Assembly (NCBI RefSeq): GCF_019393635.1
Contig: NC_057863.1
Span: forward strand, 641,078,306-641,142,305
DNA length: 64,000 nt
Source of the DNA: Dromiciops gliroides
Taxonomy: Eukaryota > Chordata > Mammalia > Microbiotheria > Microbiotheriidae
Direction: 5' to 3'
Shown here: one piece after another, positions 1 to 64,000 of the stretch
Layout: every line of letters begins with the position of its first letter
How positions within the stretch are numbered: position 1 is the first letter of the stretch
The notes under the pieces: model-generated
Seen by the model: only the letters and a program-made list of their open reading frames with translations
Databases searched by the model: none
Told to the model about the DNA's origin: nothing
Translations under genes and position numbers: made by a program

Positions 1-20
1 CTCTCTCTCTCTCTCTCTCT

Positions 21-75
<55 letters not shown>
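1..75. repeat. CT then CA microsatellite
   Basis: (CT)10 followed by about (CA)26, with cuts at the window edge. Confidence 0.97.
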
Positions 76-77
<2 letters not shown>

Positions 78-175
78 TAAGAGTAGAGGTGACTGAGCCA
101 GATTTCAAAGAGTTTAGAGAAAGGCTAGCTACAATCCCAAGGCCCAAAATTCTCTGGGGTAAAAATCAGCCCAAG

Positions 176-310
176 GGGGGCAGCTAGATGGCACAGTGGA
201 TAGAGCACCGGCTTTGGAGTCAGGAGTACCTGAGTTCAAATCCAGCTTCAGACACTTAACACTCACTAGCTGTGTGACCCTGGGCAAGTCACTTAACCCC
301 AATTGTCTCA

Positions 311-341
<31 letters not shown>
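176..341 (+). mobile_element. young tRNA/CORE SINE
   Basis: Full length with A-rich tail, between perfect aaaaatcagcccaag duplications (161-175, 342-356). Confidence 0.95.
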
Positions 342-346
<5 letters not shown>

Positions 347-730
347 TCAGCCCAAGAATAGATGGGAAACGACCCAAGAATGTAGTTTGGGCCAACTCTC
401 TGAGCTGCCAAAAGAGACAGGTGTGGATGCACAGGGAACTCATCCATGAACGCTTATGTTTTTAAACACACGCATATTAGAGGAATACAAGAAATGTGGC
501 TCTGCAAGAATCTAGAACAGGGGAGTAAAGGAGTAAAAACAAGCCAAAATTGGTGAGGAAAGTTAAAGACCAGAAAAAAATAAAGGAGGCACTTTTGGTG
601 ATGCTGTTCCTATAGGGAGCAAAGAGGCTCAAAGGTGAAACAAGACAGTGGGGGATTGAACAAAATTGTTTAACGAGCAATTGAATCCAAGATAAACAAG
701 GGAATAGTGAGAATATCCAAGCTACCCAGA

Positions 731-981
731 GGACAGCTAGGTGGCACAGTGCATAGAGCTCCAGGCCTAGAAGTCAGGAAGACCCAAGTTCAAATCTGGC
801 CTCAGACACTTAGTAACTGTGTGACCTTGGGAAAGTCACTTAACCCTATTTGCCTCAGTTTTCTCGTCTGTCAAATGAACAGGAGAAGGAGATGGCAAAC
901 CAGTCCAGGATCTTTGCCAAAGAAACCCCAAATGGGGTCATGAAGAGTCGGACGTGACTGAAATGACTAAACAACAAAAAA
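731..981 (+). mobile_element. MAR1-type SINE with BovB/RTE-like tail
   Basis: tRNA-like head, CORE, then atctttgccaaagaaacccc and gaagagtcggacgtgactga, the tail shared with BovB/RTE LINEs. Confidence 0.8.
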
Positions 982-1414
982 TCCACAATGAGTTTCCCCG
1001 GCCACCAAAGACAAACCACCATGCTAGGGACCTGAAAGAGCCAGTGGCGGTGATGATGGAGCCACTGGCCATCATCTCTGCAGTCCTGGGGCACCTCTGC
1101 TGCCCTCCAGGAATCCTCAGGCAAGCAATTGTTGCCTCAACTTTCCAAAAAAAAAAATAATGGGGAAATGGATAGATTGTACTAAGGTAGAGCATGACTT
1201 TGATTGCTGGCTAGATTCTAGGACATCCTAGTAAAGGGATGATCTCTGAGCATTTCAAAGGGGAAGCAGTGGTCACCAAGAACCAAAGAAGCTTCATCGA
1301 GAAAAAGTCAGTCATGTGCGATTCACCTTGTGACACAGGGTTATAGGACTGAGTGATCAGGAAAATGCCACAGACCTAGTCCAAATGCCTTGCTGAAATT
1401 AAGAGTAAGTGTTA

Positions 1415-1567
1415 GGGGGCAGCTAGGTGGCTCAGTGGATAAAGCACCGGCCCTGGATTCAGGAGGACCTGAGTTCAAATCCAGCCTCAGACACTTGACA
1501 CTTACTGGCTGTGTGACCCTGGGCAAGTCACCTAACCCCCATTGCCCAGCAAAAAAAAAAAAAAAAA
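1415..1567 (+). mobile_element. young tRNA/CORE SINE
   Basis: Full head, CORE and poly(A); target duplication unclear. Confidence 0.93.
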
Positions 1568-2849
1568 GAGTGGCCCAAAAGCGGAATGGGATGTCATGAG
1601 AGGTAAGGAGTGGCCGTCTGTGGAGATCTCCAAGAATATGCTGACTGACTACTTCCTGGGTCAGGTAGAGGTTGAACTAAATGACCTCTGAAGTCTCTTC
1701 TGTGACAGTCTGGGTTGGGGAATGGGAGAGGGCTGGGCTCCAAAGATGCTCACTCCCTCACTGCCTGGCTTGGGGTAGTGGGGGGTGGGGGGAGGCTCAC
1801 AAAGCCTTTGATGTGGGGCTGGGGCTGGGGCCAGGAATCCCAGGGCTAAAGCAGATAAGGGGGAGGAGTCCTGGATTGTGCAGCTGTTTTTCCAGGGCTG
1901 GGGGGGGGGGGGAGACAAGAGTGGGTAGGGTTGGATTCCCATGGGGGGATGGTGGGGGGAACAGGGAGGGCATTTCCCATCTGGGCAGGAAACAGATCAC
2001 CCTGGGAGGGGTGGGAATGTGTGTGGGGGCAGGAAGGGGGTCTGGATTTGCTTTTCCAGAGGCAGGGGAGAGGATAAGATAACAAGCCCCAGCTTTCTTC
2101 CCAGCTACCCCCCCCCAGATCAGGGACTCAGGAGTCCTCCCTTCCCCGCCCACGAATGACCCCCTCTCTCCTTTGTGTGCCCAGGCAGAATGTGTAAGAC
2201 AATAAAATGGGCAGAGGACTCCAGCGGCCCTGGGCCCTTCTCTGGCCGGCAAGCACTGAGACCCCTAGTGACCCTGCCTCCCCCCCCTCAGCCTCCCCAC
2301 AGTGTTCAGGGGTGGGGCCACTCCCCTGAGTCACTTTCTCTGCTGGAGCCCAGTCGGCCTCACAAAGCCCCTTTCTTCCCCCCAAACCCTGGCCCCACAG
2401 GAGCTGCTCCCCTCCTCTCCCCTCCCCCAGCCTCCTTCAAAGGGCCCTGGACTCCCTGGCTAACCAGGAGGGGAAGGGGGAAGGGGGCTCATTGACAGTC
2501 TGGGCACAGGGCTCTGCAGTGTTGGGGGTGGTAGAGGAGACACAAGAGCAGCCTAAACCTGGCAGTGGACCCAGCGTGGGGTGGTCCCAGCATGGGGATG
2601 GCTCTCCTCCATACCACACCCATCACCAGGTTTGGGGTGAAGGACCCAGGTGTCCTTGACAGATCCCCACTGAGAGAGAGAACCAATGGCTGAAAAGTGA
2701 GTTCATGCCCTCTCCAACCATCCTGAGTGTCCCTTTGCCTGCTATCCTTGGTCCTTCCGCCCACCGCCATCCTCCATCACCCCCATGGACCTGGACACGA
2801 AGGCCCAGAGACTGATCCGGGAATCGGTACCAGCTTATCATCCCATCTC
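1568..2849. other. AGRN intron, G-rich unique DNA
   Basis: No gene seen. Long G-runs near 1780 and 1895-1912 and C-runs near 2110 and 2280 are prone to G-quadruplex. Confidence 0.5.
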
Positions 2850-2935
2850 TGCCTGGGGGACTCTGGGCAAATCTCACCCCCTCTGAGACTCAGTTTCTTC
2901 CTCTGTAAAAGGAGAGGACTGGCCTCTCCGGCCTC
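2850..2935 (+). mobile_element. MIR-class CORE-SINE fragment
   Basis: ctgggcaaatctcacc and cagtttcttcctctgtaaaa. Confidence 0.6.
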
Positions 2936-3682
2936 TGACGCCCCTTGCAGGCCCAACTCTGCCAATGATGCTTTCCGTGACTATCTTCCTTTGTAAAATG
3001 AGTGTAACAGCCTCTGCCTGGCCCACAGGACTGATGTAAGGCTCACAGAGGGCCTGGATGGAAAAGGACCTTCCCCAAAGGACACAGTGCTCCACAAAGG
3101 TCAATGTCTACATTATTGAAGGGTAGTGTAGACAGGACAGGAAAAGCTTTTCTTTCTTTTCTTTTTTCTCCCTTTGGAAGGGAAAATTGAGTGGTTTGGG
3201 TGTGGGAGCCCCTGGCCAGGCCTCCCTGGGGGTAGGGAGTAGGGGGTGGGGGGAGGGAACCAGATAGAACAGAAACTCCATGGGGCAGACACAGCTATGG
3301 AAAAAGCCAAGGGCACTTTCCATTAGATCAGGGCATGGTCCACCAGGGAGGGGAGTGAGAAGGGGACGGGAGACACCCCCTCAGCTCTCCTGTCACCCAA
3401 GCTGGGGAGGGATGGGGGAGGCTCAGAAGTCCCTCCTTCCCCTTCCTCCTGCCCCATGGGCGGCTCCCAGCCATGTCCAGGAAGAGCCTGGGAATGAGGA
3501 AGGGGGTCCTGGTGACTGGTCATAAGCGATGGCTGCCCCCCCCAAGAATCCATACTTCTATTTAGATGTTGTTGCTTTTTTTGTTGTTGTTTTTTTTTTT
3601 TTAGGGGGGGTTGTTTTTTAATGAGGGAATCCATACTTCTAAAGAAAACCCAGGTTTGCAAAGGGATTTAGAGCCAAGATCT

Positions 3683-3775
3683 CTTTTGATCCTCACAACA
3701 CGCAGGTGGGGTCAGTCCTGTTATTATCCCCATTTTATAGATGAGGACACTGAGGCTTAGACAAAACAAGCTGGA
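3683..3775 (-). mobile_element. MIR fragment
   Basis: Antisense: cctcacaacacgcaggtggg, ccattttatagatgaggaca. Confidence 0.75.
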
Positions 3776-3779
3776 TTAT

Positions 3780-5260
3780 CAACAACCCCCCCCCCCCATA
3801 TACACACATCCACACACACTCTCTGAGCCCATCCCATGGTTCTGTGGTGCACCCTTCAGTCCTCCCTCCCCACCTCAGAACCTGGGAAGGAGAAAGGGAA
3901 GGAGACAGCATCAGATCCTGCCCACACAGGTCCACAGGCCCATGGGAGGGAGGTCCTGGGGGGTGGGGGAGGGGGCAGGTTGGAAGGGGGTGGCAAGAGT
4001 CTGAACATGCCTGGTGAGGGCAAGCAAAGGCAGGCCACCCTCCCCTTCTCAAGGTCACGGTGAGGCTAGAGACCACAGTCCACGTACCCCCACCCCGCCC
4101 CCAAGTGAGATCAAGAAGACACCCCCCACATGGATCAGCTCCTCTGAGGTACAGGAACCCACCTGCTAGATACCCCCCACGCCCCCACCCCCACCCCCAC
4201 CCCACTTCTCATACTAATGGGAAATTCCAGACATGTCCTCGCCAAGCCCAGACCTGCATGCCCACCCTCCCACCCCCTATTTTAGGCTTAGGGGAGGGAC
4301 CTCTTAGAAGGCCAAGGCACCCCACACCCAAATCAGGGTCTGGAAGAGAGAGCCAAGAGGCCAAACACACAGGAATAGTTTATTGCCACCTCACCCCCAC
4401 CCCCTAGGATGGAAAGGGCTGAATGAGACTGGGTGGGAAAAGCGGGGACAACGCAGAGAAAAGTACCCCCCAAGGAGTAAGTGGAGCAGGCCTGGCTGGA
4501 ATCTTCGAGGGAGACGGGACACCAGGCTGAGGGGCAGGATCCTCTTCCCTAGGGAATCTCCTAGGGCCGGGACTGACTGAGCAGCCTTCCCCATCCCTGA
4601 GACGCTCCAGATACTCTAGGGAACAGACCCCCCCAGATCTGAGCCCCTCTGGGTACCTTCCACCAGCCAGGAGACAAGAGGGGGAGGCTCATTCCCTTGG
4701 TCAGGCATTTTTCCCTCCTCTCCCCCAGGTCCTCCTAAGCCTCCTCCCCCCAAACTCCCCCTACAAAAGTGGGGAGGGATGAGCTGCTGACCATCCAGGC
4801 ACCTGCTGACGGGGCCTGAGCCCACTTCCATCCTTGGAACAGCCCCCCGCATCTGCCCAGCCCCATCTCAGGCTTCTGCCATGCCCACACTCCAGGCCCC
4901 GGGCCTTGACCACCCAAGCAGACCCCCTGGAGTCAGTGTCCTAGCCAAGGGCTCAGCCTTGTTATTATAACAGTGACTTCCCAGGCAGTCAGATGAGCAA
5001 ACACAGGAGACACGTGGCACCAGGAAGAGACTTCCTCTGCCTGGCACCCATGACCCTGGTCCAGCCACCCCCTCCCCCCAACTCACAGTTTTTCATCCAG
5101 CCAGGCGAACCCCAAAGGCATCGCATACCAACACCCCGAGCCCCCCTGGAGCCTGCAGCCCCGGCCCTCTCCCTACAACTCCAGCCAAAGCTGGTCTAGC
5201 AGGATCACCCCACCCCACAGCTAACACCCAGATTATACATGGAGGGAGGGGCGCAACAAG
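3780..5260. other. AGRN intron, C-rich unique DNA
   Basis: Runs of C and CCCCA units (3786-3798, 4170-4201). The stretch 4318-4371 is a close match of an insert at 6695. No exon recognised. Confidence 0.5.
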
Positions 5261-5264
5261 CCTA

Positions 5265-5412
5265 AGGCATCCTAAGTATTTTTCTCCCCATTTTTCAGAA
5301 GAGGAAACTGAGTCCTGGAGAGGGGAAGTGATCTGCCCATAGGCAGAAAGCCAATAATAGGAACCCGAGACTTCCTGACTCCCAGGTCAACGATCCGTCG
5401 GCTACACTGTGA
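5265..5412 (-). mobile_element. MIR fragment
   Basis: Antisense: ttcagaagaggaaactgagt through gactcccaggtcaacgatcc. Confidence 0.7.
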
Positions 5413-5534
5413 TCAACCGAGTTGATCTTGGAGCTAAAACTGGGACATGGTCCCCCAAATCATCATTGCCTGTGGGGTCTCCAGTGGAAGAAGGGGGAAT
5501 GAATGGGATAATCTCCCCATTCAAGAGGCATCAG

Positions 5535-5790
5535 GGTACATGGAAAGAGGTCTGGTCTGAGGACTGGGGTTCAATCACCCTGTATGACCAGCTCCCCACG
5601 TGGCCCTGGGTCTCAGTGTCCTTGCCCTGTAAAATGAGGAGACTAGATCAGATCGTCCCTTCCAGCTCTAGAACAACGAACCCACCCATGTGACCCACAT
5701 CGCTGCCTTGAGCCTCGGTTTCCCCATCTGTAAAAAAGGAAGTTGGTCTAAGCCCCAAAGGTCTATTCCAGGTCTAGGTCTAGGATCCCA
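5535..5790 (+). mobile_element. two MIR-class SINE pieces
   Basis: ctgtaaaatgaggagactag with cccttccagctctagaac, then cggtttccccatctgtaaaa. Confidence 0.6.
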
Positions 5791-5984
5791 GGCCCAAGAG
5801 GAAAGAAATACTTCTTCCTCTGAAGTAACGGCCTCACACAGAGTAACCCAAGACCCCTCTGCCTGCCACATTGGGCAGCCATGACCTAAGACCCCAAGCC
5901 CCAACCACAGACCAGAAGGCCAGCCTAAGAAATGGGCAACCAGACTACATCCATAGCATTTATGCCACAGGGACTGCAGGGGAA

Positions 5985-6050
5985 GGGCTCAAAGGCTAGA
6001 CTTGAACCCAGATCCTCCAGCCTCAGAGGCCAGCTCTCTCTGCTATGCCA
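5985..6050 (-). mobile_element. MIR-class fragment
   Basis: Antisense: gacttgaacccagatcctcc. Confidence 0.55.
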
Positions 6051-6164
6051 GGGATATGATAATGATGAAAACGATGATAATGCTTTCTATCTAGAAGCTC
6101 CAGAGCAGAGATGTCAAACTCCCAGCCTCCCCCAACAGGGAACCAGATTAAAACATAATCTGGC

Positions 6165-6329
6165 GGGGCAGCTAGGTGGCGCAGTGGATAGAGCACTGGC
6201 CCTGGAGTCAGGAGTACCTGAGTTCAAATCCGGCCTCAGACACTTAACACTTACTAGCTGTGTGACCCTGGGCAAGTCACTTAACCCCAATTGCCTCACT
6301 AAAAAAAAAAAAAAAACACACAAAAAACC
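6165..6329 (+). mobile_element. young tRNA/CORE SINE
   Basis: Flanked by cataatctggc (6154-6164, 6330-6340). Confidence 0.95.
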
Positions 6330-6474
6330 CATAATCTGGCAATGTTGAACAAAATAAAGACAAATACCATACAACGTAGACGATGCTACTTTGCGGTTTT
6401 CTGAGCCAATGTGCCGCCTTCAAGGATCTGTTTCTATTTGAGTCAGATGCCACTGATCTATTTGGTACACGTGT

Positions 6475-6615
6475 TGTTACCCCCATTTTAGAAAGAAAGC
6501 TGAAGCTCAGACATTTGGAGGACTTCATTTTATAGGAGAAGTGACTTGCCCAGGGTCACATGGCTAGACGTGTCTGAGGAAGAATACAAACTAGTTCCGT
6601 ACTCCCTATCCAGCG
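6475..6615 (-). mobile_element. MIR-class SINE
   Basis: Antisense: acttgcccagggtcacatgg. Confidence 0.7.
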
Positions 6616-6629
6616 TACTATTATTTGTA

Positions 6630-6990
6630 CTAAAAGTCCCTCCCCTTTTTTTGTACCCTGGACCCCTTGGGCAGTCAGTTTGCTAAAGCCTATGCACCCC
6701 ACACCCAAATCAGGATCTGGGGAAGGGAGCCAAGAAACCAAACAGACAGCCTATGTACTTAGAAGAATGTTTCTAAATGCAAAGGAAACCAATATTAAGA
6801 TGCAGTTATCAAAATATTTTTAAATCAAAATATAAAACCAAAATATAAAAAGGCAAAATGTAAAACAATCCAAATATAAAAATATGAAAAAATAAAAATA
6901 TAAGTTCATGGATACCCTGAAATTTATCAGCAGATAATTGGGGTCCGTGGAACCCAGGTCCAGAATCCCTGCTCTACTTGTGGATAACCA
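6630..6990. repeat. old AT-rich interspersed repeat with a 54-bp insert
   Basis: ccctggaccccttgggcagt, gcagttatcaaaatattttt and ggggtccgtggaacccaggt belong to an old mammalian repeat whose family I cannot name. A 54-bp insert lies at 6695-6748. Confidence 0.5.
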
Positions 6991-6999
6991 GCCCCTGGA

Positions 7000-8260
7000 T
7001 AATTGAGAGTGGGCTACAAGGCTAATGTGGCTCTGAGACAGCAGGCCCCAAAGCCCAGACCTCTCCTCTTGGGGATCAACCGCTGGGGAGGGAGGTCAGA
7101 GCTCCCAGCACTGCTAGGGTCCAGACCAGTGAGGAGTGACTAGCTGAGCCACCTGGGCCCTGGAATGTGGGTAATGCCCAGGCCTCACATCAGGGTGGAG
7201 GAGGGAAGGCCAGCAGAAAGAAGTCTGGAATCCGACATCTCCTCCCCTCCTCCCCAGTCTGGACCACCACCACCCAGGGAAACCAGAAGGCATGAGCAAC
7301 ACCAGCCCCCGGAGACAGCCAGGAGGCTACAAGTGGGAGGTGGGAGGACCCAAAAAGCAGGGCCAGGAAATTCCTGAACCCCCCCTCCCCACCCTCAGCC
7401 TAACCCCTGGAGCCAAGAAAAACTAACAAAGGCTGGACCCTTGGAGGAGGATGGGGAGGTCTCTCTTATCACCTGCCAATCCCCAAGCCAAGCCCTCTCC
7501 TGGGGGGCACAAAGCCCCCTTATCTCAGGGAGCACACTCGAGGCAAGAACTCTGCCCCTGCTTCATCTTCCCAGGCTCTCCTGCTCAGTTGTGGCTGGCT
7601 GGCCAGAAGCGGGGGGCAGGGGACTCCCAGGAGACATACCTGTCCCAGCTATGCCCGGAATGCTGTTGGCTCTGGCCAGGGGCCCAGAGATCAGAGGAGG
7701 AGAGATTACAGTGAGCAAACCTGGGTTGGAGGAGCTTTCTCTGGTGGCCCTTGAAAAAGGCTTGTGGGGGGCAGTAGAGGGGATGGAGTCAACCCCCCCC
7801 CCTTCTCTCTGTTCTACCTAAAGCGGCCGGAAGGCCTGGAGAAGACCCAGGAAGCCAGAGCAGGAAAGTCTGCAGGGAAATCGGCCTTCTGGGCCTGCTC
7901 AGATCTGGCTCCCCTCGGCCCTCCCCTCCACTCACCTCCCCCACAGGCTTTCGGCCACAGCCCTGAGAATTATCCAGAAACAGGGACCCGGCCCCAGACC
8001 TGCCAGGCCACCCAGGCCACTCAGGCCCCCCAGGCCAAAGCGGCAACGTGCTAAAGAACATCTCTGTCAGAGATTGCCTGGATAAAGAAGTGTTTGCTTG
8101 GGATCCCCAGCCTTTGGTCGCAGCAGGGATTCGCCTGCAAGACACCCCACTCTCCTATCTTCACCTGCATTGTCAAAGGGAGCCAGGAGGGAAGTAACAA
8201 GCAGCAACAAGCAACAGCTGATCTTGGTCCCACCCCAGCAAAACTGCCAGTGGGAGACCC
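7000..8260. other. AGRN intron, unique DNA
   Basis: No repeat and no convincing exon recognised; open frames here lack splice or homology support. Confidence 0.45.
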
Positions 8261-8261
8261 C

Positions 8262-8355
8262 TTTGTGCTCGTGCCCCAGTTTCCTCTTCTGTAAAATGAG
8301 GGGGTTCTACTCCAAGACCAATAAGGTCCCCTCCAACTCTAAATCGCTGATTCGA
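8262..8355 (+). mobile_element. MIR-class SINE tail
   Basis: cagtttcctcttctgtaaaa followed by cccctccaactctaaatcgc. Confidence 0.6.
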
Positions 8356-8795
8356 CTCCCTAACCCTGTGAGACACCGACAAAGGGCCCACCTGTGCTAG
8401 GAGAGCCAGGCGGCCCACAGCCACTAAATCACGGATCTCACCGGACACACAATAGACAGAAAATAAAGCCAAAATCAATCAGGAAGGGCTTCGGGTAGGG
8501 AATAGCTTCTGAGCTGAGCCTTGAGGGAAAGGAGGGATTGATTCTAAAGAGGGGAGGGTGAGAAGGGAGTGTGCTCCAGGCAAAGACCCGGAGACTGGAG
8601 ATCTCAACACCCAGGTGCTGGTTTGAGGGGGTGTAAAGAGAAGAACAGACCAAAGTCCTCCTCCCCACTTCTGATTCCCACCCCACCCATCATCAGTTGT
8701 CCTGACTTTTGTCCTGCCACTGGACTCAGTGATTCTGGAGAAGACAGTGAGGCTGACAATTTCCTGTAGCTCTGCCTCACTTAATTCACACCAGA

Positions 8796-8953
8796 GGGGC
8801 AGCTAGGTGGTGCAGTGGATAAAGCACTGGCCCTGGATTCAGGAGGATCTGAGTTCAAATTTGGCCTCAAACACTTGACACTCACTAGCTGTGTGACTCT
8901 GGGCAAGTCACTTAACCCTCATTGCCCCACAAATTTTTTTTAAAAATTTTAAA
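8796..8953 (+). mobile_element. young tRNA/CORE SINE
   Basis: Flanked by aattcacacc (8783-8792, 8954-8963); the tail is T/A-mixed. Confidence 0.92.
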
Positions 8954-8963
8954 AATTCACACC

Positions 8964-9025
8964 TGAGTCAAGCTATCATCCTGTGATGTCATTGGTCCTC
9001 TTTGAAAACAAAGGATGAACAACAG
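8964..9025 (+). mobile_element. possible SINE 3' tail
   Basis: tgatgtcattggtcctcttt and ggatgaacaacag look like the end of another marsupial SINE lacking its head. Confidence 0.4.
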
Positions 9026-9130
9026 CATCCTCCACCACCCCCCATTCCAGCAGGCCTCTGGAGATGGGAGGGGAAAAACAGCTTAGAGAAACAGAACTCC
9101 TGAACCCCTGTCCCTAACCCCAGCTGTCCT

Positions 9131-9285
9131 GCCTCCCAACACAGTGAATAGGAAGCACGACAGACCTGGATTCAAAGCCTGCCTCAGATATCATTCAGTA
9201 TATGTGACCTTAAGCAAAAAATTGCATTTCAATCCAATCCAACAAGTACTTATTAAACACCTATTATATACCGGGCACCAAAAAA
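9131..9285 (+). mobile_element. old SINE fragment and tattaaacacctattatata repeat
   Basis: A diverged SINE head (gacctggattcaaagcctgc) runs into the widespread old mammalian motif cttattaaacacctattata. Confidence 0.5.
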
Positions 9286-9394
9286 AGAAAGGAAGAAAGG
9301 AAGGAAGGAAGGAAGGAAGGAAGGAAGGAAGGAAGGAAGGAAGGAAGGAAGGAAGGAAGGAAGGAAGGAAGGAAGGAAGGAAGGACGGAAGGAA
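9286..9394. repeat. GGAA microsatellite
   Basis: About 25 GGAA units in AGRN intron 2, nearly pure. Confidence 0.97.
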
Positions 9395-9399
9395 ACAAG

Positions 9400-10175
9400 C
9401 AATCCCTTCCTCCACTGAGTTTACATTCTCTTCTGGGGAGGAGGCAGGAAATTAACTTCTGAAACTCACTTTTTTCATCTGTAAAATGAGGTTAATGTCT
9501 CAAGGACACCAGGTACTGTATAAAGGTCAATTATTAATTGTTATTCCCCCTCAAGATGTCAGAAAATGTTAGTGTTAAAACCGGGGTGGGGGGCCTTCAG
9601 AAAAAGAGATCAGAGTTGAGAGAAATTGCAAAACTCGGCTCAGAGTTTAAGTAAGGGGGACCTCTGCTACATCTCCCCTCCCTGAAAATAACCAGGCAGA
9701 ATTCTGTCTCTGTCTCTCTGTGTCTCTGTGTCTCTGTCTCTCACGTGAACTTTCTAGCTCTAAAGCCTTAAGGACAATCTGAGGACTTGGCCTGGGCACA
9801 GCCCATTCTCCTACTCACTCCAGATAATTAGCATCTCACATCAAGACAGAGAGAGAGGCAGGTGACACCATCCATCCAAGGAGTCTGGATTCTGGTCACA
9901 GATCACTGGAGAGCCCCTCAAATGACAAAAAGCCCTCCCCCCCAACAATGGCCTTTGCCCAAGGGTCTCTAATTAGGGGGAAGCTACTGCCTCCCCAACC
10001 CACTTCTGGACAGCTCTGATGTCCAGGAAGTACCTGTTGACACCAAGTCCCCTTTGCAAGACAGACCCATTTTCCCCCACAGGCTCAGTTCCATAGCAGC
10101 TACTGACTAACTGTGAACTTTGACAAGTTAAAAATGCCCTCTCGGGACTTGTTTCCTCAACTAGAAAAAGGGAAC
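9400..10175. other. AGRN intron, unique DNA
   Basis: Only a short TCTCTG repeat and a faint SINE tail near 9475; nothing else recognised. Confidence 0.45.
9703..9742. repeat. TCTCTG-type simple repeat
   Basis: tctgtctctgtctctctgtg and continuing. Confidence 0.85.
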
Positions 10176-10179
10176 TTTT

Positions 10180-10930
10180 CAAAGATGTCAATGTTGGAGG
10201 GACTATGGAAAGAAAGACATACTGATACATTGTTGGTGGAATTGTGAATTGATCTAACTATTCTGGAAAGCAACTTGGAATTATGCTCAAGTGACTAAAA
10301 ATGCTATACCCTTTAACCCCAAAATGCCACTATGAGGCAGGCATCCCAAGAAGGAAAAAGGGGTGGGGTTGGGGGGAGTCCCAAATATACCAAAATAGAG
10401 TGTTCCAAAGTCTTAATGTAGTTTTCAGTTTCAAGACTTTTGCAATACCCTATGCTAATAGCAACAAAGTAGACACCAAACAACTGGAGAAGGGCTAAAC
10501 CAAATAGGGCACATGAATGTAATGGAATATTGCTATACTATCAGAAAGATGACTATGAAGAAGATTCATAGGAGACTTCTTTGAACCAAAGCAAGCAAAA
10601 CCAGGAAAACAATAGATACGCCTACAACAATAGAAATGAAAAGACCCCCCCCCAAAGTTCCTGGCTAGTATGCAATTATAATGACTAAGCTCAGCCCCAA
10701 CCAGAGTTGAGAAAATGTGTCCCATTCCCTTCACTGCAGAGGTGGGGGGGTTACAGGTGTGGAGTACTGCATATACTGACTGACATGGTCAATGTATTGG
10801 TGATTTTTGCTAAACTGATCTTTTTTCTTCTTCCTTTTAAAATCTTTGTTATAAAGGACAACTCACTGGGTACAGGGGAGGGATATTTTGGAAATGATAG
10901 AACAAGAAAGGCAATAAAAATAAGGTGATT
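10180..10930 (+). mobile_element. old, diverged L1 3' part
   Basis: acattgttggtggaattgtg, ataccctttaaccccaaaat and gcacatgaatgtaatggaat follow the L1 ORF2 end, but with more change than the copies near ISG15. It ends in an A-run at about 10938. Confidence 0.75.
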
Positions 10931-11102
10931 AAAAAAAAAAGAATGTTAGTTCCTTGAGGGCTTAACCTGTTTCTCTTTTGTCTTAGTAAATAAGAAACTT
11001 AATAAATACAATTCATTATCTTGTTCTTCGGGTCCACTTTGAATGAATGGGACAGAATAGGAAGGAAGGGAGCAGAAAGGGGATCTTAGAGGTCTGAATT
11101 CA

Positions 11103-11245
11103 ACTCCCACCCCATTTACAGACAGAGAAACTGAGGCCCAGGGAAGTGATTTGTTCAAGGTTCTACAGTTCAGAAGTAGCAAAGCCAGGATTCAAATACA
11201 TGCCCTATGACTCCCAATCTAGGGCTCTTGCTATGTCACTACGTT
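11103..11245 (-). mobile_element. MIR
   Basis: Antisense: acagagaaactgaggcccag, agccaggattcaaatacatg. Confidence 0.75.
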
Positions 11246-11290
11246 GCCTGCCCACCCTCTAACATTCACAGTCCCCTTCCCACCCCGCCC

Positions 11291-11293
<3 letters not shown>

Positions 11294-11352
<59 letters not shown>
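11294..11352. repeat. CA microsatellite
   Basis: About 29 CA units. Confidence 0.97.
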
Positions 11353-11354
<2 letters not shown>

Positions 11355-11462
11355 TTCCCACTTCTCCTTCCCCTTGTAGAACTCTAGTCAATCGGTCCCA
11401 AATAAATGTTCAGGCTGTCCTTAAGCCCAGGGCCCAAGCCCTATCCCCTGTTGGGCTACCTT

Positions 11463-11665
11463 AGAATCATAGATTCAGGGCTAGAAGGAACCACGAAGAT
11501 GATCTGCTCCAATCTCGTCCTTTTTTATCTGATCAGGAGACTGAGACCCAACAAAATAGTAAATGACTGAGCCAAGGTCACGCAGTTAGTAAGGCAGTGA
11601 GGAGAGGTTACAAGGCTGGAATTAGAAACAGCGTCTCTCCTGAATCAAAACTCAGGGCTCTTCCC
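11463..11665 (-). mobile_element. MIR-class SINE
   Basis: Antisense, near full length: gaatcatagattcagggcta, aggagactgagacccaacaa, aaggtcacgcagttagtaag. Confidence 0.75.
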
Positions 11666-12011
11666 CCTCTCCCCCATACCTACCCTGTCCCTGTCACCTT
11701 CTCTGGATTGGGCTGCTGGGCTTTAAACTGAGTATTGAGTGAGAATCCCCCAACTCCACCCAAAGAAATGTAAGACCTTTTCCAACTAATATTAAGATGA
11801 CTTTTGGGCAGCTCAGAACCCCTTCTCCCTCAGAATAAGGGCAGGGACCTTTGACCCTGTATCTCCACAGCGTAATGAAGCTCAGTGGGGGAGCTTGGGA
11901 AGTGTTAATAGAAGAGGAGCACAGAGCAGGAGCTTGGGGGGGACAACCTCCCAGACCATCTCATCAGTTGCTCTCCATTGACATAGGAGGAAACTGAAGT
12001 CAAGGCACCTA

Positions 12012-12150
12012 AGAGGATCACAAATCTAGAGCTCAAAGGGGCCTCCCATACCCCTCATTCTACAGATAAGGAAACTGAGACCCAGGCTTGCCCAAGGTCA
12101 CACAGGCAGGCCAGTGACAGAACCATAATTTGAACCCAGGGCCTCTTAGA
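12012..12150 (-). mobile_element. MIR-class SINE
   Basis: Antisense: gataaggaaactgagaccca, atttgaacccagggcctctt. Confidence 0.75.
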
Positions 12151-12225
12151 ACAGCAGTGGAAAAAACACTAGTTCTAAACTCAGAGACCCTAGATTCGAA
12201 TCTTACCTCAGAGCTCACTACATAG

Positions 12226-12480
12226 AAGGCAGCTAGGTGGTACAGTGGATGGAGCGCTGGGCCTGGAATCAACCAGACATGAGTTCAAATTCCAGCCTCA
12301 GACACTTACTAGCTGTGTAACCCTGAAGTAGTCATTGAATTTGTCTGCCTCAGTTTCCTCACTTGTAAAACATGGAAAATAACATCACCCACTCCCGGAA
12401 TTGTTGTGAAGATCAAAGGAGATACTTGCAAAACACTCAACACAATACCTGGCACATAGTAGGTATTTAATATTTTTTTT
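12226..12480 (+). mobile_element. older CORE-SINE with L2-like tail
   Basis: Head ggcagctaggtggtacagtg, CORE, cagtttcctcacttgtaaaa, then tacctggcacatagtaggta as in L2-tailed SINEs. Confidence 0.75.
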
Positions 12481-12566
12481 CTTCCTCTATAAGCAATCCA
12501 GCTGAGTAAGCGTTAGTCTGCCATGCTTAGGGAATAAAAACAGCTGCCAGTTAAACCACCCTTTAA

Positions 12567-12715
12567 GGGCAGCTAGGTGGTGCTGCAGTGGATAGAGCAC
12601 CAGCCCTAGAGTCAGTAGGACCTGAGTTCAAATTTGACCTCAGACACTTGACACTTATTATCTATGTGACCTTGGGCAAGTCACTTAACCTCAATTGCCT
12701 CCCAATAAAAAAAAT
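12567..12715 (+). mobile_element. tRNA/CORE SINE
   Basis: Slightly diverged copy with a 3-bp insertion in the head (ggtgctgcagtgg). Confidence 0.9.
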
Positions 12716-12752
12716 TTTTTAATTAAAATTTTTTTAAAAAGAGTACATTACA

Positions 12753-12900
12753 GGGGGCAGCTAGGTGGCACAGTGGATAAAGCACCAGCCCTGGATTCAG
12801 GAGGACCTGAGTTCAAATCTGGCCTCAGACACTTGACACTTACTAGTTGTGTGACCCTGGGCAAGTCACTTAACCCCCATTGCCCCAACAAACAAAAAAA
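12753..12900 (+). mobile_element. young tRNA/CORE SINE
   Basis: Flanked by gagtacattaca (12741-12752, 12901-12912). Confidence 0.95.
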
Positions 12901-12904
12901 GAGT

Positions 12905-13075
12905 ACATTACAAGTATTATCTCATTCGATTCTCAGCCCAACCCTGTAAGGTGGGTGCTATGTTTACAAAGTCGGACATAGACTCAGAAATGCCCATTAC
13001 TGTCAGTGGTAAGATTGGAACCCAGGTCTTGCTAACTCAAGTCCAGTACCCTTTCCACTCCATCAGATGGCTGCC
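12905..13075 (-). mobile_element. MIR
   Basis: Antisense: tattatctcattcgattctc, ggtaagattggaacccaggt. Confidence 0.7.
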
Positions 13076-13174
13076 TAGGGGAACTCCTTGGTGATTAGAC
13101 AACAGGCCCTGCCCTCTCAGGCAGCCTCTTGGCAATGAGACAATAGGGACTTACTTTCTACTCTAAACTAACAA

Positions 13175-13372
13175 GAGAGGCAATCTAGCACAGTGTCGAG
13201 GGCATGGGATTTGGCATCCGAGGGCCAAAGCCCAGCCCTGCCGCTCAGTAGCTAGCTGTGTAACTTTGGGCAAGTCAATTCAATTCTCTGGAACTCAATT
13301 TCCTTATCTATAAAATGAAGATAGCAGAAGAGATGACCTCTATGGTCCCTATCAGCCATAAATCTCCCAGCC
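13175..13372 (+). mobile_element. MIR-class SINE
   Basis: tgtgtaactttgggcaagtc, aatttccttatctataaaat. Confidence 0.7.
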
Positions 13373-13388
13373 TGTAAACTTCAAAGGC

Positions 13389-13948
13389 CAGATGAGCTGG
13401 GAAAACGCTGGCTTGTGCCTACCTGAGAAAGGCAAGGAGAGGGTAGGGCAACCCTGGCATGACTCAGGGCCCGGGCATAGGAGAAATGGCCTCTGCCTAC
13501 CTGAGGAAGGACAGGAAGGGGTAGGCCAACGCTGGCATGACTCAGGGCCCGGGCATAGGAGAAATGGCCTCTGCCTACCTGAGGAAGGACAGGAAGGGGT
13601 AGGCCAACGCTGGCATGACTCAGGGCCCGGGCATAGGAGAAATGGCCTCTGCCTACCTGAGGAAGGACAGGAAGGGGTAGGCCAACGCTGGCATGACTCA
13701 GGGCCCGGGCATAGGAGAAATGGCCTCTGCCTACCTGAGGAAGGACAGGAAGGGGTAGGCCAACCCTGGCATGACTCAGGGCCCGGGCATAGGAGAAATG
13801 GCCTCTGCCTACCTGAGGAAGGACAGGAAGGGGTAGGCCAACGCTGGCATGACTCAGGGCCCGGGCATAGGAGAAATGGCCTCTGCCTACCTGAGGAAGG
13901 ACAGGAAGGGATAGGCCAATGCTGGCATGACTCAGGGCTCTTCCATGC
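13389..13948. repeat. 78-bp minisatellite in AGRN intron 2
   Basis: About seven head-to-tail units; the marker gactcagggcccgggcatag recurs at 13461, 13539, 13617, 13695, 13773 and 13851, exactly 78 bp apart, with a diverged unit at each end. Central units differ by only one or two bases. Because 78 is divisible by three, long frames stay open on both strands without implying a protein. Each unit contains TGACTCA, the AP-1 consensus. Confidence 0.97.
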
Positions 13949-14227
13949 TCCTGAGGGGCACCCACCCCACCCCACTAGCACACATTCTGGCCGCTGGTCA
14001 CAAGGACTGTTCATCCCAGTGACTGAGTCACACTGACGTTTGCCCCAACCTTGCATCAGTGCCATCATCCAAACCCAGGGTTAATTAGTCATTTGCTCTT
14101 TTGGACTTTGGCCCCTGGGCAGAGAGGTAGTTCTGTCTAGTCCTGCTCCATCTTCTCTTCCTCCTCCCATCCTCAAAGCTCTGTCCTATATCCTCTTGTC
14201 TCCACGCACTGGCTCCTCCATCTCATA

Positions 14228-14415
14228 GGACCCCAGTTGGAAAGAGCCTTAGAGATCATCAGTGTCAAAGACCCTCATTTTCAAAGGAGGAAATTGAGGC
14301 ACAGACCTATCAAATGAGCCTGCTTAGGGTCAAAGGGCTGGCACGTATCTGAGGGGGGATTTGAACCCAAGTCTTCCTGATTCTCGAGCCTTATCGGCTA
14401 TGCCAAGCAGCCTCT
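14228..14415 (-). mobile_element. MIR-class SINE
   Basis: Antisense: aggaggaaattgaggcacag, ggatttgaacccaagtcttc. Confidence 0.75.
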
Positions 14416-14603
14416 CATCTAGTCATCTAGTCCCAGGGTTTCATCTTTAAGTAACAATGGCCAAATTCCTCCTTCCCAGTCCCAGCCCCTCCCCAGAGCT
14501 TCAGTCCTCGGCTTTCCAGCTGCCTTCTGGGTACCACAGAGATCATGACCAGCCAGCACCTCCAATTCAAGGCCTTCTGTCCCGGCTCAGCCTCTTCCCC
14601 TTT

Positions 14604-14645
14604 AGAGCTGCCCTCAAAAAAATAAATAAATAAAGAGCTGCCCTC
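14604..14645 (+). mobile_element. A-tail-only insertion with target duplication
   Basis: agagctgccctc occurs at 14604-14615 and 14634-14645 around an 18-bp A-rich insert (aaaaaaataaataaataa). Confidence 0.6.
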
Positions 14646-14930
14646 CTGTCTCTCTCCTCACCACCATTTGCCGCTAACACCCACCCCCCATCCCATACAC
14701 AGGCTCAAAGTGCTGTCGAAGGCAAAGATCTGGATTTAGAACCAAAAAGATTCAGGTCCAAATGCCCAAGACTGGGCAAGCTACTTCTCACCTATAAGAC
14801 AAAGGGCTCAATTCAACAAGCATGTACGTGCTTAAAACGGGCTAGGCCTGGGGAGGCAGCAACAGGCAGGCCCTGACCACAGGGACCTTACATCCTACAC
14901 ATACTCAGGTGGAGAAAAGAAAGTCTTTTT

Positions 14931-15088
14931 TTTGTTTTTTGTTTTTTTTTTTAGTGAGGCAATTGGGGTTAAGCGACTTGCCCAGGGTCACACAGCTAGT
15001 AAGTGTTAAGTGTCTGAGGTCGGATTTGAACTCAGGTACTCCTGAATCCAGGACCGGTGCTTTATCCACTGCGCCACCTAGCTGCCCC
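14931..15088 (-). mobile_element. young tRNA/CORE SINE
   Basis: Antisense, flanked by gaaagtcttttt (14919-14930, 15089-15100). Confidence 0.95.
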
Positions 15089-15189
15089 GAAAGTCTTTTT
15101 TAAAAATATTTTTATCAGGCCTCATGATTTTTCCTGGATAGAGGGAATTTCATCTTCCAGTGAAGGTTGTCATCCCCTTTACAACTTAT

Positions 15190-15420
15190 AATCTTGTTTT
15201 CTCCTCAAATATTTTATATTTTCCCAATTACATGTACAAGGCTTTTCACTTTTTTCTTAAATTTTGAGTTCCAAATTCTTTCTTTCCCTCCCTTCTTCCC
15301 CTCCTCCCTCATTGAGAAGGCAAGCAATTTGATGTGGGTTATGCCTGTGCAGTCATGCAAAACATATTTTCATATTAGTCATGTACAACTTATCTAAAGA
15401 ATTGCTTGGAACAATAAAAA
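15190..15420 (-). mobile_element. short L1 3' end, antisense
   Basis: gagttccaaattctttcttt and attgagaaggcaagcaattt match the other antisense L1 tails in the window. Confidence 0.8.
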
Positions 15421-15421
15421 A

Positions 15422-15532
15422 ATGAAGTGATCTGCCCAAAGATCCCGTAGCAAGTATGGGTCAGAAGTGAGACTTGAACCCAGGGCTTTCTGGATCTGAG
15501 GCCAGCTCTCTATCCACTAAACAATACTTCCG
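15422..15532 (-). mobile_element. MIR-class SINE
   Basis: Antisense: gagacttgaacccagggctt, ctctctatccactaaacaat. Confidence 0.65.
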
Positions 15533-15940
15533 CTCATATTTCCATCACTTATTAATAACATCTGGGAGTTATTTTAGACCAGCTCTGTGATTCCCTTGAC
15601 ATAGGGAGCCACTACCAAAGATTTCCACCACCTCATAACACTCATCATTTCCAGGGGTACCCCACACCATCTTGTCTTTCCCCTTCACTTTCCCCTTCTG
15701 TTGAGATGAAGGGCCACCAGGCCTTCAAGTAAGCAGGCTCACTAGATGTCTCTGTGCCTCAGCTCCTCCCCTGTCTTAGCATCAGCCTTGCCTCCACACC
15801 CTGCAGTCCCCTAGCACTGCTATCTTAGCTCCCTATGTATCCTGAAAACCTCTAGGCCTTGCCATCTTCCCTACCGTGGCATCCTTAGGACTCGGCGACT
15901 TTCTGCCCTATAGGGAAATATTCCTTTCTAAGTTCTCCCC
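15533..15940. other. AGRN intron, unique DNA
   Basis: Possibly diverged LINE sequence; nothing I can name. Confidence 0.35.
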
Positions 15941-15944
15941 TCCC

Positions 15945-16035
15945 GCCCCAGCTGGAGGGAGCTCCTGGAAACAAGGACCATCTCAATTCTCCCCAGTGCT
16001 CAGCACAAGGTCGGTTATTCATTCATTCACTGCTG
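15945..16035 (+). mobile_element. possible L2 3' tail
   Basis: aaacaaggaccatctcaatt, cccagtgctcagcacaagg and attcattcattc are L2-tail-like but short. Confidence 0.4.
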
Positions 16036-16374
16036 TGCAAACACAAAGTAATTTCCAAAGGGGGGAGAGAAATGAACAGCTTGGGGAGGGGGCCAGACAT
16101 CCCCCCACCCCCATGGCACCTGGGCAGAGGAGAAGAGGAGGTGTCTGTTAAGGTGGGGAGGTGGGGGAGAGACAGCCTGTTCAAAGGCATGGAGGTAGGA
16201 AAAGAGTGTCCCATAGAGGAAATAGCTAGAAAGGAAGGATAATGCTAAAAGGGGAGGCAATGTGAAATTCAAGAGCAGAAAGGTGAGGGAGAGGCAGATT
16301 GTGGACCACTTTCAGTGGAGAGTTTGTATTATCCCAGCTAAGCTCTCAGATTCCCTCCAGCTCTAAAATCCTAT

Positions 16375-16745
16375 GAGGCTGCGATCTCTGACCCTTCCCT
16401 CTCTCTCCCTCCCCCCAACATCCAATCAGCCCATGGACACTCTCCCATCTGTCCCTCTACACCCTCCCATCTCTTCTCACCGGGATTACTGCAATGGCCT
16501 TGACTTCCTTCCTTCTGTATCCCCGCTCTCCAGCCCATCCCTTCGCCCAGCTGCCAAACCCCTAAGGTATGAGAGGTGACTGGGTCACTCTTCTGCTCCA
16601 GAACCTTAAATGGCTCCCAGGCACAGAAAAAATAAAGCCCGAACTCCTCTGTCTGGGGCCTCCTTTAGAGCCATCCACACAATGGCCCAACTTCCCCATG
16701 TCACTTCAACAATTATCAAGTGCCTACTAACTACATCAAAACTGG
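16375..16745 (+). mobile_element. L2/CR1-clade LINE fragment
   Basis: cgggattactgcaatggcct, gtcactcttctgctccagaa and aatggctcccaggcacagaa follow the C-terminal ORF2 region of L2/CR1 LINEs. Confidence 0.65.
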
Positions 16746-16894
16746 GCAACAGAGAGCCACAGGTGAATAACAATTAGATCCCTCCCTCAGGAAAGTTACA
16801 ACCTGACGCCGATGGATGGGGAAGAATTCACGGACTTCAATAACTGGGATAGAGGCAAAAATGCTCTTAATTTATCTTGTGTAATCATTTATTT

Positions 16895-17135
16895 ATCTGA
16901 GAGGCAGTGCAGAGAACCAGCCCGGAAGCCAGAAAGACCTGGGTTCAAGGTCTGCCTCTGACCCATCCTGGTAGAGTGACTTTGGACAGGTCACCTAACT
17001 TTGCAGCACCGCTCTAGGCAACTCTTAGAGAGGACATTGACCGGCCCTGAGAGAAGGTGTGGTCCTTGTGGAAGAGATTGAGGGTTTCATTAGTAAGGCA
17101 TTTAATAAATGGTTGTGGATTGACTAATAGAATAC
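16895..17135 (+). mobile_element. older SINE with L2-like end
   Basis: agacctgggttcaaggtctg, gactttggacaggtcaccta, ending tttaataaatggttgtggat. Confidence 0.6.
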
Positions 17136-17139
17136 AAGA

Positions 17140-18365
17140 CCACTCCCCTTTGTGCCCATGGAGGGAAAGGCTCTCCATCGGCCAGGCTGGTCTCTTTCCC
17201 ACTGACCCCTAAGTCCTTCCTTATGCCCACCAATCTCCTTGCCTTGTCCTAATCTTCCCCATAATTCTAGACCCACAAAGCCCTCTGGGATCTCTCTGGA
17301 TTACTGCCCCCGGCCCGTGACTGTGAGCTCCCACATACTGTGAGGGAGCGCCCTATGATCAAGGGGTCCGTTTCTCCTCTGTCTCCCCAACTCTCCTTCC
17401 CACGGGCCTGGACTCAGAGACTGTGCTGGGATGAAGCTTCAGGATCCAGGAGGCTGAGAACTCTTCCTTTCTCCCTGGACGGGAAGACCTACAGACCTTT
17501 GGGGAGGCTCAGCTTCCCCCACGGTCCTCGCTGGCCCAGACTGACCCCGCCACGCTCTTAGCCACAACATCACCCACTCCCTTTCCTTCCTGCCCCTCAA
17601 CCCTCATCCTCCCAGACAGGGAGGTTGGCCACACGAGGAAAATGGGTGTGATGAGGAACGCCAGGGGTAGCACAGCTGTCCCCAGGCCACAGGAACCCAG
17701 GCTAGGGGAGCTGAAGGCCACCCACCCTCACCCACCCTGGAGAAAGCAGAGTCTGTTGGGAAAGAGGACGCTGGACCTTCATTCTGGTCCTCAGTCCCTG
17801 CCCCCACCCCCTTAGCAGCCAGACATCTGGAAAGAAGTGAAGCTCGCCCCCACCCCCGACCTCCACAAGGCCCGGCAGGGGGACGGAGCTCTTTCCTCCT
17901 CACTTGTCCCCTCGTTGGAGTCCCTTCTCTGCCCAGGGCTTGGGAGGGCATGCCCCCAGAAAGAGAAGAGAACTGGGCCAAAGACGGGGGCGGGGTCAAG
18001 AGGCAGGGGAAGGGAAGGTTGAGCTCTGGGCCCTGGATTCCAGGGGGGCCCTCCCCCAGAGGCCTCATCCCCACACAGTTCAAAGCAGGAACAGAAAGGG
18101 AAGGAATGGGAAATCACCACTCCCACCCCCCTGTGGAGAGGAAGCCCCTCCCCACATCCCCACTGAGGGCACATCCCCTCCCAGACCAAAGGGGAAGGAC
18201 ATGGGACAAGGGCTGGGGGACATCAGGCTGCTCCCACGGTCTCTGAGCCCTCATCCCCTGTCCCATTTTCCTGGTGAAGTTCCCAGCCCTGGGGGCGGCC
18301 GCCTCTGTACTGTCCTGGGCCCCGAGGCAGACAGGATCTTGGGGGTCAGAGGTCCAATCTCCTTA
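17140..18365. other. AGRN intron, unique DNA
   Basis: No repeat or exon recognised; moderately GC-rich. Confidence 0.45.
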
Positions 18366-18366
18366 C

Positions 18367-18590
18367 TTGTTGTGTTCAGTCATGTCTGTCTCTCTGTGAC
18401 CCCATTGGGGGTTTTCTTGGCAGATACTGAAGCCGTTTGCCATTTCCTTCTCCAGCTCATTTTACAGATGAGGAAACTGAGGCAGACAGGGTGAAGTGAC
18501 TTGCCCAGGGTCATACAGCTAGTGTCTGAGGCTACATTTAAATTCAGGTCTGACTCCAGGCCCAGCCTTCCGCCCACCTCACCATAGAAA
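18367..18590 (-). mobile_element. MAR1-type SINE
   Basis: Antisense copy: cccattgggggttttcttgg, gccatttccttctccagctc, then the CORE and tRNA-like head. Confidence 0.78.
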
Positions 18591-18599
18591 CTGAAGTAT

Positions 18600-18672
18600 A
18601 GGGAGGAAAGGTGACTTGCCCAGGGGCACACAGCTAGTAAGTATCTGAGACAGGATTCAAACTCCAGGTTTT
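18600..18672 (-). mobile_element. MIR-class fragment
   Basis: Antisense: tgacttgcccaggggcacac. Confidence 0.65.
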
Positions 18673-18944
18673 CAACTAAGGAATAGACCCGTGGGCCCCA
18701 AGTACAGAAATCTCACCACCACACAATGCTGTAGCCAAAACCTCCTTCCACTGGGCTAGGGGTGGGGGGAAGGCCACAGGAGGAGGGAAGATCACTCCCT
18801 TGGGACCTCTCCCTTGATGTCAGGCCTCAGGGTTCAAGGCCCTGCTTCTCCTTCCCCCATTCCAAAGGACAGACAAGACAGCCTGCCCAATACATTCACC
18901 CCAGGACTCTGCCCTGAGGGGAGAGTTCAAGGGATACCACACAG

Positions 18945-19400
18945 CTGCCAACGCAGGTCCCTCTCCAACTCAGGACACTCCAAAAGCTCCCTGTGCCTCT
19001 GTTTGGCATTCAAGGCCCTTTATCGCTCCCCTTCAAGGACGGTGTGTCTGCTCCAGTCAAAGTGGCCTTTTTGCTGCTCCTCACAAGGTACTCTATCTCC
19101 CCCCTCCACACCTTTGTCTTGGCTGTGCCCCATACCTAGAGTACACTCACTCCTCACTTCTGCCTTGTGTCATCTGCCACTTCCATAAAAACCCAGGTCA
19201 AACACCTCCTCCTGATGCCCCGGATACAAACGGCGTCCCCACCAAATTACCTGCTAATGACTTTGCAATGTTCTACATATTTATCTATGTGCTCCACACT
19301 TCCCCCTGGTCAACTGTAAGGTCCTGCAGGGCAGGGCCTGCTCCCTTTCTGCCTGGCAGAGATCTGGCTGCTACGAAGTGTTTGCTCCTTGACTGAGGGA
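18945..19400 (+). mobile_element. L2/CR1-clade LINE 3' fragment
   Basis: gcattcaaggccctttatcg, aaaacccaggtcaaacacct and aactgtaaggtcctgcaggg match the end of ORF2 and the 3' UTR of L2/CR1 LINEs. Confidence 0.65.
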
Positions 19401-19484
19401 AGCAGATGGGATACAACCTCTTCATCCTGTCTCTCCCTCCAGTTACGTGACTCGAGCCCCTTCCTCTTCTTGACCTCAGCAAGG

Positions 19485-19725
19485 GTGCTGCAGTGATGGG
19501 CTTGGGAGTCAATAGGACCTGGGTTCAAATTCCGCCTCTGAGACACAAACTGTGTGACTATGGGCGGATCACTCGGCTGTACTGAGCCCCGCTTTAACAG
19601 TACAGCAGAGAGAGAGAGTGCTGCTTCCAGAGAGGGGGGACCTGGGTTCAAATCCTGCCTGTCACTGGGCATGGGAAAAATCAGAGAATTGGACCAGACG
19701 GCCTGAGCAGCTTCCTAGTGGGTCC
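19485..19725 (+). mobile_element. older tRNA-derived SINE pieces
   Basis: gacctgggttcaaattccgc and gacctgggttcaaatcctgc, two B-box-like words about 130 bp apart. Confidence 0.55.
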
Positions 19726-19744
19726 CTTGGGAGACTCCAAAAAA

Positions 19745-19989
19745 GATAATAATAGCTAACTTTATACAACACTTTTAAGGCTTGGCAAAGTTTTATCTCA
19801 TGGGAGCCTCACAACCTTGGGAGGCGGGTGCTACTATTTTCTCCATTTTGTAGATGAGGAAATTGAGGCAGGCAGTAGTTAATCAGCTTGCCCAGGATCA
19901 CAGAGCCAGCAAGTGTCAGAGGCTGGATGTGAACTCTGGTCCTCCTGATCCTAGGCCTGACATTCTATCCACTGAGCCACCCAGTCACC
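19745..19989 (-). mobile_element. MIR, near full length
   Basis: Antisense: ataataatagctaactttat, tgtagatgaggaaattgagg, ctatccactgagccaccca. Confidence 0.85.
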
Positions 19990-20030
19990 TTAGGTAACAG
20001 ATCTGAAGTGTGGTATAAAAGTCCTACATA

Positions 20031-20178
20031 GGGGGCGGCTAGGTGGCGCAGTGAATAAAGCACCGGCCCTGGATTCAGGAGTTCCTGAGTTCAAATCCGG
20101 CCTTAGACACTTGAAACTTACTGGCTGTGTGACCCTGGGCAAGTCACTTAACCCCCGTTGTCCCGCAAAAAAAAAAAA
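20031..20178 (+). mobile_element. young tRNA/CORE SINE
   Basis: Flanked by aaagtcctacat / aaagtcctatgt. Confidence 0.94.
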
Positions 20179-20311
20179 AAAGTCCTATGTAAATGTTGGC
20201 TCTTATTATTATGAGGGGAACAGTGCTACCACACACCTCTCCACAGGGAGGGATCCCATCTCAGCTTCCCAGGATCCCAGAATCCTCCTTTCCTCTTAAG
20301 CAAAACTGGTC

Positions 20312-20560
20312 TAAGGCATCTGCAGAACTAGAAGGGACCTCAGTCATCTCCCCCTCCCCCATCCCCCAGATTAAGAAACTGAGTCTCCGAGTGGAAGAAA
20401 GACTTGTCCAAGGTCACATCGCAAAGGTAGCAAGCAGTGGGATCAGAATTCGAACCTAGGTCCTCTGAGAAGCAGTGTTGTAGAGTAGGAGGGAGTACTG
20501 GGTAGATGGTCCCTGTTGGGAGACCTTGGGAAAGTCTCTATACAGGTTTGAGATTATTTA
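20312..20560 (-). mobile_element. MIR-class SINE pair
   Basis: Antisense piece with caaggtcacatcgcaaaggt and cagaattcgaacctaggtcc, then a short sense piece (gaccttgggaaagtctct). Confidence 0.6.
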
Positions 20561-20564
20561 GCTC

Positions 20565-21400
20565 TAAATCATGGTCCAGACCACAGTGTTAATTCTACCG
20601 TGATCCTCATTCATTCACATTTATAGTGTTTTCAAGCTTGAGGTCCCCCTCCCCAAAGGGAGCCCCCCCTTCCCAGAGGCTCTGGCTATCCTCCAAACCA
20701 TGCCCCCCCATTAAAAAAAAAAGGAAAAAACAGACAGAATCCACCCCACTCCCATCAAGGCAAGTTGCCCCTGCTCCCTCCCTGACTTTGCTCTGCCTCT
20801 GAACAGGCTCCCCCATCTCAAGCATCTTGTGTTGCTATTTACCTGGTCCCAGCATTCTCATCTCCCAGGAGCAAGCTTTCCCAGAGAAGAGATGCAGGTC
20901 CCATTCCCACCCCGGCCCTGCCCCCACCCAGCCTGGCCCTCACAGCTGCCTGATACAAGCTGCTCCCTCCCCACCCCCCACCTCCCCAAAGGGAGGCACA
21001 GCCCCATGGGGACAGTGCTTCCGTTTAGACATCCCCAGGGAGGGCAGGGAGCCTGGCTTGCCAACGTCACAACATCCCAGGCCCCTGACCTCCAGTCGGA
21101 TCTGGAATTCGGAGCGTCAGCAAGGCCAATGGGGGTGGGGACCGTCTAGAGAGGATGAGGTCAGGGCCAGAAAGGGCCAAAGAAAATTTCTCGGTCGCCC
21201 AGAAAAGCAACAGAACTTTTGACAGTGGGGGTGGGCAGGCATGGATGGGCATCATGACCCACCACCCCACTGCCCTCTCTCCAACAAGAAGCGATAACCC
21301 GCCACAAGAGGCTCCAGGTCCTCCCTGGCCCTCAGAGTGGGTCACCCAGAAGACAGAAGTGGAGGACAGAGACAGAGGCGCACCCAGCACCCATCCCGTG
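20565..21400. other. AGRN intron next to exon 2
   Basis: Unique, no young SINE within 1.2 kb of the exon. Confidence 0.45.
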
Positions 21401-21405
21401 CTCAC

Positions 21406-21667
21406 CTTCCACACAGTGTTCCACCTCCTCCAGGTTGCGAAGCGTGATGCGCATGAGGCTGGAATTCAACATCAGCTCGTTCTTATGTGCTGGCCACAGG
21501 TAGCGTGGGGCTGGGTTCACAAAGAAGATCCGGGTGTCCCCGGTGGACACCTGATTGTCACAAATGAGTGGGTCTCCAAAGCCACCAATCACCACTTTGT
21601 TCCCACCGTCAAGGAGGATCTCATGGGTAACCACCTCTTTGCCCTTAAGGTACCGCCAGACACGAAC
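21406..21667 (-). CDS. AGRN: agrin exon 2 (rest of NtA domain)
   Basis: The exon is 262 nt, preceded by a CCCCAG acceptor and followed by a GTGAGC donor after GTG GAA G, so it leaves phase 1. The translation contains [16 protein letters not shown], then [37 protein letters not shown] and [20 protein letters not shown], which is the conserved laminin-binding NtA domain and nearly matches other vertebrate agrins. It forms a continuous frame with exon 1 across a 4.1-kb intron. The NtA-encoding first exons belong to the secreted form; the transmembrane form uses another first exon, which I did not find here. The next exon (end of NtA linker and first follistatin module) is not visible in the 21.4 kb to the left and probably lies beyond the window. 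Confidence 0.97.
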
Positions 21668-22439
21668 CTGGGGAGGGAATGAATGGCAGAGTCTAGTCAG
21701 AAGAGGGATCTAGGGGCTGGCAGATCAAATACCCAAGCTTTCCCTTCCACACGGAGGCTGCAGAGGCCAAGAGAGAAGCCTGGCCCCCTGGTTTCTCCAC
21801 GCTGACGTTGTGGGACCTGGGGCCAAGGCCGTCTGCCATGCCTGACCCTCACCTCCACTTCCTATCATCCCACACCTCCTTTAAGCACCCCTTTGCCTCC
21901 TCATCCTAGGTAAAGCCTTTCCAGCTCTCCCGGTTATTATTTCCTCTTCACTTCAGTCCACCTGGTTCCCCAGCAGAGGAACCATTAGTTTTCATCTCCA
22001 GTAGATGCTGGAATGAAGTAGAATCCCCCTACCTTTTTCCAGGCCTGTTTCTTACCTCCTCAAAGGGAGACACGTTGACTGACCCCTCAGAAATCACAGG
22101 GCTTCTCTGTGAGCTGGAAGGTGCCCCTGACTTGGGCAGGGACCTCTGCCTGTCTCACTTTAGCCCTCATACTTGACACTCTCTATCTTCCTACTCCCAT
22201 CTGTACCCCCCCCTCCCAGGACTAGAGCTGAAGGGTCCCTCCCCGCTCCAAAGCACTCATCTCCCAAAGGCATGCATGCATAAGAACACAGCAGGAAGGC
22301 TCATACATGTATTATGAGCCATAGACCTATGGGTAAAGAGAGAAGCATGTCACACACATACACATGCTGGATGTGGCCACCTAGGGAGCTCTCAGAATAA
22401 TAACTATAGCCACAAGAGGTAGGTGCTATAGCTACTATA

Positions 22440-22628
22440 TATCATATTCCTCCTGTGTGAAATGAGAGGATGGGATTAGATGACCTCTAGCATTCCTCTC
22501 AGCTCTAAATCTATAAACCTAAAATTTAGGCAAGGCCACACAGTTTACAAGTGTCAAAAGTGGGATTTGAACCCAGAACTTCCTGGCTGAGTCCTAACAT
22601 TCAGTCTACTGTCCACACTACTTCTGAA
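22440..22628. mobile_element. MIR-class pieces in AGRN intron 1
   Basis: Sense tail (gacctctagcattcctctc, cagctctaaatctataaacc) next to an antisense piece (gggatttgaacccagaactt). Confidence 0.65.
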
Positions 22629-23204
22629 CCTCCAGGTACTCCCCAGAATGCCCCTCAACAGCCTTTGTTCCTCAGTGTTATTTCTACCATTTGGGGCCTG
22701 AGCTGAGCCCCTGGTCTCCTCCAATCCCCAACCCCTTCCCTAAACAAAGGAAACCTTTTAACAGGTTAGAGTGGCCTCAAAGGTAGACACCCAATGTAGA
22801 AAAACAGAGCCTTCCCCATCAGCCCAGCTGCTCTCTCAGGCCTGGCCTGAGAGCCAAATACTTCAAACTCCCATAAGGGGCTCCCCCTTTTCCCTCCCAG
22901 GGTGAGGCTAGTCCACCACCTCCCCGGATCCCTGCCCCTGCCCACTCAGAGGGCCAAGCCACCTACTCTTAAGGGGGCCCTGATTTCTCATTCTGAAGGG
23001 GGACTGGCCCATTCTCCCAGAAAAACAGACATTGGACCCAGTCCCTTCTGCTCATATCTGGCCAGGGGCCTGCCTCGAGCCTTTCCCAAGTCCCAGTAAT
23101 GAAACTTCCAGACCCACACCAAAGCCCCCACACTTCCACAGGGATTGGTTTGTGGAAGACATTCAGAACAGCAGGACACAAGACTCCAGAGCCTGTGACA
23201 TGTG

Positions 23205-23392
23205 TGGATAGTGTAATGGACTTGGAGCGAGAAATACATGGGGTCAAATCCAGCCTCAGATTTTTACTGTGTGCCCCTGGACAAGTCACTTTTCGACAAG
23301 CTGTGCCTCAGTTTCCTCCCCTGTAAAATGGGGAGAGGGCTGGATTCAGGGGCCTCTGAGGTACCTTCTGGCTCTAAATCCGTGATGCCATC
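23205..23392 (+). mobile_element. MIR-class SINE in AGRN intron 1
   Basis: ggggtcaaatccagcctcag, cagtttcctcccctgtaaaa, tggctctaaatccgtgatgc. Confidence 0.75.
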
Positions 23393-23394
23393 AC

Positions 23395-25560
23395 CCTGTA
23401 CTGGGTTGCCGGCCCTGAGCTGACCTTCCCCCACCCACCTCTTCTTCCTCCATCTCACTGGACAAAAGGTCCCACCTAAACCTCAGTTCCCTCACCACCC
23501 CACCCCTGACCGGGCTCCACCTGCCCCATCTCAGGCACAGACCCCGGAGGTTCCAGGGCTGGTTTCCTATCAGCACCCTCCCCCTCCTAATGGGGCAGCA
23601 GGGTGGGGCAGACAGAAGGCCTTCCCCTCTCCTCTCCTCTCCTCCCCTATTTCAGTCTGGCCTGGCCCAGCTCACCCAGAGGTGCCTGGGGACACACAGA
23701 ACCAGATTCAAGTTCAGGCAGTAGCCCTGGCCCCTCCCCTACCATTCCATGCCCTGCAGGTACCAGATTTGACAAACCAGTCTGGCAAGAGAGCTCCCTT
23801 CTGCCCTTCCCCCAACCTACTTCAGAAACAAGCCCCCATCATCCCCCCCACCCCCAGGTGAGACACCTGGGGAGTGCTGGGGATCGACAGAGCCCTGGGC
23901 CCACCCACAAACCCCTAGACACACACAGTCCTGAGGCTAGAGAAAGATGTCCTATCCCTCCTCGGTGCCCTTAGTGCTTCTGCGGCCAGTGAAGAGACTT
24001 ACACACTCTCTGATGGAGGGCAGAAGTGCCCTGGGAAAAGGAGATGGGGGAGGGGTCCCCTGGGGACAAAGGAAGGAACCCAGCACCATCCTTCAGGGCC
24101 CTCCAAGAGATCAAGCCTGCTGGGCCAGCTCTCTAGTCACCCCTGGGCCTCCAAGTTTAACTCCCTTAATGCCCCCCCTTCCCGATCCCAGAGGGAGGCT
24201 GAGCCCAATGGGGTATTTGGAAGAAATGAAAGAAGCAGACACCACAAAGCACCCTTTATCCAGCACCACAGCAGCGCCCCCACCCCATGGGGACCATGGT
24301 TCCCCAGCCCTTCACTAGTGTGTCTGAACTCCCATTCTAATCAGCCCCCCCCCCCCCCCCCACACACACACATTCACACACACAGGTGGCTCCAGGTTAG
24401 GGGAAGGAGTCACTGAAGGACCAGCCTCCCAGTGCCTCCTCTAGGCCCCCTCCCACATGGCCACACCCAGGACCCTGGCAAGGAGGAAGTCGGGAAATCC
24501 TGCAGGGACTTGGCAAAGTGCCTTCTCGTTCACAGTCCTGGGGGCAGAGTCTCCATCCAGCCTCCCCTTCTGAAGAGTGTGCATAGGGAAGGAGGGGTTA
24601 GGGGGGAGAGGAGGGAAGGGTCCCAGCTGGAGGCCTGGGTCAGGCATGTCTTTGCAGGTCCTGTGTTTTGCAGTCCAGATGAAGGAGAAACAATATTTGT
24701 AGCCCGGAGGTTTGGGGTGGCAGGAAGGGAAGGGGAAGCTCAGAAGTTAAGGAATTGAGGGGCAGGCCAGGAGAGGGAAGGGGGAAACTGAGGACAAGCC
24801 CCCCCCCCAGTGCCCAGTCTTCAAAAACAGTAGCAGATGAAACCCTGGGCAGACTGCAGCACACACACCCCCCCCCGCCCCGCCCCCACAGGGACACCCC
24901 ATCCCATCCCTCCTCGGCCCTGAGTTTTACCATGCGCAAAGGAGGCCGCCGGTCCCGCAGACACCCTGCCCCCACGCACAAACAAACTCACGGGGTTATA
25001 CTGTTTGTTTGGGGGGGAGGGAGACAAAGACCTGTCTGCCGCCAGGACAGCCCCTCCCAAAAAGGACAGAGGCCGGAATCCCGGCCCCTCCCCCTCAGAC
25101 ACTCATTCACACATACTTACCGCAGGGTTTCAAAAAGTCCAGACCAGCCCCCCCCCCCCAACCCCGCCCTCCAACACCTTAAGCAGGGACTTGGAGGCTC
25201 GGTGCAGCTCAGTGGGGGTCACCTGAGCAAACTCACTCACACTCACACACACCCCAATTGCTCGAAGGTTACACCCCCCTTCTCCTAACCACTCCCCTCT
25301 CCAGCCTCATGGTCAACTATGGTCAGCACGGACAAGGGGTCCAATCCCCCAACGGGGGTAACTGAAGCCCCTCCCAGAGCCCCAGGAAGCTGCAGCCCCA
25401 AGATCCCCTCCTGGTTAGCCTTAAAGTGGGAGGGGTTGTAGCCCCCCCAAACCGCTGGGAGGAATATTCGGATTTCCCCCACCCGGCCTGACTGCAGGGG
25501 TGGGGATGGAGGGGGGCAGGGTGTAAGCTGGCCCAGACTCCCACAGTTTAAGTCTAAAAA
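23395..25560. other. AGRN intron 1, unique C-rich DNA
   Basis: Many C-runs (24170, 24342, 24800, 24868, 25148); no exon recognised. Confidence 0.45.
24342..24385. repeat. C-run and CA repeat
   Basis: A run of about 17 C followed by CA units. Confidence 0.9.
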
Positions 25561-25802
25561 TAGGTAATTACGGACCGCGACTCGGGCGGGACAGCGGGCC
25601 CCTCCCCCACCTCCCGGAGCCACCCGGAGCCACCCGGGCCGGGCCGGTTCCCGGATACACAAGCAGGCTGGCTGGGGGGCGCGCGGCACTTGTTCCCGCC
25701 GCGCCCTCAAGACGGGGGGGCGTCACCCAAACTTTGCCTAGCCTCCCGTCGTAGGGGGCTCCCCGCGGGATGCCTCCTTCGCTCCCTCAGGGCCCCCCTC
25801 AC

Positions 25803-26108
25803 CTTGCACGAGTAGGTGAGGTGAACAGGGTCCACGTTCAGGATCTCCTCCACGGTGCCCGTGAGGACCACGTTGGCCTCCTCCTCGCGCCGCTCCAGCT
25901 CCCGCTCGGGACACGTCCCGCCCCCGGCGCCGGCGGCCAGCCCGAGCAGCGCTGCGAGCAGCAGCAGCAGCAGACGACGCCGGGGCCGCGGCGGCCGGGC
26001 CGGGGCCGGGGCCAGCGGGGCTGAGGCCGGCGCGGCCGGGGGCAGGGGCGGGGCTGGGGGGCGCAGGCCGCCCTGCCGCCGCCGCTGCAGTTGCCTCTGC
26101 CCGGCCAT
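25803..26108 (-). CDS. AGRN: agrin exon 1 (signal peptide and start of NtA domain)
   Basis: Agrin is a large secreted heparan sulfate proteoglycan of basal laminae. Its neural form clusters acetylcholine receptors through LRP4/MuSK, and its NtA domain binds laminin. This exon encodes 102 residues. Residues 1-45 are Pro/Arg/Ala-rich, 46-62 form a hydrophobic core ([17 protein letters not shown]) fitting a signal peptide, and from about residue 65 the text [20 protein letters not shown] and [16 protein letters not shown] matches the NtA start. The ATG at 26108-26106 is the only in-frame Met. The exon ends TGC AAG before a GTGAGG donor (phase 0) and joins exon 2, whose first codons read [11 protein letters not shown] as in other agrins. 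The stretch before the signal core is longer than in human agrin (about 64 residues before TCPERE against about 29). I am sure of the gene, less sure of the exact start codon. Confidence 0.93.
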
Positions 26109-26715
26109 CACGCCCGCACCGGCTCCCTCCGGACCGGGCGGGCAGGGCAGGGCCGGCCTGGGCTGGGCTGGACAGAGACCGGTGGCCGCCTGCCGCGGGG
26201 ACGCGGGTGGCGGCCGCGAGGGAGGAGGAGAGGGAGCGAGGGGCAGAGAGAGAAAGAGAGCGGACGGAGCTCAGCAGCCCCGGAGCGAGAGGGCGAGCGA
26301 GCTATCCGGAGAGGGAGGGCGGGCACGGGGGCGGGCCGGGCCGCCCAACTCCCGCCCCTGGGCCGGCCTCCCTGCCTCCTGGAACCTGCCGGCCCGCCCG
26401 TCGGCCCGCCTCCCTTCGGGCTCCTCTCTCGGACCCCGAGCCGCTGCAGCCGCAGCCTCGGGCAGCGAACAAAGCGTCTGCGACCGCCGGGAGTCCGCAC
26501 TCAGCCCGGGCCGCTGGCCGCGAGCGTCCAGAGCTGGCCTTCTGGAAGAAGGGACGAGGATCTCGGCTCTCGGCTCTCGGAGAGCGCAGCCCAAGTCAGC
26601 CACCGACCGGTCCTCTCTCCCCACTCCCCTCGGACCCCGGACCCCTGGGCTCCGGCTCTGCCTCCCTGGGCTTCCCCTGGGCGTCTGCCTGCACTGCGCT
26701 GAGCCTAGCGGGGGA

Positions 26716-26755
26716 AAAGAAGAGGAGGGGAGGGGAGGGGAGGGGAGGAGAGGGG
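26716..26755 (+). other. G-quadruplex-prone GGGGA repeat near the AGRN promoter
   Basis: Repeated GGGGA units followed by GGAGAGGGGG give at least four G-runs of four on the plus strand, about 0.6 kb upstream of the agrin start codon. This fits the G-quadruplex pattern; folding is an inference. Confidence 0.5.
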
Positions 26756-27404
26756 GATTCGTGCAGCCCCCTCCCCCAGGCGCCCTCCCGCGCCGCTCGG
26801 GTTGCAGGCTGCGGAGACACTCCCCCCCCCCCCCGCCCAGGAAATGCAGCTGAAATCAGGTTAATGGATAATCTCGAAGAGACGTGAGCGGACTGCCAAG
26901 TGAGGGAGAGGGGGCAGGGCTGGGGGCTTCCTTCGGCGCCCTCCTCCTCCTCCTTCTTTCCCTGACTCCTGGTTCAGCTCCGCATCGAGGGGGAGGAGCA
27001 GAATGCAAGCCTGGCCCCTGTGGGGGCGTGCCCAGAAACTCCGGACCCACCTCCTCCCGTGCCCCTCTCACCCGGCAGAGGAGAGTTTCAAACCCTAGGA
27101 AAGGCCCGAGCGTTACGAGGTGGGGGACCTTTGGTCACTGACCGCCTTCCTGGAAGAGGGGGAACCACTGTTTGATGGCCAGGCCTGGGCGAAGCGGGGA
27201 GGAGTAGCTTGTGAATGGAGTCCGGGCAAGAGCGGGGCAGGGAGAGGTCGAGAGGTCGGTCACCGGTTTGTGACTGATGGCCTAGCCCTCGTCCCACCTT
27301 ATGGATTGGTGTCCGAGTGTAAGGAAAGGTAGCCCTCTCTAGGGACTGGTATCTCTTATTGAGAAGCTGAGGTGCGCTGTCATCGGAGAGTGAGGAAAGG
27401 GTCA

Positions 27405-27860
27405 GTCAGTCAGTCAGCATTTATTAACCACCTAATGTGTTCCAGATATTGTACTAAAAAAGACGTGGGGGGGGGGGGCGGGGGGCAGCTAGGTGGTGCA
27501 GTGGATAAAGCACCGGCCCTGGAGTCAGGAGGATCTGAGTTCAAATTCGGCCTCAGACACTTGACACTTACTAGCTATGTGACCTTGGGCAAGTCACTTA
27601 ACCCTCAGTGCCCCAACCAAAAAAAAATGAAAAAAGAGAAAGAAAGAAGGGGGTGGGGGGCAAAACAACCCTTTCTCTCCAGGAGCTCACAGTCTAATGG
27701 GAGAGAGACATGCAAACAACTGTACAAATAAGAAAGATACAGGATAAATTAAAATTTTCCTCAGAGGGAGGGCACTAGAATTAAAAGGGAGTGTCTGGTA
27801 GACGGTGGGATCTTAGCTGGCCCTTGATGAAGGAGGCCAGGAGAAAGGTGCGGAGGGCAC
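27405..27860. repeat. old interspersed repeat split by a SINE
   Basis: cagtcagcatttattaacca, aggagctcacagtctaatgg and cccttgatgaaggaggccag form a widespread old mammalian repeat of uncertain family; related pieces lie at 14812, 16707, 42630 and 60225. Confidence 0.5.
27481..27628 (+). mobile_element. young tRNA/CORE SINE
   Basis: Inserted in an old interspersed repeat (27405-27470 and 27662-27860). Confidence 0.93.
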
Positions 27861-27869
27861 GGGTTGCAG

Positions 27870-30630
27870 GCAGGTCTCTGTCGGGTGCCAGGAGAGATGC
27901 CTGTCATTGCTGCCCTGGGAATGAGTTCACTTATGGGGCGGGGAGGCGCAATGAAGGGAGAGCGGGAGAGGTAGCCTAAAACCCCAAAGATAAACACCCG
28001 CCTCTTGCTTCCCTGGCTTTGGAAGGGGGAATCTAGGGAGGGGAACCGCTGATGGGGACAGGGACCTCCCCGGCCCTCAATTCCTCTTCGCCCCTGGGGC
28101 AAACCCCACCCCCTGAATTCTGGGAAGCCTCTAGCCTCCACGTCAATACAGACTGGGACTGTTTTCCTTAGTTGATGCCTGGGATCGGCTGTTAGGCCAG
28201 CTGGAGGGGAGGCTAGGAAAATGGAAGGAAAGGAGGGGGAGGGAAATGGTGTTTCCTTCACCAGGGACCACTGTAGCCAGGTGGAGGGCTGAGACTGCGA
28301 GCCGAGGGGAAAGGGCGCCACCTGCTGTCCCTCAGCTGCAGGTGTTCCACAACCTCGAGAACCCAGGTTTCCCTCCCCCCTAAGTTAACTCCCACCCACT
28401 AAACCCCATTCCGCACCGCTATGGCCTGCTAACAGGTGCCTGGTCCCCTGTTCTTGTGGCACTGACGGCCCTAGGAGGTAAGATGAGGGCTAGGACTAGG
28501 GACCCAAATAGCCCAGCCTGAGAGCCTGCAAGAACCGAGAAATAGCCACCCCCTCGAGCCATCAAGCAAACAGCCTACTGTGTGACAGAGACTGCGCCAA
28601 GTACCACCATCACCGCTCCTTCGCCTCGGGTGTACTTCGTCCAGTAAAGCCCAACTCCCAAAGGACTACCAACCACGAGGGCACCCTCTAGGAGCCTAGG
28701 CTCTCCCAGGGCCTGGGGGGAATCAGGATTTCCAAGCGAAGAGGGATTTGAACCCATGTCCAGGGCCACAGCCTCAATGCCACCCCACCCCTCCAAGTGA
28801 GTGTCTAGGAAAATGACTCCACAATCCTAAACACCAGGGAACTGGCTGAGGAGGGATGAGGGAGGGGGAGTGTGGGAAGAGATCCCTGGGTGTATGGCCC
28901 CCACCCCTAACTCCAAGCTGCCCTCTGCTCCTCTGGGATTAGCTATTTCTCGGAGGACAGCTTCCCCTCCCCGCCTGGTCCTTCAGGGACCTGTCTTGCC
29001 CCTGGTCCCACTCCCAACCCATCCATTTTCCCAGGAGCAGGCACAGCAAGCGCCAGCTCCTCCCCCACCCTCCACAAAAAACCCTCTGGGGCATCTTTTT
29101 CTCTATTTCTCTCCCTAGAGCAGCCGGTGACAGCAGAGGTAACTCAGGGAGAATGTATTATCCCACTAAGTGATTCTGTCTCCCAATTAATCCAGGTTCA
29201 GATCGATCGGGAGGGGGAGGGGAGCTCTTAAATGTCTTCCTGGAATGGACCCCAGGCAGCTTGGCACATGCTTTATGCCTAGAACAGGCTTGGGCGTGAA
29301 GGGGGGGCCTCACCCCACAGAGAGAAGGACTCACAGGGAACCCAGAGGCCTGTAGAGTCCCCGAGGCCTATGGGGGGAGGAACCTGGAGCAGGCCCGTCT
29401 AGGCTGGAGGAAGAAATCATCCTCACCCCTCCAGGGTCCCCCCAAAATATTCACTGCCTTCCATCTGCCACTCCCTTTGCATCAGGGCAGTCTGAGATCC
29501 TGGGCCCCAAGTGGGGAAGGCTGGCGGGGACAGCTCCTAGCCCAGACATAAAGAGGCATGGAGGAAGAGGGGGTTTCATTCATTCGACTCCAAGCTGGGG
29601 AAGCCACTCCACCTGAACTCCTGGGGGTGGGGGGACCAAAGCTTGAGCCCCGACACTGCACTGCAGGCTCCATTCAGATCCACCCCTCAACCCCCCCCCC
29701 TTACAGATGCTGACTCAGGAACTAACCGGCTCCCCTCACACAGCGAGCACATTCACTCCCTCTTCCTCCCCCTCCCCAACGCATTTGGGAAATTGGTTTC
29801 AAAGGAAGAGAAGGGGGGGCCTCAGCATGGTCTGGGGGCATCCTCTATCCCTTCTGCAAGGAGACGAGGCATCAGGTTTGGCCCCTCAGTCCCAAGGACC
29901 AGGGCTTCAGCTTGGGGCTCAGGAAACTCATCCCTTCCCAGGGCCCCAAGTGCCTTGTTCCCTCCCTCCCCAGCCCAGCCAAGGATCTCCCCTGCAGCCT
30001 GGCACCGGCTTCTGCCCACTCACACCCGCCTCATAATTAACTGAAGAGGTCTGAGCCTCCGCCAGGAGCTGACTATGCAGATGGGGGGGGGGGGCGGAGA
30101 TGAGGGAAGAGGATGGACTCTGACAGTGTCTGCCCTGGGGGGAGAGGGGGAGCAGCTTCCCTCTGCCCCTCCCCAGACCACCCGGAAACATCTGGATCAA
30201 TGACTCCCCTTGACGGTGCAGATGTGGCCATTCATGCAGATCTCCCCTACCCAAGGGCTGCCAGAAAGGAAGCAAAGAGAAAGCAGCACCCCCTCCCCAC
30301 CCCAATCTCGAGTTTTCAGACCAGACCAAAGGGAAGTTTCCCCATCCCAGCAACAGAGGGAGTGCATTCCCACCATGGAAGGGAGGCCCTTAGTGTCTTC
30401 ATTGTCTTAGAGCTGACTGCAAGTAAGGGGACACACATGCACACAAACACCCACACACCCCTGGCTTAACTCATCAAAGACAGTCAAGCCCCGAGCAAGA
30501 GCCCAGGAGTGGAGCAGATGCTGTCTGACATTGAGCCTGGCACTGGGTGGCAATGGGATGGATAGGAAAGGCTCCACTTTTCCCACTCGGGGGCTCCAGC
30601 AGAGAACACTGAGATGAGGGGTAGGGACAA
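27870..30630. other. intergenic region upstream of AGRN
   Basis: Unique DNA with almost no young SINEs. A G-run at 30083 and C-runs near 29690. It may hold regulatory elements; I recognise no gene. Confidence 0.45.
28735..28790 (-). mobile_element. MIR-class fragment
   Basis: gagggatttgaacccatgtc. Confidence 0.45.
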
Positions 30631-30642
30631 GAGTCAGGGAAG

Positions 30643-30798
30643 GGGGCAGCTAGATGGCGCAGTGGATAGAGCACCAGCCCTGGAGTCAGGAGTACCTGAG
30701 TTCAAATCCGGCCTCAGACACTTAACACTTACTAGCTGTGTGACCCTGGGCAAGTCACTTAACCCCAATTGCCTCACTAAAAAACAAAACAAAAAAGA
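30643..30798 (+). mobile_element. young tRNA/CORE SINE
   Basis: Flanked by gagtcagggaag (30631-30642, 30799-30810). Confidence 0.96.
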
Positions 30799-30810
30799 GA
30801 GTCAGGGAAG

Positions 30811-31237
30811 GTCCCCAAAGCAGCCCTATGCCCCACCCCACCCCCTAACACACTGCTCCAGAGTCAGGTGTCCGGAGCTGAGATGAGGTTGGACTGTCAC
30901 CCGAAGCTGTATGTGGGCAGTAGGCAGTGGGCCTCAGGCTTCGGGCCTAGGCTCATAGGCTGAAGGCAGGGACCCCAACCTGTCACCAGCCTCACCACCT
31001 CAGCGGCCTCTTCCCTGGCTGCCCAAGGTTTGGAGACATTCCTTCTTGTTGCAGAAGTCCAAAGGTCTCTAGAGGAGTGTACCATCCAACCAACAGAACT
31101 CAGGTCACTAACAAGGCCCCTGTCCATCAAGTCTACCTTCCCTGACTTTGGCTACTCCTGCTGCCTAATGCTCTTCCTGCTTCAGCTGTGCCCCCCAATG
31201 GAAAATCTTTCCTTTCTCTTAATTTGTTCCACTCTTG
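30811..31237. other. intergenic unique DNA
   Basis: No feature recognised. Confidence 0.4.
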
Positions 31238-31249
31238 CCCTTCATTTTT

Positions 31250-31397
31250 TTTTTTTTTTTGGTGAGGCAATTGGGGTTAAGTGACTTGCCCAGGGTCACA
31301 CAGCTAGTAAGTGTCAAGTGTCTGAGGCCAGATTTGAACTCAGGTCCTCCTGACTCCAGGGCCGGTGCTCTATCCACTGCACCACCTAGCTGCCCCC
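31250..31397 (-). mobile_element. young tRNA/CORE SINE, first of a tandem pair
   Basis: Antisense; target cccttcattttt lies on both sides (about 31238 and 31400). Confidence 0.95.
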
Positions 31398-31410
31398 CAC
31401 CCTTCATTTT

Positions 31411-31560
31411 TTTTTTTTTTTTTAGTGAGGCAATTGGGGTTAAGTGACTTGCCCAGGGTCACACAGCTAGTAAGTGTTAAATGTCTGAGGCCGCATTTGA
31501 ACTCAGGTACTCCTGACTCCAGGGCCGGTGCTCTATCCAGTGCACCATCTAGCTGCCCCC
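31411..31560 (-). mobile_element. young tRNA/CORE SINE, second of a tandem pair
   Basis: Same orientation and same target word as the neighbour; a third copy of cccttcattttt follows at about 31562. Confidence 0.95.
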
Positions 31561-32234
31561 CCCCTTCATTTTTAAAGTCTAAATCAAACATGATCCCATC
31601 CATGAAACTTTTTTTTTGCTTTTCCCTCCAGTGGCTAAAGAACTTTTCTTTACACCTCCCTATGCAATTTTTATGTTATTTTGTAATTTTTCTAGTTTCC
31701 TCTCTGTGATAATAACATGTGGTATTGCCCAATGGAATAGAAGTTGGTTGCAGATGGGGACTCTTTCTCAATCTATGTTTATAAACCAGAGCCAAACGAG
31801 TTTTGTTTGTCTGAACCATGTAGTCTTAGGGAGTCACCTGAGGCATTAAAAGGATGTAACAGACCCAAGGTAACAGGGTCAGTGTGGATCAAAAGCAGGA
31901 CTCATTCTCAGATCTTCCTGAGTCAAGGGCCAGTCATCTTTCCACCAAGAGTAGAGTTTGGGGAAACTCAGACCCCTGCTCCTGCAGGGCCCATACCCTC
32001 ACAGGAACCCATCAGTAACCTAGGCAAGGAGTTGGACCTCAAGGAGGACGTGACCAGGTACTGCACAGAGACAAGGGGGCAGAGAGATGAGGAATCCAAC
32101 CAATAGTTCTGAGTTAGGACTGGGAGGGGGGGGTAGACAGATCTTTCCTAATATCCTGTGAGAGAAATTAGAGAGCTTATTACTTGTTTACTCTGAATTT
32201 TTTTCATCTCCCTACTATTTCTTCTTCCCTTTTT

Positions 32235-32378
32235 TTTTTTTTAGTGAGGCAATTGGGGTTAAGTGACTTGCCCAGGGTCACACAACTAGTAAGTGTTAAG
32301 TGTCTGAGGTCAGATTTGAACTCAGGTCCTCCTGAATCCAGGGCTGGTGCTCTATCCACTGCGCCATCTAGCTGCCCC
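32235..32378 (-). mobile_element. young tRNA/CORE SINE
   Basis: Antisense, flanked by cttcttccctttt (32221 and about 32380); absent at the matching place in unit B. Confidence 0.93.
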
Positions 32379-32394
32379 TCTTCTTCCCTTTTTT

Positions 32395-32618
32395 GCAGGC
32401 AATCTCGGTTAAGTGACTTGCCCAGGATCACACAGCTAGTAAGTTTCTGAAGCTGGATTTGAATTCAGATCCTCCTGACTCCAGGGGTAGGTACTCTACC
32501 CACTATGCTACCTAGATACTCTCCCTACTCTTAAATAAAACTAAACCCAGAAAAAAAATAATAAAAGCAGAGCTGGAATTTAAACTTAGGTCCTTTGACT
32601 CCAAATCTGGTGTCCAAG
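32395..32618 (-). mobile_element. older CORE-SINE pieces
   Basis: Antisense: ttaagtgacttgcccaggat, ctacccactatgctacctag; then ggaatttaaacttaggtcct. Confidence 0.7.
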
Positions 32619-32720
32619 ATGGAGGAGGCTTGGCTAGGCATTAGTTTGTCTGAAAAAGATCTGGGGGTTTCAGTGGAGTACAAGCTCATGAGTTAACAGT
32701 GTCATGGAGTAATAAATTTT

Positions 32721-32881
32721 TCTTTTTTTTTCTTTTTTTTTTTTAGTGAGGCAATTGGGGTTAAAGTGACTTGTCCAGAGTCACACAGCTAGTAATTGTT
32801 AAGTGTCTGAGGCCGGATTTGAATTCAGGTAATCCTGACTCCAGAGCCGGTGCTCTATCCACTGAGCCACCTAGCTGCCCC
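32721..32881 (-). mobile_element. young tRNA/CORE SINE
   Basis: Antisense, flanked by gagtaataaa-tttt words (32707, 32882). Confidence 0.93.
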
Positions 32882-32912
32882 GAGTAATAAAATTTTAAAA
32901 ATCAATTTTACA

Positions 32913-33537
<625 letters not shown>

Positions 33538-33728
33538 TCAATTTTCCCCTCCACAAAGAGGAGTGGTGTCCAGGAAGAAGGTAACACTGTCCACTATAGT
33601 GCCTTGGTAAGATGTCAACTGGAGCACTGGTCTCCTTTTAGGAAGGAATGCTGTATTGGGGCTTGTCTAGAGGAGGGAAACTGGGGTGTCTAAGGACCTG
33701 AAAAGCAGACCTGAAGTAGGCAACAGCC

Positions 33729-33730
33729 AT

Positions 33731-33762
<32 letters not shown>
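33729..33762. repeat. CA microsatellite
   Basis: About 16 CA units. Confidence 0.95.
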
Positions 33763-33763
<1 letters not shown>

Positions 33764-34102
33764 TACTAAGTGCCCACTATATGCTAGGCACCATGTCAAG
33801 AGCAGAGGTTATGAAGCCCAAAGAGAAGAAACAAGAAATCACCGGGAGAGATGGGGAGCAGTTTGCTCCTATTGGCCTGCTCCCCATTGCCACTTGCTGG
33901 TTCTCTTGCTGCCTCTATCACTCAGTAACACTATTCCACTCTACCACACAATCAAAATCCTGGTAGTTGTCATCGACAGACCCCAGATCACTCCCCTTCA
34001 GTGACTTGGATAAAGGGCTCACAATTTTTCTCTTCTCCCCAACTCTTCCCCTCATACCAGGGGACCTCAACATACACTCCCTCTTCTCTCACTTTCTTCT
34101 TT

Positions 34103-34268
34103 TTTATTTTTTTGTTTTGTTTTGTTTTGTTTTGCGGGGCAATGGGGGTTAAGTGACTTGCCCAGGGTCACACAGCTAGTAAGTGTCAAGTCTCTGAGGC
34201 TAGATTTGAACTCAGGTACTCCTGAATGCAGGGCTGGTGCTTTATCCACTGCTCCACCTAGCTGCCCC
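34103..34268 (-). mobile_element. young tRNA/CORE SINE in the L2 LINE
   Basis: Antisense, flanked by ctctcactttcttctt (about 34086, 34269). The unoccupied site is seen in unit B at 47241. Confidence 0.96.
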
Positions 34269-34960
34269 CTCTCACTTTCTTCTTAACCCCTTATCATGTC
34301 ATTTTCAATTTTTTCATCCCATTGACACTGCTCTCTCCAAGTTTGCCAGTGATCTCTAAATTGCCAAATCCAATGGCTTTTTCTCAATCTTCATTCTCCT
34401 TGACATCTCTGAAGCCTTTGACACTGTGGATCACTCTCTTCTTGAGATTCTCTTCTCTCTAGGTTTTTGAGACACCTCCCCTCCCTCCCTGTTTCCCTCC
34501 CTCTCCCCCCCCCACCCCCTCCCGTTCTCCTCCTCCCTCTCTGATCACTCCTTCTCTGTCTCCTTTGCTGGATTCTCCTCCAGATCATGCTCTCTGACCC
34601 TACCTATCCCTTGGGACTCTGTGCTGAGCCCTCTTCTCCTCTCCCTCTAAATTACTGCACTTGGTGATCTCATCAGCTCCCATGCATTTAATTACCATCT
34701 GTCTCTAGGCTGATGATGCTCAAATCTACTTTCTCTGCCTCAATGTCTCTGCTGACCTCCAATCTCACATCTCCAACTGCTTCACAGACATCTTGAACTA
34801 CAAGTCCAGGAGACATCTTAAACTCCATAGGTCCAGAACCATTATCTTTCCCTACAAATTCTCTCCACCTCCCACCCTATTACTGTGGAGGACACCACCC
34901 TCCTCCCCATCCCCCAAACTCACAACCCAGGAGGAGTGATCCTGGACACTCACTCTCGCT

Positions 34961-34969
<9 letters not shown>

Positions 34970-35026
<57 letters not shown>
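34970..35026. repeat. CT microsatellite in L2
   Basis: About 28 CT units in unit A; unit B has only six at the same place (about 47924). Confidence 0.95.
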
Positions 35027-35030
<4 letters not shown>

Positions 35031-35829
35031 CCCCACATCCATTTAAACTGCTGTCAAGTCCAGCAATTGTACCTCTGCAACATCTCTCAAATACACCCCT
35101 TTCTCCTCTGACATTGCCACACACCCCTTCTTACAGGCTCCCATTACTTCACACCTTGATTATGCAAGGGCCTGCTGGTGGGTCTGCCTGATCAAGTCTC
35201 TCCCCACTCGAAGCCATCCTCCATTCAGCTACCAAATGATTTCCCTAAAGCACAATCCAATGATATCACCCACCCAGCCCCCCTCAGTAAACTCCAGTGT
35301 TTCCCTATCTGCTCCAGGAGCAAATACAAAACCTTTTGCTTGACATTCAAAGCCCTTCATAACCTGCTCCCCTCCTACCTTCCCAGTCTTCTTACACCTT
35401 AACCCCTTCTACATACTCAGTGATCCAGTGACACTGGCCTCTTGGCCATTTCAGAAACAAGACATTCCATCTCTTGGCTCCAGGCATTCACTCTGATCCT
35501 CTCCCATGCCTGGATTTCTCTCCCTCCCTGCTTCTATTGACCTCCCTGGCTTCTTTTAAGTCCCAGCTAAAACCCCACTTTCCTCAATTGCTCTTCATTT
35601 CAGGGTCTTTCCCCTATTATCTCCTATTTATCCTGTCTAGAACTCGCTTTGTATATACTTGTTTCCATGTTGTCTCCCCCCGTAGATCGTAAACCCCTTG
35701 AGGACAGGAGCTGTCTTTTGCCTCTTTTTGTATCCCCAGCACTTAGCACAGTGCCTGGCACATTGTAAACACTTAATAAGTGGTTACCGATTGATTGATT
35801 TCACGTGAATTCTCTCCAGGCAATCTAGA

Positions 35830-36340
35830 TTCCAGTCCAAATGGTTTAACCTTCTTGCCCCTCCCTAAACTCCACTTCTATTGTTTCCCACAGCTGTAGT
35901 ACATGTTCTCCCCATTCTGCCCCTCAATCTCTACTGTCCCTGAAGTCCCTGCTCAGGTGCCACCTCCTTCAAGAAAGCCTTGCCCACTAAAAAAACAAAA
36001 ATAAGGGGGCATCTAGGTGGCACAGTGGATAGAGCACCGACCCTGGAGTCAGGAGTACCTGAGTTCAAATCCGGCCTCAGACACATAATACTTACTAGCT
36101 GTGTGACCCTGGGCAAGTCACTTAACCCCAATTGCCTCACTAAAAAAACAAAAAACAAAACAAAAAAAAAAGAAAGCCTTGCCTCATCTCCCTGCCTCTT
36201 AATGCTTTCTCCTTCCTCAGATTATTTAATATTGATTCATGTGTAACTGCTCTCTCTCCCAATGGAAGGCAAATGCTTGGAGACAGAAGGTAGATGAGAG
36301 CTCCACCTACCCACCCACCCCATGCCTTGCATATCACAGA
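35830..36340 (+). mobile_element. L2/CR1 3' fragment (unit A)
   Basis: ctcaggtgccacctccttca, ccctgcctcttaatgctttc and the following text are an L2-type 3' region. A SINE is inserted at 36005. The counterpart in unit B is 48131-48290. Confidence 0.65.
36005..36170 (+). mobile_element. young tRNA/CORE SINE with a leftover tail before it
   Basis: The right flank agaaagccttgcc matches 35971-35984. But cactaaaaaaacaaaaataa, itself like a SINE tail, lies between the left duplication and the head, as if a tandem pair had recombined. Confidence 0.88.
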
Positions 36341-36496
36341 ACCATAACAGCTTATTCAACTGAATACCATTGTTTGGGAGGGAGCTGTGGCCCCCTAAGT
36401 TTAGAAAGGGAAGATGAGCCCCCTACCTCCCTCCCCTTTTAGGGGAAAAAAGGAGGAAAAAAAAAGACTCTGGAGTATAAGAGACCGGTTTTCTCC

Positions 36497-36502
36497 TTTA
36501 TT
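36497..36502 (-). terminator. ISG15: poly(A) signal of ISG15 copy A
   Basis: AATAAA on the minus strand (plus TTTATT), about 240 nt past the stop codon. The 3' UTR between is nearly identical in the two copies. Confidence 0.75.
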
Positions 36503-36741
36503 GACATTCATTATAACTGTTGGATCCAGACTTTTCAGGCAGGGAGCATGCCAGGGAAAGGGTCGAGACCTAGGAGAGGAGTCAAGACCCAGGGGAGTAG
36601 AGAATGGCAGGTCAATAGGGGAGCATCAAACCAAATCTCAAGGCCCAGCCCTTCATTGATCCCAACCCAAGAGCTAGAGGAAAGTCAGATTAAAGAGTCA
36701 AGAGAATGACAAGGCCCCCTAACACACACACATTCTCTTCC

Positions 36742-38618
36742 CTATCCAGTGAGTCCAAGGCCCCCAGTGCCTGTAACTCCTCCAGGAAGCTTTAGGTTCA
36801 TCTGGATGGTACACAGTGGGCTGAGGGCATAGTCTCCCAAGTGGTCATTATCTTGCATGTTCTGCTCCTCAAAGCAGAGCCAGAACTGGTTCCCTCTGAT
36901 CAACTCCCTGTCCTGCACCATCTTCGTCAACTGGGCCACAGTCTGGCTCAGTTGGATGCGGTAGGAGCTGGTGTGGGTGCCATTCCGCACCAGGATGTCT
37001 AAGGACTGGTCTTGATCTACCAGCAGCAGTGTGTCCCCAGTATTCAACTTGTGTTCGGAGAGACATTTCCAGTTGAGCAATAGTTCCCCACCTTTTGTGG
37101 TCAGCCGCTGCCTATATGCAGGCACACTGAACTTCTTGGCAATCTCTTTCTTCAGGTCCAGGACAGTGGTGTTGTAGCCTGCCTTTACTGTGCCCTCCTT
37201 TGCAGGGAACACCCCAGTGGTCTTCACATTTAGATGCAGGCTCTGCAAGAGAAATCAGATAATGTCTGAGGCCCGAGCACTTCCAGCCCTGTGAGGAGGA
37301 ATACCCCACTTTTACAGAAAAAGAAACTGAACCTTGGAAAAGATAAACAGCTTAGGAGGAAGTCCAGTTCTATGGAAAGAATACTGGATTTACACTATTG
37401 ATTAGGGAAATGCAAATTAAAGCAACTCTGAGGTACCACCTCACACCTATCAGATTGGCTAATATGACAAAAAAAAGGAAAATAATAAATGTTGGAGAAG
37501 CTATGGAAAAATTGGAACACTAATGCATTGTTGGTGGAGTTGTGAACTGATCCAACCATTCTGGAGAGCAATTTAGAACTATGCCAAAGGACTATAAGAC
37601 TGTGTATACCCTTTGACCCAGCAATACCATTACTAGGTCTTGTATCCCAAAGAGAGCATAAAAAAGGGGGAAGGATCCACACGTACAAAAATATTTATAG
37701 CAGCTGTCTTTGTGGTGGCAAAGAATTGGAAATTGAGGGAATGGCCATCAATTGGGGAATGGCTGAACAAGTTGTGGTATATGAATGTAATGGAATACTA
37801 TTGTGCTTTAATAAATGATGAGCAGTAAGATTTCAGAAAAACCTGGAAAGAATTAAGTGGACTCATGTTGAGTGAAGTGAGCAGAACTAAGAGAACATTG
37901 TACACAGTAACAGCAACACTGAGTGATGATCAACTGTGATAGACTTAACTCTTCTCAGCAATACAATGATCCAAGACAGTTCCAAAGGACTCATGTTGTA
38001 AAATGTTCTCCACATCCAGAAAAAAAGAATCTGGATGCAAACTGAACCATACTATTTCTACTTTTATAATTTTTTTTCTTTTTTGAGGTTTTTCCCTTTT
38101 GTTCTGATTCTTTCACAACATGACTAATGCAGAAAAACAGGTTTAATGTGGTTGTACATATATAACGTATATCAGATTGCTTGCTGTCTTAGGGAGGGGG
38201 GAGGGAAGGGAAGGATGGAGAAAAATTTGGAACTCAAAATCTAAAAACAAATGTTGAAAACTATGGAACTGGGAAATAATAAAATACTTTTATGATTAAA
38301 AAAACAAAATGCTGAATTTGGAGTCAGATAGCATGAGTTTCAGTCCTGCCCTTGTCACTCACTCCTAGGGTAATCTCAAGTGATTTAGGCAGCTAGGTGG
38401 TGCAGGGAGTAGAGAGTCCAGAAGACCTGAGTCGCAATCCAGCCTCAGTGGCTTATTTAACTCTGTGATCTTGGGGCAGGGGGGGGGGGGGAGGGAAGTC
38501 TCAGCCTCAGTTTCTACATCTGTAACATGGGTTGGTGTGAGGATAAAATCAAATGACATTTGTAAAGTGTTTCATAAACCTCGATTCACCAGTTCAAGAT
38601 ATTATTGTTGTTGTTGTT

Positions 38619-38651
<33 letters not shown>

Positions 38652-38984
38652 GTTATTATTATTATTGAGCCCTTTAACCTCTCCAGGCTTCAGCCTCCTC
38701 CTCTGTGACATAGAGAGACTAGATGGTCCCTGGGGTCTCTCCCAGCCCCAACCCAAAACCCTGTGATCCCACTGTCACATGCCTGTGAAAGTAGAAATAG
38801 GAGCAGAGACTGAGGCTTCTCTTGAACTCACCCCTTCCTAATTAGTCTGCCTTCCCAATCTGGAGAATGAATCAGAGGAGCTTGAGATTTAAATCTCTCT
38901 GTCTGTCTGTCTGTCTCTCTATCTCTGTCTCTTTCCCTGTCTCTCAGTCTCTTCTGTGTCTCTTACTCTGTCTCTCTGTGTGTA

Positions 38985-39065
<81 letters not shown>

Positions 39066-39101
39066 GCCTCTCTGTCGCTGTCTGTCTCTCTCTTTCTCTG
39101 T

Positions 39102-39140
<39 letters not shown>

Positions 39141-41897
39141 ATACACCACCTGCCACAACTTGCCTTGTAGTTATCTGTCTCCTTTCCCTTCTATGAGATG
39201 GGAAGGGGGGTGGCTAGGTGGCACAGTGGATAAAGCACCAGCCCTGGATTCAGGAGGACCTGAGTTCAAATCCGGCCTCAGACACTTGACACTTACTAGC
39301 TGTGTGACCCTGGGCAAGTCACTTAACCCCATTGCCCCGCACAAAAAAAAAAAAAGAGAGAGATGGGAAGGAGCAGAGCTCCAGGGGACATGGCACATGA
39401 GGCTCTGCACAGAGGACCTCAGTGATAGCTACTCAAAAGTGCACTAGGTTTGGTGTGAGGAGCCCAGGGTTCGAATCCTGCTTCCAATCCTTACTCCCTC
39501 TGTGACTTTGCTCAAATCACATCAGGTCTCTACGTCCCCCTGTCCTCATCTCTAAAATAAAGGGGTTGGACTAGGTCTCCTCTAAAGTCTGGGAGAGCAT
39601 GCAATAGTTACCTGTGGAATTGTATCATATGGTATTGTACTGTGTTGGAGAGTATGCAATCCTAGCCTAGCCCAGCCCAGGCTATATAAGCCTAACCTAG
39701 CCTAACCTATTGTATCCTGCTTTAACTAGGAGAGACAGACAGAGAAACAGAGTCAGAGACAGAGAGAAAGGAAGGGAGAGAGGGAAGAGAAAAGAGAGGA
39801 AGAGACAGAGACAGGGAGTGAGACAGAAAGACAGGGAAGAAAGAAAGAAAACAGAAAGAGAGAAAGGAAGGGAGAGAGGGGAGAGAGAGAAAGAGAGAGG
39901 GAGGGAAGAGGGAGAGGGAAAGGAAGGGAGGGAGGGAGAGGGAGAGAAAGAGACAAGGAGAGAGAAAGCAAGAAAGAGAAGAGAGGGAGAGAGACAGAGA
40001 GAGAGGAAGAGAAAGAGAAGAGAGAAACAGAGACAGAGGGAGGGAGAGAGAAAGGGAGAAGGAGATAGGGAGAGAGAGGAAAGAGAGAGAGAAGAAAGGA
40101 AAAGAGAAACAGAGAAAAAAGAAAGATTTGGGAGAAAGAGAAGAGAGGGAGAAAGAGTGATAGGGAGGGCAGGAAGAAGGGAGAGGGAGAGACAGAGAGA
40201 GGAGAGAGGAACAGAAAATGAGGGAAGTGATCTCCAGAGCTGTCTATATACCTCTCAGGCAGCAGGTGTAATGGAAAATGCTGGCTTTGGAGTCAAAAGT
40301 CTTGAGTTCTAATCCCACCCTTACCACTTGATACCTTTGTGATCTTATAAAAGTAAGAATTCGTCTAGATCTGAGTTTTCTCTGCTGTTCTATAAAAGGG
40401 TTGAAGGAGACAACCTCTATAGTTCCGTCCAGATTTCAAGCTGGATGGGAGCTTCACCAGTCCTTTCTTGTGAATCATAGATGTAGATCTGGAAGCGATG
40501 CCTGAGGTCACTGAGTCTAACTCCAATTTCTAGATGAAGAAACTGAGGCTTGTGCCCAAGGTCCCTCAGACCATCAGGGTCCCCCTCCAGCATGTGGAAC
40601 TCTAGGTCAAACATTCGCATCTCCATTTTACAGGCAAGAAAGTCAAAACTCCAATTCAGAGAAACCTAGGAAGACTTGGGCAAAGTGATGCAGATGGAGA
40701 AAGTGGACTTCAGCAATGGAAAGGAGGGTGTGGAGGAAAGCACACTGGCCTCAGATGGATTGCAATGAACACTCTGGTCTCTGGAGGACAGGAGAGGAAT
40801 AAACAGCAGCCCTTGCTCCTCTTAGGAATGATAAAGGTCTGGCCTGAATAAGGTTTTCTTCTAGAGAAGCTAAACTAAGGGACTGCTCTACGGAAGAACT
40901 AAGGGAGATAAGCACATTAGGTGTGGCTGCTGCCTTAGGTGTGGCTGCTGCCTTATCTGTGGCTGAGGACAGAAATAACTACAGAAGTCAGGACCACCAT
41001 CCCCTCATTCAAGCTTTCCCCACCCCCAAAGGGAACTTTCTATAGTCAGGTGGTCACCCCATCCGGTCCCCCACCATCTGTCCTCTGTAAAAGCTTTGGC
41101 CTCCCTTCCGGTGGAAGAAAAAGGTGTCTCAGAGAAACACATCTCCAAGCCATTTTCTCCCCTTGAGGCAAAGTCTTTGACTTCCTTCTTGGTCACTTTC
41201 TCTAAGCACCCAAACAAAAGACCATTTTTTTTTCTGGTTTGTTTTTTTTGGCCGGGCAATGAGGGTCAAGTGACTTGCCCAGGGTCACACAGCTAGTAAT
41301 TGTTAAGTGTCTGAGGTCGGATTTGAACTTAGGTCCTCCTGGATCCAGGGCCGGTGCTCTATCCACTGCGCCACCTAGCTGCCCCCAGACCATTTTACTC
41401 TAATTGTATTGTGTGTGAGAGGTGTAATTATTTAAGGAGGAATACAGGGGCAGCTAGATGGCGCAATGGATAGAGCACCGGCCCTGGAGTTAGGAGTACC
41501 TGAGCTCAAATCCGGCCTCAGACACTTAACACTTACTAGCTGTGTGACCCTGGGCAAGTCACTTAACCCCAATTGCCTCACTAAAAAAAAAAAAAAAAAG
41601 GAGGAATACCATTACATACCACCACCTCTTTTCCTGTAACAGGATGGATATTGGGGCCAGGGAAGGAGGTGACAGACCTCTCAGACTCAGTTGCCCTTTT
41701 GGTCTATTTTGCCTCCCTGGTGTTCCCTGTTAGAAGACAGGGTTCCACTGTTGGGGTGGGGCGGGAAGGAACATATGAGGAAGGGAGTGTTATATAGAGA
41801 AGTAGGGAAACAACCAAAGGATAGAAACTTTTACAAGGGAGAAAAGGGAAACTGAGGCCTGAAGGGATGAAGTAACCTGGGGCTCCCACCTTACCAT
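36742..41897 (-). CDS. ISG15: ISG15 ubiquitin-like protein, copy A (LKLPGG C-terminus)
   Basis: ISG15 is an interferon-induced protein of two tandem ubiquitin-like domains. It is conjugated to lysines by UBA7/UBE2L6/HERC5, removed by USP18, and also acts free inside and outside cells. Exon 1 contributes only the ATG (41897-41895, GCAGCCATG then donor GTAAGG). Exon 2 is 37242-36742 after a TTGCAG acceptor. This gives 167 residues, MSLHLNVK..., aligned with human MGWDLTVK. Domain 1 is about residues 2-78, the hinge DQDQSLDILVRN follows, and domain 2 carries YRIQLSQTVAQL, FWLCFEE and LGDYALSPLCTIQMNL. The end reads LKLPGG (about 151-156) plus an 11-residue tail VTGTGGLGLTG, where the family has LRLRGG; both arginines are replaced. 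The frame is intact. The 4.65-kb intron contains a copy-specific L1 and three young SINEs. The gene is certain; conjugation competence is doubtful. Confidence 0.93.
37396..38305 (+). mobile_element. 5'-truncated L1 inside the ISG15 copy A intron
   Basis: Begins gggaaatgcaaattaaagc (ORF2 YHLTP region) and ends aataaaatacttttatgatt plus A-run. The site is empty in unit B, where actggattt runs straight into ggagtcagata. So it landed after the duplication, with diverged flanking repeats (actggattt / gctgaattt). It lies opposite to ISG15 transcription. Confidence 0.9.
38385..38600 (+). mobile_element. MIR-class SINE (unit A)
   Basis: ggcagctaggtggtgcaggg, cagtttctacatctgtaaca; pair of 49415-49640. 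Confidence 0.7.
38601..38667. repeat. TTG/TTA repeat (unit A)
   Basis: ttattgttgttgttgttatt and tatcattatcattattatta; shorter counterpart at 49645-49697. Confidence 0.9.
38893..39145. repeat. TCTG/CT/CA compound tract (unit A)
   Basis: A long (CT)n core of about 70 bp, then (CA)n; intron of ISG15 A. Confidence 0.96.
39207..39359 (+). mobile_element. young tRNA/CORE SINE in ISG15 copy A intron
   Basis: Flanked by gagatgggaagg (39195-39206, 39360-39371); not in unit B. Confidence 0.95.
39440..39600 (+). mobile_element. MIR-class SINE (unit A)
   Basis: gggttcgaatcctgcttcca and actttgctcaaatcacatca; pair of 50519-50690. Confidence 0.65.
39729..40215. repeat. GA-rich tract (unit A)
   Basis: Nearly 490 bp of purine-only DNA (AGAGA, GGGA, AAGAA mixtures); a 200-codon open frame across it is an artefact of composition. 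Confidence 0.95.
40262..40636. mobile_element. two MIR-class SINEs, opposite orientation (unit A)
   Basis: Sense piece with gtcttgagttctaatcccac; antisense piece with gatgaagaaactgaggcttg. From 40368 rightwards the copy is identical to unit B. Confidence 0.7.
41229..41386 (-). mobile_element. young tRNA/CORE SINE in ISG15 copy A intron
   Basis: Antisense, flanked by agaccatttt (41219, 41387). Confidence 0.95.
41446..41597 (+). mobile_element. young tRNA/CORE SINE in ISG15 copy A intron
   Basis: Flanked by aaggaggaatac (41434-41445, 41598-41609). Confidence 0.96.
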
Positions 41898-41989
41898 GGC
41901 TGCAATTCTTAGGCAAGGAAGGTCTTCTCACATTTGAACTCAGGCTTCTGGGGCTGCTTCCTCTTCCCGTGTCCTGTCACCACCTCTGT

Positions 41990-42135
41990 CACAGCCTCTG
42001 TCACAGCCTCTGACTGCCTAGTTTTATATCCCCGTACTGGCTTAGCTCCGCACAAGGGGGCGGAGTCAGAGACATACTCTGGAAACGAAACTCTACTTTC
42101 TGTGTAGAAAACGTCTTCGGTTTCAGTTTCTGTTC
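41990..42135 (-). promoter_or_regulatory. ISG15: interferon-responsive promoter of ISG15 copy A
   Basis: Read on the minus strand, a distal ISRE (GAAACTGAAACC, 42130-42119) matches GAAANNGAAAC fully. A proximal element (42092-42081, plus strand GGAAACGAAACT) has the IRF core AANNGAAA but one mismatch to the full ISRE. A GC box (GGGGGCGGAG on plus, 42056-42065) follows, then a TATA box (TATAAAAC, 42028-42021). Transcription should start about 25-30 nt downstream, near 41995, giving a 5' UTR of about 100 nt in exon 1. The ISRE pair plus TATA is the expected layout for ISG15; factor binding is inferred. Confidence 0.85.
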
Positions 42136-42414
42136 TGAGCTGTTCCCAGGCTGGAGGCAGAAACAAAACTCCTATGAGAGAATAGAAAGCGTAAAAGTGA
42201 CCCATGTTCTAGACTTCTCCTCCCCTCATTCATACACCCCCAACAAGGGACTGTAGGAAGGAGGAAGGCTTGGCTGAGGATAGCAAAGTGTGATTCCCCA
42301 CCCCCAGCCCAGGGCCCCAGAGAGGCTCGGGGATCATCCACCCCTAGGTGCAGAAACTCTGAGCTGACCTCTTCTTGTTTGCCCTCCTTGGCCACTCCTG
42401 TGGCATGGTAGAGA

Positions 42415-42680
42415 GAGGGCATTTGGACAAAGAGGAACTGGGTTCAAATGTTATCTCGCTTGCTCTTACTAACCATGTGACCTCAAGCACAATGTTCTAT
42501 TGGGGCTCGTCTAGAGGGGGTAAACTGAAGTGTCAAAAGCAGACCTGAGGTCACTGCCTCAGTTTCCTCCCCTGCAAAAGGAAGAAGTTGACTCCTGGAG
42601 TCCCTTACTGCTCTAAACCTATGATGAATTAATAAAGAAAGGCAGTTATTGACTGTATACCAAGCCCGGTACCATCCTAA
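42415..42680 (+). mobile_element. MIR-class SINE and old repeat upstream of ISG15 A
   Basis: actgggttcaaatgttatct, cagtttcctcccctgcaaaa; then agttattgactgtataccaa. Pair of 52320-52540. Confidence 0.65.
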
Positions 42681-42784
42681 CTTTGCAGTCTATTCCCCAT
42701 GTGACTTGAGATGGGTCATTTAAATGACAAAATTGAACTAGATGCCCTCTGAAGTGCCTTCCAACAGAACAAAAGGTCAAGAAT

Positions 42785-44412
42785 ATCACGGGATTAATGG
42801 GAAAAAATGCACTGGAAGGGGGCTAGCCATACCAAATTTAAAGCTATACTATAATGTAGCAGTCATCAAAACTATTTGGTACTGGCTAAGAAATGGAGTG
42901 GTGGATCAGTGGAATAGGTTAGGCACAGGAGACACAATAGTAAATAATTATAGTAATCTACTGTTTGATAAACCCAAAGACTCCAACTTCTGGGATAAGA
43001 ACTCACTATTTAACAAAAACTTCTGGGAAAACTGGAAAATAGTATGGCAGAATCCAGACATAGACCAACATCTTACACCATATAACAAAGTAAAGTCAAA
43101 ATGAGTATATGATCTAGACAAAAAGAGTTATACCATAGACAAAATTAGAAAAGGAAGCAATGGTTTACTTGTCAGATCTACAGAGAGGGAAAGAATTTAT
43201 GACCAAAGATGAGAGAGACAACATTATGAAATGCAGAGTGAATCATTTTGACTACATTAAATTTAAAAGGTTTTGCACAAACAAAACCAATGCAAACAGG
43301 ATTAGAAGGAAAGCAGAAAGCTAGGACACAATTTTTACAGCCAGTCTTTCTGATAAAAGTCTCATTTCTAAAATATATAGAGAAATGAATCAATATATAA
43401 GAATACAAGTCATTCCCCAATGGAGAAATGGTCAAAGAATATGAATGGGCAGTTTTCAGATGAAGAAGTTAAAGTTATATACAGCCATATGAAAAAATGT
43501 TCTAAATTTCTACTGACTAGAGAAATGCAAATTAAAACTACTCTGAGATACCACCTCACACCTATCCAATTCGCTAGTATGACAAAAAAGAAAAATGATG
43601 AATGTTGGAGAAGATGTGGGAAAATTGGAACACTAATGCACTGTTGGTGGAGTTGTGAACTGATCCAACCCATTCTGGAGAGCAATTTGGAACTATGCCC
43701 AAAGGGCTAAGGGGCTGTGCATACTTTTTGACCCAGTAATACTATTACTGGGTCTGTATCCCAAAGAGAACATAAAAATGGGAAAAGGACCCACATATAC
43801 AAAAATATTTATAGCTGCTCTTTTTGTGGTAGAAAATAATTGGAAATTGAGGGAATGGCTAAACAAGTTGCGGTATAGGAATGTAATGGAATACTATTGT
43901 ACTATAAGAAATAATGAGCAGGAGGATTTCAGAGAAACCTGGAATGACTTACATGAACTGATGCTGAGTGAGAAGAACAGAAACAGGAGAACATTGCACA
44001 CAGAAATAGCAACATTGTGTGATAATCCGCTGTGATAGACTTGGCTCTTCTCAGCAGTGCAATGACCCAAAACAATTTCAAAGAACTCATGATAGAAAAT
44101 ATTCTCCACATCCAGAAAGAACTGTGGATTCTGAATGCAGATTGAACCATACTGTTTCTACTTCTTGGCTGTTTTTTTCTCTTTTATAAGGTTTTTCCCT
44201 TGTGTTCTGCTTCTTCTTTCACAATATGACTAATGCAGAACTATGTTTAATGTGATTGGACATATAACCTATATCAGATTGCTTTCCATCCTGGGGGAGA
44301 GGGAAGGGAAGGGAGGGTGGGAGAAAAATCTGGAACCAAAAATCCTATGAAAACAAATGTTGAAAATTATCTTTACATGTAACTGGAAAATAATAAAATA
44401 CTTTATGATTAA
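42785..44412 (+). mobile_element. L1 LINE, ORF2 C-terminus and 3' UTR
   Basis: 5'-truncated L1. The ORF2 end is readable in pieces (FWENWKIVWQNPDIDQHLTP; EKWSKNMNGQFSDEE; IGTLMHCWWSCELIQPILE; FIAALFVVENNWK), with several stops and frameshifts. It ends aataaaatactttatgatt plus A-run. The 5' part is shared with unit B. Confidence 0.9.
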
Positions 44413-45084
44413 AAAAAGAAATGATAAGCAGATGGATTTCAGAAAAACTTGGAAAGACTTACATGAATTGATGCTTTGTGAAATGAGCAGAACCAAGAGA
44501 ACATTGTACACAATATCAACAACATTGTATGATGATCAGCTGTGATAGGAGCAGCTAGATGGTGCAGTGGATAAAGCACTGGCCCTGGATTCAGGAGGAC
44601 CTGAATTCAAATCTGGCCTCAGATACACTTACTAGCTGTGTGACCCTGGGCAAGTCACTTAACCCTCATTGCCCTGAAAAAAAAGGGGGGGTGGAATATG
44701 ATGATCAGCTGTGATAGACTTAGCTCTTCTCAGTAACACGATGATCCAAGATAATGCCAAAAGACTCATGGTGGAAAATGCTCTCCACATTCAGAAAAAG
44801 AACTATGGAGTCTGAATACAGATTGAAGCATACTATTTTCACTTTTGTTGTTGCTTTTTTGTTGTTGTTGTTTATTCTTTCTTGAGTATTTTTTCCCCTT
44901 TTGTTCTGATTCTTCTGTTACAACATGACTGATATGGAAATATGTTTAACATGATTCTAATGTATAACCTATATCAGATTGCTTGCTGGCTTCAAGAAGG
45001 GTAAGGGAAGGGAGGGTGGGAGAAAAATTTGGAACTCAAAAAAATATCTTTGCATGTAGTTGGAAAAAATTTTAGTAAAATAAA
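44413..45084 (+). mobile_element. second L1 3' end, directly abutting
   Basis: Repeats the last ORF2 codons and 3' UTR (tggaaagacttacatgaat, ctctccacattcagaaaaag, agaaaaatttggaactcaaa), so two L1 tails lie in tandem. A SINE is inserted at 44549-44696. Confidence 0.85.
44549..44696 (+). mobile_element. young tRNA/CORE SINE in L1
   Basis: Flanked by a 21-bp duplication containing gatgatcagctgtgatag (44528-44548, 44697-44717). Confidence 0.95.
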
Positions 45085-45173
45085 ATTAGATAAATGAATG
45101 GATAAATAAATAAATGGATGAGCAGATAAATAAATGAGTGAGTGAATTTATATATATATATATATATATATAG
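45085..45173. repeat. AAAT/GAAT repeat and TA microsatellite
   Basis: gataaataaataaatggatg, then about 11 TA units. Confidence 0.92.
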
Positions 45174-45176
45174 GTG

Positions 45177-45303
45177 GGGACAGCTAGGTGGCGCAGTGGA
45201 TAGAGCTCCAGCCCTGGATTCAGGAGGACCCGAGTTCAAATCCGACCTCAGACACTTACTAGCTGTGTGACTCTGGGCAAGTCACTTAACCCTCATTGCC
45301 CCC
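45177..45303 (+). mobile_element. tRNA/CORE SINE
   Basis: Follows a TA repeat and runs into a C/CA tract instead of poly(A). Confidence 0.9.
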
Positions 45304-45493
45304 CCCCACACACACACACACAAAGTTTCTGTTATCTTATCCCTTTATGCCAGTGGAAGCCATTAGGGTAGTTTGGCCAATGATCACACTCCTGGCAATT
45401 CAAGACATTCCAGCAAGGAGTTGGGCCTCCAAGAGGATGTGGTCAGGTAGTACACAAAGACAAGGGGGCAGAGAGATAAAGAATCCAGCAGAT

Positions 45494-45636
45494 GGGGCAG
45501 CTAAGTGTTGCAGTGGATAAAGCACCGGCCCTAGATTCAGGAGTGCCTGAGTTCAAATCTGGCCTCAGACACTTAACACTTACTAACTGTGTGACCCTGG
45601 GCAAGTCACTTAACCCCATTGCCCCGTTAAAAAAAA
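45494..45636 (+). mobile_element. young tRNA/CORE SINE in unit B
   Basis: Flanked by gaatccagcagat (45481-45493, 45637-45649); the matching site in unit A is empty. Confidence 0.95.
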
Positions 45637-45854
45637 GAATCCAGCAGATAGTTCTGAGGTAGGACTTGGGGGGAGGGAGGGGCGGCGTAGACAGATCTCT
45701 CCTTATATCCTGAGAGAGAAATGATGGATCTTATTGCTTGTTAATTATGAATTTTTTTTATCTTCCTACTATTTCTCCTTCCTTTTTTTGAAGACAAACT
45801 CAGTTAAGGACAAAGGACAAACAACATCAAGAAGAAGTCATAACCCATAAATGT

Positions 45855-47966
45855 ATCATCTGCATGCTCAAGTACTCTGATATCCCCTTATCTGACCAGA
45901 ATCTACTGACTTTTCACCTCTCCCTTCTGCCTTCCCTTTCAAAACCCAACTCTTCATCCTCGCTGGAACTGTCCATTTCTAGACCCCTCAGTTCTCTCCC
46001 AGGCCATCTCCCCTGCACTAACCACTCTCTCCTCTTCTCTTCATCTTGACCCCTTGGTCAACTAATCCAATTCTACATTGTCCTCCTCTCTTGGATCTCT
46101 AGTCTCCTTATATCACTGTTTATACCCAGCCAAGCCTCAGTTTTACTTAACTCCCACCATTTATTGCCTCTGCTCCTACACATAAACTGCTGAATGAAGA
46201 TGGAGAAAATCACACAACTGTTCTGACTGGCTCCACTACAAATTTATGTTACAGAAAAAAATATATATATATGTTACAGGATCTCAAATGGGTCCTTACT
46301 GCTGCCAGGCAATTCTACTATACCTCCTTATCAGCTCACTGTCTGTCTCCACACTTTCTCATCCTTCCTCAAACCTCCCATGGCTCCTCCTGTCCCCACT
46401 CCCTCAGCTGAGAATCTTCCCCCATATTTGACAGAAAACTGTGAGACCATTCACCATGATCCCTCTTCTCCCCTCTCCCCCATCCCCCATCACTCAGATG
46501 CCTTCTACCATTCTCTCCTCCTTCACTCGTCTCACCTGATGAAGTACCCTCGCTCCTTATCAAGGCTCTAAGTATTCAAGTGATCCCCTTCCATCTCCTC
46601 TCCTCCAACAGACTGCCCTCTCTGTCATCCCCATCTTTCACTTATTCTCAATCTCTCCCTCTCCCCTGGCTCATTCCCTACTGCAGGCAAACATGCCCAT
46701 GTCTCCCCCATCCTGAAAACAACTCACTTGATCCTTCCAGCCTTTCTAACTATCATCTGATTTCTCTTCTGCATTTCCCAACTAAACTTTTTTAAAAACA
46801 ATAAACATTTTTATTTATAGTTTTGAGTTCCAAATTGTATCACTCCTTCCCTCCCTTCCCTATCCCCTCCCTGAGGTGGTAAACAATCAAATAGAAGTAA
46901 TAAATGTGCAATTATGTAAAATATTATTGCCATATTAGTCATTTTGTACAAGAAAACTTGCATAAAAGGAAGTGAAAAAATAGCATGTTTCAGTCTGTGT
47001 TGTCAATATCAGTTCTTTCTCTGTAGGTGGATAGTATGTTTCATCAATAGTTCTTTGGGATTGTCTTGGTTCATTGTATTGCTGATAATAGTTAAGTCAT
47101 TTCCAGTTCTTCGCCAAACAACATTGCTGTCTCTGTGCACAAAGTTCTCTTGGTTCTGCTCACTTCACTATACATCAGTTCATACAAGTTCAAGTTAAAC
47201 TTCTTGAAAAGGGCAACCACAATAGTTGCCTCACTCCCTCTCCTCTCACTTTCTTCTTAACCCCTTATCATGTCATTTTCAATTTTTTTCATCCCACTGA
47301 CACTGCTCTCTCTAAGTTTGCCAGTGATCTCTAAGTTGCCTAATCCAATGGCTTTTTCTCAATCTTCATTCTCCTTGACATCTCTGAAGCCTTTGACACT
47401 GTGGATCACTCTCTTCTCCTTGAGATTCTCTTCTCTCTAGGTTTTTGAGACACCTCCCCTCCCTCCCTGCTTTTCTCCCTCTCTTCCCCACCCCATTCTC
47501 CTCCTCCCTCTCTGACCACTCCTTCTCTGTCTCCTTTGCTGGATTCTCCTCCAGATCATGTTCTCTGACCCTACCTGTCCCTTGGGACTCTGTTCTGAGC
47601 CCTCTTCTCCTCTCCCTCTAAATTACTGCACTTGGTGATCTCATCAGCTCCCATGCATTTAATTACCATCTGTCTCTAGGCTGATGATGCTCAAATCTAC
47701 TTTCTCTGCCTCAATGTCTCTGCTGACCTCCAATCTCACATCTCCAACTGCTTCACAGACATCTTGAACTACAAGTCCAGGAGACATCTTAAACTCCATA
47801 GGTCCAGAACCATTATCTTTCCCTACAAATTCTCTCCACCTCCCACCCTATTACTGTGGAGGACACCACCCTCCTCCCCATCCCCCAAACTCACAACCCA
47901 GGAGGAGTAATACTGGACACACTCTCTCTCTCTCTCATCCCCTACATCCATTTAAACTGCTGTCAA
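45855..47966 (+). mobile_element. L2/CR1-clade LINE in unit B
   Basis: The reverse-transcriptase entry motif LDPSSLSNYHLISLLHFPTK precedes an L1 insertion (46796-47195). The frame then goes on to the SEAFDTVDHSLL region and ends at 47966, where a SINE replaces the L2 3' end. Many stops; an old element. Confidence 0.8.
46796..47195 (-). mobile_element. L1 3' end inserted in the unit B L2 LINE
   Basis: Complement of the L1 3' UTR (tttgagttccaaattgtat, gttctgctcacttcactata). It interrupts L2 reverse-transcriptase sequence between cccaactaaac and aagttaaacttcttg. Confidence 0.85.
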
Positions 47967-48130
47967 GGGGGCGGCTAGGTGGCTCAGTGGATAAAGCACT
48001 GGCACTGGATTCAAGAGGACCTGAGTTCAAATCCAGCGTCAGACACTTGACACTTACTAGCTGTGTGACCCTGGGCAAGTCACTTAACCCCAATTGCCTC
48101 ACTAAAAAAACAAAAAACAAAACAAAAAAA
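47967..48130 (+). mobile_element. tRNA/CORE SINE at a deletion junction in unit B
   Basis: The head follows L2 sequence matching 35056, but the tail and right flank match the unit A SINE at 36005-36170, so it spans a 0.95-kb deletion. Confidence 0.92.
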
Positions 48131-48456
48131 AGAAAGCCTTGCCTCATCTCCCTGCCTCTTAATGCTTTCTCCTTCCTCAGATTATTTAATATTGATTCAT
48201 GTGTAACTGCTCTATCTCCCAATGGAAGGCAAATAAATGCCTGAAGACAAAAGGTAGATGAGAGCTACACCTACTCACCCACCCCATGCCTTGCATATCA
48301 CAGAACCATAACAGCTTATTCAACTGAATACCATTATTTGGGAGGGACCCGGGACCCCCTAAGCTTAGAAAGGGAAGATGAGCCCCCTATCTCCCTCCCC
48401 TTTTAGGGAAAAAAGGAGGAAAAAAAAGACTCTGGAGTATGAGACAGGTTTTCTCC

Positions 48457-48462
48457 TTTATT
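48457..48462 (-). terminator. ISG15: poly(A) signal of ISG15 copy B
   Basis: AATAAA on the minus strand (plus TTTATT), about 240 nt past the stop codon, at the same relative place as in copy A. Confidence 0.75.
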
Positions 48463-48701
48463 GACATTCATTATAACTGTTGGATCCAGACATTTCAGGC
48501 AGGGAGCATGCCAGGGAAAGGGTCGAGACCTAGGAGAGGAGTCAAGACCCAGGGGAGTAGAGAATGGCAGGTCAATAGGGAAGCATCAAACCAAATCTCA
48601 AGGCCCAGCCCTTCATTGATCCCAGCCCAAGAGCTAGAGGAAAGTCAGATTAAAGAGTCAAGAGAATGACAAGGCCCCCTAACACACACACATTCTCTTC
48701 C

Positions 48702-51700
48702 CTATCCAGTGGATCCAAGGCCCCCAGTGCCTGTAACTCCTCCACGAAGCCTTAGGTTTATCTGGATGGTACACAGTGGGCTGAGGGCATAGTCTCCCAA
48801 GTGGTCATTATCTCGCATGTTCTGCCCCTCAAAACAGAGCCAGAACTGGTCCCTTCTGATCGACTCCCTGCCCTGCACTATCTTCTTCAATTGGGCCACA
48901 GTCTGGCTCAGTTGGATGCGGTAGGAGCTGCTGTGGGTGTCATTCCGCACCAGGATGTCTAAGGACTGGTTGTGATCCACCACCATCAGCAATACATCCC
49001 CATTCTTCACCCTGTGCTGGGAGAGGGCTTTCCAGTTGAGCAATAGCTCCCCACCCTCTGTGGCCAGCCGCTGCTCATATGCAGGTACACTGAGCTTATT
49101 GGCAATCTCTTTCTTCAGGTCCAGGACAGTGGTGTTGTAGCCTGCCTTTACTGTGCACGCCATCCCAGTGAGCATCTTAACCTTCAGATGCAGGCTCTGC
49201 AAGAGAAATCAGGTAATATCTGAGGCTCAAGCACTTCCAGCCCTGTGAGGAGGGGTACCCCACCTTTACAGAGAAAGAAACTGAAGCTTGGAAAAGATAA
49301 AGCATTTAGGAGCTAGTCCAGTTCTATGGAAAGAATACTGGATTTGGAGTCAGATAATGTGAGTTTCAGTCCTGCCCTTGTCACTCACTACCAGGGTAAT
49401 CTCAAGTGATTTAGGTAGCTGGGTGGTCCAGTGAGTAGAGAGTCCAGAAGACCTGAGTTGCAATCTAGGTTCAGTGGCTTATTTAACTCTGTGATCCTGG
49501 GTGAGAGGGAGGGAAGTCTCAGCCTCAATTTCCACATCTGTAAGAAGGGGGTCATAATAGTACATACCTGCCAGGGTTGGTGTGAGGATAAAATGAAATG
49601 ACATTTGGAAAGTGTTTTATTAACCTTGATTCACCAATGCAAGCTATTATTGTTGCTTATTATTGTTGTTGTTATTGTTTATTATTATTATTATTGAGCC
49701 CCTTAACCTCTCCAGGTTTCAGCCTCCTCCTCTGTGACATAGAGAGACTAGATGGTCCCTGGGGTCTCTCCCAGCCCCAACCCAAAACCCTGTGATCCCA
49801 CTATCACATGCCTGTGAAAGTAGAAATAGGAGCAGAGACTGAAGCTTCTCTTGAACTCACCTCTTCCTAATCAGTCTGTCTTCCCAATCTGGATAATGAA
49901 TCAGAGGAGCTTGAGATTTAAATCTCTCTCTCTGTCTCTGTCTCTCTGTCTCTCTATCTCTGTCTCTTTCCCTGTATCTCTGTCTCTTCTCTGTCTCTCC
50001 GACTCTGTCTCTCTGTCTGTGAGTCTCTCTCTCCATGCCTGTTTCCCTGTCTCCCTCTGTCTCTCTCTCCCTCCCTCTCTGTCTCTGTCTGTCTCTCTGT
50101 CTCTGTCTCCCTATCTCAGCAGAGCTCCAAGGGACTTGGCACATGGGGCTCTGCACAGTGGACCTCAGTCATAGCTACTCAAAAGTGCACTAGGGGGGCA
50201 GCTAGGTGGCGCAGTGGATAAAGCACCGGCCCTGGAGTCAGGAGTACCTGAGTTCAAATCCGGCCTCAGACACTTAACACTAGCTGTGTGACCCTGGGCA
50301 AGTCACTTAACCCCAATTGCCTCACTAAAAAAAAAAAAAAAAAAAAAAAAGTCTAAAAGAAAAAAAGTGCACTAGGGGGGCAGCTAGGTGGCGCAGTGGA
50401 TAAAGCACCGGCTCTGGATTCAGGAGTACCTGAGTTCAAATTTGGCCTCAGACACTTACTAGCTGTGTGACCCTGGGCAAGTCACTTAATCCCCAATGCC
50501 CTGCAAAAAAAAAAAAAGTGCACTAGGTTTGGTGTGAGGGGCCCAGGGTTCAAGTCCTGCTTCCAATTCTTACTACCTATGTGACTTTGCTCAAATCACA
50601 TCAGGTCTCTATGTCCCCCTGTCCTCATCTCCAAAATAAAGGGGTTGAACTAGGTCCCCTCTAAAGTCTGGGAGAGCATGCAGTAGTAACCTGTGGTATT
50701 GTATCATATGATATTGTACTGTATTGGAGCCCAGGCTGGCTAAGCCTAACCTATCCTAACCTTTTTTATCCTGCTTTATCTAAGAGACACATACAGACAG
50801 AAAAACAGAGAGGCAGAGGCAGAGAGTAAGATAGAGTGGTGAGAGCGAGAGTGAGAGCGAGAGCGAGAGAGAAAGGGGAAAAGAGAGAAGAAAGAGAAGA
50901 GAGGGAGTGAGTGGGAAGGAGGGAGGGAGGGAAGGAGGGAGACAGAGAGAGGAGAGAGGAACAGAAAATGAGGGGAGTGATCTCCAGAACTGTCTATATA
51001 CCTCTCAGGCAGCAAGTGTAATGGAAAATGCTGGCTTTGGAGTCAAAAGTCTTGAGTTCTAATCCTACTGTTACCACTTGCTACCTTTATGACCTTAAAA
51101 CAGTAAGAACATGTCTGGATCTGAGTTTTCTCTGCTGTTCTATAAAAGGGTTGAAGGAGACAACCTCTATAGTTCCGTCCAGATTTCAAGCTGGATGGGA
51201 GCTTCACCAGTCCTTTCTTGTGAATCATAGATGTAGATCTGGAAGCGATGCCTGAGGTCACTGAGTCTAACTCCAATTTCTAGATGAAGAAACTGAGGCT
51301 TGTGCCCAAGGTCCCTCAGACCATCAGGGTCCCCCTCCAGCATGTGGAACTCTAGGTCAAACATTCGCATCTCCATTTTACAGGCAAGAAAGTCAAAACT
51401 CCAATTCAGAGAAACCTAGGAAGACTTGGGCAAAGTGATGCAGATGGAGAAAGTGGACTTCAGCAATGGAAAGGAGGGTGTGGAGGAAAGCACACTGGCC
51501 TCAGATGGATTGCAATGAACACTCTGGTCTCTGGAGGACAGGAGAGGAATAAACAGCAGCCCTCGCTCCTCTTGGGAGGGAGATTGGGGCCAGAGAAGGA
51601 GGTGACAGACCTCTCAGACTCAGTTGCCCTTTTGGTCTATTTTGCCTCCCTGGTGTTCCCTGTTAGAAGGCAGGGTTCCACTGTTGGGGTGGGTCAGGGA

Positions 51701-51830
51701 GGAGCATATGAGGAAGGGAGTGTTATATAGAGAAGTAGGGAAACAACCAAAGGATTGAAACTTTTAAAAGGGAGAAAAGGGAAACTGAGGCCTGAAGGGA
51801 TGAAGTAACCTGGGGCTCCCACCTTACCAT
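48702..51830 (-). CDS. ISG15: ISG15 ubiquitin-like protein, copy B (canonical LRLRGG)
   Basis: This is the second tandem copy. Exon 1 gives the ATG (51830-51828, donor GTAAGG). Exon 2 is 49196-48702 after TTGCAG. The product is 165 residues, the same length as human ISG15: MSLHLKVKMLTG at the start, first ubiquitin-like fold to about residue 78, hinge DHNQSLDILVRN, second fold with YRIQLSQTVAQLKKIV, FWLCFEGQNM and CTIQINLRLRGG. The diglycine motif is at about residues 149-154 and is followed by an 11-residue extension VTGTGGLGSTG, which must be removed to expose the reactive glycine, as in other ISG15 precursors. The intron is 2.63 kb, shorter than in copy A because it lacks the L1 and a 0.8-kb segment; it has two young SINEs of its own. 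It appears to be the copy that keeps the ancestral conjugation function. Confidence 0.95.
49415..49640 (+). mobile_element. MIR-class SINE (unit B)
   Basis: Counterpart of 38385-38600, about 9% different by eye. Confidence 0.7.
49645..49697. repeat. TTG/TTA repeat (unit B)
   Basis: Counterpart of 38601-38667. Confidence 0.88.
49923..50118. repeat. TCTC/TCTG tract (unit B)
   Basis: Counterpart of 38893-39145 without the long pure (CT)n and (CA)n. Confidence 0.94.
50194..50363 (+). mobile_element. young tRNA/CORE SINE, first of a tandem pair
   Basis: In ISG15 copy B intron. Flanked by aaaagtgcactag at 50181-50193 and 50364-50376. Confidence 0.96.
50377..50513 (+). mobile_element. young tRNA/CORE SINE, second of a tandem pair
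   Basis: Same target word again at 50514-50526; unit A has one uninterrupted copy of the word near 39440. Confidence 0.96.
50519..50690 (+). mobile_element. MIR-class SINE (unit B)
   Basis: Counterpart of 39440-39600, interrupted at its left edge by the tandem SINE pair. Confidence 0.65.
50787..50955. repeat. GA-rich tract (unit B)
   Basis: Counterpart of 39729-40215, about one third as long. Confidence 0.93.
51012..51386. mobile_element. two MIR-class SINEs, opposite orientation (unit B)
   Basis: Counterpart of 40262-40636; identical to it from 51118 onward. Confidence 0.7.
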
Positions 51831-51921
51831 GGCTGCAGGTCTTGGGCAAGGAAGGTCTTCTCAGGTTCGAGCTCAGGCTTCTGAGGATGCTTCTCTCTCC
51901 CTTCTCGGTCACCTTCTTGGT

Positions 51922-52066
51922 CACCGCCTCTGTCACAGCCTCTGACTGCCTAGTTTTATATCCCTGCACTGGTTTAGCTCAGCCCAGGGGGGTGGAGTCA
52001 GAGACTGCACTATGGAAATAGAAACTCTACTTTCTGGTTAGAAAACACCTTCAGTTTCAATTTCCC
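51922..52066 (-). promoter_or_regulatory. ISG15: interferon-responsive promoter of ISG15 copy B
   Basis: The layout is the same as copy A. The distal ISRE (52064-52053, GAAATTGAAACT) and the proximal ISRE (plus GAAATAGAAACT, 52015-52026) both fit GAAANNGAAACT. TATAAAAC lies at 51960-51953. The GC box seen in copy A is changed here (GGGGGTGGAG), so the Sp1-type site is probably lost. The two copies may therefore differ in basal level and in strength of interferon induction. Confidence 0.85.
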
Positions 52067-52319
52067 TTCTGAGCTGTTCCCAGGCTGGAAGCAGAAACAA
52101 AACTCCTATGAGACAATAGAAAGCATAAAAGTTACCCGTGTACTAGACTTCTCCTCCCCCAACACACCCCCAACAAGGGACTTCCAGTGGGGCTGCTGGG
52201 AAGAGGGAGGCTTGGCTGGGGATAGCAAGATGTGATTCCCTACCCCCAGCCCAGGGCCCCAGAGAGGGTCAAGGATCATCCACCCCTAAGCTGACTCCTT
52301 GGCCACTCCTGTGGAATGG

Positions 52320-52540
52320 TGGAGTGAGGGCATTTAGAGAAAGAGGAACTGGGTTCAAATGTTATCTTTCTCGTTCGTACTAACCAGGCAAGAGGTCACT
52401 GCCTCAGTTTCCTCCCCTGTAAAAGGAAGAAGTTGACTCCTAGAGTCCCTTCCTGTTCTAAACCTATTATGAATGAATAAAGAAAAAAAAGGAAGTTATT
52501 AAGCACTAACTGTATACCAAGCCCTGTGCCATCCTAACTT
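52320..52540 (+). mobile_element. MIR-class SINE and old repeat upstream of ISG15 B
   Basis: Counterpart of 42415-42680, with part of the middle lost. Confidence 0.65.
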
Positions 52541-52652
52541 TGCAGTCTATTCCCCATGTGACTTGGGATGGGGTCACTTAAATGAGGAAATTGCACTGGA
52601 TGTCCTCTGAAGTACCTTCCAACATAATAAAAGGTCAAGAATATCCAGGGAC

Positions 52653-52808
52653 GGGGAAGCTAGGTGGCACAGTGGATAGGGCACCAGCCCTGGATTCAGA
52701 AGGACCTGAGTTCAAATCTGGACTCAGACACTTGACACTTACTAGCTAGCTGTGTCACCCTGGGCAAGTCACTTAACTCCAATTGCCATACCAAATAATA
52801 ATAATAAT
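52653..52808 (+). mobile_element. tRNA/CORE SINE in unit B
   Basis: The tail is an AAT repeat. The flanks atatccaggga / atatctaagga are a diverged duplication; unit A is empty here. Confidence 0.9.
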
Positions 52809-52910
52809 CATATCTAAGGATTAATGAAAAAATGCACTGGAAGGTGGGCTAGCCACATCAAATCTAAAGCTATACTATAAAGCAGCAGTCATCAAAACTA
52901 TTTGGTACTG

Positions 52911-53061
52911 GTGGATAGAGCACCAGCCCTGGAGTCAGGAGTACCTGAGTTCAAATCTGGCCTCAGACACTTAACACTTACTAGCTGTGTGACCCTGGGC
53001 AAGTCACAACCCCAATTGCCTCACTAAAAAACAAAACAACAAAACAAAACAAAACAAAAAC
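52911..53061 (+). mobile_element. 5'-truncated tRNA/CORE SINE
   Basis: Starts at ggtggatagagcac, missing about 20 bp of head, with perfect ctatttggtactg duplications (52898-52910, 53062-53074). Confidence 0.94.
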
Positions 53062-53122
53062 CTATTTGGTACTGGCTAAGACATGGAGTGGTGGATCAGT
53101 GGAATAGATTAGGTACAGGAGA

Positions 53123-53286
53123 GGGGCAGCTAGGTGGCACAGTGGATAGAGCACCGGCCCTGGAGTCAGGAGTACCTGAGTTCAAATCCGGCCTCAGACA
53201 CTTAACACTTACTAGCTGTGTGACCCTGGGCAAGTCACTTAACCCCAATTGCCTCACTAAAAAAAAAAAAAAAATTAAAAAAAAAA
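53123..53286 (+). mobile_element. young tRNA/CORE SINE
   Basis: Flanked by agattaggtacaggaga (53106-53122, 53287-53303). Confidence 0.96.
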
Positions 53287-53398
53287 AGATTAGGTACAGG
53301 AGACACAGTAGTCAATGACTAAGTAATCTACTATTTGATAAACCCAAAGACTCCAGCTTCTAGGATAAGAACTCACTACTTGATAAAAACTTTGGTGG

Positions 53399-53553
53399 GG
53401 GGCAGCTAGATGGTACAGTGGATAGAGCACTGGCCCTGGATTCAGGAGGACCAGAGTTCAAATCCGGCCTCAGACACTTGACACTTACTAGCTGTGTGAC
53501 CCTGGGCAAGTCACTTAACCCCCATTGCCCTACAAAACAACAACAACAACAAC
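53399..53553 (+). mobile_element. young tRNA/CORE SINE at the half-L1 boundary
   Basis: Flanked by aactttggtgg (53388-53398, 53554-53564); the target word spans the start of the half-L1. Confidence 0.95.
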
Positions 53554-53751
53554 AACTTTGGTGGAACCAAGATGACCTAGGGAAGCCAGGAAGTTGCCTG
53601 AGCTCTCCCAAGTTTCCCTCAAAAATAACATTAAATCAAGTCTCTGAACAGATTCTGAAACTACAGAACCTACAAAAAGACAGTCACAATCTTCCAACCT
53701 GAGATAATTTAGAAGACTTCATTAAAGGTCAGTCTCACTTGGACAAAAGGG

Positions 53752-54233
53752 GAGCACAGCACAGCTCAGCACAGCACAGCACAGCTCAGCACAGCTCAGC
53801 TCAGCTCAGCACAGCACAGCACAGCTCAGCACAGCACAGCTCAGCACAGCACAGCTCAGCACAGCTCAGCTCAGCACAGCACAGCTCAGCACAGCACAGC
53901 TCAGCACAGCTCAGCTCAGCACAGCACAGTGCAGCACAGCACAGCTCAGCACAGCTCAGCTCAGCACAGCTCAGCTCAGCTCAGCTCAGCACAGCACAGC
54001 ACAGCTCAGCACAGCACAGTGCAGCACAGCACAGCTCAGCTCAGCACAGTGCAGCACAGCACAGTGCAGCACAGCTCAGCACAGCACAGCTCAGCACAGC
54101 TCAGCTCAGCACAGCTCAGCTCAGCACAGCACAGTGCAGCACAGCTCAGCTCAGCACAGCACAGTGCAGCACAGCACAGCTCAGCACAGCACAACTCAGC
54201 ACAGCACAGCTCAGCACAGCACAGTGCAGCACA
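53752..54233. repeat. 5-bp satellite of CAGCA/CAGCT/CAGTG pentamers
   Basis: About 96 pentamers in a row, mostly CAGCA and CAGCT with some CAGTG, mixed without an obvious higher-order period. Read on the minus strand they are GAGCT and GTGCT. It sits in the 5' part of an L1-type element, flanked by L1 5' sequence on both sides. Confidence 0.95.
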
Positions 54234-54516
54234 GAGAGGGTCTGGGCAAGTCAGCAGGAAGCTCTTGGCCACAGCACAGCAACTGAAGCCCCTTGGTCCT
54301 GGCTCAGCAGGCTGGTGGTGCATCGGGCCAGACGTGAGACCCGCCAGCACTGGCTGAGAGGGCAAACTGCCAGCTAGAGAACCACCCACAGGACAGGCAT
54401 GACTAGGCTAAGCCATCCCAGTGCAGGGAGTAGGTTTAGGGCTGTGAGGCCCCTATCCCCCAGCACAAGAAGCTTGTAACAGTGGCCCCTGTGCTCCAGG
54501 AGCAGACCTCAACTTT

Positions 54517-54625
54517 AAAAATAAATAGATAGATAAATGAATGAATGAATAAATAAGTAAATGAATGACTGAATAAATAAATAAATAAATAAATAAGTGA
54601 ATGAATGGATAGATAAATAAATAGG
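54517..54625. repeat. AAAT/GAAT repeat
   Basis: gataaatgaatgaatgaata and related tetramers inside the half-L1. Confidence 0.93.
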
Positions 54626-54972
54626 CCACAATATGAGTAAGAAACAGAAAAGGGCCCTTACTGTTGAGAGCTTCTGTGGTGACAGGGAAGACAAAAACAC
54701 AAATTTAGATGAGGACAATACTCTCAAAATGCCTAAATGCAAAGCTTCAAGGTGAAAGATGAATCTCAAGATCAAGAAGAAAAAATAGGAAAAGAAATGA
54801 GAGAAATGAATGTTACACAAGAAAATTATGAAAAAAGAATCAACAGCTTGGAAAAGGAAGCACAAAAATTGACTGAAGAAAACAATTCCTTAAAAAATAC
54901 AGTTGGCCAAATGTGGCGGGGCGGGGGCGGGAATTGGCCAGAATGGAAAAGGAGGAACAAAACCTTATTGAA

Positions 54973-55097
54973 GTAGATAAAGCACCAGCCCTGGATTCAG
55001 GAGGTCCTGAGTTCAAATCTGGTCTCAGACACTTGACATTAGCTGTGTAACCTTGGGCAAGTCACTTAACCCTCATTGCCCTGGGGGGGAAAAAAAG
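54973..55097 (+). mobile_element. 5'-truncated tRNA/CORE SINE
   Basis: Starts at gataaagcaccagccc, inside the ORF1 region; flanks cttattgaag / cttactgaag. Confidence 0.88.
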
Positions 55098-55134
55098 CTT
55101 ACTGAAGAAAACAATGCCTTAAAAATTAGAATTA

Positions 55135-55290
55135 GGGGGGCTGCTAGGTGGCACAGTGGATAAAGCACCATCTCTGGATTCGGGAGGACCTGAGTTCAAA
55201 TCCAGCCTCAGACACTTGGCACTTACTAGCTGTGTGACCCTGGGCAACTCACTTAACCCTCATTGCCCTTAAAACAACAAAAAAAGGAAA
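55135..55290 (+). mobile_element. tRNA/CORE SINE
   Basis: Flanked by aaaattagaatta (55122-55134, 55291-55303). Confidence 0.95.
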
Positions 55291-55776
55291 AAAATTAGAA
55301 TTAAGCAGATGGACACTAATGACTTCATGAGACACCAGGAATCAGTCAAATAAAATCAAAAGAAGAAAAAAAAAATAGAAGAAAATGTAAAGTACCTCAT
55401 TGGAAAGACAACAACTGACCTGGAAAATAGATCCAGGAGAGATAATTTGAGAATTATTGGACTACTTGAAAGCCATGATCAGAAAGAGTCTAGATAGCAT
55501 ACTCCAGGAAATGATCAAGGGGAATTGCCCTGATATTGTAGAATAAGAGGATAAAATAGTCACTGAAAGGATCCACCGATTGCCTCCTGAAAGAGACCCC
55601 AAAAAGAAAACTCCAAGGAATATTGTAGCCAAATCCCAGAATCATCAGGTGAAGGAGAAAATACTGCCAGGAGCCAGATAGAAAAAATTTAAATATCATG
55701 GAGTCATAGTCAGGATTGCACAGGACCTGGCAGCTTCAACATTAAAGGATCAGAAGGCTTGAAATATGATATTCCA

Positions 55777-55947
55777 AGGGGCAGCTAGGTGGCGCAGTGG
55801 ATAAAGCACCAGCCTTGGATTCAGGAGTGCCTGGGTTCAAATCTGGCCTCAGACACTTGACACTTACTAGCTGTGTGACCCTGGGCAAGTCACTTAACCC
55901 CCATTGCCCCACAAAAAAACAAAACAAACAACAAAAAAACCAAAAAC
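55777..55947 (+). mobile_element. tRNA/CORE SINE
   Basis: Flanked by gaaatatgatattcca (55761-55776, 55948-55963). Confidence 0.96.
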
Positions 55948-56176
55948 GAAATATGATATTCCAGAAGGCAAAGGAACTTGGATTGCAACCAAGAATATAC
56001 TATCCAGCAAAACTGAGTGTTCTCTTTCAGGGGAAAAGATGGATATTCAATGAAATTTTACTTCCAAGGTTTCCCGATGAAAAGACAAAAACTAGAAAAT
56101 AGTATGGCAGAAACTAGGCATAGACCAACATCTTATACCATATACCAAAATAAAGTCAAAATGAGTACATGATTTA

Positions 56177-56327
56177 GGAGGCAGCTATGTGGTGCAGTGG
56201 ATAAAGCACCAGCCCTGGATTCAGGAGGACCTGAGTTCAAATCTGGCCTCAGACACTTGACACTTGCCAGCAGTGTGACCCTGGGCAAGTCACTTAACCC
56301 CAATTGCCCTGCCCAAAAAAAAATGTT
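56177..56327 (+). mobile_element. tRNA/CORE SINE
   Basis: Flanked by tacatgattta (56166, 56328). Confidence 0.94.
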
Positions 56328-56500
56328 TACATGATTTAGACATAAAGGGTGATTCCATAGTCAGATTAGGAGAGGAAGGGCTGGTTTACCTCTCAGATCT
56401 ATGGAGAGGGGAAGAATTTATGACCAAACAAGAAATAGAGAACATTATGGAACATAAAATGGATCATTTTGATTATATTAAATTTAAAAAGAGGTTGTAC

Positions 56501-56650
56501 AGGGGGCAGCTAGGTGGCACAGTGGATAGAGCACTGGCCCTGGATTCAGGAGTACCTGAGTTCAAATCCAGCCTCAGACACTTAACACTTACTAGCTGTG
56601 TGACCCTGGGCAAGTCACTTAACCCCAATTGCCTCACTAAAAAAAAAAAA
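56501..56650 (+). mobile_element. tRNA/CORE SINE
   Basis: Flanked by aaaaagaggttgtac (56486-56500, 56651-56665). Confidence 0.96.
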
Positions 56651-56704
56651 AAAAAGAGGTTGTACAAATAAAACCAATGTAAACAAGATTAGAAGGAAAG
56701 CAGA

Positions 56705-56854
56705 GGGGCAGCTAGGTGGTGCAGTGGATAGAGCACCAGCCCTGGATTCAGGAGTACCTGAGTTCAAATCCGGCCTCAGACACTTAATACTTACTAGATG
56801 TGTGACCCTGGGCAAGTCGCTTAACCCCAATTGCCTCACCAAAAAAAAAAAAAA
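56705..56854 (+). mobile_element. tRNA/CORE SINE
   Basis: Flanked by agaaggaaagcaga (56691-56704, 56855-56868). Confidence 0.96.
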
Positions 56855-57032
56855 AGAAGGAAAGCAGAAAGCTGGGAAACAATTTTTACAATAAGTGTTT
56901 CTGATAAAGGCCTCATTTGTAAACTATATAGAGAACAGAATCAAATTTGTAAGAATACAAAGCATTCCCCAATGGAGAAATGGTCAAAGGATATGAACAG
57001 GCAGTTTTCAGATGAAGAAAGTAAACATAACA

Positions 57033-57228
57033 GCTAACATTTATAAAGCACTCTGTACTAAGAGCTTTACAAACAGTATCTCATTTGATCCTAAAAACTG
57101 AAGCAAACAGAGGTTAAGTGACTTGCCCAGGGTCACGCAGTAACAAAGTGTCTGATACCAAATTTTGAACCCAGACTTTGGGACTCTAGGCCTAGCATTC
57201 TAACCACCGATCCACCTAGTTGTCCTCT
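57033..57228 (-). mobile_element. MIR at the duplication edge
   Basis: Antisense: aacagctaacatttataaag, agaggttaagtgacttgccc. It begins exactly where unit B L1 homology ends. Confidence 0.85.
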
Positions 57229-57234
57229 AGGTGA

Positions 57235-57520
57235 CATACTACCTGTGAGACCTTAGGCAATTCACTTTGCCCTCTCTGTCCCTCAGTTTCTTCCATTTTA
57301 AAGCTAGGGGTTTAAAGTTCAGGGCCCCTTACAGAATCTAAGAGCTGGATTTGGAGTCTGAAGACCTGAGTTCAAATCTCACCCCTGCCACTTTCTACCT
57401 GCATGACCTTGGACAGTCATTTTCCATCTCTGGTTCTCAGTTTCTTCATCTATAAAATGAGGAGAATGGGCTAAACAGTTTCTAAAGTCCTTTTCAGGTC
57501 TGCATCTGTGATACTGTGGT
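57235..57520 (+). mobile_element. two MIR-class SINEs
   Basis: gtgagaccttaggcaattca with cagtttcttccatttt; then gacctgagttcaaatctcac with cagtttcttcatctataaaa. Confidence 0.7.
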
Positions 57521-57817
57521 CCTGTGGGCCCAGGAGCCAGAGTCCAAGACCCCTGGGAATGGTGGAGTCTCCCAGATGATAGCCATCACTGACTTTTGTG
57601 GAGAAGGGTTCTGTCATCCCCCACCACTCCACACACCGGGATGCCAGTGTTGGGCAGATAAGGTAGCAGTGGGCTTCCCATAACACCAACTCTGCTGTCA
57701 GCCCTGCCCTCACAGCCATTCAACAGGAAGCAAGCCTGGTAGAGATGGAATGGGTCGACTGCCTTTGTAGGTGTCTTATTGTCCAATGAGTCCACCAATC
57801 AAATGTAATGTTTGGGG

Positions 57818-57986
57818 GAAGCTAGGTGGCACAGTGGATAGAGCACAGGCCCTGGAGTCAGGAGGACCCGAGTTCAAATCCGGCCTTAGACACTTGACAC
57901 TTACTAGCTATATGACCCTGGGTAAGTCATTTAACCCCAATTCCCTCACCAAAAAAATAATAAAATTAAATTAAATTAAAAAATAA
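57818..57986 (+). mobile_element. tRNA/CORE SINE
   Basis: Flanked by aaatgtaatgtttgggg (57801-57817, 57987-58003). Confidence 0.95.
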
Positions 57987-58049
57987 AAATGTAATGTTTG
58001 GGGCAGGAATAGAGGGGAAGATAAGAAATGGGGTCCTAGTTAAAAAAGG

Positions 58050-58181
58050 GTTTTGGTTTTTTTGGTGAGGCAATTGGGGTTAAGTGACTTGCCCAGGGTC
58101 ACACAGCTACTAAGTGTCAAGGGTCTAAGGCCAGATTTGAACTCAGGTCCTCCTGAATCCAGGGCCACCTAGCTGCCCCCT
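58050..58181 (-). mobile_element. tRNA/CORE SINE with internal deletion
   Basis: Antisense; the stretch between agggcc and acctagctgcccc (the usual ggtgctctatccactgc region) is missing. Confidence 0.88.
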
Positions 58182-58303
58182 AGGTACCAAATGTACTCAG
58201 TGATCACGAAAGGTTAGGACCCAGTCACACAGCGGAACATCTGCCCCACCCCACCATCCAATTCCATTTGTGAATTCCTTTTCTTGCTTTTAAAAAAAAG
58301 TAT

Positions 58304-58455
58304 TGGGGCAGCTAGGTGGCGCAGTGGATAGAGCACTGGCCCTGGATTCAGGAGGACCTGAGTTCGGATCCAGCCTCAGACACTTGACACTTACTAGCTG
58401 TGTGACCCTGGGCAAGTCACTTGACTCCAAATGCCTCACCAAAAAAAAAAAAAAA
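58304..58455 (+). mobile_element. tRNA/CORE SINE
   Basis: Flanked by aaaaaaagtat words; head, CORE and poly(A) complete. Confidence 0.93.
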
Positions 58456-58539
58456 AGTATCAATCTGTCCTCCCCTATGCCTACCACCTATTAAATAAAT
58501 AATAATAATGTTTAAAATCTCCAAAATAAAGCCTTCAGG

Positions 58540-58689
58540 GGCAGCTACGTGGTGCAGTGGATAAAGCACCAGCCCTGGATTCAGGAGGACCTGAGTTCGG
58601 ATCCGGCCTCAGACACTTGACACTTACTAGCTGTGTGACCCTGGGCAAGTCACTTAACCTCAATTGCCTCACCAAAAAAAAAAAAAAGA
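58540..58689 (+). mobile_element. tRNA/CORE SINE
   Basis: Complete head, CORE and A-rich tail; duplication unclear. Confidence 0.92.
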
Positions 58690-58817
58690 AGAAGAAATTT
58701 AAATCTGTTCTTTAGTATTTTGGATATGAGACTTTTATCAGAGACACTAGTTGAAAAGATTTTTTTTCCCCTAGTTACCTATTTCCCTTCTAATTTTTAC
58801 TACATTGGATTAGTCTG

Positions 58818-58988
58818 GGGGCAGTTAGGTGGTGCAGTGGATAAAGCACCAGCCCTGGAGTCAGGAGGACCTGAGTTCAAATCCAGCCTCAGACACTTGA
58901 CACTTACTAGCTGTGTGACCCTGGGCAAGTCACTTAACCCCCATTGACCCACAAAAAAAAACAAAACAAAAAAAAAAAAAACCAAAAA
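58818..58988 (+). mobile_element. tRNA/CORE SINE in antisense L1
   Basis: Flanked by ggattagtctg / ggattagttt. Confidence 0.94.
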
Positions 58989-59065
58989 GGATTAGTTTGT
59001 ATGTAGACTTTTAAATTTTATATAATCAAAATTATCCATTTTTTCCCTATAATCTTCTCTATCAC

Positions 59066-59310
59066 TTGGATAGAGCACTGGGCCTGGAGCCAGGAAGACT
59101 CATCTTCAGGAATTCAAATCTGGCCTCAGACACCTACTAGCTAGCTGTGTGACCCTTGGCAAGTCATTTTACCCTGTTGGCCTCAGTTTCTTCATCTTTA
59201 AATGAGCTAGAAAAAGAAATGGCAAACCACTCCAGTATCTTTGCCAAGAAAACCCCAAATGGGATCACAGAGAGTTGGACACAACTGAAATCAACCAAAG
59301 AACAAGAAGA
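59066..59310 (+). mobile_element. MAR1-type SINE
   Basis: Head, CORE and tail (aaatggcaaaccactccagt; agagagttggacacaactga). Inserted in the antisense L1 fragment. Confidence 0.8.
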
Positions 59311-59474
59311 CTTTTACATGTAGGCCTTATATCCATTTGGAGTTACCTTGGTATTTGGTGAGAGAAGCTAGTCCCTATCTTTGCTGGTTAAACCTCTGTT
59401 GATCTATCTATTCCCCAAAAAATCAATCTAGGCTATAATTCAAATGTTGCTAAATTTCCTGAAACTCTCTCTCT

Positions 59475-60220
59475 TACCAGTTCATGTTCCCACTGCAGCT
59501 CTCCTAAGAAAAATCTATTTTCTCTTTGAATTAAATTCCCTTCTCTCAGTTTCCAACCATACACTGAAAGACTCCCCCCAAATCATGGGAGATAACCTTT
59601 TGTAATTGCTTCAAGTGACATAGAAACTGAAATGAACATTAATAGGCATCTGGCTTCCAAATGTGAGTCATGGTAGTTATAGCTGTAGGATGAACATCTT
59701 TCCTACTCATGTAGGATGTCCCACCTGCCAAAGAGGAAGTGAGAAATTAGGTGTGGTTGGTCAGGCTTTGAGAATTGAGACTCTTGGCTTCCCTCAGCAA
59801 TGATGGGGAATGCAAAGATGATCATGAATTAGGTTCTGTGGGACCTCACCAGCCAGCTGTCTGAGGTTGCTATCCAATCCTCTGGCCAATATCTATCTAC
59901 TTCTTTCTGTGTTCTGCTCAGTTGGTGGTGTCCTCATCTCCCCAGTCATCTTCTCTAAGCCAGCAGCAGTTTGCCAGAAATTACGCTACTCCTCACCTGG
60001 TTGGCTAATTCAGAGTCCTGAAGCACCTGATTTGTCCTCCTCCTGCTGAGGCATCAAGCCTTTCTCCTCCTCCGTCTGTCCTGGGGCCACCTGGATTTTC
60101 TGCCAAAATCTTTTTCAAGACCACCAGAAACCAGAAGCTTTCTGGATCAACCTGTAGCACATAACTAGTCTTTGGTCCTCCTCTGTCTTGGTGACATTTC
60201 TGGAGGACAGATTATACAAT
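59475..60220. other. intergenic unique DNA
   Basis: No repeat or gene recognised. Confidence 0.4.
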
Positions 60221-60224
60221 CAAG

Positions 60225-60660
60225 CAACAAATAAGCATTTCAGAGCACCTGCTATAGAGCAGGCACTGGACATGCAAACATGAAAATGGCCCAGTCTCTG
60301 TCCACGAGGTTACACTCTATGGGGAGGATGCAACATAGGCTAAGGGAAGGAATAACAATCATGAGGTAAATCTGGAACGGCTTCCTGTAGAAGGTGGCAA
60401 TGGAGTTTAACCTTGATGGAATACTTACTAGCTGTGTGACCTTGGGCAAGTCACTTAACCCCCATTGCCCCGCCCCCCCAAAAAAAAATCCTTGATGGAA
60501 AGTAAGGAATCTAAGCAGTAGCTAGAGATGAAGAGCATTTCAGGCATGAGGAGCAGCCTATATACAGACAAGGACGTGGAAAATGGAATGATCCATTCAG
60601 GAATTAAGTCATTTTGGCCAACATGAAGAATGTAGTTGAGGCAAGACCTGTGAACTCAGA
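60225..60660. repeat. old interspersed repeat split by a truncated SINE
   Basis: aataagcatttcagagcacc, gcaggcactggacatgcaaa and gatgaagagcatttcaggca; family not named. Confidence 0.45.
60422..60489 (+). mobile_element. severely 5'-truncated CORE SINE
   Basis: Only the CORE and tail (tacttactagctgtgtgacc onward, 68 bp) between ccttgatggaa duplications. Its insertion by target-primed copying is plain despite the missing head. Confidence 0.9.
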
Positions 60661-60727
60661 CCGAGAAAGTAGACTTGAGCCAAACTGTGCAGGGTTTAAC
60701 TCTCAGGGTCATTGTCCCTTCTGTGGA

Positions 60728-60962
60728 GCCATTTTTTTAGTTGTGTCCAACTCTTCAGGCCCCATTTGGGGTCTTCTTGGCAAAGATCCCAGAGTGCTTT
60801 GCCATTTCTTTCTCCAGCTCATTTTACAGATGAGGAAACTGAGTCAAACAGGGTGAAGTGACTTGCCCAGGGTCACACAGCCAGTGTCTGAGATCAAATT
60901 TGAACTCAGGAAGATGAATATTCCTTACTCTAGTCCCAGCTCCCTATGCACTATGGCGCCAC
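60728..60962 (-). mobile_element. MAR1-type SINE
   Basis: Antisense copy: gtgtccaactcttcaggccc, gccatttctttctccagctc, CORE, and a head ending ggcgccacctag. Confidence 0.78.
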
Positions 60963-61326
60963 CTAGTGGGCTGAGAGAGGATAGCCCTGCATAGATGGTA
61001 TGTCCACTTTCCAGAAGAGCAAATAGGATCATTTAGCTTAAGTGCTTGAGGACAAGTGATATATAATCTAGATGTATAATGTATAATTCTAGGAAGATAA
61101 ATTGTACCACATACATTGAAATGGAAAAAACACAATATAAAATTGGATGTTATGTAATTACAGTGACCAAGAAACTTCACCCTGAAGAAGGGTTGAAAAA
61201 ACAGAACTTCCATTCCTCACTCAGGTGGAAGATTATGGGAATAAGATGCCCCATTCCCTGTCAGACAACATTGATATGTTGATTGCTTTTTGCTACTTTC
61301 TCCCTCCCCACATCTTTGTTTTTCTT

Positions 61327-61487
61327 TTTTTTTAATTTGTTTTTCTTTTTTAAGTGAGGCAATTGGGGTTAAGTGACTTGCCCAGGGTCACACAGCTAGT
61401 AAGTGTCAAGTGTCTGAGGCTGGATTTGAACTCAGGTACTCCTGACTCCAGGGCCGGTGCTCTATCCACTGCGCCACCTAGCTGCCC
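61327..61487 (-). mobile_element. tRNA/CORE SINE
   Basis: Antisense, flanked by tttgtttttctt (61315-61326, 61488-61499). Confidence 0.95.
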
Positions 61488-61614
61488 TTTGTTTTTCTTA
61501 AAAAGTATTTTGCATGAGGGATGGCTTACTGGGTAGGAGACTACATAAGGGCCATACTCTGAAATTAAAGTGTTGTAAAAGCAAAAGATCAATAGTGTTT
61601 AATGAAACCTGGTG

Positions 61615-62038
61615 TGTTTTTTCTCAATTACATGTAAAAATATTTTTTAACATTTACTTTTTTAAACTTGGAGTTCCAAATTCTCTCCCTTCCTCTCTTC
61701 CCTCCCCTCTCCTTGAGAAGGCAAGCAATTTGATAAAGATTACACATGTGCAGGCACACAAAACATATTTCCATATTAGCCATGTTACAGAAGAAAACAT
61801 ACACCAAAAAGAAAGAAAGTAAAAAAGTCTACTTCGATCCGCATTCAGACACCAGCAGTTCTTTCTCTGGAGGTGGAGAACATTTTCCATGAGTCCTTTG
61901 GAATTGTCTTGGATCATTGTCTTGCTGAGAACAGCTAAGTCAGTCACAGTTTATCTTGATCCAATATTGCTGTTACTGTGTATAATGTTCTTCTGGTTCT
62001 GCTCACTTCACTTTGCATCAGTTCACATCTCAACACAA
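61615..62038 (-). mobile_element. L1 3' end, antisense
   Basis: Complement of the L1 3' UTR: gagttccaaattctctccc, ttgagaaggcaagcaatttg, ggttctgctcacttcacttt. Confidence 0.88.
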
Positions 62039-62039
62039 T

Positions 62040-62170
62040 TTTTAAACAAAAGAAAGGCTGGAGGCAGGTTATGAAGGACTTTCAATGCCAAACAGAGGAA
62101 TTAATATTTTATCCTAGAGACAATAGAGAGCCACTGAAGTTTCTTAAATAGTGGAATAAAACAGACTAAT
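62040..62170. repeat. old interspersed repeat fragment
   Basis: gttatgaaggactttcaatg and aatagagagccactgaagtt, a known style of mammalian old repeat, family uncertain. Confidence 0.4.
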
Positions 62171-62429
62171 TCTTTAGAATTATTTTTTTTTCAGCTCCTT
62201 GAACCCCAATTTCTTTTTACAATAGAACTTGAGTAAATTCCTTCGATAAGAATTAATTGTGTTTACTGACATGATTGTTCATAGGAAGTATCCTGGCAGG
62301 GGCTCAGGAGTTATTGTAGTAACCCCACAGAATTCTCCCTAGAGCTAGTGTCATTAACCTGAGGATAGTTGCCCCTTGGAAATCCAACCTGAAAACCTGT
62401 GAGTACAAGTTGGAAAGCAGCCCAGAGGA

Positions 62430-62505
62430 AGTACTACATGTAAAATGAAGAGGTTAAGCTAGGTGACCTCCTATTGTCCCTTCAAATCCTCAGTCTGTGA
62501 TTCTA
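62430..62505 (+). mobile_element. MIR-class tail
   Basis: aaaatgaagaggttaagcta followed by cagtctgtgattctataact. Confidence 0.5.
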
Positions 62506-62638
62506 TAACTGAAAAAAAAAAAAGAGAGACCATACATGAGAATGGGAAGTACACTGTGAGGACTAGGGCTGGCCTGCAGAGGGGGGGGGTAGGGGGGAGG
62601 AGGCTGTGAAAGGATCTAGGGGCCACTGTCTCTGTTCT

Positions 62639-62842
62639 CTATTGAGCTCTTCCTTGGCATTCCCGGAGGCCCAACGCCAGCAGGAGATTATCCAGGATCT
62701 GGGAACCAAGCCCTGAGGAGGCTTTGGAGTCAGTCTGAACCAGCCTTCCAGAGCACTGTGGCTGGCTGCCCAAATGCATCTCTCCCTGATGAACCAGGAT
62801 CCCCTCCTCCTTTCTCCAGCTTCCTTTCTCACCACTGGCTTC
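62639..62842 (-). CDS. candidate terminal exon, unrecognised gene
   Basis: Weak candidate. After a possible acceptor (pyrimidine-rich stretch ending CCCATAG) the frame reads EASGEKGSWRKEEG, then ILVHQGEMHLGSQPQCSGRL, and finally QILDNLLLALGLRECQGRAQ before a TAG, 67 codons in all. A second candidate exon just upstream (63899-64000) ends phase 0, so the two can join in frame. I do not recognise the product. It could equally be a chance open frame; other frames of this segment are also open for more than 60 codons. Confidence 0.2.
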   Translation of the reverse strand, partial: EASGEKGSWRKEEGILVHQGEMHLGSQPQCSGRLVQTDSKASSGLGSQILDNLLLALGLRECQGRAQ

Positions 62843-62849
62843 CTATGGG

Positions 62850-63520
62850 AATTGGAGTCAGGGAAGGGAGAGTTGGAAGACACCTGTTCCCAGGCCTGCG
62901 GATTCAAACACTGAATCTGGAAGGGGGAGGTGGGGGGGACTTACTAGACCAGCTGACCTGAGTAACATCTGGAGACGGAAGATTAGAGGGTCCCGGAGAC
63001 ATCCGTGGGAAAAAGTACCAGCCATCTGGGGGGAGGGACACTTTCAATCTTCCCTACCCCTCCCAGCTGTTCCCTGGATCCTTTCCTTTCTGGGCTCCAT
63101 TCCAGAGGCTATTAACCCCTTCAGCAGTCAATATAAGTTACAGTGTGTTAAATGGGTAGTAAAAAAAAAATTTAATTGGGAAACTCAATGTATACCTTTC
63201 AGATTTAGGCAAAAGTAACAAAAATAAGTAAAACTTTTCTTTAAAAGTTAATAGCATTAGGTCCTTAGGGTATGTGGATCTTGAGAGCCAAGTCTCAAAT
63301 TTCAACTCAGGAGCTACAGGGAAGTAAGAGCAGCTGGGGAGGAAAAAGGAGTTGGGGGAAGGCTCTCTCCCTCATCAGCCATGAGCTCCCCAAATCAGCC
63401 CTTGACAACTTAGCTTGGTCTAGGGAAGGCTGGCAAGCCTATACTGGGGCAGTTGTGAAATCAAGCGAATACCAAACGCGGACAGATAGAGGGAAGGGCA
63501 GGAGCTGGGATATTTCCCCC
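62850..63520. other. unique DNA right of the duplication
   Basis: Lies between the two candidate exons; no repeat recognised. Confidence 0.4.
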
Positions 63521-63524
63521 AATA

Positions 63525-63648
63525 TAATGTAAACTCCTTGAGAACAGAGACTGTTACAATAAGGGGAGGGAGGAGGAGGGGGCATACTTGTAGCATATAG
63601 ACCAACGCCTGACACATAATTGCCATGTGGTAATTGAATGAATTGGGG
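63525..63648 (+). mobile_element. L2 3' tail
   Basis: atgtaaactccttgagaaca followed by cgcctgacacataattg and gaattgaat-type repeats, the usual L2 end. Confidence 0.6.
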
Positions 63649-63898
63649 AGAGGAAGAGAGTTGAAGGCTGGGGGCTCTGAGAGCTTGACTGAGCTAGCCC
63701 AAACTTTCAGACCCCGGCCTTGGGGTTGAGACCTGAGTTCTTCACTCAAGAACCTGATCTCTGTATTCTACTGGGACCTGATATCTGGCCCCGGGGCTCT
63801 GAAGTTGGGGGCAGAAAGCCAGGGCTTCCTTACCTCAGAGTTCCTCTTGAAGGCATTTGCCCAGAAAAGAGCTACAAATGAAATGAGTGGCCTCTCAC

Positions 63899-64000
63899 CT
63901 TCTCAAAGGGTATCTCCAAGCCTTTGTGCAGAGAAGGATTAACCCCAGGCGCTTCCCAGTCCTCAATCTGACCAAGACAAGACAGTGCTGGATTTCCGGT
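63899..64000 (-). CDS. candidate exon at the window edge, unrecognised gene
   Basis: Weak candidate. A frame open to the window edge reads ...QIEDWEAPGVNPSLHKGLEI then PFEK, and stops at a good donor (AAG then GTGAGA). One alternative frame is also open through the donor. In human the next genes beyond ISG15 are HES4, PERM1 and PLEKHN1; I could not match this text to any of them. Confidence 0.2.

Follow-up and report, generated by a model that had tools for sequence, protein, structure and literature searches.

Two linked ISG15 genes in the marsupial Dromiciops gliroides, one with proline at an arginine position of the conjugation tail

The genome of Dromiciops gliroides carries two complete ISG15 genes, both on the minus strand in head-to-tail order, with AGRN on one side and a HES4-like gene on the other. 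Both lie in a window of 64,000 nt—the whole stretch of DNA analysed here (GCF_019393635.1, NC_057863.1:641,078,306-641,142,305, forward strand; a single genome)—and only one of them, copy B, ends its conjugation tail in LRLRGG, whereas copy A reads LKLPGG, confirming a preliminary description of this DNA in which one tail was said to be altered. ISG15 acts both as a protein tag and as a free protein, roles that are usually separated with engineered mutants. Judged from its sequence, copy A is best read as a conjugation-impaired, free-acting ISG15 paralogue, a tentative assignment that we hold at a little under an even chance. If true, a natural pair within one genome would make the split between the two roles testable in a living species. 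The broader claim, that duplication and loss of an E1-contact arginine gave rise to a dedicated, interferon-induced, non-conjugating mammalian ISG15, with the free and conjugated jobs divided between two genes, is possible but doubtful.

In human ISG15, two exons, the first of which ends at the ATG, lie behind a promoter with an ISRE and a TATA box; the gene sits with HES4 on one side and AGRN on the other, in the same direction as AGRN. Copies A and B share this layout and this neighbourhood:

21395..25916, minus strand: first exons of AGRN (NtA domain), the downstream neighbour, at 25689-25916 and 21395-21685 (human AGRN N-terminus as tblastn query, E 2.4e-12 and 1.7e-51)
34268..43467, no strand: duplicated unit with copy A, least extent; its high-coordinate end consists of an element at ~42791-43467, common to both units and L1-like by our own reading
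36497..36502, minus strand: AATAAA poly(A) signal of copy A (plus-strand TTTATT at 36497; read from sequence)
36742..37242, minus strand: second exon of ISG15 copy A, carrying codons 2-167, the stop codon and the LKLPGG tail (open frame and genome search)
41895..41897, minus strand: ISG15 copy A start codon, last codon of exon 1, with the GT donor at 41893-41894 next to it (sequence)
42022..42028, minus strand: TATAAAA of copy A (aligned promoter)
42121..42130, minus strand: ISRE core GAAACTGAAA in the copy A promoter (aligned promoter)
47242..57019, no strand: duplicated unit with copy B, least extent, interrupted by further interspersed repeats
48457..48462, minus strand: AATAAA poly(A) signal of copy B (plus-strand TTTATT at 48457; read from sequence)
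48702..49196, minus strand: second exon of ISG15 copy B, carrying codons 2-165, the stop codon and the LRLRGG tail (open frame and genome search)
51828..51830, minus strand: ISG15 copy B start codon, last codon of exon 1, with the GT donor at 51826-51827 next to it (sequence)
51954..51960, minus strand: TATAAAA of copy B (aligned promoter)
52055..52064, minus strand: ISRE core GAAATTGAAA in the copy B promoter (aligned promoter)

The coding part of exon 1 is the ATG alone in both genes, and the splice sites are GT-AG (ATG followed by GTAAGG at the donor, CTTGCAG at the acceptor). An ISRE core, GAAANNGAAA, stands at the same aligned position in A (42121) and B (52055) on the minus strand, and AATAAA lies ~240 bases beyond each stop codon. 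The protein database entries for A and B (P0001, P0002) begin MSLHL, which in these models calls for the exon 1 ATG to be joined to exon 2; the proteins have 167 aa, ending in NLKLPGG plus VTGTGGLGLTG (copy A), and 165 aa, ending in NLRLRGG plus VTGTGGLGSTG (copy B). With frames, splice sites, TATA boxes, ISREs and poly(A) signals in place in each copy, the earlier claim of two intact ISG15 genes holds, as does its placing of AGRN next to the pair, given the tblastn exon matches within the window. The HES4-like match (L036:6531-7150) lies ~48 kb past copy B on the opposite strand, HES4 being the only HES gene compared. In the genome search, copy A exon 2 matched copy B at 77% identity, and the rest of the assembly held nothing above 36% identity to either copy. 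An Rfam scan of window positions 25000-64000 at the gathering threshold returned zero matches.

Pfam places two ubiquitin stretches in each protein, and the AlphaFold models of A and B likewise have two tandem ubiquitin-like domains. The model of copy A (pLDDT 85.0) retrieved only ISG15 among its first 22 matches in a structure search. In a tree of 20 ISG15 proteins, with ubiquitin left out, A and B are sisters (support 99/99) on the marsupial side. They are sister copies that arose when a stretch of at least 9 kb was duplicated in tandem. By descent copy A belongs to ISG15, but it lacks the arginine before GG found in conjugating ISG15.

The duplication is genuine rather than an assembly artefact, one of the outcomes that the preliminary description had named as refuting it. 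Noncoding divergence between A and B amounts to 2.6-12.1% per block and a ~0.9 kb insertion (37392-38307; L1-like by our own reading) is private to the copy A intron, which rules out an artefact or uncollapsed alleles; moreover, the window has zero N and sits within a chromosome-size contig of 670 Mb. A processed retrocopy is ruled out by the intron and promoter present in both copies. The ten noncoding blocks are heterogeneous in divergence (chi-square 78, 9 df), so a single age for the whole duplication is not supported and we give none; this patchiness suggests gene conversion.

The two substitutions in the tail of copy A are not equally telling. Arginine occupies the position of human Arg155, immediately before GG, in 127/127 other ISG15 protein clusters among the matches listed, copy B keeping it and copy A alone having proline; at the Arg153 position, 113/127 have arginine and 14/127 do not (among the matches listed), tammar reading LKLRGG and bilby LQLRGG. 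The comparison set comprises every ISG15 cluster listed, to which the last protein search contributed its best 120 of 162; its 129 entries are clusters rather than independent genes (P0066 and P0102, for instance, seem to derive from a single Myotis brandtii gene). R153K is thus ordinary variation, and R155P a change unique within this set of listed matches. The claim of a 'lost LRLRGG motif' therefore survives for Arg155 and not for the two arginines as equals. GG followed by an extension is present in both copies.

The same distinction applies to the expectation that the motif arginines matter for the E1: Arg153 varies naturally, while Arg155 has a published role in E1 activation, human Arg155 contacting UBA7 Phe542 and hydrogen-bonding Glu592, whose mutation significantly reduces thioester transfer (PMC10409785, in the part available). 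A fish study likewise states that mutating LRLRGG residues abolishes ISGylation (PMC9680060). The host genome contains a UBA7 gene, represented by a catalytic-cysteine exon whose best three matches are UBA7 chains, and glutamate is aligned with chain position 592, in an alignment with gaps around that point. On the free-acting reading, tandem duplication would have left two genes: copy B, whose conjugation tail is normal, and copy A, an interferon-inducible second ISG15 whose tail UBA7 may use poorly because Arg155, invariant among the other ISG15 listed, has given way to proline. The copy A protein would start out as a precursor, might or might not be trimmed after GG, and would act mainly unconjugated, holding USP18 via its C-terminal domain or serving as a secreted signal. 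We infer expression, interferon induction, weak activation and a free role for copy A; P155 itself may have arisen recently or be uncommon, as a single genome was read.

Tyr96 and Gln102, which we take to be the secreted-signal residues important for LFA-1 signalling, are kept in A and B; a literature search on this role found no paper. Copy A also retains both tail leucines, GG and the equivalent of Trp123, the tryptophan that contacts USP18. GG-altered ISG15 still stabilises USP18 without restraining interferon signalling (PMC11811815), so a tail change can separate these effects. In mouse, the same study finds Isg15 dispensable for Usp18 stability. The work altered GG and not Arg155, and both points weigh against a free-acting copy A.

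A rather unlikely alternative is that copy A is a redundant copy starting to decay, perhaps still transcribed, with the loss of Arg155 disabling and unselected. Between the copies dN (0.117) and dS (0.125) are about equal (dN/dS 0.94, bootstrap 0.51-2.01), which also fits relaxed constraint, and proline replaces an arginine otherwise invariant among the matches listed; at 55 columns invariant in ten other marsupials A deviates at 8 and B at 5, and A has gained three codons in the first hairpin and lost one before the hinge. Decay sits poorly, however, with the intact gene signals, the retained GG and USP18-contact tryptophan, and the changes in copy B, which has altered almost as much despite its normal tail: the 41 differing columns divide into 19 derived in A, 15 in B and 7 unresolved, and relative-rate chi-square values stay at or below 2.88 across 12 outgroups. 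Faster evolution confined to copy A is thus unsupported, both copies having changed quickly; since A has no clear lead in rate over B, nothing marks it as the copy with a changed job. Coding indels are multiples of three in 2/2 cases, and in 3/24 in the noncoding blocks. In a neutral-drift simulation, which also speaks against decay, the open frame survived in ~2% of cases with 0.055 substitutions per site assumed for each copy, a figure that rises to 12% if 0.03 substitutions per site is assumed.

Less probable again is that host UBA7 tolerates the proline and copy A is conjugated about normally, A and B differing in other surfaces, such as those binding substrates or virus proteins. Just one E1-interface side chain is lost, LXLXGG is kept and most A/B differences lie outside the tail. 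The primary E1 determinant of ubiquitin is Arg72, equivalent to Arg153, and not Arg74 (PMC9378703, in the part available), so UBA7 may indeed tolerate proline at 155. FAT10—like copy A a tandem ubiquitin-like modifier with a tail other than LRLRGG, here CYCIGG with GG terminal—is still activated by an E1 (PMC9378703), although modifier and enzyme (UBA6) are different ones. Against this stand the invariance of Arg155 among the matches listed and the importance for transfer of human UBA7 Glu592 (PMC10409785), a residue with an aligned glutamate in the host. Least probable is that copy A is conjugated but its conjugates resist USP18 and viral deISGylating proteases with a pocket for Arg155, as a more lasting mark or a decoy: a viral papain-like protease pocket does hold Lys/Arg before GG, including ISG15 Arg155 (PMC9086436), and the second domain has 15 nonsynonymous changes against ~6.2 predicted from the neighbouring neutral rate (Fisher p 0.013), as in host-virus conflict, but this test was chosen after the data were seen, the excess vanishes at a higher noncoding rate (18.5 expected), and with an 11-residue extension on its precursor, resistance would hinder copy A's own maturation too.

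Like ISG15 of other mammals and of ten marsupials, the pair has two ubiquitin-like domains, an exon 1 start codon, ISRE and TATA box, LXLXGG, AGRN and HES4-like neighbours and, as in many but not all, an extension after GG; P at the Arg155 position is absent from those others among the matches listed. Protein searches returned one ISG15 in each of the ten marsupials (as 90%-identity clusters, to which unannotated copies are invisible), in contrast to the two diverged copies here. The preliminary description knew of no such marsupial paralogues; our literature search likewise turned up none, nor any linked ISG15 duplicates in mammals. In fish, linked duplicates are already known. Asian seabass LcISG15A and LcISG15B are nearby two-exon genes whose proteins share 73.8% identity, an extension of 10 residues being present in one, but both copies carry LRLRGG, their first domains are identical while the second differs, and coding is confined to the second exon (PMC9680060, in the part available). 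Atlantic salmon has two ISG15 genes on chromosome 20 and four on chromosome 24, one per region being virus-responsive; these are homeologous regions, and the available text mentions neither LRLRGG nor LRGG (PMC12234341). The tandem ubiquitin-like domains of chicken OASL (7sbi; PMC8764230) resemble the ISG15 domain pair but belong to the OASL protein, whereas copy A is an ISG15 gene in its own right. Trypsin would offer a read-out for the Dromiciops pair: after digestion, target lysines would retain GG from copy B conjugates and LPGG from copy A conjugates.

The window carries two ISG15 genes on its minus strand, copy A and copy B, as the preliminary description had proposed, and both are intact, with their signals, splice sites and an open exon 2 in place. 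The features are as follows.

36742-37242, minus strand: copy A exon 2 (product of 167 residues)
41895-41897, minus strand: copy A start codon
42121-42130, minus strand: copy A ISRE
48702-49196, minus strand: copy B exon 2 (product of 165 residues)
51828-51830, minus strand: copy B start codon
52055-52064, minus strand: copy B ISRE
25689-25916 and 21395-21685, minus strand: AGRN NtA exons (AGRN start downstream of copy A, same strand)
34268-43467: duplicated unit of copy A (least extent)
47242-57019: duplicated unit of copy B (least extent)

The ISRE core (GAAANNGAAA) occupies the same aligned position in both copies, which also have in common a TATAAAA, the splice donor ATG/GTAAGG, the acceptor CTTGCAG, and an AATAAA ~240 bases past the stop. 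HES4-ISG15-AGRN is the usual mammalian arrangement; here, with a HES4-like match on the strand opposite to the ISG15 copies, ~48 kb past copy B, the neighbors are the same but ISG15 is doubled. Upstream of copy B, at ~53700-54200, short tandem repeats whose period is a multiple of 5 bases form a long array.

Alleles or an assembly slip, the artefact that could have undone the duplication, were ruled out: the window is part of a 670-Mb contig and contains zero N, and the intron of copy A alone harbors an insertion of ~0.9 kb. This insertion and an element at the high end of the duplicated unit (common to both units and included in their extents) look L1-like in our reading, made without a repeat library. 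When copy B was used as the query in a six-frame search of the 3.30-Gb host assembly (cut-off E 0.001), 15 places matched, two of them being copies A and B. The remaining 13 were far weaker (≤36% identity; best E 2.9e-13), and nine of these fall inside a pair of long open frames (535 and 961 residues), the pattern expected of polyubiquitin genes.

Maximum-likelihood analysis of 20 ISG15 proteins places the two copies as sisters (support 99/99; terminal branches of 0.15 for copy A and 0.11 for copy B). A search of other marsupials for a second gene had been suggested; protein searches returned one ISG15 apiece in ten of them. Thus, among the species compared—ten other marsupials, with other marsupial orders not represented—the duplication belongs to this lineage. 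Ten noncoding blocks aligned between the units differ at 2.6%-12.1% of positions and are heterogeneous (chi-square 78, 9 df): divergence is lowest (2.6-4.1%) in the 3′ untranslated region plus flank, a mid-intron block and the intron 5′ end, intermediate (6.7-8.3%) in three blocks, and highest (10.0-12.1%) in the promoter region and the intron adjoining exon 2, with exon 2 itself at 10.8%. This patchiness suggests interlocus gene conversion between the units that left the promoter and the greater part of the coding exon unaffected, and given such a history we assign the duplication no date.

We compared the tail motif (LKLPGG in copy A, LRLRGG in copy B) across every listed ISG15 protein cluster, 129 in total, of which 127 come from outside the window. 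The position of Arg155 (human numbering), directly before GG, is R in 127/127 of these and P in copy A only, one base apart from copy B (CCT vs CGT); copy A retains GG. With P confined to copy A and R found everywhere else, copy A is, by this comparison, the ISG15 that lost the one tail arginine constant in the proteins compared. The motif was therefore rightly flagged, but its two arginines do not weigh equally: the Arg153 position is R in 113/127 listed clusters and Y, H, K, Q, L or G in the other 14 (K in tammar, Q in bilby). One cluster, P0032, has LRLRGP, with GP in place of GG; an error in frame or splicing may explain it. Several bats and other mammals, including Artibeus (P0112), Glossophaga (P0120), Pteronotus (P0123) and Molossus (P0081), have LYLRGG or LHLRGG, with Tyr or His at the equivalent of ubiquitin Arg72. 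As the latter is the main E1 determinant in ubiquitin, UBA7 may lean on another arginine than UBA1 does.

In the reported human UBA7 complex, ISG15 Arg155 contacts Phe542 and hydrogen-bonds Glu592, mutation of which significantly lowers thioester transfer; Leu154 and the GG are described as additional UBA7 contacts (PMC10409785). The host possesses UBA7: an E1-domain search of its genome gave four loci, and the catalytic-cysteine exon on contig C1 is closest to UBA7 chains, with a Glu aligned to position 592 of chain 8se9_A in a stretch that contains gaps. We read the other three as UBA6 and two UBA1-like loci; the latter (L031, ~85.03 Mb; L032, ~1.30 Mb) have a near-identical E1 catalytic exon and sit close to opposite ends of contig C7 (85 Mb). 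We tentatively favor, at somewhat under even chances, a conjugation-impaired ISG15 that acts mainly free: copy A would be expressed, poorly activated for conjugation, and present mainly in its free form.

That copy A is instead in early decay seems unlikely. The frame stayed open in ~2% of neutral simulations at 0.055 substitutions/site/copy (12% at 0.03), and both coding indels are multiples of three (9 and 3 bases), whereas 21/24 noncoding indels are not.

AlphaFold models of both copies show two ubiquitin-like domains with low-confidence tails (pLDDT 85.0 and pTM 0.69 for copy A; 87.6 and 0.74 for copy B); the three extra residues of copy A fall in the first hairpin, its lost residue just before the hinge, and the top 22 matches in a structure search run for copy A are ISG15. 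Over 164 aligned codons, the copies differ by 13 synonymous and 41 nonsynonymous changes (dN 0.117, dS 0.125, ratio 0.94, bootstrap 0.51-2.01), fairly evenly split (19 derived columns in copy A, 15 in copy B, 7 without assignment). At 55 columns invariant in the ten other marsupials, copy A departs at 8 and copy B at 5, 3 in common; leave-one-out counts in the other marsupials are 0-6. The second domain has 15 nonsynonymous and 2 synonymous differences, against ~6.2 nonsynonymous expected at the neighboring neutral rate (Poisson p 0.002; Fisher p 0.013; site numbers approximate). This hints at diversifying selection, in a comparison picked after the data were seen; the excess is gone under the higher noncoding rate (18.5 expected), and none was found in the first domain (Fisher p 0.28).

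Normal conjugation of copy A is a little less probable again. Trypsin is predicted to cut the copy A tail after Lys152 (copy A numbering) and not directly before GG. A GG remnant is reported for ubiquitin, ISG15 and NEDD8 (PMC8952880), so, from the tail sequences, target lysines would carry LPGG from copy A conjugates and GG from copy B, which could reveal whether copy A is ever conjugated. Least probable are copy A conjugates that resist proteases, Arg155 also being reported in the pocket of a viral papain-like protease (PMC9086436).

Linked ISG15 duplicates are already known in fish: they are described in Atlantic salmon (PMC12234341) and in Asian seabass, where, unlike in copy A, both are reported to keep LRLRGG (PMC9680060). 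Among the matches listed, open-access literature on ISG15 in marsupials, on its paralogues, duplicates and pseudogenes and on LRLRGG evolution yielded no mammalian paralogue, in line with the earlier impression for marsupials, and no natural Arg155 loss.

As for USP18, its Tyr363 is linked with ISG15 Arg153 (PMC12410001, PMC12221285), the equivalent of which is Lys in copy A. The equivalent of Trp123, a USP18 contact reportedly required for USP18 stabilization in human cells (PMC11811815), is retained in copy A. In mouse, Isg15 is described as dispensable for Usp18 stability (PMC11811815), so this role need not hold in marsupials. The Trp123 position is non-W in 13/129 proteins listed (Y in 10, S in 2, and N in P0010 of the bilby, Macrotis lagotis), among them porcupine, chinchilla, naked mole-rat, degu and guinea pig.
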